Shown here: positions 1-64,000 of the stretch, in pieces
Position numbering within the stretch: the stretch's first letter is position 1
Layout: the number at the start of each line of letters is the position of its first letter
Assembly: GCA_946480465.1 (NCBI GenBank)
Contig: CAMLJY010000011.1
Coordinates: forward strand, 1 to 64,000
Source of the DNA: an uncultured Burkholderiales bacterium
GTDB taxonomy: Bacteria > Pseudomonadota > Gammaproteobacteria > Burkholderiales > Burkholderiaceae
Direction of reading: 5' to 3'
Length of the DNA stretch: 64,000 bases
Position numbers and translations under genes: made by a program
The notes under the pieces: generated by a model
Seen by the model: the letters and a program-made list of their open reading frames with translations, nothing else
Database searches by the model: none
Told to the model about the DNA's origin: nothing

Positions 1-1
1 C

Positions 2-292
2 AACAACGGCTTGCCAGATTCCTCGCTCCCGATTCCCTCTCGAATCAGCAGCTTAACGCGTACTCTTCGCGAAGACCTTGAAAGGGGTGACCTCTCAGAG
101 CCCACGGAAGCTGAGCTTCGAGCCGAACTGGCGACGCTGAAGGCACAGGCCGAATCGCCGAGACCGAAGTGGGCGGTGATCAGAGCTACTGCGAGGAGTA
201 TCAGAACGATTGCCGAAGCTGCCGGCGGCAACGTCTTGGGTGCGATGGCCCAGCCGCATATTTCGACATTGATCGCGCTTGCGGCGTCATGA
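2..292 (+). CDS. AbiTii-like protein, C-terminal fragment (5' end outside window)
   Basis: The reading frame is open to the left edge, so the TTG at position 11 is probably internal and only the C-terminal end is visible. The last 60 or so residues (ELRAELATLKAQ, then PKW, then an A/G-rich helix with GGNVLG) match the C-terminus of the next gene closely in protein and DNA. This therefore looks like a tandem paralogue of that AbiTii-family gene. The shared tail is the family's C-terminal region, of unknown function. Only 24 bases separate it from the next start, so the two are likely co-transcribed. Base composition is lower in GC than the rest of the window. The N-terminal domain cannot be seen, so the assignment rests on similarity to its neighbour. 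Confidence 0.6.
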   Translation, partial: NNGLPDSSLPIPSRISSLTRTLREDLERGDLSEPTEAELRAELATLKAQAESPRPKWAVIRATARSIRTIAEAAGGNVLGAMAQPHISTLIALAAS

Positions 293-316
293 CCTGTATT
301 CGCGCAAGGAGAGAAC

Positions 317-1228
317 GTGCCTGCACTCGTACCTGAGCTTGTCAACATGGCCAGCGATCCGGCGGTGTCCGTCACCGACTTGCTTCGCCGCGCCCTCGTG
401 GTGGCTCGCCGTCTTGCCGTGTCCGAGATTGTCGACTGGATCAACTTCGAACTGACCGGCTACAAGGCTGGGGAGGTTCCTGCGTACAGGCGGCTGCGAG
501 GGCAATTGGTAGCCGAGAACCCCTACCACGGAGCGATTCCCTTCTTCATGCCTCCGGAAATGGCGGAGATGCTGGCGGATTTTTCTGTGCGCCAGTCGAT
601 CCCGGAGCTAGTCCGTCTTCAAGACAGCGAAACTGGCATCTTCAGCCACTTCCCCGCAGACATCGAGCAGACCTTGATGCACGTGATGCGGCAGGGATCA
701 GGGGTGGCAATGCGTCCAGCCCTGAGGTTCTCGACGGTGCAAATTGAAGGCGTGATTGAGACTGTTCGAAGTCGCATCCTTGATTGGACACTTGAGCTTG
801 AAGAGCGTGGAATCATCGGCGAAGGAATGTCTTTTACCGTACAGGAGAAGCAAGCCGTGAAAGAACAGCACTACCACTTCGGCAATGTATCTGGATCACA
901 GATTCAAATCAGCTCCAACGGATCAACGCAGACACAAGCCTACACCGCAGGAGCCGACCTTGATGCCGTGAGGGGCCTGGTTGAAGCCTTGGGTGTCGCA
1001 CTTTCTCGTGGCACCGTGCCAGGTGATGCGGCCGACGAACTACGGGCCGAACTGGCGACCCTGAAGGCTCAAGCCGCGTCGCCGAAGCCGAAATGGGAGA
1101 TCATCAAGGCCACGGCGCGCACCATCAAGACGGTGGCTGAGGGCGCAGCGGGCAATGTGTTGGGGGAATTGGCGAAGCCGCACGTTCAGACGCTGTTGGC
1201 TTTGGCTGCCGGCGCTGCTGGTGGCTGA
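317..1228 (+). CDS. AbiTii domain protein (putative abortive-infection / phage defence)
   Basis: The N-terminal 70 residues have the AbiTii pattern: a helix LLRRALVVARRL (residues 23-33), then EIVDWINFELTGY (37-49) and a PAYRRLRG turn (56-62). Around residues 184-207 a short glycine/serine linker, FGNVSGSQIQISSNGS, is of the kind seen between AbiTii or similar sensor domains and a C-terminal effector. The tail from about residue 240 repeats the C-terminus of the preceding fragment. The start is GTG at 317, supported by AAGGAGAG at 306-313. AbiTii is known from lactococcal abortive infection; the mechanism here is not visible. Located with another AbiTii fragment and an AlbA_2 gene beside a tRNA, it fits a defence or mobile island. 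I am fairly sure of the family, not of the phenotype. Confidence 0.78.
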   Translation: MPALVPELVNMASDPAVSVTDLLRRALVVARRLAVSEIVDWINFELTGYKAGEVPAYRRLRGQLVAENPYHGAIPFFMPPEMAEMLADFSVRQSIPELVRLQDSETGIFSHFPADIEQTLMHVMRQGSGVAMRPALRFSTVQIEGVIETVRSRILDWTLELEERGIIGEGMSFTVQEKQAVKEQHYHFGNVSGSQIQISSNGSTQTQAYTAGADLDAVRGLVEALGVALSRGTVPGDAADELRAELATLKAQAASPKPKWEIIKATARTIKTVAEGAAGNVLGELAKPHVQTLLALAAGAAGG

Positions 1229-1258
1229 AGCTCGTGCAAGGCTCCTGCTGGAGAAGTC

Positions 1259-2458
1259 ATGCTTCCGATCAATCTAGACAGCGTGAGCGAGGCCGACATT
1301 CAAGCCTTGGTGTCTGGGAAGGCCTCCGAAACGACCACACTTGAGTTCAAGGCTCAGCCGCACGGAACGGAGGAGGATGCTAAGGCTGAGTTGGCCAAAG
1401 ACGTCGCTGCGATGGCAAACGCTGACGGCGGCGACATGGTGTTTGGCTTGGCAGAGGTGAAGTACGTCGCAGCGAAGGTCATCGGGATTTCCGGTGAGGA
1501 GTTCGATCCTCTGGTGCGCCGTCTATCTCAGACCCTCGATGCGAAGATCGATCCAAGGATCCCGGGCATTCGATTCCACAAGGTCTCGTTGGCGGCGGGG
1601 CAATATGTCGTGGTCGTTCGAGTTCCTCCGTCCTTCGATGGTCCGCATGCCGTCCGGTACACGCAGGAGTTGAGGAGGTTTGTCTTCCGCAATGGAGCGA
1701 GCGTGAGTGATATGACCTACCAGCAACTGCGCTCGGCTTTCGATCGTACAGCTACGCTCGCACAGCGGGCTCGACAATTCCTGGATGAGCGTCAGGAAGC
1801 CATATGGGAACACAGGGCGCCGAAGCGCCTGGAGAACGCTCCGCTTTGCGCGGTACATCTTGTGCCGATCTCGGGGCTTGCAGGGCGGCAATCGGCGGAC
1901 CTGCGAGCGCTGCATGCGCGGTCGTTCACAAGCTTCCTTCCGCCGGGTCAGGGTGGCTCGCGCACTTTCAACTTCGATGGTCTAGCGATCCACGCCGGAG
2001 GAGGCGCCAAGGACGAGCACACGAGCTATGTCCAGATATTTCGGACAGGAGCGTGCGAAGGCGTTTTCGTCGCCGGGGGATCCGACGCTGATCGCGGTGG
2101 GAAGATGCGGCACGCCGTATGGGCATCGCATTTGGTCCGGGAGTGCCGACGGACGCTGCAACTCTTCGCCACATCAATGAAGCAGTGGGGATTCTCCGGG
2201 CCGGCAGTGGTCAGCTGCGCTCTGCTGAACGTTGAGGGATACGAGTTGCACATCGGGGACATCTTTCATCCCTTCGCAAGAGGGGCATCCGACCGACATC
2301 GATTGGTCTTGCCGGAGTGCTGGGTGGACAGCATCGACGCGCTTGCCGTTGACGACGTCCTGCGACCGATGATGGACGTGCTCTGGCAGGCATTTGATGC
2401 GGAGCGCTGCTTGGACTACGACGGCGCGACGGGCGAGTACAGGCCCCCTCGGGGGTAG
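1259..2458 (+). CDS. AlbA_2 (Schlafen-like) domain protein
   Basis: Residues about 20-150 form an AlbA_2/divergent AAA-4 domain: T-LEFKAQPHG (near 26-35), then a helix and MANADGGDMVFGL (51-63), then VVRVPPSFDGPH and an arginine-rich FRNGASV strand (near 140-150). The family is usually annotated as nucleic-acid-binding or ATP-binding and is common in bacterial defence and stress loci. The remaining 250 residues are not recognised; they hold no clear HTH and end in a tryptophan-rich region. The ATG at 1259 has GGAGA six bases upstream and follows the AbiTii gene by 30 bases, suggesting co-transcription. Composition is atypical like the AbiTii genes, which suggests shared horizontal origin. Function is inferred only from domain and context. 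Confidence 0.7.
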   Translation: MLPINLDSVSEADIQALVSGKASETTTLEFKAQPHGTEEDAKAELAKDVAAMANADGGDMVFGLAEVKYVAAKVIGISGEEFDPLVRRLSQTLDAKIDPRIPGIRFHKVSLAAGQYVVVVRVPPSFDGPHAVRYTQELRRFVFRNGASVSDMTYQQLRSAFDRTATLAQRARQFLDERQEAIWEHRAPKRLENAPLCAVHLVPISGLAGRQSADLRALHARSFTSFLPPGQGGSRTFNFDGLAIHAGGGAKDEHTSYVQIFRTGACEGVFVAGGSDADRGGKMRHAVWASHLVRECRRTLQLFATSMKQWGFSGPAVVSCALLNVEGYELHIGDIFHPFARGASDRHRLVLPECWVDSIDALAVDDVLRPMMDVLWQAFDAERCLDYDGATGEYRPPRG

Positions 2459-2595
2459 TCGATCCAGACTTCGCACGCGCAAGTTCTGGAGGACTCCCTG
2501 ATCGGAGCGTCTTTTCGGCTCAAAGCGTCGAGCCATTGTTGCTTTGATGCCCCGACCTGACGCCGACCCCCCCCATCCCTCTGTCGAGCAGGCAA

Positions 2596-2628
2596 GAAAA
2601 AAGCACCTAGGCTTGTGACCTAAGTGCT
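2596..2628 (-). terminator. Rho-independent terminator of tRNA-Asn
   Basis: On the minus strand a 10-bp stem (AGCACTTAGG paired with CCTAGGTGCT, one mismatch) with a 7-base loop is followed at once by a run of six T. It begins 18 bases past the tRNA 3' end, the right place for tRNA transcription to end. Confidence 0.88.
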
Positions 2629-2645
2629 TGTTTCGTCTCGGTTCT

Positions 2646-2721
2646 TGGCTCCCCGACCTGGGCTCGAACCAGGGACCTACGGATTAACAGTCCGGCGCTC
2701 TACCGACTGAGCTATCGGGGA
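2646..2721 (-). tRNA. tRNA-Asn (anticodon GTT)
   Basis: A 76-base cloverleaf read on the minus strand. The acceptor stem TCCCCGA pairs with TCGGGGA, followed by discriminator G and an encoded CCA. The D-arm is AGCTCAGTCGGTAGAGC, the anticodon loop CTGTTAA carries GTT, and the T-arm contains GGTTCGAGCCC. The 3' end points at the AbiTii/AlbA_2 patch, which is the side where tRNA-targeting integrases insert their elements. A terminator follows directly. Confidence 0.97.
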
Positions 2722-2857
2722 AGTGAGCCTCGCAGTATAGCGTTGGTTTCCGTTGCTCGGCAAGCTTCGCGAAAATTTTTGCGCGGAGCCTGCCCGGCAA
2801 GGCCGCTGGCGCCGGGCTCATCGGCGTGCGGCTTCACCTCTGGTCTGCGAGTCGGCG

Positions 2858-4993
2858 TCAGAACTGCACGCTCACCGACGCATGCGCCGTCCGGGGCGCC
2901 AGCGGATACAGGTAGACGTGCGAGAACTGGTAGGGCGACTCCTTCCACGCGCGGCGGTCCGCCACGTTGTCGACGCCGGCGCGCAGCGTGACGGACTGGC
3001 CGGTGCCCAGGCGGGCGGTGTAGCGCGCGCCGATGTCCAGGCGGGTCCAGCCGCCGGCCATCACGCTGTTGTCGGGCAGCACGGCGCGTTCGCCCTCGTG
3101 GCTGACGAAGGCCAGCAGGGCCAGGCCGGGCAGGGCGGGCACGTTGTAGGCGGCCTGGGCCTTCAGCGCTCGGGCGGGCACGTTCTCGGGCCGCTTGCCG
3201 CGCGTGCTGGGGTCGCTGCCGCCTTCCAGGCGGGCGCGCAGCAGCATGGCGCTGGCGCGCAGGTTCCACGGGCCGGCGCGCCAGTCCACTTCGGCCTCCA
3301 CGCCGCGGTGGCGCTGCTCGCCGTCGGCGCGGCGCACGCAGCTGCCGTCGTCGTCGCAGCTGCCGATGTCGGCCCAGCGCGGGCGGCGGGTGTCGAACAC
3401 GGCCACGCCGGCGTCCAGCGTGTTGCCGCGCAGCTTGTAGCCGGCCTCGATCTGCCGGCTCTTCAGCGCGGGCAGCGGCTGGCCGGGGTTGGCGTAACGG
3501 GCGCGGTTGGGCGTTACCTCCGATTCGATGCCCTGGCCCCAGCTGAGGTAGGCCAGGCCCTGGCGCCCGATGGCGTGGCTCAGGCTCGCCCATGGGATGG
3601 TGAAGGACTGCTGGTAGTCGGTGCGGCGCGATCCGTCGGTGCGCTCGCTCACGCGGTCCAGGCGGGTGTGGCGCAGGCCCAACCACACGCTCATATCGGT
3701 CGTTATCGCCATGCTGTCTAGCAGGCGCAGTTCGGTGCTGCGTTCGTCGCGGTTCGTGTTCTCGTCGGTCAGTGTGGGCTCGGGTGGAGTGGTGGTCTGG
3801 CCGTCAATGGTGCCGATGCCCGCCCAGTTGTAGGCCTGGCGGTTGAAGCGCGCGTCGTGGCGGGTGACCAGCAGGCCGGCGGTGATGTTGTGCGCCATGC
3901 CGGCAAGCGTGGTGCGGCCGGCCAGCTGCAGGTCCAGCGCGTCGGTGTCGCGGCGTTCGCCTTCGCTGCGGAAGTCGTAGAGGTCGAAGCTGCCATCGCT
4001 GCAGTAGCGGCTGTAGTCCTCTTCGTTGCTGCAGCCGAAGGGGAAGGCCATGCGATCGTCACTGCGCAGGCGCTGCGTCATCGCATGGGCAGTGAAACGC
4101 AGGCTGGGCGTGATGTCGTGCCTCCAGCGCAGGGAGGCGGTGCGGCCTTCCAGCTCCACCGGCAGGGCCCAGGCCTGGTTGTTGAGGTTGGTGCGCGGGT
4201 CGATGCTGTCGGGGTCGGGCAGGCGCTTGCCCAGCAGGCTGAACCCGGCCTGGCTGCGCTGGCGCTGGCGCGACCATTCCACTTCGGCCTCCAGCACGCT
4301 GCCGCGGGCGATGCGCCAGTCGCCGGCCAGGGCCAGCAGTTGGCTGCGGCCGTCGGCCGCCTGCAGCTGCGGCCGCAGGCGCGAAGCGGCGGCGTTGACG
4401 CGCCAGCCGAAGGCGCCGTCGGCGCCGCTGCGGTCCGACAGGTCGACCGCGGCTTCCACCGTGTTGTCTTCGCGCCAGCCCAGGCTGGCGCTGCGCAGGC
4501 CGGCCACGGGGCGCTTGACCACCAGGTTCACCAGGCCGCCCGGGGCGCTGGTGCCGGCCTGCACGCCGCTCAGGCCCTTCAGCACCTCGATGGACTGCTT
4601 GTTGCCCAGGTCGATCGCGGTCTCGGCGTTGATGGGCAGCCCGTCGCGGCGGTAGTTGCGGCGCGGGTCCAGCGTGTAGCCGCGGATGCTGAAGTTGCTC
4701 CAGTAGCCGGCGGCGTTGTAGGCGTCGGCCAGGCTGGCGTCGAGCCGGGTGATGTCGGCCAGGCTGGTGATGGCGGCGTCCTGCAGCAGCGGACCGCCGA
4801 GTGAGGTGACCGACAGCGGCAGCTTGCCCAGCGGCACGTCGCCGAAGCCGCCGACCTGCGCGGTGCTGCTGCCGTTGCGGCCGGTGATGGTGACGGTCTG
4901 CGACGTCGCAGACGAAGAATCCTGGGCGGCCGCGGAAGCGGCGGCCAGGGCCAGCGCGGTGAGCGCAAGTGTGGACGTGGAACGCAATGCCAT
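2858..4993 (-). CDS. TonB-dependent outer-membrane receptor, probably thiamine-related
   Basis: A 711-residue outer-membrane receptor. It has a signal peptide (residues 1-23, cut before QDSS), a TonB-box-like VTITGR stretch, a plug domain (about 45-160: FSIRGYTLDPRRNYRRDGLP, then IEVLKGLSGVQAGTSAPGG), a long beta-barrel and a C-terminal aromatic residue (VSVQF) typical of barrel insertion. Overall it resembles siderophore-type receptors. The TPP riboswitch upstream argues that the ligand is thiamine or a precursor rather than a ferric siderophore. The open frame runs on to 5275, but that extension reads through the riboswitch; the ATG at 4993 starts a clean signal peptide. No inner-membrane transporter or thi gene is adjacent. 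Family is certain, ligand is inference from regulation. Confidence 0.88.
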   Translation of the reverse strand: MALRSTSTLALTALALAAASAAAQDSSSATSQTVTITGRNGSSTAQVGGFGDVPLGKLPLSVTSLGGPLLQDAAITSLADITRLDASLADAYNAAGYWSNFSIRGYTLDPRRNYRRDGLPINAETAIDLGNKQSIEVLKGLSGVQAGTSAPGGLVNLVVKRPVAGLRSASLGWREDNTVEAAVDLSDRSGADGAFGWRVNAAASRLRPQLQAADGRSQLLALAGDWRIARGSVLEAEVEWSRQRQRSQAGFSLLGKRLPDPDSIDPRTNLNNQAWALPVELEGRTASLRWRHDITPSLRFTAHAMTQRLRSDDRMAFPFGCSNEEDYSRYCSDGSFDLYDFRSEGERRDTDALDLQLAGRTTLAGMAHNITAGLLVTRHDARFNRQAYNWAGIGTIDGQTTTPPEPTLTDENTNRDERSTELRLLDSMAITTDMSVWLGLRHTRLDRVSERTDGSRRTDYQQSFTIPWASLSHAIGRQGLAYLSWGQGIESEVTPNRARYANPGQPLPALKSRQIEAGYKLRGNTLDAGVAVFDTRRPRWADIGSCDDDGSCVRRADGEQRHRGVEAEVDWRAGPWNLRASAMLLRARLEGGSDPSTRGKRPENVPARALKAQAAYNVPALPGLALLAFVSHEGERAVLPDNSVMAGGWTRLDIGARYTARLGTGQSVTLRAGVDNVADRRAWKESPYQFSHVYLYPLAPRTAHASVSVQF

Positions 4994-5079
4994 CGTGATG
5001 CCTTCGGTTGCGATGGCAGGTGGGCAAACACTGGAAGCGCGGTCGGCCCGTGAGAAGAAGAGTGGGCCAGCGGATTCAA

Positions 5080-5220
5080 GGCTGCTTCCCTGCGCGAGGA
5101 TTACCTCGGGCCGCCGCAGCAAACATGCTTCGGCGGGCCTCGGCGCTCGCCCTTGCGGGTTGGCGCCAATCAGGTTCAAAGGGACTTTCTCAGTCGGACC
5201 TTTCGGTCCAACACCCCTAG
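5080..5220 (-). promoter_or_regulatory. TPP (thiamine pyrophosphate) riboswitch
   Basis: Read on the minus strand, the THI-box landmarks appear in order: GGGGTG near 5219, a short GGACC/GGTCC arm, CTGAGA at 5193-5188, the block CCTTTGAACCTGAT at 5182-5169, then GAGGTAATCCTC, and GCGCAGGGAA at 5095-5086. The P3 arm between CCTGAT and GTAAT is much longer than usual, with extra GC-rich hairpins. About 90 bases lie between the aptamer and the receptor ATG at 4993; a GGCCCAC/GGGCC pairing in that stretch could be part of the expression platform. In the usual logic TPP binding would switch off the receptor. A possible -10 (GATAAT) lies at 5264-5259 but has no convincing -35. Confidence 0.9.
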
Positions 5221-5412
5221 CGAAGACCCGCGGGCCATGGGGCGCCGCGGGCGCCGGGATTATCGCGCGGTGCAAACAACGAGGGAGCTGCAGCGTGGCG
5301 CGCGCGCATCGGCGGAGGGGCCCGACACTGGAGGGACGTGACCGACAGCGGCGGCCAAAGGGGCGGGCGAGTGGCGCACGAAGGGCCGTGCGCGAAGCCT
5401 GCCCGCGGCCGC
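5221..5412. other. Intergenic, no gene seen
   Basis: This stretch between the riboswitch and the ferredoxin reductase gene should hold the promoter of the receptor transcript and the end of the cys operon. It is GC-rich. A GCGCAC/GTGCGC hairpin near 5380 has no T-run, so I do not call a terminator. Confidence 0.4.
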
Positions 5413-6462
5413 TCAGTCGTCGAAGTTCGGCGTCTCCACGCCCAGCACCTTGTGCAGCTTGGGGCTGGTGGTGGTGTACTGCAGCAGCACCCGCTTCTCG
5501 GGGAAGACGTAGGGTGATGCGCCGAAGGCGGCCAGCGCCGCTTCGTGGAAGCCGGACAGGATCAGCTTCTTCTTGCCGGGGTAGGTGTTGATGTCACCCA
5601 CTGCGAAGATGCCGGGCGTGCTGGTCTCGAACTTCTCGGTGTCGACGACGACCTGCTTGCGCTCCAGGCTCAGGCCCCATTCGGCGATGGGGCCCAGCTT
5701 GGGGCTGAGGCCGAAGAAGACCAGCAGCATCTCCACCGGCACGATGCGGGTGACGCCGTCGCTGCCGGTCACCTTCAGGCCGGTGAGGCGGTCGTCCTTG
5801 GCCTCCAGGCCGGTCACCTGACCGACGATGAACTGCATCTGCATCGCCTCGCACAGCTCGCGCATGCGGGCCACGGACGCGGGCGCGGCGCGGAAGCCGT
5901 CGCGGCGGTGGATCAGGATGACGCTGTTGGCCTGGTGCGGGCCTTCCTGCGCGAAGTTCAGGGCCCAGTCCAGCGCGCTGTCGCCGCCGCCCACGATGAC
6001 GAGGTCCTTGCCAGCGAAGGTGGCCGGGTCCTTCACGCGGTAGAAAACCTGGCGCTCGTTGTACGCGTCCAGGCCCTCCACCTTCAGCATGCGGGGCTGG
6101 AAGGCGCCGACGCCGCCGGCGATGAAGACCGTCTTGCTCAGGAGCCGTGTTCCCTTGGCGGTCTCGACGAAGAAGCGGCCGTCCTCCTGTTTCTCGACCC
6201 GCGTGACTTCCTGGCCCAGGTGGAAGGTGGCGCCGAAGGGCTCGATCTGCTTGAGCAGGTTGTCGGTCAGCTCGCGGCCGGTGCACACCGGCACCGCGGG
6301 GATGTCGTAGATGGGCTTGTCGGGGTACAGCTCGATGCACTGGCCGCCGGGGTAGGCGAGTGAATCGATGACGTGCGCCTTGATCTCGAGCAGGCCCAGC
6401 TCGAAAACCTGGAACAGGCCGACCGGGCCGGCACCGACGATGACGGCATCGGTCTCGATCAT
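5413..6462 (-). CDS. Ferredoxin--NADP(+) reductase, type 2 (thioredoxin-reductase-like)
   Basis: A 349-residue FAD/NAD(P)-binding flavoprotein: FAD motif GAGPVG at residues 10-15, GGQCIELYP at 39-47, and NADPH motif GGGDSA at 158-163. The CxxC redox pair of true thioredoxin reductases is absent, which fits the TrxR-like ferredoxin-NADP reductase family. It would pass electrons between NADPH and ferredoxin in the cytoplasm. It lies 28 bases after the ferredoxin gene fdxA and is the last gene of the sulfate-reduction run. The operon has sulfite and APS reductases but no CysJ flavoprotein, so this enzyme plus FdxA is a good candidate electron supply. That role is inference; the family call is firm. 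Confidence 0.88.
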
Positions 6463-6490
6463 GGCAGGCGTTGCAGGCGGGGCGCCAAGG

Positions 6491-6814
6491 TCAGCGGATC
6501 AGCTCGGAGAGCTTGTCCTTGCGGTCCTTCCACTCGTCCGCATCCGGCAGCGCGGCCTTGCGCTTGGTGATGCTGGGCCACTGCTTCGAGAGGTCGGCGT
6601 TGATCTTGATGAAGGCCAGTTGCTCGCTCGGCACGTCTTCCTCGGGGAGGATGGCGTTCACCGGGCATTCCGGGATGCACACCGCGCAGTCGATGCACTC
6701 GTCGGGATCGATGGCCAGGAAGTTGGGGCCTTCGCGGAAGCAGTCGACAGGGCAGACGTCGACGCAGTCGGTGTACTTGCAGCGGATGCAGGCTTCGGTG
6801 ACGACGTGGGTCAT
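6491..6814 (-). CDS. fdxA: 7Fe ferredoxin FdxA
   Basis: A 107-residue ferredoxin of the Azotobacter FdI type. Cysteines C9, C17 and C50 match the ligands of the [3Fe-4S] cluster, and C21, C40, C43 and C46 those of the [4Fe-4S] cluster. The acidic stretch [16 protein letters not shown] and the C-terminal helix are also typical. It acts as a small low-potential electron carrier in the cytoplasm. It sits between cobA and the ferredoxin-NADP reductase gene in the cys operon, which suggests it donates electrons to the siroheme sulfite reductase and perhaps APS reductase encoded upstream. Confidence 0.93.
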
Positions 6815-6858
6815 GGGAGCTGGGCCAGGGTGGGGCTTTGGGCGGAGAACCGCGAATT

Positions 6859-7608
6859 TTACGGTGCCGGGGTCGGCGTCTTGGCTTGAGAGGGGTCAAC
6901 AGGCGTGTGTGCGGACGTCACCGGACGGGCGCCCGCGCCCACGGTGACGACCGCCGGGCGCCCGGCGTGCAGCACGGCGGCATCGGCCAGCTCGGCCACG
7001 TGGTGGCTGCTGGTGATGGCGTCCGGCCAGCCGGCGCGGGAAACGATGCAGACCGGGGTGTCGTCCGGCCAGCCGGCTTCGCGCAGCTTGCGCGACAGCG
7101 CACCGAGCTGGCGGCCGGCCATGTAGAAGACCTCGGTGTCGGCGGTGCGGGTGGCCTGCAGCGTGCCCAGGTGAGTCATCGCGGTGGTCAGGCTCACGCT
7201 GCGGCCGCTGCCGCGGCGGGTGAGGGGGCGGGCGGTGTCGGCCGCGGCGGCCAGCGCCGCGGTGACGCCGGGCACCACCTCGAAGGCGATGCCGTGTTCG
7301 GCCAGGGCCTGGATCTCTTCTTCGAGACGGCCGAAGACGCTGGGGTCGCCGCCCTTGAGCCGCACGACGGTGGCATGGGCTTTCGCTTCACGGACCAGGC
7401 GGGCGTTGATGGCGGTCTGCTGCGCGGCTTCGCTGAAGCCGCGCTTGCCGACGTCGATCCAGTGGGCCTGGGGCGCCAGCTCGCGCAGCGCGGGGTCGGT
7501 CAGTGCGTCGAACAGCACCACGTCGGCCTCCGCCAGCCGGCGCGCACCGCGCACGGTGATCAGGTCGGCGGCGCCGGGGCCTGCTCCGATGAAGACGACG
7601 CGTCCCAT
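6859..7608 (-). CDS. cobA: Uroporphyrinogen-III C-methyltransferase
   Basis: A 249-residue SAM-dependent methyltransferase that converts uroporphyrinogen III to precorrin-2, the entry to siroheme and cobalamin. Visible motifs are [14 protein letters not shown] near the N-terminus, [14 protein letters not shown] in the middle, the [10 protein letters not shown] loop and the [14 protein letters not shown] segment of the second lobe. It is the single-domain form: the dehydrogenase/ferrochelatase half of CysG is missing, so siroheme completion must be encoded elsewhere. Its place 22 bases after cysN fits supply of siroheme for the sulfite reductase in this operon. The last 20 residues are a low-complexity extension. 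Confidence 0.92.
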
Positions 7609-7630
7609 GGCCGTTAGGTGCTGTGCGCGC

Positions 7631-8968
7631 TCAGAGCCCGCGCTTGACCAGCAGCGCGCCGCTGGTGCGGTTGCTGGTGGGGTCGACGATGATCAGCGCG
7701 CCGCCGACGCGGTTGGTCTCGTAGGCCTCCAGCGGCAGCGGCTGCTGCAGTTCGACGACCACGCGGCCGATCTCGTTGACGGCCAGCTCGTGGGCATCGG
7801 TGGGCTCCAGCGTGTGGATGTCCAGCTTGTGCTCGATGGCCGAGATGCGGGCCTGCACCCAGCGGTTGCCGTGGCGCACCCAGTACTTGCGGCCGACCTG
7901 CGCCGCCTCGGTGTCCAGCCAGGCCAGCGTGGCCTCGAAGCGCTGGACCGGCGCCAAGCCGCCGGGCGTGCCGATCCAGTCGCCGCGCGAGATGTCCAGC
8001 TGGCGGTCGAGCACGATGCCGGCGGATTCGCCGGCCTGCACGCGTTCCACGGCGCTGCCCGCGCGGCGCACCTCGGCCACGGTGGCGCGTTCGCCGCTGG
8101 GGAAGACCTGCACCGGGTCGCCCGCCTTCACGCTGCCGTGGGCGATGCGGCCCCAGAAGACGCGTGCCAGGTGGCCGGCGCCTTCGGCTTCCACGCCGCT
8201 GTCGCGGGCCACGTACTGCACCGGCTGCAGCAGCGCGCCTTCGGTGCGTTCCTGGGTGGTGGGCAGCGATTCCAGCAGTTGCAGCAGCGACGGGCCCTGG
8301 TACCAGGGGGCGTCGAGGCGGGTGGTGACGTTGTCGCCACGCAGTGCGCTGACCGGGATGATGCCGGCCACGCTGATGCCCGCCTCGGCCGCGAAGGCCT
8401 GCAGCGCTTCCTGCGTGGCTTCGAAGGCGGCCTGGATGTCGGCGACCGCGTCCAGCTTGTTCACCGCGAAGACGATGCTGGGCACGCGCAGCAGGTGAGC
8501 CAGCAGTGCATGGCGGCGGGTCTGCGGCAGCAGCTTCACCGGCTTGGCCTGCCAGTCGATCTTGGTGATGTCGACCAGCACCACCGCGGCGTCGCTGCCG
8601 GCGGCTGCGGTCACCATGTTGCGCGTGTACTGCTCGTGGCCCGGCGCGTCCGCGATGATGAACTTGCGGTGGCGCGTGGCGAAGTAGCGGTAGGCCACGT
8701 CGATGGTGATGCCCTGCTCGCGCTCGGCCTCCAGGCCGTCGGTCAGCAGCGAGAGGTCGATCGCCTCGCCGGCGGCGCGCTTGGCCAGCACGTCCAGCTG
8801 GTCGGCCAGGATGGCTTGCGCGTCGTACAGCAGGCGGCCGATCAGCGTGCTCTTGCCGTCATCGACGGAGCCCGCGGTGAGGAAGCGCAGGGCGCGGTGG
8901 TCGGCGACGGGCTTGTCGTTGTTGGTCGTGTTGGTCACGGTGGTGATCCTGTCGAGCACGGCACTCAT
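7631..8968 (-). CDS. cysN: Sulfate adenylyltransferase, large subunit (GTPase)
   Basis: A 445-residue EF-Tu-like GTPase that drives ATP sulfurylase with CysD, making adenosine 5'-phosphosulfate from ATP and sulfate. P-loop GSVDDGKST at residues 33-41, G3 motif DAPGHEQYTRNM and G4 motif NKLD are intact. The start was set at MSAVLDR because the open frame upstream is only the shadow of cysD. The ATG shares one base with the cysD stop (TGATG), so translation is probably coupled. No APS kinase domain is fused at the C-terminus, unlike NodQ/CysNC proteins, in line with a pathway that reduces APS directly. Confidence 0.95.
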   Translation of the reverse strand: MSAVLDRITTVTNTTNNDKPVADHRALRFLTAGSVDDGKSTLIGRLLYDAQAILADQLDVLAKRAAGEAIDLSLLTDGLEAEREQGITIDVAYRYFATRHRKFIIADAPGHEQYTRNMVTAAAGSDAAVVLVDITKIDWQAKPVKLLPQTRRHALLAHLLRVPSIVFAVNKLDAVADIQAAFEATQEALQAFAAEAGISVAGIIPVSALRGDNVTTRLDAPWYQGPSLLQLLESLPTTQERTEGALLQPVQYVARDSGVEAEGAGHLARVFWGRIAHGSVKAGDPVQVFPSGERATVAEVRRAGSAVERVQAGESAGIVLDRQLDISRGDWIGTPGGLAPVQRFEATLAWLDTEAAQVGRKYWVRHGNRWVQARISAIEHKLDIHTLEPTDAHELAVNEIGRVVVELQQPLPLEAYETNRVGGALIIVDPTSNRTSGALLVKRGL

Positions 8969-9927
8969 CAGAAATAGCCTTCCTTCTTGCGGCGCTCCAT
9001 CGAAGCGTCGGACGTGCGGTCGTCCATGCGCGTGGCGCCGCGTTCGCTGACGGTCACGGTGAGCGTCTCGGCGACGATGTCCGCCGCGTTCTCGGCGTCG
9101 CTGGCGACCGGGCAGGTGCAGGTCATGTCGCCCACGGTGCGGAAGCGCACGGTCTCGGTTTCGACCGTCTCGCCAGCCTCGGGCGGCGTCACGTCCGTCA
9201 GCGGCACCAGCAGGCCCTTGCGGCGGATCACCTGGCGCTGGTGCGCGAAGTAGAGGCTGGGCAGCGGGATGTTCTCGCGCGCGATGTAGAGCCACACGTC
9301 CAGCTCGGTCCAGTTCGAGATCGGGAACGAACGGAAATGCTCGCCGGGGCGGTGGCGGGTGTTGAACAGCGTCCACAGCTCGGGACGCTGCTCCTTCGGC
9401 TGCCATTGGCCGAAGCTGTCGCGGTGGCTGAAGATGCGTTCCTTGGCGCGGGCCTTCTCTTCATCGCGGCGGGCGCCGCCGATCAGGCAGTCGAAGCGGT
9501 GCTCCTCGATCGCTTCGAGCAGCGTCACGGTCTGGTGGCCGTTGCGTGATTCGAGCGGGCTGGCCAGGCGAACAGTGCCACGCTTGATCGAGTCTTCGAG
9601 GTGGCCGACGACGAGCCGCTCGCCCATTTCGGCGACGCGCTGGTCGCGGAACTGGATCACTTCGGGGAAGTTGTGGCCGGTGTCCACGTGCAGCAGCGGG
9701 AAGGGCAGCTTGCCCTTGAAATCGTTGCCGGAGATCCGCGTCTTGAAGGCCTTTTCCGCCAGGCGCAGCACCACGCAGGAGTCCTTGCCGCCGGAGAAAA
9801 GCAGCGCCGGGCGTTCGAAAGTGGCCGCGACTTCGCGCAGGATGAAGATGGCTTCTTCTTCCAGCCAGTCCAGGTGGCGGTGGTCCAGCTCCGGCAGCAG
9901 CTGGTCGAGGTCGGTGCGGGCATTCAT
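8968..9927 (-). CDS. cysD: Sulfate adenylyltransferase, small subunit
   Basis: A 319-residue PP-loop ATP pyrophosphatase. SGGKDS at residues 45-50 binds ATP; HVDTGHNFPE and GGARRDEEKARAKERIFS are strongly conserved in CysD. It pairs with CysN to activate sulfate. The ATG overlaps the cysH stop by four bases (ATGA) and its own stop overlaps the cysN start, so cysH-cysD-cysN should be made as a coupled unit. Confidence 0.96.
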   Translation of the reverse strand: MNARTDLDQLLPELDHRHLDWLEEEAIFILREVAATFERPALLFSGGKDSCVVLRLAEKAFKTRISGNDFKGKLPFPLLHVDTGHNFPEVIQFRDQRVAEMGERLVVGHLEDSIKRGTVRLASPLESRNGHQTVTLLEAIEEHRFDCLIGGARRDEEKARAKERIFSHRDSFGQWQPKEQRPELWTLFNTRHRPGEHFRSFPISNWTELDVWLYIARENIPLPSLYFAHQRQVIRRKGLLVPLTDVTPPEAGETVETETVRFRTVGDMTCTCPVASDAENAADIVAETLTVTVSERGATRMDDRTSDASMERRKKEGYF

Positions 9928-10760
9928 GCCTGGTTCTCCACGGGTCGTTGCAGCGGGCTGAAGCTGCTGCTCAGCGGGCTGGTGTTGTTGTCGCCACTGG
10001 GCCGGTTCAAGGGGCTGACGTCGGCCGGCGCGCCCTCGGCGTCAGGCGCGTGGCTCACGTGCAGGCCGCATTCCTTCGCGCTTTCATCTTCCCACCACCA
10101 GCGGCCGGAGCGGAAGTCCTCGCCCACCGCGATCGCGCGGGTGCAGGGCGCGCAGCCGATGCTGGGCATGAACTGGTCGTGCAGCGGGTTGTAGGGCACG
10201 TCGTTCGTGGCGATGTAGTGCCAGACGTCGTTCCAGCTCCAGTCGGCCAGCGGGTTGATCTTGGCGCGGCCGGCGTCGTCGTGGTCAACGAAGGGCACGT
10301 CGCCGCGTGCGCCGCTTTGCTCACGGCGCAGACCAGTGACCCAGGCGCTGCGGCCGGCCAGCATGCGCGACAGCGGCTCCAGCTTGCGGATGCCGCAGCA
10401 GGCCTTGCGCAGCTCGAGGCTGCGGTACATCGCGTCTTCGCCGTTGCTCTTCACGAAGTGAACCACCGATTCCTGCACCGGCTTGTACACCTCGACGGCG
10501 ATGCCGTAGCGCTGCGTGATGCGGTCGATCAGCGCAACGGTCTCGGCGTGCAGCTTGCCGGTTTCCAGCGTGCCCAGCGTGATGGGCAGCTGGTGGCGAG
10601 CGATCAGGTCGGTGACGACCATGTCTTCAGCGCCCAGGCTGGTGGACTGGATGATGCTGCCGGGGTGGTCGGCGACGGCTTGGCGAAGCACCGCGACGGC
10701 GTGGGCCACGCGGTCTTCAAAGCCGGGGGTGGCGCGGTTGTAGAGGTCGATCGCGGACAT
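9924..10760 (-). CDS. cysH: Assimilatory APS reductase (4Fe-4S type CysH)
   Basis: A 278-residue reductase that turns activated sulfate into sulfite with thioredoxin. Four cysteines mark the [4Fe-4S] cluster of APS-using enzymes: the pair C121-C122 (ACCGIRKLEPL) and C203/C206 (GCAPCTRA). The catalytic cysteine C231 lies in KECGLH, normally close to the C-terminus. The protein runs about 45 residues past it with a Ser/Pro/Asn-rich tail that is not part of the known fold. Substrate choice (APS rather than PAPS) follows from the cysteine pattern and from the lack of an APS kinase gene here. The true start is ATG 10760; the longer frame reads into the DUF934 gene. Confidence 0.92.
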   Translation of the reverse strand: MSAIDLYNRATPGFEDRVAHAVAVLRQAVADHPGSIIQSTSLGAEDMVVTDLIARHQLPITLGTLETGKLHAETVALIDRITQRYGIAVEVYKPVQESVVHFVKSNGEDAMYRSLELRKACCGIRKLEPLSRMLAGRSAWVTGLRREQSGARGDVPFVDHDDAGRAKINPLADWSWNDVWHYIATNDVPYNPLHDQFMPSIGCAPCTRAIAVGEDFRSGRWWWEDESAKECGLHVSHAPDAEGAPADVSPLNRPSGDNNTSPLSSSFSPLQRPVENQA

Positions 10761-10762
10761 GC

Positions 10763-11317
10763 TCAGATCCCCTGGCCGGCGAAGCTCTCCGCGTCCTGCT
10801 TCAGCTTCGCGGCATGCGCGGCCACCTCGGCGGCGGTGTCGCGTGCGAAGACCGGCTGCGGCTGGGTCACGTCGCCCTGGTAGTGGCCGGGAAAGAAGTC
10901 CAGGGCGCGCTGGGCGGAGCTGACCTTCTGGTCGCCGCGCAGCGCCGCCGCGTCGAAGCCGGTGCGCTGCAGCAGCGGCATCATGTCCACCACCACGTCG
11001 CCGGTGGCGCGGATCTCGCCGCGGAAACGGTAGCGGGAGCGCAGCAGCCGGCCCTGCGTGTAGGCGCGGCCGTCGGTCCACTTCGGGAACTGCAGCACGA
11101 CCAGCGCCAGACGCGGCAGGTCGGCCGCCAGGGTCTCGATGTCGACGGTGTTGGGCACGATCACGCCGGTGGCCAGGCCAGCGGGCCAGGACGCGCGCAC
11201 CGCATGCCATTGCTCCAGCGTCAGCAGCAGGTTGGCGCGCGGCGCGGGCTGTTGGATGGGGCCGTCTTCGCCGCCGGCGAGGTGCCACTGATCGTGGTGG
11301 GTGTCGATGAACTTCAT
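10763..11317 (-). CDS. DUF934 family protein of the cys operon
   Basis: A 184-residue soluble protein of the DUF934 family, routinely found between sulfite reductase and cysH in beta- and gammaproteobacteria. Recognisable segments are VIVPNTVDIETLAADLPRL, VVLQFPKWTDGRAYTQ and LLRSRYRFRGEIRATGDVV. Its biochemical role is not established; the constant company with cysI suggests a helper of sulfite reduction. It lies 11 bases after cysI and 2 bases before cysH. I see no cofactor motif and no signal peptide. Confidence 0.88.
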   Translation of the reverse strand: MKFIDTHHDQWHLAGGEDGPIQQPAPRANLLLTLEQWHAVRASWPAGLATGVIVPNTVDIETLAADLPRLALVVLQFPKWTDGRAYTQGRLLRSRYRFRGEIRATGDVVVDMMPLLQRTGFDAAALRGDQKVSSAQRALDFFPGHYQGDVTQPQPVFARDTAAEVAAHAAKLKQDAESFAGQGI

Positions 11318-11328
11318 GGTGGGGCTCT

Positions 11329-13032
11329 TCACGCGGCGCGGGCGGTCAGGCGGCGCTGGGCATCGGCCGCGGTCTTGAAGGAGGCGAGGCCGATGCGGCG
11401 CACGGTGTCGATGAACAGCTCGCCGGACGAACGCTCGCGGCGGTAGGTGTCGATGATCGCTTCCAGCACGTCCGGCACCTCGTCGGCCGCGAACGAAGGG
11501 CCGATCACTTTGCCGGGTATGGCGGCGCCGCTGATGGTGGAGCCGTCGGAGCCGCCCAGCGTCACCTGGTACCACTCGCTGCCGTCCTTGTCGACGCCCA
11601 GGATGCCGATGTGGCCGCTGTGGTGGTGGCCGCAGCTGTTGATGCAGCCGCTGATGTGCAGGTCGATGTCGCCGATGTCGTAGAGCGTGTCGAGGTCGTC
11701 GAAGCGCTCGGTGATGGCGGCGGCCACGGGGATGGAGCGGGCGTTGGCCAGCGCGCAGAAGTCGCCGCCGGGGCAGTTGATCATGTCGGTCAGGTAGCCG
11801 ATGTTGGGCGTCGCGAAAGTCGCGTCGCGTGCGGCCTGCCACAGCACACGCAGATCGCTTTCCTTGACCCAGGGCAGCAGCAGGTTCTGGTCGTGCGTGA
11901 CGCGCAGCTCGCCGTGGCTGAAGCGGTCGGCCAGCGCGGCGGCGGCGTCCATCTGGTCGGCGGTGACGTCGCCGGGCGCCTGGCCCGCGCGCTTCAGCGA
12001 CAAGGTGACGGCGCGGTAGCCGGGCACCTGGTGGGCGTGCACGTTGCGCTCCAGCCAGCGGGTGTAGGCGATGGGCTGGTCGGTGTGCTCGCCGGCGCCC
12101 GCCACCGCGGTGGTGATCGGCACCACGCCGGCGGGGCGCACGAAGTGGGCGGCCACGCGGTCGAACTCGGCCTGCGGAATGATGTGGGCTTCGCCCTCGG
12201 TATCGTCCTGCAGGATGTGGCGGAACTCGGCCTCCACCGCGTCGAAGAACTTCTGGCCTTCCGCCTTCACCAGGATCTTGATGCGCGCCTTATAGAGGTT
12301 ATCGCGGCGGCCATAGCGGTTGTAGACGCGCACGATGGCTTCGATGAAGACGAGGATCTGCTGCCACGGCACGAATTCACTGGCGACGCTGCCGATCACC
12401 GGCGTGCGGCCCATGCCGCCGCCCACCAGCACCTTGAAGCCGATTTCGCCGGCGTCGTTCTTCAGGAGCTGCAGGCCGATGTCATGCCAGGCGATGGCGG
12501 CGCGGTCTTCCTTCGCGCCAGAGACGGCGATCTTGAACTTGCGCGGCAGGAAGGCGAATTCAGGATGAAGCGTGCTCCACTGGCGCAGGATCTCGCAGTA
12601 GGGGCGGGCGTCGATGATCTCGTCGGCGGCGATGCCGACCAGCGCGTCGCTGGTGATGTTGCGGATGCAGTTGCCGCTGGTCTGGATGCCGTGCATGTCC
12701 ACGTCGGCCAGACGGTCCATCACGTCGGCGGCCTTCGGCAGCGGGATCCAGTTGAACTGCAGGTTCTGCCGGGTGGTGAAGTGGCCGTAGCCACGGTCGA
12801 ACTCGCGCGCAATGACGGCCAGCTGGCGCAGCTGCTTCGCGCTCAGTTCGCCGTAGGGCACGGCAATGCGCAGCATCGGCGCGTGGCGCTGCACATACCA
12901 GCCGTTCTGCAGGCGCAGCGGGCGGAATTCGTCGTCGCCCAGCTCGCCGCTCAGGTTGCGCTCCAGCTGGTCGCGGAATTGTGCGGCGCGGGCGCGCACG
13001 AACTGGCGGTCGAAGTCGGTGTAGGCGTACAT
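11329..13032 (-). CDS. cysI: Siroheme nitrite/sulfite reductase, hemoprotein (CysI-like)
   Basis: A 567-residue siroheme/[4Fe-4S] reductase catalysing the six-electron reduction of sulfite to sulfide. The cluster cysteines are C420 and C426 (NCPGGDFC) and C463 and C467 (GCINSC), with GHHHSGHIG next. The N-terminal ferredoxin-like half contains GHFTTRQNLQFNWI. No CysJ flavoprotein is encoded nearby, so electrons probably come from ferredoxin. Nitrite reductase cannot be excluded by sequence, but the operon is wholly sulfur-related. The start MYAYTDFDRQF at 13032 was preferred to a longer frame that overlaps the tauE-like gene. Confidence 0.93.
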   Translation of the reverse strand: MYAYTDFDRQFVRARAAQFRDQLERNLSGELGDDEFRPLRLQNGWYVQRHAPMLRIAVPYGELSAKQLRQLAVIAREFDRGYGHFTTRQNLQFNWIPLPKAADVMDRLADVDMHGIQTSGNCIRNITSDALVGIAADEIIDARPYCEILRQWSTLHPEFAFLPRKFKIAVSGAKEDRAAIAWHDIGLQLLKNDAGEIGFKVLVGGGMGRTPVIGSVASEFVPWQQILVFIEAIVRVYNRYGRRDNLYKARIKILVKAEGQKFFDAVEAEFRHILQDDTEGEAHIIPQAEFDRVAAHFVRPAGVVPITTAVAGAGEHTDQPIAYTRWLERNVHAHQVPGYRAVTLSLKRAGQAPGDVTADQMDAAAALADRFSHGELRVTHDQNLLLPWVKESDLRVLWQAARDATFATPNIGYLTDMINCPGGDFCALANARSIPVAAAITERFDDLDTLYDIGDIDLHISGCINSCGHHHSGHIGILGVDKDGSEWYQVTLGGSDGSTISGAAIPGKVIGPSFAADEVPDVLEAIIDTYRRERSSGELFIDTVRRIGLASFKTAADAQRRLTARAA

Positions 13033-13064
13033 CGCGGTTCTCTCGAGTTCTTTGTTGCTTGGAA

Positions 13065-13832
13065 TCAGCGGATGACCTTCAGGCCCGCGGTCACGAGCGA
13101 GATGCACAGCAGCGCGCGCACCAGCTTGTCCGGCATGGCCTTGGTGAGTTGGGCGCCCAGCCAGATGCCCGGCAGCGAGCCGATCAACAGCGCGCCAAGC
13201 AGGCCCCAGTCGACGTGACCCAGCGTGGCGTGGCCGAGGCCGGCGACGAGCGTCAGGGGCACCGCATGGGCGATGTCAGTGCCGACCAGGCGATGCGCCG
13301 GCAGGCGGGGATAGAGCAGCAGGATCAGCGTGGCGCCCAGGGCGCCGGCGCCGATGGAACTGAGCGACACCAACACGCCCAGCAGCACGCCGGCGGTGAC
13401 CGTCAGCGCGTTCTTGCGTGATTCTGGAAGCCAGCGCTCCAGGCGCAGGCCCACGGCCTGCCACGCGGAACGGTAGGCAATGGTGACCGCCGTCAGCAAC
13501 AGGGCAATGCCCAGCGCGAAGGTCAGGGCGCTGGCCCACCCCTTGGTGATGCCGGTGAAGTGCATGGCCGCCACTGTGACCAGTGACGCCGGGATGCTGC
13601 CGGCCAGCATCAACCCGGTGATGCGGTAGTCGACGTGGCCGTGGCGGTGGTGCGCCCATGCGCCACCGGATTTGGTGATCGCCGCGAACCACAGGTCGGT
13701 GCCGATGGCGATGGCGGGATTCAACTTGAACACGCCGATCAGCAGCGGGGTCATCAGCGAGCCGCCGCCGACGCCCGTCATGCCAACGATGGCGCCGATG
13801 CCGAAGCCGCTGATGATGGCCAACCAGTCCAT
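13065..13832 (-). CDS. TauE/SafE family membrane transporter
   Basis: A 255-residue membrane protein with about eight hydrophobic segments and the two family repeats, the first with GMTGVGGGSLMTPLL (residues 17-31) and the second with SLSSIGAGALGATLI. TauE/SafE proteins move sulfite, sulfoacetate or related anions across the inner membrane. It is the first gene of the cys operon, so a role in sulfite export or sulfur-oxyanion transport during sulfate reduction is likely. Direction and exact substrate cannot be read from the sequence. Confidence 0.87.
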   Translation of the reverse strand: MDWLAIISGFGIGAIVGMTGVGGGSLMTPLLIGVFKLNPAIAIGTDLWFAAITKSGGAWAHHRHGHVDYRITGLMLAGSIPASLVTVAAMHFTGITKGWASALTFALGIALLLTAVTIAYRSAWQAVGLRLERWLPESRKNALTVTAGVLLGVLVSLSSIGAGALGATLILLLYPRLPAHRLVGTDIAHAVPLTLVAGLGHATLGHVDWGLLGALLIGSLPGIWLGAQLTKAMPDKLVRALLCISLVTAGLKVIR

Positions 13833-13894
13833 GGGGTCCTGACGGAAGTGGGGGCCAGGCAGCAGCCAGGCCGGGTCGCAACTGTAAGAAGCGT

Positions 13895-13924
13895 CTTTAT
13901 AGTTGGGAACTAAAAATAAGTTCT
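13895..13924 (-). promoter_or_regulatory. Candidate cys operon promoter with palindromic operator
   Basis: In an AT-rich gap, the minus strand carries TATAAAG (13901-13895) as a good -10. Just upstream is a palindrome GAACT-N7-AGTTC (13907-13923) lying where a -35 would be, with only a poor -35 match. Such a layout suggests an activator-dependent promoter; CysB is the expected regulator of cys genes but I cannot confirm its site. Confidence 0.45.
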
Positions 13925-13986
13925 CTGTAAATTCTCCGGTGGAATAAGAGGGTGCCCTGCCGCCTCACGTTCCTAGAATCCCGCTT

Positions 13987-14862
13987 ATGAATCGCCGCCT
14001 TCTTCTCAAGGCCTGCTCGGTCGCGCTGCTGGCTCTTGCAGGCTGCCAGACCCCGCCTGTCACCTCGCCACTGCCCAAGGTCGCGACCCGGCGGCCGCGC
14101 GTCGGCCTGGCTCTGGGTGGCGGGGCGGCTCGGGGCTTTGCGCACATCGGTGTCATTCAAGTGCTGGAAGAGGCAGGCATCCGGCCGGATATGGTGGTCG
14201 GCACGTCAGCCGGCAGCTTGGTAGCGGCTTTGTATGCGTCGGGCAAGAACGGGGCCGAACTGGGCCGGCTGGCGCTGGCGATGGATGAGTCGGCCATCAC
14301 GGACTGGGCGTTTCCGGGCCGTGGGCTCATCCGCGGCGAAGCGTTGGCCCGCTATGTGCGTGAGAACACGGGCGGACGCGCGATCGAGCAAATGCCGCTG
14401 CCGCTGGGCATCGTGGCGACGGACCTGGACAGTGGCGAGGGCGTGCTGTTCCAGCGCGGCGACCTGGGGCTGGCCGTGAGGGCCTCGAGCGCGGTGCCGG
14501 CAATGTTCCAGCCGGTGCGTATCGGTAGCCGCGAGTACGTCGATGGCGGTCTGGTGGCACCGGTGCCGGTGCGCTTCGCCCGGCAGATGGGGGCGGAGTT
14601 GGTGATCGCGGTGGACATTTCCACCGCGCCCGATGGCAACCCCACCGGCGACATGGTGCGGCTGCTGCTGCAGACGTTTGCGATCATGGGCCGGAGCATC
14701 AACCGGTTCGAGCTGAAGGAGGCCGACGTCGTGTTGCGGCCGAAGCTGCGCGGGCATTCGAGTGCGGACTTCACCCTGCGGCGCCAGACCATCGAAGCCG
14801 GGCGCGAGGCAGCGGCCGCCGCCTTGATCCAGGTGCGGGAGCGGCTGGCGGTGGCGCTCTGA
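13987..14862 (+). CDS. Patatin-like phospholipase lipoprotein (RssA-type)
   Basis: A 291-residue patatin-fold hydrolase anchored as a lipoprotein: lipobox LAGC with C20 after a short hydrophobic signal. Oxyanion loop GGGAARG at 44-50, nucleophile S74 in GTSAG, and dyad aspartate D186 in VDGGL are all present, so it should be an active serine lipase/phospholipase acting in the periplasm. No shine-dalgarno is seen; a -10-like TAGAAT (13973-13978) ends eight bases before the ATG, so the mRNA may be leaderless. The gene diverges from the cys operon. Substrate unknown. Confidence 0.88.
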   Translation: MNRRLLLKACSVALLALAGCQTPPVTSPLPKVATRRPRVGLALGGGAARGFAHIGVIQVLEEAGIRPDMVVGTSAGSLVAALYASGKNGAELGRLALAMDESAITDWAFPGRGLIRGEALARYVRENTGGRAIEQMPLPLGIVATDLDSGEGVLFQRGDLGLAVRASSAVPAMFQPVRIGSREYVDGGLVAPVPVRFARQMGAELVIAVDISTAPDGNPTGDMVRLLLQTFAIMGRSINRFELKEADVVLRPKLRGHSSADFTLRRQTIEAGREAAAAALIQVRERLAVAL

Positions 14863-14884
14863 ACGGAACGCCCGATAGGAGGGA

Positions 14885-14919
14885 AAAAGAAAAAGCCCGC
14901 GGGCCGAAGCCTGCGGGCT
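14885..14919 (-). terminator. Terminator of the phasin gene
   Basis: On the minus strand, AGCCCGCAGG pairs with CCCGCGGGCT around a CTTCGG tetraloop-type loop, followed by TTTTCTTTTT. This is a strong intrinsic terminator 140 bases past the phasin stop. The stem may also help end the convergent patatin transcript, though that strand lacks a T-run. Confidence 0.85.
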
Positions 14920-15060
14920 GAAGGTACCTTGAAAGGGGGTTTCGAGAGGTACCGAGGAGACAACCTTTCACCCTGGCCGCAGTGCTCGAGCACCACGACC
15001 GGGGGGTGTGACGCGATGCCGGCGGATTGGTTCCGCGCCGGCTTCACGTCACGCAAACAA

Positions 15061-15621
15061 TCAGGCGGCGCGCTTGGCCGGCTTGACGGCGGCTTGCGAG
15101 GCCTTGACGGCCGTGTTGGTCACGGCGTTGAAGTTGGCTTCGGCGATGTCAGCGGCTTGCTTGGCAGCCTTGTGCACCGACTCGTAGGCGTTGTTGGCGG
15201 CGGTGATCGCCGACTTGACCAGGGTCACGGCGTTCTCGGTGCCGGCCGGGGCGTTCTTGACGGCGCTGTCCACGGCGGACATGAACTTGGCCTGGATGTC
15301 GGCGAACTGGCTCTCGGCCGTCTTGGTGACTTCGGCGCTGGTCGACGCGGCGATGTCGTACAGGTGGCGGCTGTAGGCAGCGGCCTTCTCGGCCGACGGC
15401 TGCAGCAGGCTGGCTTGCAGCGCCAGCAGTTCTTGCGCGTCCTTGACCGCCAGCAGGGCTTGCGTGTTCTCGGCCGCTTCGCCGAGCGCGGTCTTGGCGA
15501 CTTGCAGGTTCAGCTCGACCAGCTTCTCGACGCCTTCGAAGGCCTTGTTCGTCAGACCGAACAGGGTTTCCAGGTTGGCCTTGTTGGCGGCGACGATCTG
15601 CTCGGGGGTCAGGAAGGACAT
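15061..15621 (-). CDS. phaP: Phasin family protein (PHA granule)
   Basis: A 186-residue, almost wholly helical protein, rich in alanine and without cysteine. It begins [20 protein letters not shown], and [21 protein letters not shown] follows near residues 30-50; both are hallmarks of the Ralstonia-type phasin family. It coats polyhydroxyalkanoate granules and controls their size. It ends in the basic KPAKRAA tail common to such phasins. The ATG at 15621 has GGAG eight bases upstream; the TTG two codons earlier is less likely. A clear promoter, a palindromic operator and a terminator make it a single-gene unit. No PHA synthase gene is in the window. Confidence 0.93.
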
Positions 15622-15657
15622 GTGCAAACTCCGGTGGGGATGAATCTTGAATCAACG

Positions 15658-15714
15658 ATGTTGCACTGCAACATGGGCTGAAGTATAGGCACCGACGACC
15701 GCATTGCAAGCGGT
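15658..15714 (-). promoter_or_regulatory. Phasin promoter with palindromic operators (candidate PhaR sites)
   Basis: Minus strand: -35 TTGCAA (15709-15704), 16-base spacer, -10 TATACT (15687-15682). Just downstream at the expected start of transcription is a perfect 17-base palindrome ATGTTGCACTGCAACAT (15658-15674). A second palindrome, ACCGC-N7-GCGGT (15698-15714), overlaps the -35 and contains TTGCAA. Two sites flanking the promoter suit a repressor; PhaR, the usual phasin repressor, is the natural candidate but is not encoded here. Confidence 0.65.
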
Positions 15715-15803
15715 TTTTGGTGCACCGCAGCAATAGTAGGGACAAAGGCCTAAAAGCTGGGGAAAGCCCGGTTGCCGGTGCCTCTCGTTACAGTGGGTCG
15801 CGC

Positions 15804-16745
15804 ATGCAAATCTTCAGCAACGACCGCTTCTCGATCGCATTGCCGGCCGGTCACCGCTTTCCGATGCCGAAGTACCGCCTGCTGCGCGAACGGGTGGAGG
15901 CGGAGTTGAGCGGCATCCGCCTGCAGGAATCCGAACCGGCCAGCGACGGCGAGCTGGCACTGGTCCATGCGCCCGACTACGTGACCGGAGTGGTCGAAGG
16001 TACGCTGTCAGCCGCTGCGCAGCGCGAGATCGGGTTTCCGTGGTCCGAACGCATGGTGGAACGGTCGCGTCGCTCGGTGGGCGCGACGATCGCCGCCGCC
16101 CGTGCTGCGCTGGCCGAGGGGGTCGCCGCGCAACTCGCCGGCGGCACCCACCATGCCAGCGCTGACAAGGGATCGGGCTACTGCGTCTTCAACGACGCCG
16201 CGGTCGCCGCGCGCCTGATGCAGGCCGAGTGGCACCGCCACCACCGGCGGCTGCTGCGGGTCTGGGTCATTGACCTGGACGTACACCAGGGCAACGGCAC
16301 CGCGGCGATCTTTCGCGACGACCCGACCGTGTTCACGTTGTCCTTGCATGGCGCCAAGAATTTTCCGTTCCGCAAGGAGACCGGCGACTTGGACGTCGAA
16401 CTGCCGGATCGCTGCGCCGATGCCGAGTACCTCGCTGCGCTGGACACCGCCTTGCTGGCCGCGTGGCAGCGCCAGCCTGGGGCACCCGGCCTGGCTTTCT
16501 ACCTCGCGGGAGCCGATCCCCATGAAGGCGACCGCCTCGGCCGGCTCGCCTTGACGGCCGAGGGGCTGGCGGAGCGCGACCGCCGCGTCTTCAGCTTCCT
16601 GGCCGAACGCAGGGTGCCGGTGGCGGTGACGATGGCCGGCGGCTACGGGCACGACATCGCCATCACCGTCGAAATCCAGCTCGCCACCGTGCGCGCCGCG
16701 CAGGCCGCGTGGCAGGCGTGGCGTGATGCGCTGGCAAGCCGGTGA
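15804..16745 (+). CDS. Histone-deacetylase-family protein
   Basis: A 313-residue zinc deacetylase of the HDAC/acetoin-utilisation superfamily. The active-site pair H116-H117 (GGTHHA), zinc ligands D159 and H161 in DLDVHQGNGT (157-166), and D238 in LAGADPHEGDRLG are all in place, as is the GGYGHD turn near the C-terminus. Bacterial members remove acetyl groups from lysines, polyamines or small molecules; which one applies here is unknown. The ATG at 15804 starts at the conserved first strand (MQIFSNDRF). It is followed after 37 bases by a thioesterase gene. Confidence 0.9.
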   Translation: MQIFSNDRFSIALPAGHRFPMPKYRLLRERVEAELSGIRLQESEPASDGELALVHAPDYVTGVVEGTLSAAAQREIGFPWSERMVERSRRSVGATIAAARAALAEGVAAQLAGGTHHASADKGSGYCVFNDAAVAARLMQAEWHRHHRRLLRVWVIDLDVHQGNGTAAIFRDDPTVFTLSLHGAKNFPFRKETGDLDVELPDRCADAEYLAALDTALLAAWQRQPGAPGLAFYLAGADPHEGDRLGRLALTAEGLAERDRRVFSFLAERRVPVAVTMAGGYGHDIAITVEIQLATVRAAQAAWQAWRDALASR

Positions 16746-16782
16746 CAGCGGTCAGCCCGAGCTGCGACAACAATTCGGCGCG

Positions 16783-17232
16783 ATGAGCAGCCGCCCCCAG
16801 CCCGAGCCCCGCGACGCATTTCGCCATCACAGCCAGATCAGCACCCGGTGGATGGACAACGACGTTTACGGCCACGTCAACAACGTCCAGTACTACAGCT
16901 TCTTCGACACGGTGGTGAACCGCTACCTGATCGAGGCCGGAGCGCTGGACATCCATGCCGGGGCGGTCATCGGCTTGGTCGTCGAGACCCACTGCAACTA
17001 CTTCGCCCCACTGGCATTTCCGCAGCCGGTGGAGGCGGGGCTGCGGGTGGCGCATGCCGGCACTTCCAGCGTGCGCTACGAGGTCGGGTTGTTCGCGCCG
17101 GATGCGCCGCTGGCGGCTGCAGTGGGGCATTTCGTACATGTCTATGTCGACCGCAGCACGCGCCGGCCCGTGCCGCTGCCCAACGTGTTGAGGCAGGCGC
17201 TGTCGCCGCTCTTGCCGCCGGCGGGGAACTGA
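16783..17232 (+). CDS. Acyl-CoA thioesterase, 4HBT hotdog family
   Basis: A 149-residue single hotdog domain. The signature MDNDVYGHVNNVQYY (residues 24-38) carries the catalytic aspartate region of 4-hydroxybenzoyl-CoA-type thioesterases. A strand with VETHCNYFAPL and a later VHVYVDRSTRRPVPLP complete the fold. It hydrolyses an acyl-CoA of unknown chain. The ATG at 16783 was preferred to one at 16723 that overlaps the deacetylase gene. Confidence 0.86.
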   Translation: MSSRPQPEPRDAFRHHSQISTRWMDNDVYGHVNNVQYYSFFDTVVNRYLIEAGALDIHAGAVIGLVVETHCNYFAPLAFPQPVEAGLRVAHAGTSSVRYEVGLFAPDAPLAAAVGHFVHVYVDRSTRRPVPLPNVLRQALSPLLPPAGN

Positions 17233-17328
17233 CTCGCGGGAGCCTGCGCCCCATTCAGCTGACGTTCAGCCGGACCGGGAATGGCGTTCCTAGAATGCCG
17301 CCCGCATTACAACGCGGAGACAAATCGC

Positions 17329-18738
17329 ATGCGCATCGGCCGAACCATCCTGGTCCTCGGGGCCTGTCTCTTCGCGGGCGCGGCGCAAGCGGCCGAAGTC
17401 AATGGTGCCGCGCTGGGCGCGTGGTGGGCCATTCCCTTTGCGGGGGTGCTGCTGTCGATAGCGCTGATGCCCCTGCTGATTCCCAAGTTCTGGCACCACC
17501 ACTTCGGCAAGGTAGCCGCCGGATGGGCGCTCGCCTTCGTGCTGCCCTTCGCAGCCGTGCACGGCGCGGGCGCGGCGGGCCAGGCGTTGCTGCATACCTT
17601 GGTGGCCGAGTACCTGCCCTTCATCATCCTGCTCACGGCGCTGTTCACCGTCTCCGGCGGCATCTACGTGCGCGGCAACCTGCACGGCAGCCCGGCGCTG
17701 AACACGAGCCTGATGGCCATCGGCGCCGTGCTGGCGAGCGCGATGGGCACCACCGGCGCGTCGATGCTGTTGATCCGGCCACTGATACGCGCCAACGACA
17801 ACCGCAAGCACGTGGCGCACGTGATCGTCTTCTTCATCTTCATCGTCAGCAACATCGGTGGCTCGCTGACCCCACTGGGCGATCCGCCCTTGTTCCTCGG
17901 TTTCCTGCAGGGGGTCGAGTTCTTCTGGACGTTGAAGCACGTCCTCCCGGAGACGGTGTTCCTGGTGGCGGTGCTGCTGGCGCTCTTCTACGTCATCGAC
18001 AGCTACTGGTACCGCAAGGAAGGCGTGCTGCCCGTGGATCCGACGCCGGATGACCAGCCGCGCCTGGGGCTCGAGGGCGCCATCAACCTGCTGCCGCTGG
18101 CTGCCATCGTTGCGCTGGTGCTCATGAGCGGGGTGTGGAAGCCGGGGGTCGTCTATCACCTGTGGGGCGTGGAGGTGCCGCTGCAGCAGATCGTGCGCGA
18201 CGGGCTGCTGGTGGGCGTGACCTTGGCGTCGATCGCGATCACGCCCCGTGCGGTGCGCGTGGCGAACCAGTTCAGCTGGGGCCCGATGCAGGAGGTGGCC
18301 AAGCTCTTCATCGGCATCTTCATCACCATGCTGCCGGTGCTGGCCATGCTGAAGGCGGGCGAGGCCGGTGCGTTCGCCGCGGTGACGCGGGCGGTCACCG
18401 GAGAGAACGGACAGCCGCTGCCGTGGGCTTACTTCTGGTTCTCGGGGATCCTGTCCTCGTTCCTCGACAACGCGCCAACCTACCTCGTCTTCTTCAACCT
18501 GGCCGGTGGTGACCCGCAGCAGTTGATGGGGCCGCTGGCGGCTACGCTGGCGGCCATCTCGGCCGGCTCGGTGTTCATGGGAGCGAACAGCTACATCGGC
18601 AACGCGCCGAACTTCATGGTCAAGGCCATTGCCGAGGATCGCGGCATCCGCATGCCGAGCTTCTTCGGCTACATGGCGTGGTCCTTCGGCATCCTGGTGC
18701 CGCTGTTCGTGATCGTCACCTTCATCTGGATGCGCTGA
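17329..18738 (+). CDS. Sodium:proton antiporter (CitMHS/NhaD-like)
   Basis: A 469-residue integral inner-membrane protein. After a cleavable-looking N-terminus (MRIGRTILVLGACLFAGAAQA), about eleven hydrophobic helices follow. The segment NIGGSLTPLGDPPLFLGF (near 180-197) and its counterpart LSSFLDNAPTYLVFFN plus GSVFMGANSYIGNAPNFMV resemble the paired broken-helix motifs of NhaD/UIT-class carriers, often annotated as Na+/H+ antiporters or citrate carriers. ATG 17329 has GGAGA eight bases upstream. A -10-like TAGAAT lies near 17292. It precedes the dehydrogenase by one base. Transported ion not proven. Confidence 0.82.
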   Translation: MRIGRTILVLGACLFAGAAQAAEVNGAALGAWWAIPFAGVLLSIALMPLLIPKFWHHHFGKVAAGWALAFVLPFAAVHGAGAAGQALLHTLVAEYLPFIILLTALFTVSGGIYVRGNLHGSPALNTSLMAIGAVLASAMGTTGASMLLIRPLIRANDNRKHVAHVIVFFIFIVSNIGGSLTPLGDPPLFLGFLQGVEFFWTLKHVLPETVFLVAVLLALFYVIDSYWYRKEGVLPVDPTPDDQPRLGLEGAINLLPLAAIVALVLMSGVWKPGVVYHLWGVEVPLQQIVRDGLLVGVTLASIAITPRAVRVANQFSWGPMQEVAKLFIGIFITMLPVLAMLKAGEAGAFAAVTRAVTGENGQPLPWAYFWFSGILSSFLDNAPTYLVFFNLAGGDPQQLMGPLAATLAAISAGSVFMGANSYIGNAPNFMVKAIAEDRGIRMPSFFGYMAWSFGILVPLFVIVTFIWMR

Positions 18739-18739
18739 C

Positions 18740-19735
18740 ATGCCCGCCGCCAAGGTCCTGGTCGCGATACCGATGTTCGACGAGGTGCTGCAGCGCCTGC
18801 GCGGACACCTCGACGTCGACACCTGCGACGAACCCCTGCGCGGCGACGAGCTGCGCCGTCGCCTGCAAGGCTGCGCGGGCGTGCTGGTGGCCGGCACGCC
18901 CACGGTCGATGCGGCCCTGCTGGATGCCTGCCCTGATCTGCGCGCGGTGTGCAGCATGGCAGTGGGCTTCAACAACATCGACGTGCCCACCTGCACCGCG
19001 CGCGGCGTGCTGGTGAGCAACGCACCCGGCGTGCTGACCGAAACCACGGCTGACTTCGGCTTCGCGCTGATGATGGCGGCCGCGCGGCGCATCGCGGAGA
19101 GCGAGCACTTCCTGCGCGCGGGGCGCTGGACGGAGTGGCGCTACGACCTCTTTGCCGGCGCGGACGTGCACGGCACGACGCTTGGTGTGCTCGGCATGGG
19201 GCGCATCGGTCAGGCCATCGCGCGGCGCGGAGCGCTCGGATTCGGCATGCCGGTGATCTACCACAACCGTTCGCGGCTGGATGAGCGCATCGAGCAGCAG
19301 CTGGGGGCGCGCTGGGTGGACAAGGCGACGCTGCTGCGCGAGGCCGACCACCTCGTGATCGTGGTGCCGTACAGCGCGGAGTCCCATCACGCGATTGGAG
19401 CGGCCGAACTGGCGCTGATGAAGCCGACCGCGACGCTCACCAACGTGGCGCGGGGCGGCGTCGTCGACGACGCCGCACTGGCGCGCGCGCTGCGCGAGCG
19501 GCGCATCGCCGCCGCCGGCCTCGACGTTTTCGAGGGTGAGCCGGCCGTGCACCCGGACCTGCTGTCGGTTCCTAACGTGGTATTGACGCCGCACATCGCC
19601 AGCGCCAGCCTGCCGACGCGGCGTGCGATGGCCAATCTGGCGGCGGACAACCTGCTGGCCGCGCTCGGCATCGGCCCGCAGGCCGGCCATCCGCCGACGG
19701 CGCTGAACCCGGAGGTGCTGGCGCGCCGCGCCTGA
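18740..19735 (+). CDS. D-2-hydroxyacid dehydrogenase (glyoxylate/hydroxypyruvate reductase type)
   Basis: A 331-residue NAD(P)-dependent dehydrogenase. The Rossmann motif LGMGRIGQAI places G152, G154 and G157; catalytic R238 (NVARGG), E267 (FEGEP) and H285 (TPHIAS) are present. N76-NID is typical of the glyoxylate reductase branch. NRS at 176-178 after the second strand suggests NADPH preference. It starts one base after the antiporter stop, so both are likely on one mRNA. It ends directly against the convergent P1 peptidase gene. Confidence 0.9.
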   Translation: MPAAKVLVAIPMFDEVLQRLRGHLDVDTCDEPLRGDELRRRLQGCAGVLVAGTPTVDAALLDACPDLRAVCSMAVGFNNIDVPTCTARGVLVSNAPGVLTETTADFGFALMMAAARRIAESEHFLRAGRWTEWRYDLFAGADVHGTTLGVLGMGRIGQAIARRGALGFGMPVIYHNRSRLDERIEQQLGARWVDKATLLREADHLVIVVPYSAESHHAIGAAELALMKPTATLTNVARGGVVDDAALARALRERRIAAAGLDVFEGEPAVHPDLLSVPNVVLTPHIASASLPTRRAMANLAADNLLAALGIGPQAGHPPTALNPEVLARRA

Positions 19736-20716
19736 TCAGGCCAGGCCCAGTTCCCGGGCCGAAGGCAGCGGCGGGTCGCTCAGGCTGGTCGCGGCGCGCA
19801 CCGCGTTCAGCACCGCGCGCGCGGTGACGTCGGCCGCCAGTGCCCCCAGCACCGTCAGGTTGCCCGGCCGGCCGCTGCCGGCCGTGGCCAGCGCGAACAG
19901 GGTGTCGCCGTCGGTCTGCGTGTGCACTGGGTTGATCGTGCGGGCGAGGCCGTCGTGCGCCATCGAGGCCAGCTTGTTGGCCTGGGCCTTGGTCAACCGG
20001 GCGTCTGTGGCGACGATACCGATCGTCGTCGCCATGCCGGCCTGCAGTCGTTCGGGCAGCTCGCCGCGGCGGATGCAGGCCATGCTGTCGCGCGGGCTGC
20101 GCCCATCGGCCTGGCGTGATCCGGCGATGACGCGGCCACTGGCCGGATCGATGACGTCGCCGATCGCGTTGACCGCGACGAGGGCAGCAACCGTGATCGA
20201 GCCGACCTTGATCGCCGCGCTGCCGATGCCGCCCTTCATCGCGTGCTCGATACCGAAGAGCTTGCCCACGGTGGCACCCGCTCCGGCGCCTACAGAGCCT
20301 TGCCTGGGCGCCTGGGCCGAAGCAGCTTCGCAGGCGGCGTAGCCCGCCGCCGCATCGGGCCGGATGCGGGCATCGCCCACCCACAGGTCGAACAGCACCG
20401 CGGCCGGCACGATGGGCACTCGCGCCGGGCCCACCGGCACGCCGTGGCCGCGTTCGTCCAGCCAGCGCATCACGCCGTCCGCGGCGGCCAGGCCGAAGGC
20501 GCTGCCGCCGCACAGGAGCACGGCATGCACCAGTTCGATGAGGTTCTGCGGGTCGAGCAGATCGGTTTCGCGCGTGCCGGGCGCGGCACCGCGCACGTCG
20601 ACGCCGCAGGTGGCGCCCTGTTCGCACAGCACCACCGTGCAGCCGGTGGGGCGGCGGGTGTCGGTGAAATGGCCGACCTTCAGGCCGGCGACGTCGGTGA
20701 GGCTTCCCGGGTGCAT
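19736..20716 (-). CDS. P1 family peptidase (DmpA/NylC-type N-terminal nucleophile hydrolase)
   Basis: A 326-residue member of the self-processing P1/DmpA family, which includes aminopeptidases and nylon-oligomer hydrolase. Conserved stretches: DVRGAAPGTRETDLL, GGSAFGLAAADGVMRWL, VGAGAGATVGKLFGIE, MKGGIGSAAIKVG and a DGDTLFALAT segment near the C-terminus. Precursors cut themselves to expose a Ser/Thr nucleophile; I do not assign that residue. The start MHPGSLTDVAGL at 20716 matches where family proteins begin; the longer frame covers the divergent promoter region. Substrate unknown. Confidence 0.85.
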   Translation of the reverse strand: MHPGSLTDVAGLKVGHFTDTRRPTGCTVVLCEQGATCGVDVRGAAPGTRETDLLDPQNLIELVHAVLLCGGSAFGLAAADGVMRWLDERGHGVPVGPARVPIVPAAVLFDLWVGDARIRPDAAAGYAACEAASAQAPRQGSVGAGAGATVGKLFGIEHAMKGGIGSAAIKVGSITVAALVAVNAIGDVIDPASGRVIAGSRQADGRSPRDSMACIRRGELPERLQAGMATTIGIVATDARLTKAQANKLASMAHDGLARTINPVHTQTDGDTLFALATAGSGRPGNLTVLGALAADVTARAVLNAVRAATSLSDPPLPSARELGLA

Positions 20717-20754
20717 CCGGGCCAGCGTATCACCCTCCCTGCTGCCGTTTACGA

Positions 20755-20768
20755 GCTTCTTAAGAAGC
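20755..20768. promoter_or_regulatory. Perfect palindrome GCTTCTTAAGAAGC in divergent promoter
   Basis: A 14-base perfect palindrome between the P1 peptidase and hemerythrin genes. Related half-sites (ATTCTTAGC near 20778 and CTTCCTAAGC near 20804) follow at roughly one-helical-turn multiples. It may be a regulator site for either gene; the regulator is unknown. Confidence 0.35.
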
Positions 20769-20849
20769 CGCTGATGGATTCTTAGCAACGCTCGCGCGCC
20801 TGGCTTCCTAAGCTGTGGGCACCTCGAATCAACACCCCGGACACCGACC

Positions 20850-21503
20850 ATGAGCAATCCCCGCTACGACATCTACGCCTTCATCCACAAGGGCCTGCGC
20901 GCCTTCATGGCCCACACGCTGGTGCGCGTGGGAAGGCTGGACGCGCACGATCCCGCCGAGGTGACCGAGGTGAGCGCGGAGGTGCAAGGCTTGCTGGACA
21001 TCTGCCGCGCGCACCTGCGCCATGAGAACGACGTGGTGCATGCCGCGATGGAGGCGCGTGCGCCCGGCAGCACCGAGCGCATCGCCCACGAGCACGTGGA
21101 GCATCTGGCCACCATCGATGCGCTGCAGCGCCTGCTGTCCGCAGTGCCGGGCGACGCGGCGGCGGCGCAGGCGCTGTACCGCGCGCTGTCGGCCTTCGTG
21201 GCCGAGAACTTCGAGCACATGCAGGTCGAGGAAGGCGCGCACAACGCGGTGCTGTGGGCGACCCACAGCGACGAGGAGATCCAGGCGCTCGAGCATCGCA
21301 TCGTCTCCAGCCTGGGGCCGGAGGAATCGCGGCTGGGCATGCGCTGGATGCTGCCGCACATGACGCCGGCCGAACGCGCGGCGATGCTGGCCGGCATGCG
21401 CCAGGCGGCGCCGGCCGAAGCGTTCGATGGCGTGCTGAGCCTCATCCGCCCGCTGCTCGGGGGGCGCGACTGGCGCAAGCTGAGCGTGGCCCTGGGCTTG
21501 TGA
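20850..21503 (+). CDS. Hemerythrin-domain protein
   Basis: A 217-residue helical-bundle protein. Candidate di-iron ligands appear in order: H13 (FIHK), H22 (AHTLV), H58 and E59 (HLRHEN), H80/H82/H85 (AHEHVEH) and H123 with E127/E128 (EHMQVEEG). Hemerythrin-like proteins bind O2, NO or iron and act in sensing or iron repair. The last 70 residues (LGPEESRLGMRWMLPHMTPAER) form a second helical part found in many proteobacterial members. It is divergent from the P1 peptidase, with palindromic sequence between them. Confidence 0.85.
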   Translation: MSNPRYDIYAFIHKGLRAFMAHTLVRVGRLDAHDPAEVTEVSAEVQGLLDICRAHLRHENDVVHAAMEARAPGSTERIAHEHVEHLATIDALQRLLSAVPGDAAAAQALYRALSAFVAENFEHMQVEEGAHNAVLWATHSDEEIQALEHRIVSSLGPEESRLGMRWMLPHMTPAERAAMLAGMRQAAPAEAFDGVLSLIRPLLGGRDWRKLSVALGL

Positions 21504-21545
21504 GGAACGGCCCGTCGACCGACGAGTCCTTTTGGAGTTAGGAAT

Positions 21546-22913
21546 TCAGGATGTTGTGCTGGGCCTGGACGGCAGTTCGACGTCGAGCAGCGACAAAGGC
21601 CGCGCCAGCCGCAGGCGAAACAGCCCGCGGCCGGTCTTCTCGATCGCGATCGCCGGGCACCGCTCGGCCAGCCGGCGCTGCAGCAGCACCAGCCGCGCTT
21701 CCAGGTTGTCGCTGAGCTCGGGCAGGCCGAGATCACCGGCCAGGCGCAGCTCGCGGTTGCTGAAGTCGCAGCGGCCGCTGTCGGCCTGCGTGCGCAGCAG
21801 TTTCCAGAGGATGGCGCCGGCCACGCCCTTGATGAGGTACTCGCCGCCGATGAAGATGCTGCGGTTGGCGCGGTAGTGGCGCACCTCCAGCGGCGGGCCC
21901 TGCGGCTGCGGCGGCTCGCTGGATGAAGCGGTGGCGCCGTCGTCCGCCTCGCGGTCGGTGGCCTGCTGCAAGGCCAGCGTGCTGCTGCCCAGCAGCGCGG
22001 CCAGTGCCACCAGCGCGTCCTCGTCGTCGTAGCCGAAGTGCATGTCCTGCGGACTCTCGGCGCACAACACGCCCAGCAGGCGCCCGGCGGCGGTGATGGG
22101 CACCGCCAGCTGGCTGTGTGGCTCCGGCAGGCCGGGGAACGGGATTTCGGCGGCGGGGGCCAGGCCCTGCGCCGAAGCCGCGGCATCACGCGCGGCGCGG
22201 CCGTAGCCGTACTCCATCGTCATGTGGTTGATGCGGATCGGCACGCGCACCTGCGCCGCGACGCCGATCACGCCTTCGCCGAAGCCGATCTCCGAGCCGA
22301 CGCCGGTGCTGCTGTAGCCCCGGCTGGCCACGGTGTAGAGGCGCTGCGCGGCGGTGTCGGCCATCAGCAGCAGCGCGTGGCTGATGCCGAAGTCCTGCGC
22401 CAGCGCCGTCAGGGTGGCATCGAACAGCGCGCCCAGGTCCGCACAGGCGGCCAGGCGTTCGCTGGCGCTGCGCAGCGCGTTCAGCAGGTTGCGCGGCGCG
22501 GGTGGGCGTGGCAAGGACTTGCCCGGCACGCGCTCGATCGCCTGCACGCGGTAGACATCGGCGCCCAGCAGCTTGAACACGCCGGCCATGCCGGTGTGCG
22601 AGGCGATGCCCGCCAGCTTGGCCTTCATGGGCTGGAACAGCGTGCCTTCGGTCTCGGTGCGCAGGTACAGCAGGGTGAGGCGGTACGAGTCGGCGGTGAC
22701 CGGATCGATCACCAGCGCGGTGGCCTGCGGGTTGGCCAGGATGTTCTCGCGCGTCTTGTTGAAGAACTGGAAGGACAGCGCGACATGCTGCGGGTCCACG
22801 TACTGCATCTGTGACACCAGCGACGCGTTCGGCATGCCGTCGGGGGCGCAGGTGGCGAGCACCGCCGGAATCACGCCCTCGAGGCAGGGGCGCAGCTGGT
22901 CGAGCGTGATCAT
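21546..22913 (-). CDS. PNPOx-GAF-winged-helix protein (putative flavin/redox sensor)
   Basis: A 455-residue three-part protein. Residues about 5-145 resemble the FMN-binding split barrel of pyridoxamine-phosphate oxidases (VLATCAPDGMPNASLVSQ, then ENILANPQATALVIDP). Residues about 155-320 form a GAF domain (GEGVIGVAAQVRVPIRINHM, then LAVPITAAGRLLGVLCAES). About 350-445 look like a winged helix (FIGGEYLIKGVAGAILWKLL, NRELRLAGDLGLPELSDNL). A Pro/Ser-rich linker joins the last two. This is a plausible cytoplasmic sensor-regulator that responds to flavin state or a small ligand. The start overlaps the upstream gene's stop (ATGA). Exact role unknown. Confidence 0.75.
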   Translation of the reverse strand: MITLDQLRPCLEGVIPAVLATCAPDGMPNASLVSQMQYVDPQHVALSFQFFNKTRENILANPQATALVIDPVTADSYRLTLLYLRTETEGTLFQPMKAKLAGIASHTGMAGVFKLLGADVYRVQAIERVPGKSLPRPPAPRNLLNALRSASERLAACADLGALFDATLTALAQDFGISHALLLMADTAAQRLYTVASRGYSSTGVGSEIGFGEGVIGVAAQVRVPIRINHMTMEYGYGRAARDAAASAQGLAPAAEIPFPGLPEPHSQLAVPITAAGRLLGVLCAESPQDMHFGYDDEDALVALAALLGSSTLALQQATDREADDGATASSSEPPQPQGPPLEVRHYRANRSIFIGGEYLIKGVAGAILWKLLRTQADSGRCDFSNRELRLAGDLGLPELSDNLEARLVLLQRRLAERCPAIAIEKTGRGLFRLRLARPLSLLDVELPSRPSTTS

Positions 22914-23419
22914 GGCCGCGGCGCCAGGCACACCGGCGCGCCGGCATTGGGGCCTGGCGTCTGCGCGAAGGCGAACTCGGGCGTGAAGCGGATGGCCAGC
23001 AGCTGCGCCGGGTCGTGCCAGAACAGCGTGTCGACGTAGCGCTGGTCCCAGCCCATGGGCGCGATGTCGGCGGCGAAGAGGGCGAGGTGGCGGCGCACCA
23101 GCGCCACGTCGGCGGGGGTGGCCGGCACGGGCGTCGCGTCGCGGCCTTTCAATTGCACGGTGCGGTTGGTGCTGGGCTGGCTGAAGACGACGGCGATCAA
23201 TCGGTTCGTGGCGATGTCGCGCGCCGCGGCTTCGGCGGCGTCGGCGAACAGCAGCACCGTCACTTCCCGGCCGTCCGGGCGAACGCGGCAGCCGACACCC
23301 TTGGCCAGCGACGGTACGAGGCGCTCGTCGCGGCCGCACACCGTGATCGACAGGCCGCTCTGCACGAAGGCGGCGAGATCGGCCGGCAGGGTGGAGGCAG
23401 GGTCGGGCGGCGTGTGCAC
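22910..23419 (-). CDS. Small PNPOx-like (split-barrel) protein
   Basis: A 169-residue protein whose core (LSITVCGRDERLVPSLAKGVGCRVRPDGREVTVLL, seen at residues 24-58 in pieces) and VVFSQPSTNRTVQLKG fit the pyridoxamine-5'-phosphate-oxidase-like flavin-binding barrel. It lies directly upstream of the PNPOx-GAF-wHTH gene, overlapping it by four bases, so the two products are made together and may work as a pair. No catalytic residues can be assigned. Confidence 0.68.
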   Translation of the reverse strand: MHTPPDPASTLPADLAAFVQSGLSITVCGRDERLVPSLAKGVGCRVRPDGREVTVLLFADAAEAAARDIATNRLIAVVFSQPSTNRTVQLKGRDATPVPATPADVALVRRHLALFAADIAPMGWDQRYVDTLFWHDPAQLLAIRFTPEFAFAQTPGPNAGAPVCLAPRP

Positions 23420-23460
23420 GCCGCGGATGCTACCCCCCCGCCACCGCGGACTTGTCTAGC

Positions 23461-23841
23461 CTAGGCGTGCAGCAGCCGCCCGCCCCCGAAGGACCAGTTT
23501 TCCCAGCCGGTTTCCTTGAAGCAGACCATCACGTTCTCCGGATCGACGTCGTGCTTTTGGAGACGGCCCATCAAGTCCTCCAGCAGGCCGCGCTTGACCT
23601 TCAGGCTGCGTCCGACCGACCACAGGATCTCGATGACGACGAAGTTGTCGTTGCGGTCGTGCTCCAGGTCGGGGTAGCGCGGGTCGACGCGCAGGTTCTC
23701 GGCCGGCAGCTCGATCACGCGCTGGAAGCGGTCGGCCTGCGGCACGCCGGTGGCGACGAGCGAGGCATGCACCGCATCGAGCACGGCGGACTTGAAGGCG
23801 GCGCTGCGCTGTTCGCGCAGGGTGATGGTGACGAAGGGCAT
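23461..23841 (-). CDS. Tautomerase family protein
   Basis: A 126-residue protein starting MPFVTITLRE, so proline becomes the N-terminal residue after Met removal, as needed for the catalytic Pro1 of 4-oxalocrotonate-type tautomerases. The rest (RFQRVIELPAENLRVDPRYPDL, VIEILWSVGRSLKVKRGLLEDL) fits the longer tautomerase_2 group. ATG 23841 has GAGGAG nine bases upstream, better than a TTG three codons earlier. Substrate unknown. A small gene lies 42 bases upstream on the same strand. Confidence 0.83.
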   Translation of the reverse strand: MPFVTITLREQRSAAFKSAVLDAVHASLVATGVPQADRFQRVIELPAENLRVDPRYPDLEHDRNDNFVVIEILWSVGRSLKVKRGLLEDLMGRLQKHDVDPENVMVCFKETGWENWSFGGGRLLHA

Positions 23842-23883
23842 GGCAGGCAACTCCTCAGCTTGGACAGTGGTGGGGCGTACCGC

Positions 23884-24087
23884 TCAGCAGCGGGCGTGCG
23901 GTGCGGCGTGGTTGCCGTGCAGCGCTGCCCACGCGCGGCGGGCAAGCCGGCGCAGGCTGCGCGCGATGGCGGTGAAGAAGGCCTGTTCGGCTTCCGCGCG
24001 CAGCTGGTGCGCGCGGCGGCGAGCGGCGTCGGCCAGTGCGGCGCGATCACGCGACCGAAGCAGTTGAAGCGGGGTGTGCGGGGTCAT
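23884..24087 (-). CDS. Small basic protein of unknown function (67 aa)
   Basis: I do not recognise this protein. It is 67 residues, helical, with many Arg and Ala (LADAARRRAHQLRAEAEQAFFTA in two parts) and three His at the C-terminus. ATG 24087 has AGGAG six bases upstream, which supports real translation. It lies just before the tautomerase gene on the same strand and divergent from the LysR regulator, so these two small genes may be the regulator's target. No signal peptide or membrane segment. Confidence 0.55.
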   Translation of the reverse strand: MTPHTPLQLLRSRDRAALADAARRRAHQLRAEAEQAFFTAIARSLRRLARRAWAALHGNHAAPHARC

Positions 24088-24232
24088 CGTGGGCTCCTGT
24101 GAGGCATGTCGTGTCGGTGGCATGACTCTAGGAATCGGTGTCCGATGCGGAAACGGCAGCGCGGCCAAATCGGTGTTGCAGCGCGCGCAAAGCCGCGCCG
24201 GGCCGGCGACGAAGCACCACTAGCATCGCGGC

Positions 24233-25138
24233 ATGGACGAACTGGCTTTCGACGACTTGAAGCTCTTTGCGCGGGTGGCGGCGCTGGGGACCCTGTCCGC
24301 GGTCGCGCGCGAGCGCGACGTGCCCGTCAGCCAGGTCTCGCGGGCGCTGGCGCGCATCGAGAAGAGCTGCGGCGCGCGGCTGGTGCACCGCTCGACCCAT
24401 GCGCTGGCGCTGACGGCCGAGGGCGAGACCTTCCTCGACTACTGCCACCGGCTGACCGACACCTTCGAATCGCTGGAGGGCGAGTTCGCGAGCCAGGCGC
24501 GCGAGGCCAGCGGCCTGGTGCGGGTGGCGGCCAGCACGGTGATCGCGCAGTACCTGCTGCTGCCGAGCCTGGTCTCGCTGAACGAGCGCCACCCCCGGCT
24601 CCGCGTCGATCTGGAGGTGAGCGACCGCCTGGCCGACATGGCGCGCGACCGCATCGACATCGCCATCCGCACGGCCACCGCGCTGAACGACAACCTGATC
24701 GCGCGGCAGATCGGCGAGCTGGGGCGCGCGCTGTACGCGGCACCCGGCTACGTGGAGCGCGCCGGCCTGCCGGCACAGCCGGACGAGCTGCGCCGCCACA
24801 CCCTGGTGACGAACACCGCGGCGCCGCAGCTGAACCACTGGCCGTTCATCGTCGACGGCCGGGCGGTGAAGGTGCCGGTGGACGGCCACTGGCGCACCAA
24901 CGACACCGGCCTGGCTGCCAACATGGTGCTGGCTGGCCTGGGCATCGGGCGGCTGGCCGTGCTGGTCGGCGAACCGCTGGTGGCCCAGGGCCGGCTGGTG
25001 CGCGTGCTGCCGGCGCAGGTCGACCCGCAGCCCGTGCCGATCTATGCGGTCACCGCATCGGCTCGGCAGCGGCTGCCGAAAGTCAAGGCCTGCATCGAGC
25101 ATTGGGCCGCATGGTTCGGCGGCCAACCGCGTGTTTGA
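24233..25138 (+). CDS. LysR family transcriptional regulator
   Basis: A 301-residue LTTR: winged HTH at about residues 5-64 (LFARVAALGTLSAVARERD, VSQVSRALARIE, LVHRSTHALALTAEGETFL) and a substrate-binding domain at about 90-295 (ASGLVRVAASTVIAQYLLLP onward). The effector is unknown. It diverges from the small gene and tautomerase at 24087-23461, the usual target arrangement for LTTRs. No ribosome site is visible; TAGCAT lies six bases before the ATG, as in other possibly leaderless genes of this window. Confidence 0.9.
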   Translation: MDELAFDDLKLFARVAALGTLSAVARERDVPVSQVSRALARIEKSCGARLVHRSTHALALTAEGETFLDYCHRLTDTFESLEGEFASQAREASGLVRVAASTVIAQYLLLPSLVSLNERHPRLRVDLEVSDRLADMARDRIDIAIRTATALNDNLIARQIGELGRALYAAPGYVERAGLPAQPDELRRHTLVTNTAAPQLNHWPFIVDGRAVKVPVDGHWRTNDTGLAANMVLAGLGIGRLAVLVGEPLVAQGRLVRVLPAQVDPQPVPIYAVTASARQRLPKVKACIEHWAAWFGGQPRV

Positions 25139-25263
25139 GGCGCACCTTTTGTGTGCATGAACCAAAGAACGCAGGAATCCTGCGCTGCGAGCGGCGCATC
25201 CGTCGGCTTTGCAGGATGCGTGCGGGCGCTCCTGCCTAGAGTGCGCCGGTTGCCGCAGCCGTC

Positions 25264-25758
25264 TTGATTGCCATCAAGCCCCCAGAAGTGCGCCGCCTGG
25301 CCGACCTCGATTCCTACGATCGCGCGATCCTGCGCGCCTTGCAGGCCGACGGGCGCCTGTCCGTCGCGCGCCTGTCCGAGCGGGTTCACCTGTCGGCCTC
25401 CGCCGCTTCGGGCCGGCTGCAGCGCTTGCGGCGCGAAGGCTTCATCACCGGCTACCAGGTGCGCATCGACCCGGAGAAGGTCGGTGCCGGCCAGGCCGTC
25501 TTCCTGCTGGTCACGGTGGACCATGCCCACCCCGAGGTGATGCAGGCCTTCCTGGCGGCGGTCAAGGCGCTGCCGGCAGTCCAGGACTGCTACATGATGG
25601 CCGGCGAGATCGACTTCCTGCTAAAGATGCGGGTGGCCGACATGGCCGCGTGCCAGGCCATCGTGTCGGCCTCCATCCAGAAGCTGCCGGGCGTTCGGCG
25701 GGTGCGCGCGTACTCGGTGATCTCGCAGTTCAAGGAGTCGAGCGAGCTGCCCCTGTAG
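25264..25758 (+). CDS. Lrp/AsnC family transcriptional regulator
   Basis: A 164-residue Lrp-type regulator: HTH at about 15-65 (DRAILRALQADGRLSVARLSE, ASAASGRLQRLRREGFITGY in pieces) and a RAM ligand domain at about 75-155 (AVFLLVTVDHA, YMMAGEIDFLLKM). It would bind an amino acid and control nearby or distant genes. The start is uncertain: TTG 25264 is the longest, but the GTG 24 bases later also gives a full domain. A -10-like TAGAGT lies near 25236. It is convergent with acyl-CoA dehydrogenase genes. Confidence 0.85.
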   Translation: MIAIKPPEVRRLADLDSYDRAILRALQADGRLSVARLSERVHLSASAASGRLQRLRREGFITGYQVRIDPEKVGAGQAVFLLVTVDHAHPEVMQAFLAAVKALPAVQDCYMMAGEIDFLLKMRVADMAACQAIVSASIQKLPGVRRVRAYSVISQFKESSELPL

Positions 25759-25857
25759 CGATGGGGCCCCGCGGCGCGCGCGGACCCCGGCGGGCCCGCG
25801 GACGGCCCGCCATGCGCCGGCCGCGCCGGCCAGCGCTCAGGCGGGCGACCCGGCTGC

Positions 25858-26982
25858 TCAGGCGAAGACGCCGGCGGTGTCCTGCATGCGGGCCGACACC
25901 TCGCCCAGGTGGTGCAGCGTGTCGCCCAGCGTCATCTCCAGCACCGTCAGGCGCTTGAAGTAATGACTTCCAATGTACTCGTCCGTGACGCCGATGCCGC
26001 CGTGCAGCTGAGTGCACTGCTGGCCGACGAAGCGCATGCTCTGCCCCAGCTGCACCTTGGCCTGCGACAGCGCGCGCCGGCGCTGGGCCGGCGGCTCGCC
26101 GAGCTTCAGGCTGGCGAAGTAGCTCATCGAGCGGCCCAGTTCCAGCTGCATCTTCACGTCGGCGATGCGGTGGCGCAGTGCCTGGAAGCTGGCGATCGGC
26201 ACGCCGAACTGCTTGCGGGTGTTCATGTACTCGACCGTCAACGCGACCAGCTTGTCCATCAGGCCCACGCCCTCGGCGCAGGCCGCCGCAATGCCGATGT
26301 CGGCCGCGTATTCCAGCGTCGGCAGGCCGTCGCTGCCGATCAGCGTGGCCGCGGCGTTGGCGAGCTTCAGCTCGCCGGCCCGGCCGCCGTCCTGCGTCGG
26401 GTAGGCGGTGACGATGGCGCCGGCGGCCGCCTTCTCGACCAGGAACAGGCCGATCCCGCCGGAGGCGTCGCCGACCCGCGCCGGCACGATGAAGGCGTCG
26501 GCCTCGTCCGCCGCGGGCACGACGCTCTTCTGGCCGACGATGGTCCAGCCCTTTGCCGATGGGGTGGCGATCGCGCTGACCTGCTCCAGCCGATAACGGG
26601 CACCGCGCTCCTGCCAGGCCGGCACCACCAGCGCTTCGGCCGCGGCAATCTTCGGCAACCAGGCGGCCTGCACGTCTTCCGGCGCCGCCTGCAGCAGCGC
26701 GGGCGTCATCAGCGCGGCGGCGGCGTAGGGCGCGTTCACCAGGCCGCGGCCCAGCTCTTCCAGCACCACCATCGCTTCGACCGGGCCGAACGCGAGCCCG
26801 CCATGGGCCTCGGGCACGGCCAGCCCCGTCAGACCCAGCTCGGCCAGCTCGGCATAGACGGCGCGGCTGTGGCCGCCGGCCTTGGCCAGCTGGTGGCGGC
26901 GCTCGAACGAGAAGCCCTTGTCGACCCAGCGGGCCACCGCGTCGCGCAAGGAGACCTGGTCGTCGGTGAAATCGAAATCCAT
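25858..26982 (-). CDS. Acyl-CoA dehydrogenase (second of a pair)
   Basis: A 374-residue FAD-dependent dehydrogenase. N-terminal helices (DFTDDQVSLRDAVARWVDK), a diverged central beta domain (VPAWQERGARYRLEQ) and the C-terminal bundle with RKQFGVPIASFQALRHRIADVK and QLHGGIGVTDEYIGSHYFKRL are seen. The catalytic glutamate region is not clear, as usual for the smaller partner of heterodimeric acyl-CoA dehydrogenases of the kind used for steroid or branched-chain side chains. It starts 12 bases after its partner's stop, so an alpha2beta2 enzyme is plausible. Substrate unknown. Confidence 0.87.
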   Translation of the reverse strand: MDFDFTDDQVSLRDAVARWVDKGFSFERRHQLAKAGGHSRAVYAELAELGLTGLAVPEAHGGLAFGPVEAMVVLEELGRGLVNAPYAAAALMTPALLQAAPEDVQAAWLPKIAAAEALVVPAWQERGARYRLEQVSAIATPSAKGWTIVGQKSVVPAADEADAFIVPARVGDASGGIGLFLVEKAAAGAIVTAYPTQDGGRAGELKLANAAATLIGSDGLPTLEYAADIGIAAACAEGVGLMDKLVALTVEYMNTRKQFGVPIASFQALRHRIADVKMQLELGRSMSYFASLKLGEPPAQRRRALSQAKVQLGQSMRFVGQQCTQLHGGIGVTDEYIGSHYFKRLTVLEMTLGDTLHHLGEVSARMQDTAGVFA

Positions 26983-26994
26983 CTCGCTGTCTCC

Positions 26995-28176
26995 TCAGGA
27001 ACCCAGGACCGTCTGCGCGACGATGTTGCGCTGCACCTCGTTCGAGCCGCCGTAGATGGTGGTCTTGCGGTAGTTGAAGTAGGTGCCGGCCAGCGGCGCG
27101 CACATCGCGGCGCCGGCGAAGTCGCCCTGCCAGCCGGCTTCCATGGCCTCGTGCACGTAGGGCAGGCTGAAGGGGCCGGCGGCGAGCATCATCAGCTCGG
27201 TGTAGCGCTGCTGGATCTCGCTGCCGCGGATCTTCAGGAGTCCCGCGATGTCCAGGCTGGCCTTGCCGCTCTTTTCGGATGATAGAACGCGCAGCACCAG
27301 CATCTCCAGCGCGACGATGTCGACCTCCAGCAGCGCGATCTGGTCGCGGAAGCGGCTGTCGTCGTACACGCCTTCCGCCTTCGCGATGCGCTTGAGCCGC
27401 TCCAGCTCGCGCTTGGCGCGGTTGACGTCGGCGATGTTGGTGCGCTCGTGCGCGAGCAGGTGCTTGGCGTAGGTCCAGCCCTTGTTCTCCTCGCCGATCA
27501 GGTTCTCGGCGGGCACCTCGACGTTGTCGAAGAAGACTTCGTTGACCTCGTGCTCGCCATCGAGCGTGATGATCGGCCGCACGGTGATGCCGGGCGACTT
27601 CATGTCGATCAGCAGGAAGCTGATGCCGGTTTGCGGCTTGCCTTCCGTGCTGGTGCGCACCAGGCAGAAGATCCACTCGCCGTACTGGCCCAGCGTGGTC
27701 CAGGTCTTCTGGCCGTTGACGATGTACTTGTCGCCCACGCGCTCGGCCCGCGTCTTCAGCGACGCCAGGTCCGAGCCCGAGCCCGGCTCGCTGTAGCCCT
27801 GGCTCCACCACACTTCGCCGGAGGCGATGCCGGGCAGGAAGCGCTTGTGCTGCTCGGGCGTGCCGAAGGCCATGATCACCGGCGCCACCATCACCGGCCC
27901 GAAGGGCACGATGCGCGGCGCGCCGGCCAGCGCGCACTCTTCCTCGAACAGGTGCTTCTGCACCGCGTTCCAGCCCGGGCCGCCGAACTGCCTGGGCCAG
28001 CCGTAGCCGAGCCAGCCCTTCTTGCCGAGGATCTTGGCCCAGCGCTGCATGTCGTCGCGCGACAGCCGCAGCGCATTCAACACCTTGCGGCTGATGTCCT
28101 GCGGCAGGTTCTCGGCGACCCACTCGCGGATCTCTTGGCGGAAGGCAAGCTCTTCCGCGGTGAAGTTCAGGTCCAT
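26995..28176 (-). CDS. Acyl-CoA dehydrogenase (first of a pair)
   Basis: A 393-residue acyl-CoA dehydrogenase starting MDLNFTAEELAFRQEIREW. The flavin region WWSQGYSEPGSGSDLASLKT, then GQKTWTTLGQYGEW, and the C-terminal TIYGGSNEVQRNIVAQTVLG are textbook for the family. The open frame begins 16 codons earlier, but the ATG at 28176 fits other members. It heads a two-gene unit with the smaller dehydrogenase, consistent with oxidation of a CoA-linked branched, aromatic or sterol side chain. No ligase or hydratase is adjacent. Confidence 0.92.
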   Translation of the reverse strand: MDLNFTAEELAFRQEIREWVAENLPQDISRKVLNALRLSRDDMQRWAKILGKKGWLGYGWPRQFGGPGWNAVQKHLFEEECALAGAPRIVPFGPVMVAPVIMAFGTPEQHKRFLPGIASGEVWWSQGYSEPGSGSDLASLKTRAERVGDKYIVNGQKTWTTLGQYGEWIFCLVRTSTEGKPQTGISFLLIDMKSPGITVRPIITLDGEHEVNEVFFDNVEVPAENLIGEENKGWTYAKHLLAHERTNIADVNRAKRELERLKRIAKAEGVYDDSRFRDQIALLEVDIVALEMLVLRVLSSEKSGKASLDIAGLLKIRGSEIQQRYTELMMLAAGPFSLPYVHEAMEAGWQGDFAGAAMCAPLAGTYFNYRKTTIYGGSNEVQRNIVAQTVLGS

Positions 28177-28342
28177 GCTGCGTCGTCTCCTGGCAAGCGT
28201 GCGGCGTGCCGAAGGTTTTAGCACGGTCGTTCGCTTCGTCGCTGTCAGGCTTGCGACAAGACCCGCGCGGGTGAATGACCGCGCTGGAAGGAGGGTGCAG
28301 CCTGCGGCGCGCGCCGGCCGCTGCGGCGGAGGACGAGTCGCG

Positions 28343-29002
28343 CTACTTGCGCTGCAGCCGCATCGTGTCGGCGTCGCGGCGCATCGTGAAGCGGTTCAGG
28401 AAGCTGTTGCCCAGCAGGATGGCCGGCATGTCGGCCTGCAGCACCACAGCCTCGACGTTGAAGACCTCGACCTCGCCCACGCGCACCGAACGCAGCGTGA
28501 CGCCGTACACCGGCACCGTGCCGCCGGCGGTGGCGGAATAGCCGCGCTGGCCGCTGCGCCAGTCCAGGCCGATGCGGGTGGCTTCGTTGACGCTCATCGC
28601 GACGACGGTGGCGCCCGTGTCCACCAGGAACTGCACCGGCTTGCCGTTGATGCTGCCCTGCGTGACGAAATGGCCGCCGGAGCCCACGGGCAGCACGATC
28701 TCGGTGCCGCCGCCGCTGCTGCCACCCCCCCCGGCGCCGACACGCGCCGGCGCCGCGCCCAGGCGCAGCAGGCTGCGCTTGCCGCCGGTCTCGACCTCGG
28801 CCTCGCCGTCGGCCAGGCGGGTCAGCGTCACGCCCTTCACGGTGCTGCCCACCGCCACGGTGTGCGGCTGGCCGTCGATCAGCAGCAGGGCCTTGCTCGC
28901 TCCCAGCGTGCCGGACAGGCTGACGCTCTGGGCCCAGGCCGCCGGCGATGCGGCCAGCGCGCACAGCGCGGCCGCGGCCAGCGCAGCAGCAGGGCGGGCC
29001 AT
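28343..29002 (-). CDS. Periplasmic retropepsin-like aspartic protease
   Basis: A 219-residue clan AA protease. A signal peptide (residues 1-24) is followed by an N-terminal region, a Gly/Ser-rich linker (90-99) and the retropepsin fold with catalytic D128-T-G and the flap VVAMS; ILLGNSFLNRF near the C-terminus is the second conserved strand. Such proteins act as dimers, one DTG each. Target unknown. It lies four bases past the YajQ gene on the same strand. Confidence 0.87.
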   Translation of the reverse strand: MARPAAALAAAALCALAASPAAWAQSVSLSGTLGASKALLLIDGQPHTVAVGSTVKGVTLTRLADGEAEVETGGKRSLLRLGAAPARVGAGGGGSSGGGTEIVLPVGSGGHFVTQGSINGKPVQFLVDTGATVVAMSVNEATRIGLDWRSGQRGYSATAGGTVPVYGVTLRSVRVGEVEVFNVEAVVLQADMPAILLGNSFLNRFTMRRDADTMRLQRK

Positions 29003-29006
29003 CGCT

Positions 29007-29507
29007 TCAGTCCCGGAAGTTGTTGAAGGCGAGGGGCACGTCGGCCACTTCCTTGCGCAGCAGCGCGATCGCGGCCTGCAGGTCGTCGCGCTTGCTGCCG
29101 GTGACGCGCACGCTATCGCCCTGGATGGCGGCCTGCACCTTCAGCTTGCTCTGCTTGATCAGGGTCTGGATCTTCTTCGCGGTGTCGCTGTCGATGCCTT
29201 GCTTGACCGGCACGTTCTGGCGCGCCTTGTCGCCGCCGAGCTTCTCGATCTTGGCGCTGAAGTCGAGGAATCGCACGTCGACCCCGCGCTTGCTCAGCTT
29301 GGCCAGCAGGATGTCCTTGACCTGGCCGATCTGGAAATCGCTGTCGGCCAGCAGCTGCAGCGTGCGGTCCTTGCCTGACTCGACGCTCTCGATCTGGGCA
29401 GAGGAACCCTTGAAGTCGAAGCGGGTGCCGATTTCCTTGTTGGCCTGTTCGACCGCGTTGCGCAGTTCGACGAGGTTGGGTTCGAGGACGGTGTCGAAGC
29501 TGGGCAT
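29007..29507 (-). CDS. YajQ family nucleotide-binding protein
   Basis: A 166-residue YajQ-family protein: begins [21 protein letters not shown], then [16 protein letters not shown] and [19 protein letters not shown], ending FNNFRD as nearly all members do. Two RNP-like domains bind nucleotides; some members bind cyclic di-GMP. Cytoplasmic. The start at 29507 is fixed by the conserved MPSFD. The retropepsin gene follows after four bases, so it may share this promoter. Confidence 0.93.
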
Positions 29508-29633
29508 CAGTGGGGTCCGGAAGGGAGGCAAAAATTCTGCCACGCGCCTGTCAGCGGCAGAAGCGGCGGATGGCACGCATTGGTGACCTGGCGCAAGCAG
29601 GGGGCGGCCATGCCCATCAGACAGAATTGCGCG

Positions 29634-30680
29634 ATGTCTTCATCCCGCGCCCTCGCCATCGACCACGGCGTCAGCCTGCGCGAGTTCAACACCTTCGGCC
29701 TGCCGGCGGTCGCCCACACGCTGGTGCGCGTGAGCAGCGACGCTGACGTGCGCCGCCTGCTCGGCCACCCCGAGATCGGCCGCGCGCCCAAGCTGGTGCT
29801 CGGCGGCGGCAGCAACCTCATCCTGACGCGCGACCCGCAGGCGGTGGTGCTGAAGGTGGAAGTCAAGGGCCAGCGCGTGGTCGAGGAGCGGCCCGATGCC
29901 TGGATCGTCGAGGTCGGTGCCGGCGAGACCTGGCACGACGCGGTGGCCTGGACCCTGGACCACGGCATGCCCGGTCTGGAGAACATGGCCCTGATCCCGG
30001 GGACAGTGGGTGCGGCGCCGGTGCAGAACATTGGCGCCTACGGCCTGGAGCTGAAGGACCGTTTCGAATCGCTCGATGCGGTGGACTTGGTCACCGGCCG
30101 CGGCGTGACGCTGGATGCCGCGGCCTGCCGCTTCGGCTACCGCGACAGCGTGTTCAAGCAGACGGGTTTCGGCGGCCTTGCGGGCAAGAGCCTGATCACC
30201 CGCGTGCGCCTGCGCCTGCCGCGCCCCTGGCAGCCGGTGCTGGGCTACCTGGACCTGGAGCGCAAGATGGCCGAGACCGGCATCGCCGATCCCGATGCCC
30301 GCACGATCTTCGACTGGGTCTGCGCCATCCGCCGCCAGAAGCTGCCCGACCCCGCGGACATCGGCAACGCCGGCAGCTTCTTCAAGAATCCGGTGGTCAG
30401 CCCCGAGCAGTGCCGCGACATCATCTCGCGCGACCCGCACATCGTTCACTACCCGATGGAGGGCGGCCATTTCAAGCTCGCCGCCGGCTGGCTGATCGAT
30501 GCCTGCGGCTGGAAGGGCAAGTCCATCGGGCGCGCCGGCGTCTACGAGAAACAGGCGCTGGTGCTCGTCAACCGCGGCGGCGCCACCGGGGCCGAGGTGG
30601 TGACGCTGGCGCGGGCGATCCAGGAAAGCGTCTACGGCCGCTTCGGCATCCGGCTGGAGCCGGAGCCGGTGGTCGTTTGA
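29634..30680 (+). CDS. murB: UDP-N-acetylmuramate dehydrogenase
   Basis: A 348-residue type I MurB that reduces UDP-GlcNAc-enolpyruvate to UDP-MurNAc for peptidoglycan. The FAD-binding stretch [15 protein letters not shown], the [21 protein letters not shown] motif, catalytic serine in [13 protein letters not shown] and the C-terminal glutamate (RLEPEP) are present. In-frame ATGs exist at 29580, 29610 and 29634; I chose 29634 because the N-terminus then matches MurB. CAGAAT lies six bases before it, so the transcript could be leaderless. Confidence 0.94.
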
Positions 30681-30705
30681 GCCGGCGGGGACGCTGCCGC
30701 GTCTT

Positions 30706-32958
30706 TCAGGCGTTGGCGCCGGTCAGGCCTTCGGCGGCGCAGACGCTGCGCGTTGCCTCCACCAGTTCTTCGTAGCGCTGCACCGCCAGCGCCAGCTGCG
30801 CCGGGCCGAGCGTGGCGGCATCGCGGCTCAGGCCGGCGGCAGCCTCGGCCAGCGCCGGCAGGCCCAGGTTCAGCGCCGCGCCCTTGACGCCGTGCGCGGC
30901 GCGCCGCACCTCCTCGACGTCGGCCTCGCGCATCGCCTCGCGCATCCGGCGCGCGGCGTCGCCGGCCTGCTCGAAGAAGCCGGCGTACAGCGCCGGCGCG
31001 CGGCCCGGGCCCATCAGGTCGGTGACGTGGCGCAGCGCGCCGGGGTCGAGCAGCGGCGCCTCGCGCGGGGCCGGCGCCTCCGCGGCCGGCCCGGGGGCGG
31101 CGCCGTCCTGCGCCTCGGCGCTGCCGAAGTGCCGCGACAGCAGCACGGTCAGGTCCTGCAGGCTCACCGGCTTGGTGATGACCTCGTCGATGCCGGCCTT
31201 CAGGCAGCGTTCGCGCGTGTCGGCGAACACGTCGGCCGTCAGCGCGACGATGCGCACCTGCGAGGCCGGCGGCTCCATCGCGCGGATGGCCTGGCTGGCC
31301 GCGACGCCGTCCATCACCGGCATGTGCACGTCCATCAGCACCAGGTCCACGTCCTGCTGGCGCAGGGCCTGCACCGCCTCCAGGCCGTTGGTGGTGTAGA
31401 TGCCCTGGTGGCCCAGGCGCTCCAGCAGCGCGGCGATGTAGAGCCGGTTGACCGGATGGTCCTCGGCCACCAGCACCCGCAGCGTGCGCGGGGTGGCGGG
31501 CGCGGGCGGGGCGGCGGGCACGGCCGCCGGCGCCACCGCCAGCAGCGGGCAGCGGAAGCTGAACACGCTGCCGGCCCCTGGCGCGCTGCGCACGACGATC
31601 TCGCCGTCCATCAGCCGCGCCAGGTTGCGCGAGATCGCCAGGCCCAGCCCGGTGCCGCCCTGGCGGCGGGCCAGGGGGTCGTCGGCGCGCGAGAAGCGCT
31701 GGAACAGGCGCGCCACCGTGGCCTGGTCCATGCCGATGCCGCTGTCGATGACGTCGAACTCCAGCTGCGGCTGGCCCTCCGGGCCGAGGCGCTGGCGGCA
31801 GCACAGCGTGACGGTGCCGGCGTCGGAGAACTTGATGGCGTTGTTCACCAGGTTGTAGAGCACCTGCCGGGTGCGCGTCGGATCCAGGCGCACGTGCTGC
31901 GGCAGCGGTACTTCGAAGCGAAGGTCCAGCGCCAGGCCCTTGTCGGCCGCGTGGCCCTGCATCAGCAGCTTCACGTCCTGCACCAGCGCGCGCAGGTCCA
32001 CGTCCTGCGGCTGCAGCAGCAGCGTGCCGGACTCGAGCTTGGACAGGTCGAGGATGTCGTCGAGCAGGCGCAGCAGGTGGGTGGCGGAGTCGTCGGCCGT
32101 CTGCAGCCACTGCGGGGCCTGGGGATCGGCGGGTGCGTCCTTCAGCAGCGACAGCATGCCCATCAGGCCATGCAGCGGCGTGCGCAGCTCGTGGCTCATG
32201 TCGGCCAGGAATTCGCTCTTCGCAGTGCTGGCGGCCTCGGCCTCGGTGCGGGCATCGCGCAGCTGGTCGGCCAGGGCTTCCAGGCGCTGGCGGCGCTGTT
32301 CCAGCTTGCGCATCTGGCGCAGCGCGATCAGCGCGAACACCACAACCATCGCCGACAGGAAGGCCGTCAAGCCGAGGCCGATCTCGTTGTGCTGGCGCAC
32401 CTGCTCGCGGCGGTCGGTGACCTGTACCGCTACCTGGTGCGAGGCATCCAGCAGCAGCTGGTGGATCGGGTCGGCCAGCTTGACCAGCTCGTCGAGCAGC
32501 GCGCGCGCGGCCTGCGGGCTCATGGGGCCGCGGGGATCGCCGCTCAGGTACAGGTCGGCGCGCGCGGCGAAGGTGTCGATCTGGCGCAGCACCTGCTGGG
32601 CGTTGGGCACCTGCCGCAGCAGGCGCGCGGCACGCTCGGTGCGCAGCAGCGCGGCGCGGCTGAGGAAGATGTCGTAGCGCAGCTGCAGGGCGGCTGGATC
32701 GCGGGCGGCGATGTCCAGGTCCTGGCGCCAGCGCTCGCGCAGGCGCAGGTATTCGGTCTCCAGCTGGTACAGGCTCAGCACCAGGTAGTCGTCCTGCTGC
32801 TGCACGGTCAGGTTCAGCAGCGCGTACTGCCGCACCTGCACGAAGGCCGCGGCCAGCAGCGTGGCCAGCAGCAGCAGGCCGGTCACGCCGAGCCAGGTCG
32901 TCAGGCGAACGCTGGCGGCCAGCGGGTGTCGGGCGAGGGCGTCCGGCTCGTCGCTCAC
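30706..32958 (-). CDS. Hybrid sensor histidine kinase / response regulator with Hpt domain
   Basis: A 750-residue membrane phosphorelay protein. TM1 at about 21-43 and TM2 at about 193-215 enclose a helical periplasmic sensor. H256 (MSHELRTPLHG) is the autophosphorylation site; the ATPase has N374, DSGIGM (405-410) and GGTGLGL (434-440). A receiver follows a Pro/Ala linker, with D543 (LMDVHMP) and K596; an Hpt domain carries H689 (AAHGVKG). The final response regulator must be elsewhere. The GTG at 32958 has GGAG seven bases upstream and lies 13 bases after the periplasmic partner gene, so that protein may feed the sensor. Signal unknown. Confidence 0.9.
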   Translation of the reverse strand: MSDEPDALARHPLAASVRLTTWLGVTGLLLLATLLAAAFVQVRQYALLNLTVQQQDDYLVLSLYQLETEYLRLRERWRQDLDIAARDPAALQLRYDIFLSRAALLRTERAARLLRQVPNAQQVLRQIDTFAARADLYLSGDPRGPMSPQAARALLDELVKLADPIHQLLLDASHQVAVQVTDRREQVRQHNEIGLGLTAFLSAMVVVFALIALRQMRKLEQRRQRLEALADQLRDARTEAEAASTAKSEFLADMSHELRTPLHGLMGMLSLLKDAPADPQAPQWLQTADDSATHLLRLLDDILDLSKLESGTLLLQPQDVDLRALVQDVKLLMQGHAADKGLALDLRFEVPLPQHVRLDPTRTRQVLYNLVNNAIKFSDAGTVTLCCRQRLGPEGQPQLEFDVIDSGIGMDQATVARLFQRFSRADDPLARRQGGTGLGLAISRNLARLMDGEIVVRSAPGAGSVFSFRCPLLAVAPAAVPAAPPAPATPRTLRVLVAEDHPVNRLYIAALLERLGHQGIYTTNGLEAVQALRQQDVDLVLMDVHMPVMDGVAASQAIRAMEPPASQVRIVALTADVFADTRERCLKAGIDEVITKPVSLQDLTVLLSRHFGSAEAQDGAAPGPAAEAPAPREAPLLDPGALRHVTDLMGPGRAPALYAGFFEQAGDAARRMREAMREADVEEVRRAAHGVKGAALNLGLPALAEAAAGLSRDAATLGPAQLALAVQRYEELVEATRSVCAAEGLTGANA

Positions 32959-32971
32959 CGCGGGCTCCGCT

Positions 32972-33481
32972 TCATTGCACTTCGATCGTTCGCAGCTGCC
33001 AGGCGCAGCGCGTGTAGTACAGCGCCTTGCGCAGCGCGCCGTTGGCATCGAAGGGGTAGATGATGAAGAGCGGCCCCTTGTCGCGCACCGACATCGGCTT
33101 GTCGTCGAGCAGCCGCGCCAGCAGCACGTCGTAGCGCTGGACGTCGTCGAAAGGGATGTCGACGCGGTAGTCGTTCAGGGCCGTGGCGCGCAGCGACTGG
33201 CCATGGGCCGAAGCCGCTGCCAGCACGTCGCGCAGCAGCGGCCCGGTGAACTTGCGCGGCAGGCTGTACCAGGGCGTACGGGTGGTGTAGCTGTGCTGGG
33301 GCAGGCGTTCCAGCATCGGCATGTCGAAGTCCGCATGGGGCTCGCCCTGCACGTGGCGGTTGGGCAGGCGCACCCGGCCGCTGAGCGTGAGCACCACCGG
33401 ACCATCAGGCGCATCCAGCGCCCGCGCGGGCGAACTGAGCAGCGGCAAGGCGGCCAGGCTCAGCAGGTGGCGTCGATGCAT
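32972..33481 (-). CDS. Periplasmic protein with molybdopterin-oxidoreductase-like fold
   Basis: A 169-residue exported protein with a signal peptide (MHRRHLLSLAALPLLSSPARA). The rest (VVLTLSGRV, then WYSLPRKFTGPLLRDVL, YRVDIPFDDVQRYDVLLA, KGPLFIIYPFD) resembles the oxidoreductase molybdopterin-binding domain. There is only one cysteine, near the C-terminus (YTRCAW), and it is not at the usual cofactor position, so cofactor binding and catalysis are doubtful. It heads a two-gene unit with the hybrid kinase and may be its ligand-binding or redox partner. Moderate confidence in fold, low in function. Confidence 0.65.
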   Translation of the reverse strand: MHRRHLLSLAALPLLSSPARALDAPDGPVVLTLSGRVRLPNRHVQGEPHADFDMPMLERLPQHSYTTRTPWYSLPRKFTGPLLRDVLAAASAHGQSLRATALNDYRVDIPFDDVQRYDVLLARLLDDKPMSVRDKGPLFIIYPFDANGALRKALYYTRCAWQLRTIEVQ

Positions 33482-33667
33482 CGGGGACAAGGGGTCCGGG
33501 GCGGCCGAAGGGACGGCCTGGGGCCGAGGGGGGCCAATGGTAACCGCGGGCCCGGGGCGGTTTGTTGCAGGCTTTCGCCCGGGGGCAGGGGGACAACTGC
33601 ACGCTTCTGGCGCCATCCTCACTTTGGTCAGGTGTCCCGTGGTAACGCTGCGTTAAGCTGCGCAACC

Positions 33668-35671
33668 ATGTCTACCGTGGGGCCCACCACCACTGCCGGC
33701 CAGTCCAGCGCCCTGCCCAAAGGCACGCGGCTGGGCGAGTTCGAGATCCGCCGCGTCATTGGCGCGGGCGGCTTCGGCATCGTGTACATGGCCTTCGACC
33801 ACGGCCTGGAACGCGAGGTGGCGATCAAGGAGTACATGCCTTCGTCGCTGGCCTCGCGCACCGCGACGCTGCATGTGTCGCTGACCTCGCCGTCGAACGA
33901 GGAGACCTTCAAGCTCGGCCTGCGCTCCTTCGTCAACGAGGCCAAGCTGCTGGCCCGTTTCGACCACCGCTCGCTGATCAAGGTGCACCGCTTCTGGGAA
34001 GAGCGGGGCACCGCCTACATGGTGATGCCGCTGCTGCGCGGCCGCACGCTGCGCGAGGTGCGCCGCCTGATGGAGCAGCAGCCCACCGAGCCCTGGCTGC
34101 GCGCCGTGCTCGACCCCGTGCTGGGCGCGCTGGAGGTGCTGCACCGCGAGGACGTCTACCACCGCGACATCGCGCCCGACAACATCCTGATCGGCGACGA
34201 CGGCGTGCCGACGCTGCTGGATTTCGGGGCCGCGCGCCACGTCATCCAGGGCCGCAGCCAGACGCTGACCGCCATCCTCAAGCCCAGCTACGCACCGATC
34301 GAGCAGTACGGCGAATCGGCCAACCTGCGGCAGGGTGCGTGGACCGACCTGTATGCGCTGGGCGCGACGCTGCACTACCTGATCACCGAATCGCCGCCCG
34401 CGCCCGCCACCGTGCGCACGGTGACCGACGAGATCCCGCCGCTGGCGGCGCTGCCCCGCCCCGGCATCTCCGAAGAGTTCCTGCGCATCGTCGACTGGAT
34501 GCTGGCGCCGCGACCGCTGGACCGCCCGCAGTCGGTGGCGGAGCTGCGCGAGGTGCTGGCCGGCCGCCGTGCCATCCCGGTGCGGCCGAGCCCGGAACCG
34601 TCGGCCACCGCCTGGCAACGCACCGAGCTGTACCGTCCGCCGTCCGCCCAGCCCGGGCCAGCGCCGACGGCGGCCGCTCCGGTGCCCGCCGGCATGCCGC
34701 CGCGTCCGGTGTCGCCGCCGGCGCACCAGGAACCGCTGCCGATGCCGGTGCCGCAGCAGCCTGCCGCGGCCGGCCGCGGCGCACCGCTGCCCCGCTACGA
34801 GCCAACGATGCGGGTCGATCCGCCGCAGCCGCCCGGGCCGGCCCGATCCTCCGCTGCGGCCGAACCGCTGGATTTCGTCGCCTCGCGGCCGATGCCGGCG
34901 CATGCGGCGGCTCCGGCGCCACGGGCTGCCGCGGCCCCGGGCGCGCCGCGCGGCGTGCTGCCGTACGCCGTGGGCGGTGGCGCGGTGGTGCTGGTCGGCG
35001 CCGCGTTGTGGTGGATGCTGCGCACGCCGGTTCCCGTGGTTCCGGCGCCTGCGCCGCAGCCGGCCGCTGCGTCGGCTGCTGCCGCGCCGGCCAGCGTGGT
35101 GGCGCCGGCGATCGAGCCCCCCGCCAGCGCGGTGGCCGCGGCGGCGTCCGCAACCGCGCCTTCACAGGCCATCGCGGTCCCGCCCGCCGTCGTGCCCGGC
35201 GCCATGCCCACGCCCGCTCCGCCGCCCGCCCGCACCCCCGCGCCCGCACCGGTGGCGGCCACGCCAGCCCCCGCGCCGGTGACTGCCCGGGTGCCGACCG
35301 CGGCCCCTGCCCCGGCCCCGCGTGCGGCGCCTACATCTGTCACGCCCGCCAACGACAGCGGCGCCTTGCGCCCGTTGCCGCCGCAGCGGGCCCCGGCCCC
35401 CGCGCCGGCCCCGGTGCGCGCCGAGCCGACCCTGCCGCCGCCTGCGCCGGCGCCTGCCGCGCGCACAGCCGAGCCGGCACCGAGCCCCGCGCCCGCAGCG
35501 CCGGCGCAGGCCGCGGCGCGCGACCCGCGCGAAGCCTGCGGCCGCCGCATGCTGATCGCGCTGCACCTGTGCCTGGTGCGCGAATGCGCGAAGCCGGCCT
35601 ACCACGACCACCCGGAGTGCGTGGAGGTGCGCGCCATCGAAGAGCGCGCGCGCAACCGACACACCCAGTGA
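33668..35671 (+). CDS. Membrane-bound Ser/Thr protein kinase with Cys-rich periplasmic tail
   Basis: A 667-residue PknB-like kinase. Gly-rich loop GAGGFG (32-37), K54 (AIKEY), E91, catalytic H165-R-D167, N172 and D185-F-G are complete, so it should be active. Residues about 300-430 are Pro-rich; one membrane helix lies at about 430-452 (VGGGAVVLVGAALWWML). Then comes a 170-residue Pro/Ala linker and a short C-terminal module with four cysteines (ACGRRM, HLCLVREC, HPEC). The tail would lie in the periplasm and may sense redox or cell-wall state. It diverges from the two-component pair. TAAGCT eight bases before the ATG could be a -10. Confidence 0.88.
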   Translation: MSTVGPTTTAGQSSALPKGTRLGEFEIRRVIGAGGFGIVYMAFDHGLEREVAIKEYMPSSLASRTATLHVSLTSPSNEETFKLGLRSFVNEAKLLARFDHRSLIKVHRFWEERGTAYMVMPLLRGRTLREVRRLMEQQPTEPWLRAVLDPVLGALEVLHREDVYHRDIAPDNILIGDDGVPTLLDFGAARHVIQGRSQTLTAILKPSYAPIEQYGESANLRQGAWTDLYALGATLHYLITESPPAPATVRTVTDEIPPLAALPRPGISEEFLRIVDWMLAPRPLDRPQSVAELREVLAGRRAIPVRPSPEPSATAWQRTELYRPPSAQPGPAPTAAAPVPAGMPPRPVSPPAHQEPLPMPVPQQPAAAGRGAPLPRYEPTMRVDPPQPPGPARSSAAAEPLDFVASRPMPAHAAAPAPRAAAAPGAPRGVLPYAVGGGAVVLVGAALWWMLRTPVPVVPAPAPQPAAASAAAAPASVVAPAIEPPASAVAAAASATAPSQAIAVPPAVVPGAMPTPAPPPARTPAPAPVAATPAPAPVTARVPTAAPAPAPRAAPTSVTPANDSGALRPLPPQRAPAPAPAPVRAEPTLPPPAPAPAARTAEPAPSPAPAAPAQAAARDPREACGRRMLIALHLCLVRECAKPAYHDHPECVEVRAIEERARNRHTQ

Positions 35672-35711
35672 GGCCACCAGCGAGGCGACCAGCGAGGCCA
35701 CCAGCGAGGCC
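35670..35711 (+). repeat. 12-bp tandem repeat at the kinase stop codon
   Basis: Unit GAGGCCACCAGC, 3.5 copies, one with a C/G change. It starts within the TGA stop codon of the kinase gene. A related 9-bp repeat (GAGGCGACC) starts in the same way at 38031. Confidence 0.8.
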
Positions 35712-35905
35712 CCGCGCCGGGCCGGCGCGCGGATGCCTCGATCGCGCGACCCGCCATCCCTGTGCCGCGCGCCACCGCGTCACGCAGGTGACAGGCCGCG
35801 GCCGGATCGGCGTCGCCTGAGTGACAAATCGCGGGTTCCGCAGGATGCGGGCGCCCCGTGCGATGGGCTACACCAGCGGCAGTTGCCACCGTCGCTGCCC
35901 ATGCC

Positions 35906-37639
35906 ATGAGCCCGAATCCCACCGTCGCCCGCGCCGAGACCCAGCCCGCCGCGGCGAAGCCACTGCGCCACCACGCCATCTGGCCGCAGCGCCTGCCGCG
36001 CGAGCTGGTGCTGCCGGAGACCAGCCTGTGGTTCAACCTCGAGGTTTCCGCCACGCGCTACCCGAGCCGGGCCGCCTACCGCTTCTTCGGCAAGCCGCTC
36101 ACTTACGCCGATATGAAGCGTCAGGCCGAGGCGGTGGCCGGCTGGCTGCAGGCGCATGGCGTGGCCAAGGGCGACCGGGTGATCGTTTTCCTGCAGAACT
36201 GCCCGCAGTACTCGGTGGCGGTGCACGGCGTGCTGCGCGCGGATGCGGTCGTGGTGCCGGTGAACCCGATGAACAAGGCCGACGAATTCGGCCATTACAT
36301 CGCCGACTCGGGCGCGCGCATCGTCATCACCAGCGCCGACCTGGCCGGCATCGTCGCCGAGGCCGATGCGCGCCTGCCCGAGTCGCAGCGCATCCGCCAC
36401 CTGGTGGCCACGCGCTTCACGGATGCCATGCCGGAAGGCGCGCTCGACCCGGCGGAAGCGCCCACCGGGGCCGTGCTGCAGTGGCTGCGCGCCGACCCGC
36501 CGCTGCCTGCCGGCACGGTGCGCTGGCTCGACCTGCTGGCCGCCGGCCACGTCCCCGGCCCGCACACGGCGCAGCCGGATGACCTGGCGCTGCTGCCCTA
36601 CACCTCGGGCACGACCGGCCTGCCCAAGGGCTGCATGCACACCCACCGCACGCTGATGCACAACGTGATCGGCGGCAGCCAGTGGGGCCACAGCGGGCCG
36701 GAGACGGTGTGCCTGGGCGTGGTGCCGATGTTCCACATCACCGGCTTCATCTACTACGTGCTGGCCGCCCCGGCCGGCGGCGGCACCTGCGTCGTGATGC
36801 CGCGCTGGGACCGCGAGCTGGCGGGTCGGCTGATCTCCCGCTACCGCGTGTCCCACTGGACCTGCATCCCGACGATGATCATCGACCTCTTCGCGAGCCC
36901 CAACTACCAGCGCTTCGACCTGTCGAGCCTGCGCTACCTGTCCGGCGGCGGCGCGGCAATGCCGCAGGCCGTGGCCGAGCGGCTAGGGCGCGAGTTCGGC
37001 ATCACCTTTGCCGAGGGCTACGGCCTCACCGAAACCGCGGCGCCCACGCACGCCAACCTGGCCGAGCGCGCCAAGCTGCAGTGCCTGGGCATCCCGATCT
37101 TCGGCACCGACTCGCGCATCGTCGATCCGGAGACCCTGGCCGAATTGCCTCCTGGCGAGGTGGGCGAGATCGTCACCCACGGGCCGATGGTCTTCAAGGG
37201 TTATTGGCGCCACCCTGAAGCGACCCAGGCGGCGTTCATCGAGATCGACGGCAAGCGCTTCTTCCGCACCGGCGACCTGGGGCACGTCGACGAGGAAGGC
37301 TACTTCTTCATCACCGATCGCCTGAAGCGAATGATCAACGCCAGTGGCTTCAAGGTCTGGCCCAGCGAGGTGGAACTGCTGCTCTTCAAGTGCCCCCTGG
37401 TGCAGGAGGCCTGCGTGATCGCCAGCCGCGACCCCTACCGCGGCGAGACGGTGAAGGCGGTGGTCGTGCCGCGCGCCGAGGCCCGCGGCGCGGCGCGCGA
37501 GGAAGACGTCATCGCCTGGGCCCGGGAACACATGGCCGCGTACAAGGTGCCGCGCATCGTGCAGTTCGTCGACGCGCTGCCGAAGTCCGGTTCCGGCAAG
37601 GTGATGTGGCGCCTGTTGCAGGAGCAGGAGGCGCGCTGA
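35906..37639 (+). CDS. Acyl-CoA synthetase (AMP-forming, long-chain type)
   Basis: A 577-residue adenylate-forming ligase. AMP motif YTSGTTGLPKG, then GYGLTETAAPTH (adenine loop), FRTGDLGHVDEEGYFFITDR, LKRMINASGFKVWPSEVE and the C-terminal lysine region PKSGSGKVMWR are intact. It activates a fatty or other carboxylic acid to acyl-CoA in the cytoplasm. The ATG at 35906 fits length and N-terminus. It stands alone; the two acyl-CoA dehydrogenases 8 kb away could act on its product but are not linked. Substrate unknown. Confidence 0.9.
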   Translation: MSPNPTVARAETQPAAAKPLRHHAIWPQRLPRELVLPETSLWFNLEVSATRYPSRAAYRFFGKPLTYADMKRQAEAVAGWLQAHGVAKGDRVIVFLQNCPQYSVAVHGVLRADAVVVPVNPMNKADEFGHYIADSGARIVITSADLAGIVAEADARLPESQRIRHLVATRFTDAMPEGALDPAEAPTGAVLQWLRADPPLPAGTVRWLDLLAAGHVPGPHTAQPDDLALLPYTSGTTGLPKGCMHTHRTLMHNVIGGSQWGHSGPETVCLGVVPMFHITGFIYYVLAAPAGGGTCVVMPRWDRELAGRLISRYRVSHWTCIPTMIIDLFASPNYQRFDLSSLRYLSGGGAAMPQAVAERLGREFGITFAEGYGLTETAAPTHANLAERAKLQCLGIPIFGTDSRIVDPETLAELPPGEVGEIVTHGPMVFKGYWRHPEATQAAFIEIDGKRFFRTGDLGHVDEEGYFFITDRLKRMINASGFKVWPSEVELLLFKCPLVQEACVIASRDPYRGETVKAVVVPRAEARGAAREEDVIAWAREHMAAYKVPRIVQFVDALPKSGSGKVMWRLLQEQEAR

Positions 37640-37744
37640 CGCCCCGTTACCGAAACCACGCACGCTGCGTGACATGCGGCCGGCAAAGGAATTGCGCCCG
37701 CCGCTATGCTTTCGGGCTTCCTGGACGTTTTTATCATTCAGCCC

Positions 37745-38032
37745 ATGAACCTGATCGGCATCCCCCTGCGCCGCCCGTCCTTCGGCGAACTGACCGCCGC
37801 CGCCGTGATGGCCACGGGTGTGTGGCTGGCCGCCATCGGCTTGGCCCGGGTGTTGAACCTGCCGCTGGACCGGGTCGAAGCGGGCGCGCTGCTGCTGGTG
37901 GTGGGCTGGGGATGCGTCTCGGCCCGGCTGGGCATCCGCATCGGCATGGGCCACCGCCACCTGCTGGCCAATCTGGCCGTCAGCGCACTGCTGCTGGGCG
38001 CTTATCAAGGCGCCTGGGCCTTAGCGTCCTGA
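37745..38032 (+). CDS. Small membrane protein of unknown function
   Basis: A 95-residue protein with three hydrophobic segments (near residues 15-35, 43-62 and 70-88) and little else. I do not recognise the family. An upstream ATG at 37706 would add 13 residues; neither start has a good ribosome site. It lies downstream of the acyl-CoA ligase with a 105-base gap. It may be a phage-holin-like or stress membrane protein, but nothing in the sequence proves that. Confidence 0.5.
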   Translation: MNLIGIPLRRPSFGELTAAAVMATGVWLAAIGLARVLNLPLDRVEAGALLLVVGWGCVSARLGIRIGMGHRHLLANLAVSALLLGAYQGAWALAS

Positions 38033-38066
38033 GGCGACCGAGGCGACCGAGGCGACCGAGGCGACC
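38031..38066 (+). repeat. 9-bp tandem repeat at a stop codon
   Basis: Four perfect copies of GAGGCGACC starting at the last two bases of the TGA stop of the small membrane protein gene. Closely related to the 12-bp repeat at 35670. Confidence 0.85.
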
Positions 38067-38246
38067 CGCCCCGCCGGGTGGGCCCGGTGGCCGCGGTCAA
38101 GCGGGCCGGCCGGACCGCAGGTCGCGTCACCCGCGGCCTACGGGGTCGTAGGTGGCGGACTACCGAACTCCGCGCGCTCCTCCGATCGGATCGGGAAGCT
38201 TCCGTTGGTAGCTTTCCCGCATCCTCAACTTTCTCCGGAGAGCGCT

Positions 38247-38516
38247 ATGAACATCATCATCTGGCTGGTCGTCGGTGGCCTGATCGGTTGGGTCGCCAGC
38301 ATGATCATGCGGACCGACGCCCAGCAGGGCGTGATCCTCAACGTGGTCGTCGGCATCGTCGGCGCCTTCCTGGGCGGCTTCCTGCTCAGCCCGCTGCTCG
38401 GCGCCGGCACGGTCAACAGTGGTGACTTCAGCATCGCGGGACTGGCCGTCTCGCTGCTGGGCTCGGTCATCCTGCTGGCCATCGTCAACCTGTTCCGTCG
38501 CGGCCGCGCACGCTGA
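38247..38516 (+). CDS. GlsB/YeaQ/YmgE family stress membrane protein
   Basis: An 89-residue inner-membrane protein with three hydrophobic helices and the family glycine motifs (VVGGLIGWVASMIM; VVVGIVGAFLGGFLL). Members are linked to general stress, alkaline shock and transglycosylase-associated functions, without a known activity. ATG 38247 has GGAGAG six bases upstream. A GC-rich hairpin follows the stop, so it is likely a single-gene unit. Confidence 0.9.
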   Translation: MNIIIWLVVGGLIGWVASMIMRTDAQQGVILNVVVGIVGAFLGGFLLSPLLGAGTVNSGDFSIAGLAVSLLGSVILLAIVNLFRRGRAR

Positions 38517-38538
38517 CCGGCCTTCGGCGAATCGCCCA

Positions 38539-38582
38539 AATCGGCCGGTGCCGTCGTCCTGACGGCGCCGGCCGATTCGTTT
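38539..38582 (+). terminator. Terminator after the GlsB/YeaQ gene
   Basis: A 17-bp stem (AATCGGCCGGTGCCGTC with its complement, one G-T pair) and a five-base loop, followed by CGTTT. The stem is strong and the T-run weak; as the sequence AATCGG...CCGATT is symmetric it may also stop the convergent VOC gene. Confidence 0.7.
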
Positions 38583-38608
38583 GCGCCCGGCGCGGTCCCG
38601 CGCCGGGC

Positions 38609-39064
38609 TCAGCTGTCCGCGAACAGCGCGGTATAGCGCCGCTGCATCTCTTCGGGCGCCACGCGCTCGATCTCGTGTTCCAGCAGCCATTGGTGGCCGA
38701 AGGGGTCGCGCACGCGGCAGCTGCGCTCGCCGTAGAACTGGTCGGTGGGCGGCATCTCCAGCGTGGCGCCGGCCGCCACCGCGCGCTCCGCCAACGCGTC
38801 GCAGTCGTCCACGTGCAGGTGGATGGAGGCGCCGATCGTGGCGCCTTCGCCGGGCGCGAGCAGGCCGAATTCCGGGTATTCCTCGCTCAGCATCAGCACC
38901 GCGGGACCGAGCTGCAGTTCGGCATGGCCGATGCGCCCGGACGGCTCCACGAGGCGCATGCGCTCGGTGGCGCCGAAGGCGCGCTGGTAGAACCCGATGG
39001 CCGCGGCGGCGTCGCGCACGCGCAGGTAGGGGAAGACCTCGTGGATGGTGGGGTTGGCCTGCAT
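38609..39064 (-). CDS. VOC family protein (PhnB/glyoxalase-like)
   Basis: A 151-residue vicinal-oxygen-chelate protein with two beta-alpha-beta-beta-beta modules: FPYLRVRDAAAAIGFYQRAFGA and HAELQLGPAVLMLSEE in the first, HLHVDDCDALAERAVAAGA and DPFGHQWLLEHE in the second. Possible metal ligands are H47-type (GHAEL) and the final E. Members are dioxygenases, glyoxalases or resistance proteins; this one is of the PhnB-like group with no proven reaction. Followed downstream by an AraC-like gene on the same strand. Confidence 0.86.
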   Translation of the reverse strand: MQANPTIHEVFPYLRVRDAAAAIGFYQRAFGATERMRLVEPSGRIGHAELQLGPAVLMLSEEYPEFGLLAPGEGATIGASIHLHVDDCDALAERAVAAGATLEMPPTDQFYGERSCRVRDPFGHQWLLEHEIERVAPEEMQRRYTALFADS

Positions 39065-39134
39065 CGTGGACTCCTGTTCGATCGCTTGCCCCCAGCTTAG
39101 GCGCCGCTCGGCAGGGCGTCTTGAACGGAATTCC

Positions 39135-39977
39135 TCAGCGGCAGGCCACGTGGTGGGGGTAGGCCGTGGCGGCGCGCCGGTAGTCGCCGGGGGTCAGGCC
39201 GGCGAAGCGGCGGAACTCGCGGTTCATGTGGGCCTGGTCGGCATAACCTGCATCGCACGCGGCCCGCGCCCAGGCCGGGCCTGCGCCGTCCGCGGCGGTG
39301 CCGCCGGCGGTCCGCAGCAGCGCGTTGAAGCGCATCAGCGCGGCATGCCGCTTGGGTGCCAGGCCGCAGGCCGCGCGGTAGCGCTCGATGAAGCGCGTGG
39401 GGGAGCAGCCGCTGGCACGCTGCACCTCGCCCACGCGGTTCGGTGCCGCGGCCAGCTGGGCCACCGCCCAGCCGATCCAGGGATCCGGTGCCGCGGCGGG
39501 CCGCAGCAGCCGGCGCAGCGCCCGCTCCAGGGCGTGCAATCGGATCGGCGCGGGAGCCAGGCGGCCGCCCGCGAGCAGGCGGTCCTGCAACCGCGCCGCG
39601 AAGCCGGGCCACAGGTCGTCAAGCGCGCAGGCCTCGTCGCTCAGCTCATGCGCGGGCGCGGCGATGAAGGCCCGCAGCCCGCCTGGCCGGAAATGGGCCC
39701 CGACGACCGCCAGCGGCGTTGCCGTGTCGCGCAGCGTCGGGCGATGCTGCGCCCCCTGCAGCACGCCGCCCGCGTGCCAGTGACCGATGCCGTCGTCGCG
39801 CCCGGCGAAGCGGTGCAGCGCGGCTTGGGTCAGCGGCACGATCAGGTCGGCGCAGCCGGTGGGCAGGTTCCACTCGCGCGGGTGGACGGCAGGCGCGGTG
39901 CGCTCGCTGGTCCACACCCTCTCGATGAAGGCGTCCAGCGGCGCCGCAGGCCGGCGGCTGGCGTGCGCGGCGGCCAT
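39135..39977 (-). CDS. AraC-family transcriptional regulator
   Basis: A 280-residue regulator: an N-terminal ligand domain (about 1-150; WNLPTGCADLIVP, VGAHFRPGGLRAFI) of the type common before AraC HTHs, and two C-terminal helix-turn-helices (RVGEVQRASGCSPTRFIERYRAACGLAPKRHA; CDAGYADQAHMNREFRRFAGLTPGDYRR, in pieces). It lies upstream of the VOC gene on the same strand, 70 bases away, so both may be co-transcribed. Effector unknown. Confidence 0.87.
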   Translation of the reverse strand: MAAAHASRRPAAPLDAFIERVWTSERTAPAVHPREWNLPTGCADLIVPLTQAALHRFAGRDDGIGHWHAGGVLQGAQHRPTLRDTATPLAVVGAHFRPGGLRAFIAAPAHELSDEACALDDLWPGFAARLQDRLLAGGRLAPAPIRLHALERALRRLLRPAAAPDPWIGWAVAQLAAAPNRVGEVQRASGCSPTRFIERYRAACGLAPKRHAALMRFNALLRTAGGTAADGAGPAWARAACDAGYADQAHMNREFRRFAGLTPGDYRRAATAYPHHVACR

Positions 39978-39987
39978 CGCACGGCCC

Positions 39988-40584
39988 TCAGAACGACGAG
40001 CCGGGGGTCTTCAGGAACGCTTCTTCCTCGGGCGTGCTGGTGCGCCCGAGCTGGGCATTGCGGTGCGGGAAGCGGCCGAAGCGCGCAATGATGTCGTGGT
40101 GCGCCTGTGCCCAGCGCAGCAGGTCGGCCAGCGCCGGCTCGTCTTCGCCCAGTTGCTGGAAGAGCCGCAGCGCCTGCTGCTGCGCCGCCAGGTCCTCGGC
40201 GTGCTCGAACGGCATGTAGACGAACTGGCGCTGCACCCCGCTCAAGCCGCGGTCCTGGCCGGCGTCGACCATCGCGCGCGCCGCTGCCAGCGCCCGTTCA
40301 TCGCCGGCGAAGGCGCGGGCGGTGTCGCGGAAGGCATTGCGGGTGAACTGGTCCAGCACGATGACCTGGGCCAGCGCGCCCAGCTGCTCCGCGGCCCAGG
40401 ACTGCAGGCGTCCGGCCAGCGCGGCTTCGATGGTGGGTCCGAAGCGTTCGCGGACCTGCAGGTCGAAGGCCGGATCCTTGCGGAACCAAGCCTGCCGCGG
40501 CAGGCGGTGGCCGGGGTCGTCGGGCGCGCCGAACCAGAAGTCCAGCACGTCGGCGGGGGTGGCTGGGGCGGGGGTCGGATTCAT
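39988..40584 (-). CDS. DUF924 family protein
   Basis: A 198-residue helical protein of the DUF924 (TPR-like) family: DVLDFWFG near the N-terminus, AWFRKDPAFDLQVRERF, VIVLDQFTRNAFRDTARAFAGD, VYMPFEHAEDLAAQQQAL and RFGRFPHRNAQLGR toward the end. No reaction is known. ATG 40584 fits. It lies 10 bases upstream of the AraC-like gene and 32 downstream of the oligopeptidase gene, all on the minus strand. Confidence 0.88.
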   Translation of the reverse strand: MNPTPAPATPADVLDFWFGAPDDPGHRLPRQAWFRKDPAFDLQVRERFGPTIEAALAGRLQSWAAEQLGALAQVIVLDQFTRNAFRDTARAFAGDERALAAARAMVDAGQDRGLSGVQRQFVYMPFEHAEDLAAQQQALRLFQQLGEDEPALADLLRWAQAHHDIIARFGRFPHRNAQLGRTSTPEEEAFLKTPGSSF

Positions 40585-40616
40585 GCTCGCACCTTGGTGG
40601 CCGATACCGCGTGAAA

Positions 40617-42764
40617 TCAGCGTCCCAGCTGCTGCCACAGGAACGCGAACTCCAGCGCCATCATGTCGGCCTTCTGCGCGTTGTCGGCCGCGCCGGCGTG
40701 GCCGCCTTCGATGTTCTCGTAGTACAGCGGCCCGTGGCCCTGCTCCAGCATGCGGGCGGCCATCTTGCGCGCGTGGCCGGGGTGCACGCGGTCGTCGCGG
40801 GTGGAGGTGGTGAAGAGCAGCTTCGGCAGCTTCATGCCCGGCTTGACGTTCTGGTAGGGGCTGTACTTCGAGATCCAGGCCCATTCCTCGGGCTTGTCGG
40901 GGTCGCCGTACTCGGCGACCCAGGAGGCCCCCGCCAGCAGCTTGTGGTAGCGCTGCATGTCCAGCAGCGGCACCTGGCAGACCACCGCCTTGAACAGCTC
41001 CGGCCGCTGCAGCATCACCGCGCCCACCAGCAGGCCGCCGTTGCTGCCGCCCTGGATGCCCAGATGCGCGGGGCTGGTGATCTTGGCCGCGATCAGGTCC
41101 TCCGCCACGGCCGCGAAGTCGTCGTAGCTCTTCTGCTTGTTGGCCTTGGTCGCGGCCTGGTGCCAGGCGGGCCCGTACTCGCCGCCGCCGCGGATGTTGG
41201 CGACGACCAGCACGCCGCCGTGCGCATACCAGGCGGTGCCGAAGCCGGCCGAGTACCAGGGCTGCTGCGCCACCTCGAAGCCGCCGTAGCCGTACAGCAG
41301 CGTCGGGTTGCTGCCGTCGGCCTTCGCGCCCTTGGGCCAGACGACGAAGTAGGGCACCCGGGTGCCATCCTTGCTTTTCGCGAAGCGCTGCTCCACCTTG
41401 ATGCCCTGGGCATCGAAGAAGGCGGGGCGCGCCTTCAGCAGCTCGCGCTGGTCGCTGCCGGTGCGGCCCAGCATCAGCGAGTCGGGGGTGACGAAGTCCG
41501 TGTACGTCAGCAGGTAGGACTCGGCCAGCGGGTCGTCCTTCAGCTGCGGGTCGTGCAGCGCGGCGGCGGACAGCGTGCCGGGGAAGGGCGCGTTCACCTC
41601 GCGCCGCTTCCATTCCGGGTTATCGGCCGAGCGCGTCCACTCCTCCAGGCGGCCGGCCACGTTGTCCAGCACGTTCAGCAGCACGGCGTGGCGCGTGGTC
41701 GAGAAGCCGGCCAGCGAGCGCGCCGGCGTGGGCGTGAAGAGCGCGGTGAAGCGGCGCTCGCCGGCCAGGTAGGCCTTGGCATCGGTGACCAGCAGCGCAC
41801 CGGCGGGCCAGGTCTTGCCGCCGAGCTTCCAGTCGCTGCGCAGCTGCACCAGCAACTGGTCGCGCCAGAAGCTGAATTCGCTGTCGCTCGGCCGCTCCAC
41901 CACCACCGGCTTGCCGCCGGCGAGCAGGCTCAGCTCGGTGTTGTAGAAGTCCGTGGCGCGGACGAAGACGGTGCGCTCGAAGCCGGGCGTGTGGTCGACG
42001 GCCGCGTAGGCGTAGACGTCTTTGGGGCGTGCCTCGAACACGGTTTCGGCGGCACTGATCGGCTGGCCGCGCTTCCACTTCTTCACCAGCCGCGGGTAGC
42101 CCGACTCGGTCATCGAGCCGGGGCCGAAATCGGTGCCGACGTAGAGCGTGTCCTTGTCCAGCCAGTCGACGTTGGTCTTGGCCTCGGGCAGCTTGAAGCC
42201 GTCGTCGACGAACTTCTTGGTCACCGTGTCGAACTCGCGCAGCACCACCGCATCGGCCCCGCCGCGCGAGACGCGCACGAGGCAGCGCCGGTAGTCCGGC
42301 CCCAGGCAGTCGGCGCCGGACCAGACCCAGTTCTCCTTCTCGGCCTTGGCCAGCGCGTCCAGGTCGATCAGCGTTTCCCAGGCGGGGTTGGGCTTGCGGT
42401 ACTCGGCCAGCGTCGTGCGGCGCCACAGGCCGCGCGGGTTGGCCGCGTCGCGCCAGAAGTTGTACAGGTGCTCGCCGCGGCGGCTGACGTAGGGGATCTT
42501 CTCCTTGGAATCGAGGATGGCGCGGAAGGTGTCGCGCATGGTCTCGAAACGCGGGTGGCCCTGCAGCTGCTTGCGCGCCTCGGCATTGCGCTCTCGCACC
42601 CAGGCCAGGGCTTTGTCGCCCTGCACGTCTTCGAGCCAGAGGTGGGGATCGTCGGGGGTGGAGGTGCTGGCGGCCATCGGGAGGGGGACGAAGAGCGCGG
42701 ACGCGGCGGCAAGCATCAGCGCGGGCCAGCCGAGCCGCCGGGAGCGAAGGAAGGGACGCGGCAT
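40617..42764 (-). CDS. Prolyl oligopeptidase family serine peptidase
   Basis: A 715-residue S9 peptidase. A signal peptide or anchor (MPRPFLRSRRLGWPALMLAAASALFVPLPMAA, residues 1-32) suggests a periplasmic enzyme. A seven-bladed propeller (about 70-430) precedes the alpha/beta-hydrolase with GGSNGGLLVGAV (nucleophile Ser), an Asp near DPDKPEEW or DDR, and His in DDRVHPGHARKM. It cleaves short peptides after proline. A terminator hairpin lies just before the ATG, leaving no obvious ribosome site. The longer upstream frame is an artefact over the YaeQ gene. Confidence 0.9.
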   Translation of the reverse strand: MPRPFLRSRRLGWPALMLAAASALFVPLPMAASTSTPDDPHLWLEDVQGDKALAWVRERNAEARKQLQGHPRFETMRDTFRAILDSKEKIPYVSRRGEHLYNFWRDAANPRGLWRRTTLAEYRKPNPAWETLIDLDALAKAEKENWVWSGADCLGPDYRRCLVRVSRGGADAVVLREFDTVTKKFVDDGFKLPEAKTNVDWLDKDTLYVGTDFGPGSMTESGYPRLVKKWKRGQPISAAETVFEARPKDVYAYAAVDHTPGFERTVFVRATDFYNTELSLLAGGKPVVVERPSDSEFSFWRDQLLVQLRSDWKLGGKTWPAGALLVTDAKAYLAGERRFTALFTPTPARSLAGFSTTRHAVLLNVLDNVAGRLEEWTRSADNPEWKRREVNAPFPGTLSAAALHDPQLKDDPLAESYLLTYTDFVTPDSLMLGRTGSDQRELLKARPAFFDAQGIKVEQRFAKSKDGTRVPYFVVWPKGAKADGSNPTLLYGYGGFEVAQQPWYSAGFGTAWYAHGGVLVVANIRGGGEYGPAWHQAATKANKQKSYDDFAAVAEDLIAAKITSPAHLGIQGGSNGGLLVGAVMLQRPELFKAVVCQVPLLDMQRYHKLLAGASWVAEYGDPDKPEEWAWISKYSPYQNVKPGMKLPKLLFTTSTRDDRVHPGHARKMAARMLEQGHGPLYYENIEGGHAGAADNAQKADMMALEFAFLWQQLGR

Positions 42765-42790
42765 AAAACGAAGCGGCCCTCGTGGGGCCG
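42764..42790 (-). terminator. Terminator of the YaeQ gene, touching the oligopeptidase start
   Basis: Minus strand: GCGGCCC-loop-GGGCCGC followed by TTCGTTTT. It is 64 bases past the YaeQ stop and ends at the ATG of the oligopeptidase gene, so that gene either has its own late start site or is expressed by read-through. Confidence 0.65.
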
Positions 42791-42853
42791 CAGGTCGATG
42801 AAGCGGTGCCGCTGATGATAGGTGCGGGGGGTGGCCCTGTCGCCTCAGGGTTT

Positions 42854-43414
42854 TCAGCGCCCGCCGCGCCACAGCGGCTCGGGCTGCAGCTCCAGCGAGC
42901 CGCGATCGTCGTTGAACCACACGTGGCCGTCCTGCACCTGCACCTGCACCTGCATCGAGCGCTGCGCCCGCTCGCCCAGCGCCTGCGCCTGGTCGGCCGG
43001 CAGGCGCCAGACTTCCAGGTTCTTCAGCCGGGTGAGCTTGGTCTCGATGCCGGACCACCAGATGGGCGCCGAGCTGCCGTAGGCATAGATGGTCACCCGT
43101 TCGGCCTTGCCGCAGGCCTTGGCCAGGCGGCGCTCGTCGGGCTGGCCCACCTCGATCCAGTGCACGATCTGCTCGGTCAGGTCCTTCCGCCACAGGTCCG
43201 GCTCGTCGGTGTCCGACAGCCCGCGCGCGAACTGCAGCGTGCCCTGCAGGTCGTCGGCGGGCACCTGCAGCGCAAAGGCCAGCACGCGCACCATCAGGCG
43301 CTCTTCGGTTTCGGAGGGGTGGAGGGCCAGCGTCAGCGCATGCTCGCCGTAGACCTGTCGGTCCATGTCGGCAAGGTGCAGGTTGGCCTTGTAGATCGTC
43401 GATTTGAGCGCCAT
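42854..43414 (-). CDS. YaeQ family protein
   Basis: A 186-residue YaeQ-type protein of the PD-(D/E)XK-like fold: MALKSTIYKANLHLADMDRQVY at the start, LALHPSETEERLMVRVLAFAL, TDEPDLWRKDLTEQIVHWIEVGQPDERRLAKAC and YAYGSSAPIWW in the body. Function in the cell is unresolved (transcription antitermination and ubiquitin-like binding have been proposed for homologues). A four-fold CCTGCA repeat encodes QVQVQVQ near the C-terminus. ATG at 43414 agrees with the family. Confidence 0.9.
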   Translation of the reverse strand: MALKSTIYKANLHLADMDRQVYGEHALTLALHPSETEERLMVRVLAFALQVPADDLQGTLQFARGLSDTDEPDLWRKDLTEQIVHWIEVGQPDERRLAKACGKAERVTIYAYGSSAPIWWSGIETKLTRLKNLEVWRLPADQAQALGERAQRSMQVQVQVQDGHVWFNDDRGSLELQPEPLWRGGR

Positions 43415-43543
43415 GAGGCGCAGGATGTTATCCCCCAGCCCCGCCAGCCGGCCGGACCACACCTCCGGCGGCCTGTAGGCCGCCCGGCGGGGCGGCTGGT
43501 GGGGTGACCGATGGGAGGCGCGCTGGCGCCGCTCGAGGCTGCC

Positions 43544-45604
43544 CTATTCCTCCTCCTTCACCTTGAAGCTGGACGTCAGCTGCTGCTGCACGTTCGGCGG
43601 CACCGGCTCGTAGTGGGATAACTCCAATGTGTAGCGGCCCTGGCCGCTGGTCATCGCGTTCAGGCGCGACTGGTAGCCGGCCAGCTCCGACAGCGGCGCC
43701 TGGCCCTTGATCACCATGGTCTGCGCCGCGCCGTTGTGCGTGCCGTTGACCTGGCCGCGCTTGGCCGACAGGTCGCCGGTGACGTCGCCCATCGCCGCCT
43801 CCGGCGCCGTGATCTCGACGTTGACGATCGGCTCCAGCACGATCGGCCGCGCCTCGCGGATGGCGGCCATGAAGGCCTTCTTGCCGGCGGTGACGAAGGC
43901 GATTTCCTTGCTGTCCACCGAATGGCTCTTGCCGTCGTAGACGATGACGCGCACGTCCACCACCGGATAGCCGGCGATCGCCCCGGTGGCCAGCACCTCG
44001 CGCACCCCCTTTTCCACGGCGGGAATGAACTGCGTGGGGATGGTGCCGCCCTTGACCTGGTCGACGAACTCGAATCCCGCGCCGCGCGGCAGCGGCTCGA
44101 TCTTCAGGTACACCTCGCCGAACTGGCCGGCGCCGCCGGTCTGCTTCTTGTGGCGGTGGTGGCCCTCGGCATTCGCGGTGACCGTCTCGCGGTAGGCGAT
44201 GCGCGGCGGGCGGGTGTCCACCTCGAACTTGTAGACCTCGCGCAGGCGGTCCAGCAGCATGCGCAGGTGCAGCTCGCCCAGGCCGTAGACGATGGTCTCG
44301 TTGGTGGTCGGCACGTGCTCGATCTTGAGGCACGGGTCCTCGTCGACCAGCTTGCTCATGATCTCCCACATGCGCTGCTCGTCGCCGCGCCGTTTGGGTG
44401 ATATGGCCAGGCCGTGCACGGGCACCGGGAAGGGCAGGGGCTTCAGGTGGATGTGGTCGTCCTCGGCCGCGTCGTGCAGCACGGCGTCGAAATGCAGTTC
44501 ATCGACCTTGGCCACGGCGCAGATGTCGCCCGGCACGGCGCGCGGCACCTCCACATGGTCCTTGCCCTGCAGCATGAAGAGGTGCCCCACCTTGAAGGGC
44601 TTGCGGCCGTCGCCCACGTACAGCAGGCTGTCCTTGGTGACGGTGCCCTGGTGCACCCGCATCACGCCCATCTTGCCGACGTAGGGATCGACCGTGATCT
44701 TGAAGACGTGGGCGAGGACGTGGGCGTTGGGGTCGGGCTCCGCGTGCATCAGCTTGGCGTCCGCGCCTTCGCCGTTCAGGAAGTCGGGCGGGTTGCCTTC
44801 GGTAGGATTGGGCAGCAGCCTGACGATGACGTCCAGCAACTCGGCCACGCCGGCGCCGGTGCGTGACGAGACGAAGCACACCGGGATCAGGTGGCCTTCG
44901 CGCAGCGCCTGCTCCAGCGGCGCGTGCAGCTCCGAGGCATCGACGTCGCCGTCGTTCAGGTAGCGGTCGACGAAGGCCGCGTCCACCTCCACGACCTGCT
45001 CCACCAGCGCGCGGTGCGCGGCGTCCACCGAGCCGAAGTCGGAGTGGCCTTCGCGGTTGTAGAAGCAGTCGATCACCTTCGCGCCGCCGTCGTCCGGCAG
45101 GTTCAGCGGCAGGCATTCCTTGCCGAAGGTGGCCTGGATGTCGGCCAGCAGCGCGGGCAGGTCGATGCCCTGCGCGTCGATCTTGTTGACGATGATCAAG
45201 CGGTCGAGCTGGCGCTCGGCGGCGTACTCCATCATGCGCACGGCCATCGGCTCGATGCCGACCGCGGCATTGATGACCACGGCCGCGGTTTCCACCGCCT
45301 CCAGCGCCGGCAGGCTCTGGCCGACGAAATCGGGGCCGCCGGGTGTGTCGACGAAGTGGATGCGGGTGCCGGCGTGCGCCATGTGCATCACCGCCGAGTT
45401 CAGCGAGTGCTGCATCTTGCGCTCGAGCGGGTCGAAGTCGCTGACGGTCGAACCGCGTTCCAGCGAGCCAGCGGCGCCGATGGCGCCTGACTTGAGCAAT
45501 AACGCCTCCGCGAGGCTGGTCTTTCCGGCGGCGGCGGGTCCGACGAGGGCCAGGGTCCGGATGTCGGCCACCTGGACGGCGCCGGACGCGAGTGGGCTTG
45601 GCAT
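43544..45604 (-). CDS. EF-G-like translational GTPase (non-canonical elongation factor G)
   Basis: A 686-residue protein with the five-domain EF-G layout. The P-loop is GPAAAGKTS (22-30) instead of the usual GHIDAGKTT; G3 is DTPGGPDF (86-93), so the catalytic His after DTPG is replaced by Gly90; G4 NKID is intact. Domain IV/V sequences (GGAGQFGEVYLKIEPL, SDLS-KRGQVNGTHNG) are present. It is not next to rpsL, rpsG or tuf, so it is a paralogue, not the main EF-G. Possible roles are ribosome recycling or stress translation. An unusual inverted repeat lies in its leader. Start at 45604. Confidence 0.85.
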   Translation of the reverse strand: MPSPLASGAVQVADIRTLALVGPAAAGKTSLAEALLLKSGAIGAAGSLERGSTVSDFDPLERKMQHSLNSAVMHMAHAGTRIHFVDTPGGPDFVGQSLPALEAVETAAVVINAAVGIEPMAVRMMEYAAERQLDRLIIVNKIDAQGIDLPALLADIQATFGKECLPLNLPDDGGAKVIDCFYNREGHSDFGSVDAAHRALVEQVVEVDAAFVDRYLNDGDVDASELHAPLEQALREGHLIPVCFVSSRTGAGVAELLDVIVRLLPNPTEGNPPDFLNGEGADAKLMHAEPDPNAHVLAHVFKITVDPYVGKMGVMRVHQGTVTKDSLLYVGDGRKPFKVGHLFMLQGKDHVEVPRAVPGDICAVAKVDELHFDAVLHDAAEDDHIHLKPLPFPVPVHGLAISPKRRGDEQRMWEIMSKLVDEDPCLKIEHVPTTNETIVYGLGELHLRMLLDRLREVYKFEVDTRPPRIAYRETVTANAEGHHRHKKQTGGAGQFGEVYLKIEPLPRGAGFEFVDQVKGGTIPTQFIPAVEKGVREVLATGAIAGYPVVDVRVIVYDGKSHSVDSKEIAFVTAGKKAFMAAIREARPIVLEPIVNVEITAPEAAMGDVTGDLSAKRGQVNGTHNGAAQTMVIKGQAPLSELAGYQSRLNAMTSGQGRYTLELSHYEPVPPNVQQQLTSSFKVKEEE

Positions 45605-45623
45605 GAGGGTCTCCTTCAGCCTG

Positions 45624-45670
45624 GGGCCTGTTAACGCTAACGCAGTCACCTCCGTAGCGTTAACAGGCCC
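45624..45670. repeat. Perfect 16-bp inverted repeat upstream of the EF-G-like gene
   Basis: GGGCCTGTTAACGCTA (45624-45639) and its exact complement (45655-45670) around a 15-base loop. It lies 20 bases before the ATG of the EF-G-like gene and would form a very stable hairpin in its leader if transcribed. It could be a dispersed hairpin element or a regulatory structure; no T-run follows. Confidence 0.85.
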
Positions 45671-45864
45671 TAGCGCCCGGCGTTGCCGCGTTCAGCCCCG
45701 TGCAGAAGCGGACCCAAGCGCTTTGCGTGTGCGGCCCAGCCTATGCCTGCCCGGCGACCCGCGCAAGAGGGACTACGCAGGCCGCGTGAGCAGCTGAAAC
45801 ACGCGCGCCGCGTTCGTCGGTGGCGCCGGGGGAGGACGGGTCGCGCTCACCTCGGGCGTGGCGA

Positions 45865-47073
<1,209 letters not shown>

Positions 47074-47088
47074 GGTCCGAGGCGCCGG

Positions 47089-47811
47089 TCAGGCGGCGGC
47101 GAGGGCCGGGCGCTCTTCGCGCGCGACCTGGCCGTCGAGGAAATGGATGATGCGGTCCGCATACGCGGCCAAGTCGCGCTCGTGCGTCACCATCATCACG
47201 GTGATGCCGTGTTCGCGGTTCAGCGCCGTCAGCAGCTTCATGATGTCCTGGCTGCGGGCGCTGTCCAGGTTGCCGGTGGGCTCGTCAGCCAGCAGCACCG
47301 AGGGCTGGGTGACGATGGCCCGCGCGATGGCCACCCGCTGCTGCTGGCCGCCGGACAGCTCCGCCGGCGTGTGCGTTTCCCAGCCGGCCAGGCCGACGCG
47401 GGCCAGCGCATCGCGCGCGGCGGCGCCGCGCTGCTTGCGGCCCATGCCGCGGTAAAGGAGCGGCAGTTCCACGTTCTCCAGCGCGGTGGTGCGCGCCAGC
47501 AGGTGGAAGCCCTGGAACACGAAGCCCAGGTGCCTGCGCCGCAGCAGCGCGCGCTGGTCGCGCGTCAGCGTGCCCACTTCCACGCCGCGGAAGCGGTAGC
47601 TGCCGCTGGACGGGGTGTCCAGGCAGCCGATCAGGTTCATGGCGGTGCTCTTGCCGGAGCCGCTCGGGCCCATCACCGCGACGAACTCGCCCGCGTCCAC
47701 GCCCAAGTCCACGCCGCGCAGGGCCTGGAAGGCGGCCGAGCCCTGGCCGTAGGTCTTGGTCAGGCCCCTCAGGCGGATCAGCGGCGGTTCGCCTTCGCCG
47801 CGTTCAGCCAT
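47089..47811 (-). CDS. ABC transporter ATPase (MacB/LolD-like)
   Basis: A 240-residue ATPase: Walker A GPSGSGKST (48-56), Q-loop GFVFQGFHLL, signature LSGGQQQR, Walker B LLADEPTGNLD and H-loop VTHE. It powers the MacB-like permease. The ATG at 47811 lies inside the last codons of the adaptor gene (8-base overlap), a sign of translational coupling. The longer frame upstream is a shadow. Confidence 0.93.
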   Translation of the reverse strand: MAERGEGEPPLIRLRGLTKTYGQGSAAFQALRGVDLGVDAGEFVAVMGPSGSGKSTAMNLIGCLDTPSSGSYRFRGVEVGTLTRDQRALLRRRHLGFVFQGFHLLARTTALENVELPLLYRGMGRKQRGAAARDALARVGLAGWETHTPAELSGGQQQRVAIARAIVTQPSVLLADEPTGNLDSARSQDIMKLLTALNREHGITVMMVTHERDLAAYADRIIHFLDGQVAREERPALAAA

Positions 47812-49123
47812 GGTCGCCGCCCACGGTCTGGTCGGTGATGACGGCCAGGCCCGCAGCCAGTCCCGGGCCGGACACCTCGGTCTGGCGGCCGTCGCTGACG
47901 CCTTTCTGCACGGTGATCGCGACCGGCTGCCCGTTCTGCAGGACCCAGATGCGGCCGCTGCCGCCGGCGCTCTCGCGCGCGGCGCCGCCGTTGGGTCGGC
48001 GCCCGCCCATGCCGGGCGGCCGCGGCAGCAGCTTGCTGACCAGGCCGCCGCCGGACCCGCTGCCGGCCAGCCCCGTCGCCGGCGCATCGGGCGTGAAGCG
48101 CAACGCGCTGTTGGGCACCACCCAGACGTTCTGCTTCTCCTGCGCGGCGATGGTGGCGGTGGCCGTCATGCCAGGGCGCAGGCTGAGGTCCTTGTTCGCG
48201 ACGTCCAGCAGCGTGGTGTAGGTCACCACGTTGTCGGTGATGGTCGAGCCATAGGCCACGCGGGTCACGCTGGCCGGGTACTGCCGGCCCGGTTGCGCGG
48301 CGACGGTGAAGCGCGCCTTCTGGCCGGCCTTGACCTGGCCCACGTCCGCCTCGTCGACGTTGACCGACAGGCGCAGCTGCGACAGGTCCTCGGCCAGCGT
48401 GAACAGCGTGACGGCCTGCAGCGATGCGGCCACCGCGTAGCCCGGCTCCACCGCGCGGGTCAGCACCACGCCGTCGATGGGCGAACGGATGGCCGCCTTG
48501 CCGAGGTTGGTGGCGGCGGTCGACGCATTGGCCCGCGCCTGCGACACGGCGGCCTGCGCCGCGCCCTGGTCGGCGACGGCGCGCGCCAGCGTGGCCTTGG
48601 CCGCGTCCAGCTCGGCCTGCGAGGGCAGCTTGCCGCCGGACAGGCGCGCCAGCTCCTCCAGGCGGCCCAGTGTGGCGCGTGCCTCTGTCGTGGTGGCGGC
48701 GGCCTGGCGCTGCCGTGCCTCGGCCGAGGCCTGGTCGGCGCGCGCGGCTGCCAGCGCGTCCCGCAGCTTGGCGGTGTCCAGCTCGACCAGCAGCTGGCCC
48801 TTCTTCACCACGTCGTTGACGTCCACCAGCACGCGCGCCACCGTGCCCGACAGCTCGCTGCCGATGGCCACGGAACGGGTGGGTTGCAGCGTGCCGTTGG
48901 CGGTGACGCTGACCGCGACGTCGCCGCGCTGGAGCGGCGTGGTGACGTAACGCGGTATCTGAGCGTCCTGGCTGCTGGCGCGCCAGGCCAGCAGGCCGCC
49001 GATGGCCACCAGCACCACGGCGGCACCGATCCACGGCGTGGCCCGGCGCCACCAGGGCCGGCCACTGGCTTCGTCGCCGAGCAAGGCGCCCAGCGCCGCG
49101 GATTCTTCGGAAGTGGTCTTCAT
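47804..49123 (-). CDS. MacA-like periplasmic adaptor (membrane fusion protein)
   Basis: A 439-residue adaptor: an N-terminal membrane anchor (about 35-52, ATPWIGAAVVLVAIGGLLAW), lipoyl half-motifs flanking a helical hairpin (AIGSELSGTVARVLVDVNDVV; AIRSPIDGVVLTRAVEPG), and beta-barrel and MP domains toward the end (PGMTATATIAAQ, then VVPNSALRF). A Gly-rich insert (near 375-400) is unusual. It bridges the inner-membrane permease and the NodT-type outer-membrane channel. Its start overlaps that gene's stop by four bases. Confidence 0.91.
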   Translation of the reverse strand: MKTTSEESAALGALLGDEASGRPWWRRATPWIGAAVVLVAIGGLLAWRASSQDAQIPRYVTTPLQRGDVAVSVTANGTLQPTRSVAIGSELSGTVARVLVDVNDVVKKGQLLVELDTAKLRDALAAARADQASAEARQRQAAATTTEARATLGRLEELARLSGGKLPSQAELDAAKATLARAVADQGAAQAAVSQARANASTAATNLGKAAIRSPIDGVVLTRAVEPGYAVAASLQAVTLFTLAEDLSQLRLSVNVDEADVGQVKAGQKARFTVAAQPGRQYPASVTRVAYGSTITDNVVTYTTLLDVANKDLSLRPGMTATATIAAQEKQNVWVVPNSALRFTPDAPATGLAGSGSGGGLVSKLLPRPPGMGGRRPNGGAARESAGGSGRIWVLQNGQPVAITVQKGVSDGRQTEVSGPGLAAGLAVITDQTVGGDHG

Positions 49124-50706
49124 GGGCGGGCTCCGGCGGGGGCGGTGGGGCCGGTGGAGGCGGTGGCGGTGGCGGTGGCGGTGGCGGTGGCGGTGGCGTT
49201 CGTGGGTGTGTTGGCGGGTGTCACCGCGGGCGCGCCCGCGGAGGTGTCGGCAGGGATGTCAGCTGATGCGGCAGCGGGTGCGGCATCGGCATCCCAGCCG
49301 CCTCCGAGGGCCTTGTAGAGCCGCACCTGGTTCAGCGCCAGGTCGGTGCGCGCGGTCGCCAGCGCGTCCTGGGCCGACAGCGCGCTGCGCTGCGCGTCCA
49401 GCAGCGGCGTGAAGTCGGTGAGGCCGGTCTGGTAGCGCAGCCGCGCCAGCGACAGCGCTTGCGACGCGGACGCGGCGGCGCGCGCCAGGCTGGCGACCTG
49501 CTCGCGGCCGGTGGCCAGAGCCGCCAGCGTGTCTTCCACATCCTGCTGCGCCGTCAGGACGCTGGCCCGGTAGGCGATGCGCGCGCCTTCCAGGGCCGCG
49601 CGCTGGGCCTGCAGCCGGGCGTGCGCGGCGCCGCCGTCCAGCACCGGCCACTGGATGCCGGCGGTGATGCCGGCCACCAGCGCACCGGGCTGGCCCAGCG
49701 CGGCCAGCGTCAGCGCCTGCAGGCCCAGGCGGCCGCTGATGCTGAAGGTGGGCAGGCGTTCGGCCTGGCGCTGTGCCAGCGTCGCCAGCTCGGCCGTGGC
49801 CCGGGCCTCGGCGGCAAGTACGTCGGGCCGGCGGCGAAGCAGGTCGGCGGGCAGGCCGGCCGCCGGCAGGGGTGGCAGGGCGGGCACGGCGGCGGCGGGG
49901 CTCAAGCGGTCGCCCAGCGCGGCGGGCGGCTGGCCCAGCAGCACCGCCAGGCGGTGCTCGGTCTGTGCCAGCGTGGACTGCAGCGCGGGGATGCGGGCCC
50001 GCGTCTGCTCGGCCGCGGCGCGGGCCTGTTCCACGTCCAGCGGCGTTGCCAGGCGCGCGCCGGCGCGCCATTCGGCCACCTGCTGCGATTCGGCCTGCAG
50101 CGCCAGATTCTGCTGCGCCACCTGCAGCTGCTGCCGCGTGCCGTGCCATTGGAGGTAGGCCAGGCCGACCTCGCCTGCCACCGCGATGCGCGTGGCGGCC
50201 AGCTGCAGGGCGCTGGCTTCGGCCTGCGCCTCGGCTGCGGCGATGCCGGCGCCGATGCGGCCGAAGACATCCGGCTCCCAGCTGGCATCCAGGCCGGCCG
50301 AGAGGCTGTTGCTGTTGTTGCCCGCATTGCGGTTGCGGCCGGCGGAGGCCGAGCTGCCCACCTGCACCGAGCGCCCGGCCGCGCTGACGCCGCGCAGCGC
50401 GCGTGCCTGCGCCAGCGTGGCTTGCGCACTCTTCAGGTCCAGGTTGGCACGCAGCGCCTCGTCCACCAGCGCGCCCAGCACCGGGTCGCCGATCCCTTGC
50501 CACCAGGTTGCAAGGCTGCGCCCGTCGCTGGTGCCGGCCGCGGGGGCCTGGCGGTAGGCGGACGCGACCGGCGGCTGCAGGGTGTGTGCGTCCTCGTGCT
50601 TCAGGGCGGGCGCGGCGCAGCCGCCGGCCACCGCGGCTGCGATCAACAGCAGGACGGCCGGCGCGCGCGGCGCGGCGCAGGGAAGGGGCCAAGGACGCTT
50701 GTTCAT
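49120..50706 (-). CDS. Outer-membrane efflux lipoprotein (NodT/TolC family)
   Basis: A 528-residue channel protein. The lipobox AGGC puts C29 as the lipidated residue. Two OEP repeats follow (about 65-260 and 270-460), with LATWWQGIGDPVLGALVDEAL and the LRRRPDVLAAEARATAELA signature of the NodT group. The C-terminal 60 residues are low complexity and include an (Ala-Thr)n run coded by a 6-bp tandem repeat, which may vary between strains. First gene of the efflux operon OMP-adaptor-ATPase-permease. ATG at 50706; the longer frame is upstream non-coding. Confidence 0.9.
   Translation of the reverse strand: MNKRPWPLPCAAPRAPAVLLLIAAAVAGGCAAPALKHEDAHTLQPPVASAYRQAPAAGTSDGRSLATWWQGIGDPVLGALVDEALRANLDLKSAQATLAQARALRGVSAAGRSVQVGSSASAGRNRNAGNNSNSLSAGLDASWEPDVFGRIGAGIAAAEAQAEASALQLAATRIAVAGEVGLAYLQWHGTRQQLQVAQQNLALQAESQQVAEWRAGARLATPLDVEQARAAAEQTRARIPALQSTLAQTEHRLAVLLGQPPAALGDRLSPAAAVPALPPLPAAGLPADLLRRRPDVLAAEARATAELATLAQRQAERLPTFSISGRLGLQALTLAALGQPGALVAGITAGIQWPVLDGGAAHARLQAQRAALEGARIAYRASVLTAQQDVEDTLAALATGREQVASLARAAASASQALSLARLRYQTGLTDFTPLLDAQRSALSAQDALATARTDLALNQVRLYKALGGGWDADAAPAAASADIPADTSAGAPAVTPANTPTNATATATATATATASTGPTAPAGARP
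49159..49198. repeat. 6-bp tandem repeat inside the efflux lipoprotein gene
   Basis: GGCGGT repeated 6.7 times on the plus strand, coding alternating Ala-Thr near the C-terminus of the outer-membrane efflux protein on the minus strand. A six-base unit keeps the frame if copies are gained or lost. Confidence 0.9.
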
Positions 50707-51054
50707 GACTTCGGGTTTGTACCGAGGGCGTGTCAAGTGTTCAGCGGCGCGCGGTAAAGAAACTTGGCTTGGCGCAATCGGCGTGCAGGTCGCACCAGCG
50801 CCGTGCACCACAACATGCCGAGGTGCGCCGCCGGCCCCGCGCCGGTGCATCCCCGAGCCGCCCTGGGACCTGCCGATGGCGCGCCTTCCTGGGAATGAGG
50901 GCACCTGGCGTGCCGCGGTCCGGCTGGCCCATCGCTTGCTTGTATACCGGCTTGAACACCGCCTCGGATTCACGGGTGGTTCGCAGCGCCGGGTCGGGCC
51001 GGCGGCGCTGCCGTGCTCGCCATCGCCGTCCCGTACTTGCAGGAGTTCGCACCC
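50707..51054. other. Divergent intergenic region (efflux operon / ureide transport cluster)
   Basis: No gene is seen in these 348 bases. They must carry promoters for the efflux operon (left) and the BMP transporter cluster (right). TTGTATACCG at 50940-50949 resembles half of a TTGTATACAA site of the kind bound by FCD-type GntR regulators, and such a regulator ends the cluster (62289). AGGAG at 51041-51045 is the ribosome site of the BMP gene. Confidence 0.45.
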
Positions 51055-52161
51055 ATGTCTTTCAGCGCCTGGAACCGCCGCGACTGGATCAAGACCGCCG
51101 GGGCCCTCGCGGCCGTGTCACACGGCTTCGGTGCACAGGCGCAGAAGCCGGTCACCGTGGGCTTCATCTACGTGGGGCCGCGCGACGACTACGGCTACAA
51201 CCAGGCGCATGCGGAGGCCGCGGCGCAGGTGAAGAAGCTGGCCGGCGTGAAGGTGGTCGAGGAAGAGAACGTGCCCGAGACCAACGCGGTGCAGAAGACG
51301 ATGCAGGGCATGGTGGCGCAGGACGGCGCGGCGCTGTTGTTCCCCACCTCCTTCGGCTACTTCGATCCGCACATCCTGGCGCTGGCGCCAAAGAACGGCG
51401 GCGTGCGCTTCGCCCACTGCGGCGGCCTCTGGAGCGAGGCCAGGCACCCCAAGAACGTGGGCAGCTTCTTCGGCTACATCGACGAGGCGCAGTACCTGAA
51501 CGGCGTCATCGCCGGCCACCAGAGCAAGAGCAAGAAGCTCGGCTTCATCGCCGCCAAGCCGATCCCGCAGGTGTTGCGCAACATCAACGCCTTCACGATG
51601 GGCGCGCGCTCGGTGGATCCGAAGATCACGACGACGGTGATCTTCACCGGCGACTGGTCGATGCCGGTCAAGGAAGCCGAGGCCACCAACAGCCTGGCCG
51701 ACCAGGGCGTCGACGTCTTCACGATGCACGTGGACGGGCCCAAGGTGATCGTGGAGACAGCCGCCAAACGCGGGAAGTACGTGGCCGGCTACCACGCCTC
51801 CCAGGCCAAGCTGGCGCCGCAGGCCTACCTGACCGGGGCGGAGTGGAACTGGATCACCGCGTACAAGCAGATCATCGAAGCGGCACAGAGCGGCAAGCCG
51901 CACCCGAACTTCGTGCGCGGCGGGCTGAAGGACGGCTTCGTGAAAAGCTCGGCGTATGGCCCGATGGTGAGCGAAGGCGCGCGCAAGAACGCCGATGCGG
52001 TGCGGGCCAGGATGATGGCCGGCACCTTCGACATCTTCGGGGGCGAGCTCAAGGACAACACCGGCAAGGTCGTGATCCCGAAGGGCACGGTGCTGAAGCA
52101 GACCGACATGGCGCTGGAGTCGATGAACTACCTGGTGGAAGGGGTGGTGGGCAAGGTTTGA
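51055..52161 (+). CDS. BMP-family ABC transporter substrate-binding protein
   Basis: A 368-residue binding protein of the BMP/PnrA type, which usually bind nucleosides, purines or related ring compounds. The N-terminus NRRDWIKTAGALAA looks like a Tat signal, cut after GAQAQ. Typical strands: VTVGFIYVGPRDDYGYNQAHAE, and later FGYIDEAQYLNGVIAG and VDVFTMHVDGPKV. It feeds the two permeases that follow; its ATPase is 5.6 kb downstream at 57820. Heading a block with biuret-hydrolase-like enzymes and AtzF, it likely captures a ureide, pyrimidine or triazine compound. ATG 51055 has AGGAG nine bases upstream. Confidence 0.88.
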   Translation: MSFSAWNRRDWIKTAGALAAVSHGFGAQAQKPVTVGFIYVGPRDDYGYNQAHAEAAAQVKKLAGVKVVEEENVPETNAVQKTMQGMVAQDGAALLFPTSFGYFDPHILALAPKNGGVRFAHCGGLWSEARHPKNVGSFFGYIDEAQYLNGVIAGHQSKSKKLGFIAAKPIPQVLRNINAFTMGARSVDPKITTTVIFTGDWSMPVKEAEATNSLADQGVDVFTMHVDGPKVIVETAAKRGKYVAGYHASQAKLAPQAYLTGAEWNWITAYKQIIEAAQSGKPHPNFVRGGLKDGFVKSSAYGPMVSEGARKNADAVRARMMAGTFDIFGGELKDNTGKVVIPKGTVLKQTDMALESMNYLVEGVVGKV

Positions 52162-52301
52162 CCGGTCTCGCTGCTGCGCGGCCCGATCCTGCGCCTGCGG
52201 TGCTCGCCGTACCGAAGTACGGCTGCGCTCCTCGCCGCAGCCTCGGGCCGCTCGCGACGCGATCCCGGCCAAACCTCCGGTTCACTTGACCTGGCTCTGG
52301 C
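52162..52301. repeat. Palindromic intergenic element
   Basis: A GC-rich stretch between transporter genes with a perfect GCCGTAC-CGAA-GTACGGC hairpin (52206-52223) inside larger imperfect pairing (TGCGG...CCGCA). I recall similar sequence being widespread between genes in Burkholderiales, so this may be a dispersed repeat; that needs a genome search. Confidence 0.5.
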
Positions 52302-53414
52302 ATGAATCGAACAACCGACTCCGGATGGCACGCCGCTGCGGAAGCCGTGCTGCTGCCCACCGGCGCCATCGCCGCCGCGCTGCTGCTGTTCGGCGCCTTC
52401 GTTTGGTTCGGCGGTGCCAGTCCGGCGGAAGCCTGGGTGCTGCTTTTCCGCGGCGCCTTCGGTGACGCATTCTCGTGGCAGAACACCTTGCAGCGCGCGG
52501 CGCCCTTGATGTTGACGGCGCTGGCGGTGGCGCTGCCGGCCCGCGCGGGTTTGACGGTGATCGGCGGTGAAGGCGCGCTGGTGCTCGGCGCCTTGGGCTG
52601 CGCCGCGTTGCCATATTTGGTGCCGCTGACGCCCGATGCGAGCGGCAGTGCGCTGGTGCTGCTGGCCGGCGCGCTCGCCGGTGCGGCCTGGGTGGCGCTG
52701 GCCGGCGTGCTGCGGCAGTGGCGCGGCGTCAACGAAACCATCTCCAGCCTGCTGCTGGGCTACATCGCCATCGCGCTGTTCAAGCACCTGGTGGAAGGGC
52801 CGCTGCGGGATCCGGCCAGCCTGAACAAGCCGTCGACGCAGCCGCTGGCCGAGGGCATGCGCATCGGCGCGATCTCGCCGGACAGCCTGCTCGGCGACGT
52901 GCACTGGGGTCTCGTGATCGGCCTGGTGTCGTGCCTCGCGGCCGGTGTGTGGCTCAGCTTGACGTCCTCGGGCTTCGCGCTGCGCGTGGCCGGTGGCAAT
53001 GCCGGCACCGCGCGCGGCGTGGGATTACCGGTGGACCGGCTCATCGTGCTGGCCTGCGGGCTGGGCGGCGCGTGCGCCGGGCTGGCCGGCGCCATCGAGG
53101 TGGCGGCGGTGCACACGGCGGCCAATGCCTCGGTCATCGCCGGCCTGGGCTACACCGGCATCCTGGTGTCCTTCGTCGCGCGGCACAACCCGTGGGCCAT
53201 TCCCATCGTCGCGGTGCTGTTCGGCGGCTTCGCCGCGGCCGGCAGCCTGCTGCAGCGGCGGCTGGGCCTGCCCGATGCCTCGGTGCTGGTGCTGCAGGGC
53301 TTTGCCTTCGTCTTCATCCTCGCGGCCGAAGCGCTCCGCGGCCGCCTCTTCGAGCTGCGCGTGCCGGCGTTCAGTCGTGTGCGGCTCGCCACCCACCTCG
53401 GAAAGGCCGTGTGA
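52302..53414 (+). CDS. ABC transporter permease (BMP/nucleoside-type importer, subunit 1)
   Basis: A 370-residue permease of the BPD_transp_2 (branched-chain/sugar/nucleoside) class with about ten hydrophobic helices. The conserved coupling region reads LRVAGGNAGTARGVGLPVDRLIVLA and the GLAGAIEVAAVHTAANASVIAGLGYTGILVSFVA stretch lies near residues 265-300 (shown in pieces). It pairs with the next permease and the double ATPase at 57820. Its stop shares one base with the start of the next gene (TGATG). Confidence 0.87.
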   Translation: MNRTTDSGWHAAAEAVLLPTGAIAAALLLFGAFVWFGGASPAEAWVLLFRGAFGDAFSWQNTLQRAAPLMLTALAVALPARAGLTVIGGEGALVLGALGCAALPYLVPLTPDASGSALVLLAGALAGAAWVALAGVLRQWRGVNETISSLLLGYIAIALFKHLVEGPLRDPASLNKPSTQPLAEGMRIGAISPDSLLGDVHWGLVIGLVSCLAAGVWLSLTSSGFALRVAGGNAGTARGVGLPVDRLIVLACGLGGACAGLAGAIEVAAVHTAANASVIAGLGYTGILVSFVARHNPWAIPIVAVLFGGFAAAGSLLQRRLGLPDASVLVLQGFAFVFILAAEALRGRLFELRVPAFSRVRLATHLGKAV

Positions 53415-54334
53415 TGGACGGCGGCCAGTTCTTCGACCTGCTGCTGGCCATGCTCGGCGGCGCGGTGCGCGTGGGCACGCCCTTCCTGTTCGTCAGCCTC
53501 GGTGAATGCCTGACTGAAAAATCCGGCCGCATCAACCTGGGCCTGGAGGGCGTGCTGGTGTTCTCGGCGATGGCCGGCTTCGGCGGCGCCTACCTCAGCG
53601 GCTCACCCTGGCTCGGCGTGCTGCTGGCGGGCGTGAGCGGGGCCGCGCTGGCGCTGCTGCACGGTCTCTTGTGCTCGCTGCCGCGCGTGTCCGACATCGC
53701 CACCGGCATCGCGCTGATGCTGCTGGGCGCGGGCCTGGCCTTCTACCTCGGCAAGCCGCTGATCCAGCCGCAGGCGCCGCAGATCCCCGCGCTGCCGCTG
53801 GGCGCGTGGAGCGATTCGCCGGCGGTGCAGAGCGCGCTGGCCATCAACGCGCTGTTCCCCATCGGCATCGGCCTGGCCGCGCTGCTGGCCTGGGGCTTCG
53901 CCAACACCCGCTGGGGCCTGGTGGTGCGCATGGCGGGTGACTCCGGCGACGCCGCTCGTGCGCTGGGTTATTCAGCCAGCGCGGTGCGCATTGCCGCCAC
54001 CGCGGCCGGCGGCTTCATCGCGGGCCTGGGCGGCGCCTCGCTGTCCTTGCACTACCCGGGCAGCTGGAACGAAGGCCTGTCCAGCGGCCAGGGGCTGATC
54101 GCGGTGGCGCTGGTGATCTTCGCGCGCTGGCAGCCCTGGCGCTGCCTGGGTGCGGCGCTGCTCTTCGGCGGCGCGGGCGCCATCGGGCCGGCGCTGCAGT
54201 CCATCGGCATCAGCGGTGGCTACTACCTCTTCAACGCCATGCCGTATGCGCTGACGCTGGCCATCCTCGTCCTCACCTGTTCGCCACGCCGCGCCCTGCA
54301 GGGCGCGCCGGGCGAGCTGGGTGTCTCACGCTGA
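53414..54334 (+). CDS. ABC transporter permease (BMP/nucleoside-type importer, subunit 2)
   Basis: A 306-residue permease of the same class: [21 protein letters not shown] near residues 34-54 is the hallmark of the second permease of BMP-type importers, and [21 protein letters not shown] is the coupling segment. About eight hydrophobic helices. Together with the upstream permease it forms the membrane channel. The biuret-hydrolase-like gene follows after 22 bases. Confidence 0.88.
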
Positions 54335-54356
54335 CTTTCTCTCGAAGGACCCGAGC

Positions 54357-55040
54357 ATGACGCTGATCGCCTCCGAACCCTATGCCTGGCCGTTTGATGG
54401 CGACCTGCGCGCGGCCAACACCGCGCTGGTCATCATCGACATGCAGACCGACTTCTGCGGCATCGGCGGCTACGTCGACAAGATGGGCTACGACCTGTCG
54501 CTGACCCGCGCGCCGATCGAGCCGATCAAGGCGGTGCTGGCGGTGGCGCGGGCCCAGGGCCTGCACGTGATCCACACGCGGGAGGGGCACCGGCCCGACC
54601 TGGCCGACCTGCCTGCCAACAAGCGCTGGCGCTCGCGGCGCATCGGCGCCGGCATTGGTGATGCCGGACCTTGCGGCCGCATCCTGGTGCGTGGCGAACC
54701 GGGCTGGGAAATCATTCCCGAGCTGGCGCCCATCGATGGCGAGCCGATCATCGACAAGCCCGGCAAGGGTTCGTTCTGCGCGACCGATCTGGAACTGATC
54801 CTGCACACCCGCGGCATCCGCAACCTGATCCTCACCGGCATCACCACGGACGTGTGCGTTCACACGACCATGCGCGAGGCCAACGACCGCGGCTTCGAAT
54901 GCGTGCTGCTCAGCGACTGCACGGGCGCCACCGACCGCGCCAACCACGAGGCCGCGCTGAAGATGATCCAGATGCAGGGCGGCGTGTTCGGCGCCGTGTC
55001 CGATTCGCGCGCCGTGATCGAGGCGCTGTCCGCGCTGTGA
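54357..55040 (+). CDS. biuH: Biuret-hydrolase-like cysteine hydrolase (BiuH type)
   Basis: A 227-residue isochorismatase-fold amidohydrolase. It has the triad D28 (IIDMQTDFC), K134 (IDKPGKG) and C167 (TTDVCVHTT); these align with D36, K142 and C175 of Rhizobium leguminosarum biuret hydrolase. Long identical-looking stretches, as I recall that protein, include [38 protein letters not shown] and [11 protein letters not shown]. BiuH removes ammonia from biuret to give allophanate, the substrate of AtzF encoded 5 kb downstream. ATG 54357 with GAAGGA is preferred to a GTG at 54321 overlapping the permease. Close relatives act on other ureides, so activity should be treated as probable. Confidence 0.82.
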
Positions 55041-55117
55041 CCGTTGTCCTGCCCCCGACCGTTCCCTCAAACGCTCCCAAACGTTCCCAAACGATCCCTA
55101 ACGCCAAGGATGTTGTG

Positions 55118-56113
55118 ATGTCTTTCGACGACCGCTTTGATTCGAAACGTCGCGCCGTGCTGAAGGCCGGCGCGGCTTCGGCCGCGCTGGTGGCCTTGAG
55201 CCGCAAGGCGCTGGCGCAGGACGACAAGATCCTGATCGGCTTCTGGCCCATCGCCTCCGGCCTGCCGCTGTACGTGGGCCTGGAGCGCGGCATCTTCAAG
55301 GAAGCCGGGCTGAACGTGGAAGGCGCCAAGTTCGCCAGCGCGCAGCAGGTGGCCGAGGCCATGATCGCCGGCCGCATCCATGGCTCGGCCAACGGCACCG
55401 CCTCGGCCGCGCTGGGGCTGGCGGAGATCACCAGCCCCAATCTCTTCAAGATCATCTGCAGCAACCCCAGCAACCGCACGCTGATCCTGGACGAGTTCGT
55501 CGTGCCCAAGGACTCGCCGGTCAGGGCCATCGCGGAGCTGGCGGGCAAGAAGATCGCCTCCGGCCCCGGCATCCAGAACGTGACGCTGGCCAAGATCATT
55601 CTTGAAAGGAACGGCATCGCCAACCCGCAGGTGGTCGAGTTGCCGATCGGCCAGCACGTGCCGGCGCTGGCCGCGGGCCAGATCGACGCTGCCTACACGC
55701 TGGAGCCCACCGGCACCGCGGGCCGGCTGAAGGGGCTGACGCGAGTGCTGGAGCCGGGCGTCATCTCCAAGTACGTGCTGGGCAACCACGACGCACCCTG
55801 GTTCGGCGGCTCGGCCAGCGTGACCACCGCGTTCCTGAAGGACAAGCCCGAGCTGGCGAAGCGCTATGTCGCGGCCTATGCGAAGGCGGTGGACTGGGTG
55901 CGCAAGAACCCCGAGGCCGCGCGCAAGCACATGGACGGCTTCACCGCGATCGAGGAATCGCTGGTGAAGGAGGTGCCGCTGGCCGGCTTCACGCTCTACA
56001 ACGAGTTCAAGCCCAGCGACGTCGAGTACTTCCAGAAGTTCTTCGACGTGTTCACCGAGCGCAAGATCTTCAACAAGCGCCTCGACGTGAAGTCGCTGCT
56101 CTACACCGGCTGA
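55118..56113 (+). CDS. ABC transporter substrate-binding protein (NMT1/SsuA type)
   Basis: A 331-residue binding protein: Tat-like signal KRRAVLKAGAASAALVAL cut after ALAQ, then the NMT1/THI5-like fold (GFWPIASGLPLYVGLERGIF; AGKKIASGPGIQNVTLAKI; AAGQIDAAYTLEPTG, in order). Members bind sulfonates, nitrate, taurine, pyrimidine precursors or ureides. Followed by its permease after two bases and by the ATPase, it forms a second importer in the same cluster. The ligand is likely related to the hydrolases nearby, not a sulfonate, but this is inference. Four 10-bp repeats lie just upstream. Confidence 0.87.
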   Translation: MSFDDRFDSKRRAVLKAGAASAALVALSRKALAQDDKILIGFWPIASGLPLYVGLERGIFKEAGLNVEGAKFASAQQVAEAMIAGRIHGSANGTASAALGLAEITSPNLFKIICSNPSNRTLILDEFVVPKDSPVRAIAELAGKKIASGPGIQNVTLAKIILERNGIANPQVVELPIGQHVPALAAGQIDAAYTLEPTGTAGRLKGLTRVLEPGVISKYVLGNHDAPWFGGSASVTTAFLKDKPELAKRYVAAYAKAVDWVRKNPEAARKHMDGFTAIEESLVKEVPLAGFTLYNEFKPSDVEYFQKFFDVFTERKIFNKRLDVKSLLYTG

Positions 56114-56115
56114 GC

Positions 56116-56883
56116 ATGATGGGCCGCTTCTTCGACAAGCGCTGGCTGCCGCTCATCGGCCCGCTGCTGCTGCTGGCCGTGTGGCAGCTGATGATCTCCG
56201 CGCAGTGGGTGAAGGCCGTGCTGCTGCCGCCACCGGCCGACACGCTGGCCCACATGGCCGGCGTGTTCGCCAGCGGCGCGATCTTCGGCGACCTGTGGGC
56301 CACCATCTTCCGCACGGTGTGCTCGTTCGGCATCGCGGTCGCCATCGGCGTGCCGCTGGGCGTGATGCTGGGCAGCAGCGAAGGCGCCTACCGCAGCGTC
56401 GAGTTCCTGATCGACTTCTTCCGCTCCACGCCCTCGTCGGCGCTGATCCCGCTGTTCCTGCTGATCTTCGGCATCACCGACGTCAACAAGATCGCCATCG
56501 CCAGCTTCGGCGCCGCGCTGATCGTGCTGTTCAACAGCGCCTACGGCGTGATGAACGCGAAGAAGACGCGGGTGATGGCGGCGCAGATCATGGGCGTGTC
56601 GAGGTGGCACGTGTTCAAGGACGTGATGCTGATGGAAAGCCTGGCGCAGACCTTCGTCGGCCTGCGCAGCGCGGTGTCGATGGCGCTGGTGATCGTGATC
56701 GTCGCCGAGATGTTCATCGGCAGCGAAAGCGGCCTGGGGCACCGCATCATCGACGCGCAGCAGGTCTTCAACGTGAAGGAGATGTACACGTCGATCCTGG
56801 TGACCGGTGCTTTGGGCTACCTGCTCAACCTGCTGTTCCTGCTCGCCGAGAAGCGGCTCGTTCATTGGAGTGGCAAGGCATGA
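56116..56883 (+). CDS. ABC transporter permease (SsuC/TauC type)
   Basis: A 255-residue BPD_transp_1 permease with six hydrophobic helices. The EAA loop reads AAQIMGVSRWHVFKDVMLMES, and GLRSAVSMALVIVIVAEMF follows. It starts two bases after the binding protein stop and overlaps the ATPase start by four bases (ATGA), so the three genes are one importer unit. Confidence 0.92.
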   Translation: MMGRFFDKRWLPLIGPLLLLAVWQLMISAQWVKAVLLPPPADTLAHMAGVFASGAIFGDLWATIFRTVCSFGIAVAIGVPLGVMLGSSEGAYRSVEFLIDFFRSTPSSALIPLFLLIFGITDVNKIAIASFGAALIVLFNSAYGVMNAKKTRVMAAQIMGVSRWHVFKDVMLMESLAQTFVGLRSAVSMALVIVIVAEMFIGSESGLGHRIIDAQQVFNVKEMYTSILVTGALGYLLNLLFLLAEKRLVHWSGKA

Positions 56884-57707
56884 ATGCGGCGCTTCCTTCC
56901 GCCGTGCTGCCGCCCTTGGCCGGCGACACGGTCGTCTCGCTGCCCGCGGCGCCCAAGACCCACGTCACCGTGCGTGGCTTGAGCAAGAGCTTCGCCGGCG
57001 TGCCGCTCTACACCAACTTCAACCTCGATCTGCCGCGCGGCAAGATCGTCTCGATCTTCGGCCCCAACGGCTGCGGCAAGTCGACGCTGATGAACATGAT
57101 CGCGGGGCTGGTGAAGCCCGATGCCGGCGAGATCCTGTTCGACGGCAAGACGCTCAAGGAAACGCAGATCGGCTACGTGTTCCAGAACTACCGCGACGCG
57201 CTGTTTCCCTGGATCACGGCCTGGGACAACATCGCCTACCCGCTGAAGCGCCAGGGCTTGAAGCCCGCGGAGGTGAAGGCCCGCGTCGACGAGCTGGTGC
57301 AGCTGTTCGAGATCCGCTTCGACCTGAAGCGCTACCCCTACGAGCTGTCCGGCGGGCAGATGCAGACGGTGTGCATCATGCGGTCCCTCGCCACGCGGCC
57401 GGAGGTGCTGTTCCTCGACGAGCCCTTCTCCGCGCTGGACTTCGAGATGACGCTTTTCATCCGCGCCAAGCTGCAGGAAGCGCACCTGGCCACCGGCACG
57501 ACGATGGTCATCGTCTCGCACGACCTGGAAGACGCGGTGTTCCTCGCCGACCGCATCCTGCTGCTGACGCGCCGGCCCACGCGCATTGCCGAGCTGGTGT
57601 CCTTCGACATGCCGCGGCCGCGCCTGCCCGAAGCGGTGGCCGATCCCGAGTTCGTGCGCGTGAAGGCGCACACGCTGGAAGTGTTCCGGCGCGAGATGGC
57701 GGCCTGA
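56880..57707 (+). CDS. ABC transporter ATPase (SsuB/TauB type)
   Basis: A 275-residue ATPase: Walker A GPNGCGKST, Q-loop YVFQNYRDALFPW, signature LSGGQMQ (Arg replaced after the second Gln: MQTV), Walker B VLFLDEPFSALD and H-loop SHDLEDA. A 30-residue N-terminal extension precedes the domain. It drives the NMT1-type importer. The signature deviation is mild and seen in related importers. Start overlaps the permease stop (ATGA). Confidence 0.92.
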   Translation: MNAALPSAVLPPLAGDTVVSLPAAPKTHVTVRGLSKSFAGVPLYTNFNLDLPRGKIVSIFGPNGCGKSTLMNMIAGLVKPDAGEILFDGKTLKETQIGYVFQNYRDALFPWITAWDNIAYPLKRQGLKPAEVKARVDELVQLFEIRFDLKRYPYELSGGQMQTVCIMRSLATRPEVLFLDEPFSALDFEMTLFIRAKLQEAHLATGTTMVIVSHDLEDAVFLADRILLLTRRPTRIAELVSFDMPRPRLPEAVADPEFVRVKAHTLEVFRREMAA

Positions 57708-57819
57708 TGACCCACCCCCGAATTGGCCTGCGGCCCCTTCCCCCTCGAGGGCAAGCCCAGCGGCCCGGCAGAACCGGCTCCGCGGCGTTTGCTTGGGAAC
57801 TCCCGCAGGTGACGAAGTG
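57708..57819. repeat. Intergenic palindrome-rich element
   Basis: This gap begins with the stop codon context TGACCCACCCCCGAATTGG and carries GGCCTGCGGCC, CCCCCTCGAGGG and GCGGCCCGG...CCGGCTCCGC pairings. Very similar stretches are, from memory, frequent between genes in Comamonadaceae and relatives, so it is probably a dispersed repeat. It splits the two transporter ATPase genes. Confidence 0.5.
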
Positions 57820-59382
57820 ATGAACGCATTGACCCTCGAGACCTTCAACCTGACGAAACGCTTCGGCGCCTTCACGGCGCTCGACGGCGTGTCGCTCACC
57901 GTGCGGCCTGGCACGGTGCATGCGCTGCTGGGCGAGAACGGCGCCGGCAAGAGCACGTTGGTCAAGTGCATCGTGGGTTATCACCCGCCCGACGACGGTG
58001 CGGTGATGGTGGACACGCGCGAGCGCGACGTCCGCTCGCCCACCGTCGCGCGCGACCTGGGCATCGGCATGGTCTACCAGCACTTCACCGTCGTGCCCGG
58101 CATGACGGTGGCCGAGAACCTGCTGCTCGCCCGTGGCCGCCTGCCCGCCGTGATCGATTGGCGCCAGGCGCGCGCCGAGCTGCAGCACTTCATGGACGGC
58201 ACGCCCTTCAAGCTGGACCTGGACGCAACACCGATGCAGCTGTCGGCCGGCGAGAAGCAGAAGCTGGAGATCCTGAAGCAGCTGTTCCTGAAGCCGCGCT
58301 TGTTGATCCTGGATGAACCCACTTCGGTGCTGACGCCCCAGGAGGCCGACGAGGTGCTGGGTGCTTTGCGCGATAGGGCGCATGCGGGCGACTGCTCGGT
58401 GATCCTGATCACCCACAAGTTCCGCGAGGTGGCGGAGCATGCGGACGACGTCAGCGTGCTGCGGCGCGGCCGGCTGGTGGCCAGCGGCCCGGTGGCTCGG
58501 CATCCGCCGGCGCAGCTGGCGCAGGCCATGGTGGGCGAGGGCAAGGCGGCGGCGCCGCTGGTGCGCGCGCAGCGCGAGGCCGGGCCCATCGTGCTGTCGA
58601 TCGAAGGGCTGGCAGTGCGCGGCGACCGCGGCGAAGCAGCGGTGCGGGGCATGGACCTGCGTGTCTGCGCCGGCGAGATCGTCGGCATCGCCGGGGTGTC
58701 CGGCAACGGCCAGCGCGAGCTGATGCAGGCGCTGGTGGGGCAGCGCCGCCGCGAAGCGGGTGAGGTTCGCGTGGTGGGGCGGGCCTTCACGGCCACCCGC
58801 CGGCAGAACCGCGCGCTGAAGGTGCGCAGCCTGCCGGAAGAGCCGCTGGCCAATGCCTGCGTCGGTGCCCTGAGCGTGGCGCAGAACATGGCCCTGCGTG
58901 AATTCGACGAGCCACCCTTTGCCCGCGCCGGCTGGGTGCGCTGGTCGCGCCTGCGCCGCCGCGCGCGCGAGTGGATCGCGGAGTACGGCGTGAAGACGCA
59001 AGGCGAGCGAGCGCCGATGAAGACGCTGTCCGGCGGCAACGTGCAGCGCGCGGTGCTGGCGCGCGAGTTGTCGGGCGATGCCGCGCTGCTGTTGGTCAGC
59101 AACCCGGTGTTCGGGCTGGACTTCGCGGCCGTGGCCGAGATCCACGGCCGCCTGATGGCCGCGCGCAACCGCGGTGCCGCGGTGCTGCTGGTCAGCGAGG
59201 ACCTGGACGAGCTGCTGGCGCTGGCCGACCGCATCGTCGTGATGAGCGAAGGCCGCATCGTGCATGACGTGGCCACCGGCGCGGCCGACCGGCACGAGCT
59301 GGGCGCGTTCATGGGCGGCAAGGCGCATGCGGCCGCCGCGCCGGGGGCGAGGGCCGCGGCGATCGCGCAGGGGGCCGCATGA
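57820..59382 (+). CDS. Double-domain ABC ATPase of the BMP-type importer
   Basis: A 520-residue protein with two nucleotide-binding domains, as in importers of ribose, nucleosides and BMP ligands. Domain 1: Walker [10 protein letters not shown], signature LSAGEKQK, Walker [13 protein letters not shown]. Domain 2 is degenerate as usual: GVSGNGQRE in place of Walker A, but LSGGNVQR and [12 protein letters not shown] remain. It serves the permeases at 52302-54334 although the NMT1 importer and biuH lie between, so the cluster was probably rearranged. ATG 57820 follows an AGGTGA-like ribosome site. Stop overlaps the next start (ATGA). Confidence 0.9.
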
Positions 59383-60071
59383 GCTGCATCGACGGCGCCC
59401 GGCCGTTTCCGTTCTGCTTCGACCTTGCCCACACGGCGCTCGTCATCATCGACATGCAGCGCGACTTCATCGAACCGGGCGGCTTCGGCGCCTCGCTGGG
59501 CAACGACGTGACGCGGCTGCAGGCCATCGTGCCGACGGTGCAGGCGGTGCTGTCGGCCTGGCGGCGCGCCGGCGGCTTCATCGTGCACACCCGCGAAGGC
59601 CATGCGCCCGACCTGTCCGATTGCCCGCCGGCGAAGCGCCAACGCGGCGCGCCCACGCTGCGCATCGGCGACGAAGGGCCCATGGGCCGGGTGCTGGTGA
59701 TTGGCGAGCCGGGCCACGCCATCATCCGCGAGCTGACGCCGTACGACCGTGAGCTGGTGATCGACAAGCCCGGCAAGGGGGCGTTCCATGCCACCGGCTT
59801 GCAGCAGGCGCTGCACGAACGCGGCATCACGCACCTGGTGCTGATGGGCGTCACGACCGAGGTCTGCGTGCAGACGACGATGCGCGAGGCCAACGACCGT
59901 GGCTACGAGGTGCTGCTGGTCGAGGACGGCACCGAGAGCTATTTCCCCGAGTTCAAGGCCGCCACGCTGGCGATGCTGACCGCGCAGGGCGGCATCGTCG
60001 GCTGGACGGCGCCGGCTGCGGCGCTGCTGGCGGCCCTGGCCACCGCAACCGACCTGGCAATCACGAGATGA
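59379..60071 (+). CDS. Second cysteine hydrolase (isochorismatase-like, BiuH/RutB relative)
   Basis: A 230-residue amidohydrolase with triad D25 (IIDMQRDF), K130 (IDKPGKG) and C163 (TTEVCVQTT). It shares the [12 protein letters not shown] segment and the AQGG near the C-terminus with the BiuH-like protein upstream but is clearly diverged (no W in the NKRW position; RQRGAPTL instead). It likely opens or deamidates a different ureide, perhaps one step before biuret or allophanate. Translation is coupled on both sides by ATGA overlaps with the ATPase and atzF genes. Substrate unknown. Confidence 0.82.
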
Positions 60072-61864
60072 CCGACCACCCGCTCACTTTGGCCGATTGG
60101 CGCGCAGCCTATGCACAGTCCGGCGCCTCCCCGCGGGCGCTGCTGGCGCCGCTGCTGGCGCGCCGCGCGGCCGAGGACCCGGCCTGGATCCACCGCTGCG
60201 GCGACGACTTCATGCAGGCGCAGCTCGCACGGCTGGACGCCGCGTCCCCGGACCAGCTGCCGCTCTACGGCGTGCCCTTCGCGGTGAAGGACAACATCGA
60301 CGTCGCCGGCCTGCCCACCACCGCCGCCTGCCCGGCCTTCGCCTACGTGCCGGAGCAGCACGCCACCGTGGTGCAGCGGCTGCTGGACGCCGGCGCGGTG
60401 CTCGTCGGCAAGACCAACCTCGACCAGTTCGCCACCGGGCTGGTGGGTACGCGCTCGCCGTACGGCGAGGTGCCGAACAGCTTCGATCCGGCCTACGTCA
60501 GCGGCGGGTCCAGCTCGGGGTCGGCCTCGGTCGTCGCACGCGGGCTGGCCGCCTTCGCGCTGGGCACCGACACGGCAGGCTCCGGCCGCGTGCCCGCGGG
60601 CTTCAACAACCTGGTGGGCCTGAAGCCGACGCCGGGTTCCGTGCCCATGGCCGGCGTGCTGCCCGCCTGCCGCACGCTGGACGTGGTCTCGGTCTTCGCG
60701 CTGACGGTGGCCGATGCCGCGCAGGTGATGGCGGTGATCGAAGGCGCCGAGGGCGAGCCGCGCTTCCAGCAGGCGGCGCCACGTCCGGCCTGGTTCGGCG
60801 ACGGCCGCCGCTTGCGCGTGGGCGTGCCGTCCCGTCCGGGGTGCGATCCGGCGCTGGGTTATGCCGCCGCCTACGAGGATGCGCTGGGCCAGCTGCGCGC
60901 CACCGGGCTGGAGCCGGTGCCGGTCGACATGGAGCCCTTCGACGAGGTGGCCCGCCTGCTGTACGACGGCCCCTGGGTGGCCGAGCGCCAGGCGGTGGTG
61001 CAGGCCTTGGTGGCCCGCCAGCCCGAGGCCATGGACCCGGTGGTGCGCGAGGTGATCGGCGCGGCTGCGCGCCACGATGCGGCGGCCGCGTTCATCGGAC
61101 GTTATCGGCTGGAGGCGCTGCGCCGGCGGCTGGCGCCGGTGTGGGACGGCATCGACGTGCTGCTGGTGCCCACCGCGCCCACCTGTCCGACGCGCGCCGC
61201 GGTGGCGGCCGATCCCATCCGCCGCAATGCCGAGCTGGGCCGCTTCACCAACTTCGTCAACCTGCTGGGCCTGGCCGCGCTGGCGCTGCCCAGCGGCTTC
61301 ACCGCGGCCGGGCTGCCCTTCGGCATCACGCTGATCGGGCCGGGCGGCAGCGATGCGGCGCTGGTGGAGCTGGGCGCGCGATGGGAAGCGGCGCGCGCGC
61401 TGCCGCTGGGCGCCCGCCTGCGTGCCGCCAACGCGGCCGACCGCGCGCTGCAGCGCCGCCCGGCTTCTCAACCGACGCTGGCGCTGGCCGTCGTCGGTGC
61501 GCACCTGGAGGGCATGCCGCTGCATGGCCAGCTGCGCGAGCGGGGCTGCCGCCTCGTCGAACGCACCCGCACCGCGCCGGCCTACCGGCTTTACGCGCTG
61601 CCGGCCACCCAGCCGCCCAAGCCGGGGCTGGCGCGGGTGGGGGAGGGCGAGGGCGGCCACGCGATCGAGGTCGAGGTCTACGAGATGCCGATCGACCAGG
61701 TCGGCTCCTTCCTGGCGCTGATCCCGCCGCCGCTGGGCCTGGGCTCGGTGCAGCTGGCCGACCAGCGCTGGGTGCATGGCTTCGTCTGCGAGCCGGCGGC
61801 GCTGGCCGGCGCCACCGACATCAGCGCCTGGGGCGGCTGGCGCGCCTGGCGGGCGACGCAATGA
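60068..61864 (+). CDS. atzF: Allophanate hydrolase
   Basis: A 598-residue amidase-signature enzyme. The catalytic set K74 (FAVKDN), S148 (SGGSSSGSA) and S172 ([11 protein letters not shown]) has the same spacing as in Pseudomonas AtzF. After residue 450 comes the second domain with [13 protein letters not shown] and a PPKPGLARV segment, which carries out the decarboxylation step. It converts allophanate to two NH3 and two CO2. It is the free-standing form, without a urea carboxylase. It is coupled by ATGA overlaps to the hydrolase before and the AtzH-like gene after. It shows that the cluster ends in allophanate. Confidence 0.93.
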
Positions 61865-62256
61865 GCCAGGACGACGTCGACCAGCCGGGTGTCGTGGAGG
61901 AGATCACCGCACTTTTTCAACGTTATGAAGCGGCGCTCATGGCCAATGACCTGGCCACCCTGGACGCCTTCTTCTGGCCTGACGAACGGCTGACGCGCTA
62001 CGGCATCGCCGACCGGCAGTGGGGCATCGGCGAACTGCGCGCCTTCCGGGCCGCGGCGCCGGCGCCCGGCTTCACGCGCCGGCTCGAACACCTGCGCGTG
62101 TCCGCCTTCGGCCCGGACTGCGCCGTCGCACAGGTCGAGTTCGTGCGCAGCGACAGCCCGTTGCGCGGCTTCCAGTCCCAGACCTGGGTGCGCTTCGACG
62201 GCCTGGGCTGGCGCGTCGTCTCGGCGCACGTCAGCATGATCCCGTTCACGGCTTGA
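61861..62256 (+). CDS. AtzH/HpxZ-like (DUF3225) protein
   Basis: A 131-residue SnoaL-like cone protein: ITALFQRYEAALMANDLATLDAFFW, ERLTRYGIADRQWGIGELRAFR and a C-terminal QTWVRFDGLGWRVVSAHVSMI. In Pseudomonas sp. ADP the related AtzH removes a side product of cyanuric acid breakdown (1,3-dicarboxyurea, to my knowledge), and HpxZ sits in oxalurate operons. It probably protects or completes the path to allophanate. No AtzE amidase or AtzG is present here. ATGA overlap with atzF. Confidence 0.85.
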   Translation: MSQDDVDQPGVVEEITALFQRYEAALMANDLATLDAFFWPDERLTRYGIADRQWGIGELRAFRAAAPAPGFTRRLEHLRVSAFGPDCAVAQVEFVRSDSPLRGFQSQTWVRFDGLGWRVVSAHVSMIPFTA

Positions 62257-62288
62257 GGCCGTACGCGCTGCGTATCATCGAACCGACC

Positions 62289-62993
62289 ATGTCCTCCGTT
62301 CCTGCCAGGCCCTTGCTGGCCCCTGCCGATGAAGCCCCGACGCTGGCCGACCAGGCCTACGCCGAACTGAAGCAGATGATCTTCGACTTCGCGCTGATGC
62401 CCGGCGACCGCTGCAGCGAAAGCGAGCTGGCCCAGCGCCTCAAGGTCAGCCGCACGCCACTGCGCCAGGCCCTGCAGCGGCTGGAGCGCGAAGGCTTCCT
62501 GCAGGTGCTGCCGAAGATCGGCTGGCAGGTGGCGCCGCTGGACTTCGATACCTTCGACGAGCTGTACGACCTGCGCGTGCTGATTGAATGCCATGCCGCG
62601 CACGTTCTGGCCGAAGCCGAGGAACGGGGCCCGCTGAAGGCCCTGGCCGAGGTGTGGCTGGCCCCGCCCGAAGAACGCCTGGCCGACGGTGCCGAAGTGG
62701 GCCGGCTGGACGAGCAATTCCATGCCCTGCTGGTGCAAGGCAGCGGCAACCGCGAGATGGCGCGCGTGCACCGCCAGATCACCGAGCGCATCCGCATCAT
62801 CCGCCGCCTGGACTTCACGAAGCCGGCCCGGATCGAGGCAACCTACGACGAGCATGCCCGCATCCTGCGCGCCATCACCCGCCGCCGCGGCGACGAGGCG
62901 CAGCGCCTGCTGCGCGCGCACATCGAGCAGAGCAAGCTCGAGGTGCGGCACATCACGCTGGACATGCTTTACCAGGCGCGGCGCCGGGCCTGA
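62289..62993 (+). CDS. GntR family regulator (FCD/FadR subfamily)
   Basis: A 234-residue regulator: winged HTH at about 18-82 (QAYAELKQMIFDFALMPGD, ELAQRLKVSRTPLRQALQRLEREGFL in pieces) and a helical FCD ligand domain from about 95 (DELYDLRVLIECHAA; DEQFHALLVQGSGN; DEHARILRAITRRRGDEA) with Asp/His residues that commonly bind a metal. It likely controls the ureide cluster, possibly through the TTGTATAC-like site before the first gene. A TATCAT element lies 10 bases upstream of the ATG, so it may have its own promoter. Confidence 0.9.
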   Translation: MSSVPARPLLAPADEAPTLADQAYAELKQMIFDFALMPGDRCSESELAQRLKVSRTPLRQALQRLEREGFLQVLPKIGWQVAPLDFDTFDELYDLRVLIECHAAHVLAEAEERGPLKALAEVWLAPPEERLADGAEVGRLDEQFHALLVQGSGNREMARVHRQITERIRIIRRLDFTKPARIEATYDEHARILRAITRRRGDEAQRLLRAHIEQSKLEVRHITLDMLYQARRRA

Positions 62994-63091
62994 AGGCCTT
63001 TCACATCACGTTACCTGCGGTATCCGCTGGTCGCGAAGTTGCCCGGTGATGACACCAAAAGTGCGCGGCCGCGACGGTATAAACCCGGCCC

Positions 63092-63463
63092 ATGAATGGA
63101 GCGATGCAGGCCCCGCGCGGGCCGGGAGGAATGGTGCGCCTGCCCGGGCGCCTTGCCGCGTGTGCAGCGGCCTGTGGACTGGTGGCGTCATTGGCCTTGG
63201 CCGCCATGCCCGCGCACGCCATCGAGGTGGCGCCGGTCAGCGAGCGCGAGGCGCGCCAGCTGGCCAACGTGCTGCCGGATGCCACGCCGCTGGCCGCCGC
63301 GACAGCCGCGAGCCAGCCGCTGGTGTTGCAGCTGAAGCCGCAGCCCGCGGCCTCGCCGGCGGACGACCGCGCGCTGCAGCTGGTGGACGGTCATCCCGGG
63401 GCCTTGGTCCTGGCCGCACTCGCGCTGGCGCTGTGGGGCATGCGCCGCTCCTGGCGCCGCTGA
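63092..63463 (+). CDS. Small exported protein with C-terminal membrane anchor
   Basis: A 123-residue protein of unknown function. A signal peptide (about 16-43, ending PAHA), a short Ala-rich body and a C-terminal helix followed by RRSWRR (PGALVLAALALALWGM, residues about 102-117) resemble a sorting tail, as in PEP-CTERM or LPXTG-like systems, but the PEP box is missing (GHPG). TATAAA 13 bases before the ATG could be a -10. In-frame ATGs at 63092, 63104 and 63131 are possible. Confidence 0.55.
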   Translation: MNGAMQAPRGPGGMVRLPGRLAACAAACGLVASLALAAMPAHAIEVAPVSEREARQLANVLPDATPLAAATAASQPLVLQLKPQPAASPADDRALQLVDGHPGALVLAALALALWGMRRSWRR

Positions 63464-63521
63464 GCGGCCAGCACCGGATCAGCCGCTGCTGATTCGATTC
63501 CCGCGGCCGGTCCGGCGGGCT

Positions 63522-63597
63522 CGGCCATCGGGCCATGGACCACTGGGCCATCGGGCCATCGGGCCAGCCCGGCCGGCCCGGCCGGCCCGGCCGGCCC
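63522..63597. repeat. 9-bp tandem repeats beside the AMP nucleosidase 3' end
   Basis: Copies of a GGCCATCGG-like unit (63522-63566, imperfect) run into 3.4 perfect copies of GCCCGGCCG (63567-63597). It ends six bases before the AMP nucleosidase stop codon. GGCCGGCC makes it self-complementary, so it can fold into hairpins. Confidence 0.8.
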
Positions 63598-63602
63598 AAC
63601 CC

Positions 63603-64000
63603 CTACTGGAACGCCACCTCGGCAAAGCTGCGCAGCTTGCGGCTGTGCAGCTGGTCCAGCCGCTGGCGCCGCAGCAGTTCGATCGCGCGCATGCCGATGC
63701 GCAGGTGCTGGTCCACCCGCTCGCGGTAGAACTGGTTGGCCATGCCGGGCAGCTTGATCTCGCCGTGCAGCGGCTTGTCGCTGACGCACAGCAGCGTGCC
63801 GTAGGGCACGCGGAAGCGGAAGCCGTTGGCGGCGATGGTGGCGCTTTCCATGTCCAGCGCCACCGCGCGGCTCTGGCTGAAGCGGCGCTCGGGGCCCGGG
63901 TGCGGCAGCAGCTCCCAGTTGCGGTTGTCGGTGGAGGCCACGGTGCCGGTGCGCAGGATGCGCTTCAGCTCGAAGCCCTTCAGCTGCGTCACGTCGGCCA
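63603..64000 (-). CDS. amn: AMP nucleosidase, C-terminal part (5' end outside window)
   Basis: The frame stays open to the window edge, so the gene enters from the right and only the last 132 residues are seen. These hold TGTVASTDNRNWELL, the phosphorylase-like active region SRAVALDMESATIAANGFRF and LCVSDKPLHGEIKLPGMANQFYR, matching the C-terminal domain of AMP nucleosidase, which splits AMP to adenine and ribose-5-phosphate. The stop lies next to a tandem-repeat tract. Confidence 0.88.
   Translation of the reverse strand, partial: ADVTQLKGFELKRILRTGTVASTDNRNWELLPHPGPERRFSQSRAVALDMESATIAANGFRFRVPYGTLLCVSDKPLHGEIKLPGMANQFYRERVDQHLRIGMRAIELLRRQRLDQLHSRKLRSFAEVAFQ

What the first reader, a model, noticed from the sequence alone, without database searches (positions are those of the whole stretch)
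51055..62993. Ureide-scavenging cluster: two ABC importers, two BiuH-like hydrolases, AtzF, AtzH-like, GntR
All genes are on one strand and many are coupled by ATGA overlaps. The enzymes converge on allophanate, but no cyanuric acid hydrolase (AtzD), AtzE or urea carboxylase is present. So the imported compound is not settled: biuret fits the first hydrolase, while the second hydrolase and a nucleoside-type importer point to another ureide, pyrimidine or guanidine-like source. The set may be an undescribed nitrogen-scavenging pathway.
Basis: partly seen in the sequence, partly recalled or inferred. Interest (0 to 1): 0.75.

Follow-up and report, generated by a model that had tools for sequence, protein, structure and literature searches.

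The report
Triuret and biuret nitrogen-scavenging gene cluster
This is a set of twelve neighbouring bacterial genes that most likely imports triuret and biuret (by-products of urea fertiliser and of uric acid breakdown) and turns them into ammonia; the pathway is already described, but one of its small enzymes looks like a distinct and untested version.

Summary
In detail: twelve same-strand genes, 51055-62993. The open point, what the second hydrolase acts on, has a published answer. It matches triuret hydrolase TrtA (best solved relative 6XIX) and carries 6 of 6 residues that separate TrtA from BiuH; the first hydrolase carries the BiuH letters and passes the BiuH model. Expected route: triuret, carboxybiuret, biuret, allophanate, ammonia and CO2. 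A cluster of trtA, biuH, trtB, atzF, bmpA-nupABC and gntR is in print (2025), so "undescribed pathway" is not supported.

Seen here: (1) of 151 distinct TrtA loci, 116 hold the core and 10 the window's full order; (2) a sigma-54 promoter motif upstream, in 29 of 39 comparable loci against 2.2% of random pieces; (3) the "nucleoside-type" binding protein keeps AtzT's ring-stacking residues but swaps three ligand contacts, as do 113 of 114 relatives; (4) AtzH-like proteins split: 70 of 70 beside AtzE keep pocket Arg66, 40 of 40 without AtzE (window included) lack it. The window's AtzH probably acts on carboxybiuret, but this is inferred; the split may be one event, and TrtB's sequence could not be checked.

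The parts
50792..50806 (+). NtrC-like inverted site GCAC-N7-GTGC (candidate enhancer site)
   Evidence: such a site within 420 bp upstream in 17 of 40 upstream regions (window included) against 2.5% of 4530 random 420-bp pieces; the motif is recalled, not from a call
50925..50939 (+). sigma-54 (-24/-12) promoter motif TGGCCCATCGCTTGC, 130 bp before the first start codon
   Evidence: TGGC-N7-TTGC in 29 of 39 loci with no queried gene within 500 bp upstream of the BMP gene, plus the window; 2.2% of random pieces (drawn from whole loci, mostly coding). Over all loci with a BMP gene, 35 of 110. The motif count in the window by itself is not above chance (3 found, 4.09 expected); motif recalled
51055..52161 (+). 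BMP/PnrA-type ABC substrate-binding protein, relative of AtzT with changed ligand contacts
   Evidence: PF02608; best solved relative AtzT 6PI5, E 4.7e-59; Q172, H225, D227 in place of AtzT E165, N218, N220
52302..53414 (+). ABC permease 1 of the BMP-type importer
   Evidence: PF02653, 89.3 bits
53414..54334 (+). ABC permease 2 of the BMP-type importer
   Evidence: PF02653, 96.9 bits
54357..55040 (+). biuret hydrolase BiuH
   Evidence: NCBIfam BiurAmidohydBiuH 428.8 bits, cut-off 370; best solved relative 6AZO, named as BiuH in PMC7948467; BiuH-type letters at 6 of 6 discriminating positions
55118..56113 (+). NMT1/SsuA-type ABC substrate-binding protein of a second importer, ligand unknown
   Evidence: PF13379 and PF09084; only weak solved relatives, best E 1.7e-8
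56116..56883 (+). ABC permease of the second importer
   Evidence: PF00528
56880..57707 (+). ABC ATPase of the second importer
   Evidence: PF00005
57820..59382 (+). double ABC ATPase of the BMP-type importer
   Evidence: two PF00005 stretches
59379..60071 (+). triuret hydrolase TrtA
   Evidence: best solved relative 6XIX (TrtA), 307.6 bits against 218.1 for the best BiuH-type chain; TrtA-type letters at 6 of 6 discriminating positions; below the BiuH model cut-off, 245.3 against 370
60068..61864 (+). allophanate hydrolase AtzF with C-terminal domain
   Evidence: TIGR02713 768.3 bits, cut-off 511.05; PF01425 + PF21986
61861..62256 (+). AtzH-like (NTF2-fold) protein of the AtzE-less type; proposed carboxybiuret decarboxylase
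   Evidence: PF11533 148.5 bits; keeps Tyr22 and Arg46, has Ala at Arg66
62289..62993 (+). GntR/FCD regulator, probably of this cluster
   Evidence: PF00392 + PF07729; GntR relative in 122 of 151 loci

Best explanation
A nitrogen-controlled (sigma-54) operon for triuret and biuret. The BMP-type importer brings in triuret and perhaps biuret (inferred). TrtA removes one ammonia from triuret, giving carboxybiuret (identity from sequence; the reaction is known for the Herbaspirillum enzyme). Carboxybiuret loses CO2 to give biuret, on its own (half-life about 20 min in print) or sped up by the AtzH-like protein (inferred). BiuH makes allophanate plus ammonia, and AtzF splits allophanate to ammonia and CO2 (both from family membership). 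GntR probably senses an intermediate (inferred). What the second, NMT1-type importer carries is open.
For: TrtA: best solved relative 6XIX at 307.6 bits and F35, N41, A134, E160, Y187, I205 all of TrtA type; the first hydrolase has the BiuH letters Y, Y, S, D, T, V there (positions from PMC7948467, parts 1-4 read). BiuH and AtzF pass curated cut-offs. Same core in 116 of 151 distinct TrtA loci, including an R. leguminosarum pRL10 cluster. Sigma-54 motif in 29 of 39 comparable loci plus the window, 2.2% of random pieces. AtzD not found in 6 of 6 genomes that hold the window's full gene order while 3 of 3 positives rang, so cyanurate is not needed as the feed there. A cluster with trtA, biuH, trtB, atzF, bmpA-nupABC and gntR is described in nitrifiers (PMC12625717, passages).
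Against: No activity is measured for any of these proteins. No whole genome is held for the window, so AtzD or AtzE elsewhere cannot be excluded. The 80 loci and those were picked by likeness to the window's TrtA, so the uniform TrtA letters among them are partly by selection. The NMT1-type importer has no explanation, and a formamidase in 62 of 151 loci is not needed by this route.
Confidence: 0.88

Rival explanations
1. The AtzH-like protein does not act on carboxybiuret: BiuH or TrtA converts carboxybiuret to 1,3-dicarboxyurea, and the AtzH-like protein turns that into allophanate, as AtzH is thought to do in Pseudomonas sp. ADP.
For: Tyr22, Arg46 and in all 8 of 9 ADP pocket residues are kept. 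In ADP AtzH the Arg66 variants are not among the five reported as impaired (PMC6219798), so loss of Arg66 need not change the substrate.
Against: AtzE, the only enzyme I know to make 1,3-dicarboxyurea (PMC6219798), has no match over cut-off in 18 of 18 searched genomes with the Arg66-less type (0 of 6; 0 of 12) and has one in 4 of 4 genomes with the Arg66 type. Genome completeness is not told.
Confidence: 0.25
2. The cluster serves another ureide (pyrimidine ring-opening product, guanylurea or similar).
For: AtzT, the best solved relative of the BMP protein, binds guanine (PMC6834077, passages). A formamidase is found in 62 of 151 TrtA loci, which the triuret route does not need.
Against: TrtA and BiuH letters at all six discriminating positions; RutB model far below cut-off for both hydrolases, 121.0 and 92.7 against 377.95; AtzT guanine contacts E165, N218, N220 changed. 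No guanylurea hydrolase sequence was compared.
Confidence: 0.05
3. The AtzH-like gene belongs to oxalurate catabolism (HpxZ), as public annotation names it.
For: NCBIfam HpxZ scores 140.3 with cut-off 135; relatives are named so.
Against: It barely passes, and it lies between atzF and gntR in a triuret cluster with no AtzE-like amidase beside it. Oxalurate genes were not searched for.
Confidence: 0.04

Closest known systems
Triuret pathway of Herbaspirillum sp. BH-1 (TrtA, TrtB, BiuH, AtzF; PMC7948467)
   Same: TrtA, BiuH and AtzF, with matching discriminating residues
   Different: A second importer is present; whether BH-1 has one was not seen.
Triuret cluster of floodplain ammonia-oxidising bacteria (PMC12625717)
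   Same: trtA, biuH, atzF, trtB, bmpA-nupABC, gntR named together
   Different: No NMT1-type importer is named in the passages read; the figure and supplement are not held
R. leguminosarum pRL10 cluster (L089)
   Same: GntR, BMP importer, biuH, ATPase, trtA in the same core order
   Different: Has formamidase, AtzD and a 117-aa cupin after trtA; no AtzF or AtzH relative at the thresholds used in the 24.6 kb seen
Pseudomonas sp. ADP atzDGEHF and atzRSTUVW operons (PMC6219798, PMC6834077)
   Same: AtzF, AtzH family, BMP-type binding protein family, sigma-54 promoters
   Different: ADP uses AtzD and AtzEG; the window has neither and uses two isochorismatase-like hydrolases

Membership tests
TrtA (triuret hydrolase) | closer to solved TrtA than to BiuH | tested here: met
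   6XIX 307.6 bits, best BiuH-type chain 218.1
TrtA (triuret hydrolase) | catalytic Asp24, Lys129, Cys162 and substrate Gln202 | tested here: met
   all four present; also present in BiuH, so not discriminating
TrtA (triuret hydrolase) | F35, N41, A134, E160, Y187, I205 against BiuH Y, Y, S, D, T, V | tested here: met
   6 of 6 in 59379-60071; in the 80 loci 80 of 80 at five positions, A134 in 66 of 80
TrtA (triuret hydrolase) | hydrolyses triuret, hardly biuret | not testable with these tools
   needs an assay
BiuH (biuret hydrolase) | NCBIfam equivalog score over cut-off and BiuH letters (54357-55040) | tested here: met
   428.8 against 370; 6 of 6 letters
BiuH (biuret hydrolase) | the second hydrolase (59379-60071) passes the same model | tested here: not met
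   245.3 against 370: it is not filed as a BiuH
AtzF (allophanate hydrolase) | equivalog score and amidase + C-terminal domain | tested here: met
   768.3 against 511.05; PF01425 and PF21986
AtzH (1,3-dicarboxyurea enzyme of strain ADP) | Tyr22 and Arg46 | tested here: met
   letters of ADP AtzH as printed
AtzH (1,3-dicarboxyurea enzyme of strain ADP) | complete nine-residue pocket | tested here: not met
   8 of 9; Arg66 is Ala
AtzH (1,3-dicarboxyurea enzyme of strain ADP) | AtzE partner that makes the substrate | tested here: not met
   none in the window; 0 of 6 genomes with the window's gene order over cut-off
TrtB (carboxybiuret decarboxylase) | sequence relatedness to Herbaspirillum TrtB | not testable with these tools
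   the describing paper (recalled as AEM 2020) is not held, held papers give no family in what I read, and the BH-1 record is not in the collections
Cyanuric acid pathway | AtzD | tested here: not met
   no hit in the window; 0 of 6 genomes with the window's gene order, 3 of 3 positives ring
AtzT-type guanine binding protein | Glu165, Asn218, Asn220 contacts | tested here: not met
   Q172, H225, D227 in the window; Q, H and D in 113 of 114 relatives each
RutB (ureidoacrylate hydrolase) | TIGR03614 over cut-off | tested here: not met
   121.0 and 92.7 against 377.95
HpxZ (oxalurate catabolism) | NF033625 over cut-off | tested here: met
   140.3 against 135; context argues against the name

The most novel reading that the evidence does not exclude
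AtzH-like proteins that live without AtzE form a separate functional type, marked by loss of pocket Arg66 and by Leu53 to Gln/His, that acts directly on carboxybiuret, the product of TrtA. The triuret operons would then use at least three different solutions for this step: this AtzH type, AtzE plus classical AtzH, and perhaps the cupin that follows trtA in rhizobia. The solved but unassigned structure 2OWP (Bxe_B1374, P. xenovorans) would be a structure of this type.
Probability: 0.4. Interest if true: 0.5.

Novelty: new member of a known kind. Interest (0 to 1): 0.36.

Why it matters
It gives a residue rule that predicts which AtzH-like proteins work without AtzE, a binding-site signature for a likely triuret importer, and a conserved sigma-54 motif that would place the operon under nitrogen control. 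Each is directly testable.

Tried and rejected
AtzD/cyanurate as the feed: no AtzD in the window or in 6 of 6 genomes with the window's gene order (the built-in controls were silent in both, so one search added three known positives, which rang). AtzD does occur in 8 of 151 TrtA loci, so cyanurate may feed the pathway in those.

Independent gains of the AtzE-less AtzH type: on the best tree the AtzE-less rows need two changes, three when six trait columns are left out. A Variovorax group of seven (98/92) is nested among AtzE-linked rows, but the forks around it are weakly supported. With those six columns left out and L080 dropped, one clade is not rejected (AU p 0.513), and independent pairs are too few (1 on starred branches, 3 on all). 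So 70/70 against 40/40 may be one ancient split, and Fisher's p is not a measure of independent evidence.

Cupin and AtzH as alternatives: never together (6 and 112 of 151 loci, p 2e-4), but all six cupin loci (L068, L073, L076, L089, L091, L092) are alphaproteobacterial by their titles, so ancestry explains it as well. In 399 genomes of the order of G002 the cupin gave 9 weak matches (E 8.8e-19 to 9.2e-16) in open frames of 174-265 aa; not followed.

Sigma-70 promoters in 50900-63200: none found, 0.4 expected. Held papers with both triuret and formamidase, or both biuret hydrolase and cupin: none.

Structure prediction and fold searches were not run; both hydrolases, AtzH and the BMP protein have solved relatives by sequence.
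Full report
What is there. Twelve genes lie on the + strand from 51055 to 62993, several with overlapping stop and start codons. Family scans name them as BMP-type binding protein, two PF02653 permeases, BiuH, NMT1-type binding protein, permease, ATPase, double ATPase, a second isochorismatase-like hydrolase, allophanate hydrolase, AtzH-like protein and a GntR/FCD regulator. One AtzD, one AtzE, one formamidase and one rhizobial cupin used as tblastn queries find nothing in the window at E 1e-4 except AtzE hitting the allophanate hydrolase at 40%.

The second hydrolase is TrtA. Its best solved relative is 6XIX, called 'Cysteine hydrolase' in the PDB listing, 307.6 bits, against 218.1 for the best BiuH-type chain. 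PMC7948467 (parts 1-4 of 6 read) identifies 6XIX as Herbaspirillum TrtA and names six positions that differ between TrtA and BiuH. The window's second hydrolase has F, N, A, E, Y, I there and the first has Y, Y, S, D, T, V. The first passes the BiuH equivalog model (428.8 against 370) and the second does not (245.3). The same paper reports TrtA making carboxybiuret from triuret, with spontaneous loss of CO2 to biuret at a half-life of about 20 minutes.

How common it is. In 299 genomes of the family of G002, 87 match the TrtA query at E <= 1e-50; in 8 of these the best match is only 1e-55 to 1e-63, the level of BiuH. Pooling 80 + 4 plasmid + 75 fetched loci (159) gave 151 with distinct TrtA. 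Of these, 116 hold BMP, both permeases, BiuH and the double ATPase; 112 hold AtzH, 76 AtzE, 62 formamidase, 61 AtzF, 59 the second importer's permease and ATPase, 8 AtzD, 6 the cupin; 16 have the second importer between biuH and the double ATPase as in the window, and 10 have the window's full order. Many loci are cut by contig or fetch ends, so these are lower bounds.

Regulation. TGGC-N7-TTGC, the core of sigma-54 promoters (motif recalled), lies at 50925-50939. The count in the window alone is no evidence (3 found, 4.09 expected). Among loci with a BMP gene, 35 of 110 have it within 320 bp upstream against 3.0% of 2200 random pieces. Among loci with no queried gene within 500 bp upstream of the BMP gene, 29 of 39 have it within 420 bp, against 2.2% of 4530 random pieces; with the window it is 30 of 40. 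The random pieces come from whole loci, mostly coding. An NtrC-like GCAC-N7-GTGC is in 17 of 40 (2.5% background), in the window at 50792-50806. [quoted passage not shown]

The importer. The BMP protein's best solved relative is AtzT (6PI5), whose pocket is given in PMC6834077 (passages): Tyr45 and Trp194 sandwich a planar ring; Ser97, Phe98, Glu165, Asn218 and Asn220 contact it. The window keeps Y, S, F and W and has Q, H and D for Glu165, Asn218 and Asn220. In 114 relatives long enough to align (of 118 loci with the gene), Q, H and D stand in 113 of 114 each. A flat ligand other than guanine fits; triuret is the obvious candidate, not shown.

The AtzH-like protein. PMC6219798 (parts 1-3 of 5 read) gives nine pocket residues for ADP AtzH. 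The window has eight; Arg66 is Ala. Over 112 AtzH-like proteins (111 loci and the window), two have under 120 bases upstream and cannot be judged (L056 and L152, both with Arg66). Of the other 110, all 70 with AtzE within 2.5 kb have Arg66, and all 40 without have T, V, L, S, C, A or G; position 53 is Leu in 70 of 70 and Gln or His in 40 of 40. The AtzE-less loci that were counted hold at least 2.7 kb upstream of AtzH. Genome-wide, AtzE has no match over cut-off in 6 of 6 and 12 of 12 genomes of the second kind and one in 4 of 4 of the first. Against a simple reading: Arg66 variants of ADP AtzH were not reported as impaired, and the tree does not rule out a single origin of the AtzE-less type (AU p 0.513). 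I take the second kind to act on carboxybiuret; this is inference. Whether it is the published TrtB could not be decided: the describing paper is not held, what I read of the held papers gives no family for TrtB, and the BH-1 record is not in the collections.

Urea. Allophanate can decay to urea (PMC6219798); of 13 genomes with related clusters, 12 have a urease alpha subunit over cut-off and one only a partial match, so such urea would not be lost there.

What is known. A cluster of trtA, biuH, trtB, atzF, bmpA-nupABC and gntR in ammonia-oxidising bacteria is in PMC12625717 (passages). R. leguminosarum pRL10 has the same core with AtzD, formamidase and a cupin. The window is therefore a new member of a known kind. 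Searches of the held library for AtzH with triuret or allophanate, carboxybiuret and triuret hydrolase showed no title or abstract start that mentions the Arg66 split; none of the listed papers was read whole.

Noticed in passing
L089:7671-8687, L092:6710-7726 and others: A formamidase (NF009803, 586 against 406 for the L092 protein) lies between permease 2 and biuH; formamidase in 62 of 151 loci, not in the window. The triuret route does not need it.
   Followed up: partly
L089:12668-13021, L091:10644-10991, L092:10647-11000: A 115-117 aa ChrR-type cupin follows trtA in rhizobia and Sulfitobacter and is called 'allophanate hydrolase' in some records; a second candidate for the carboxybiuret step.
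   Followed up: partly
window 61861-62256 and relatives: Public records call relatives of this protein 'oxalurate catabolism protein HpxZ', probably a wrong name here.
   Followed up: partly
PDB 2OWP (Bxe_B1374): A solved protein of unknown function groups with the AtzE-less AtzH type of Cupriavidus, Paraburkholderia and Caballeronia triuret loci (100/97), with Cys66 and Ser96. Its own gene neighbourhood was not looked at.
   Followed up: partly
L044, L052, L055, L089, L127, L131, L137, L186: Eight of 151 TrtA loci also carry an AtzD relative, so cyanurate and triuret routes meet there.
   Followed up: no
window 47089-50973, - strand: Reading frames that look like a MacB-type ATPase, a MacA-type adaptor and a TolC-type outer membrane protein (by eye and recall, no search).
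   Followed up: no
window 63603-63992, - strand: A frame that resembles the end of AMP nucleosidase, cut by the window's edge (recalled likeness, no search).
   Followed up: no
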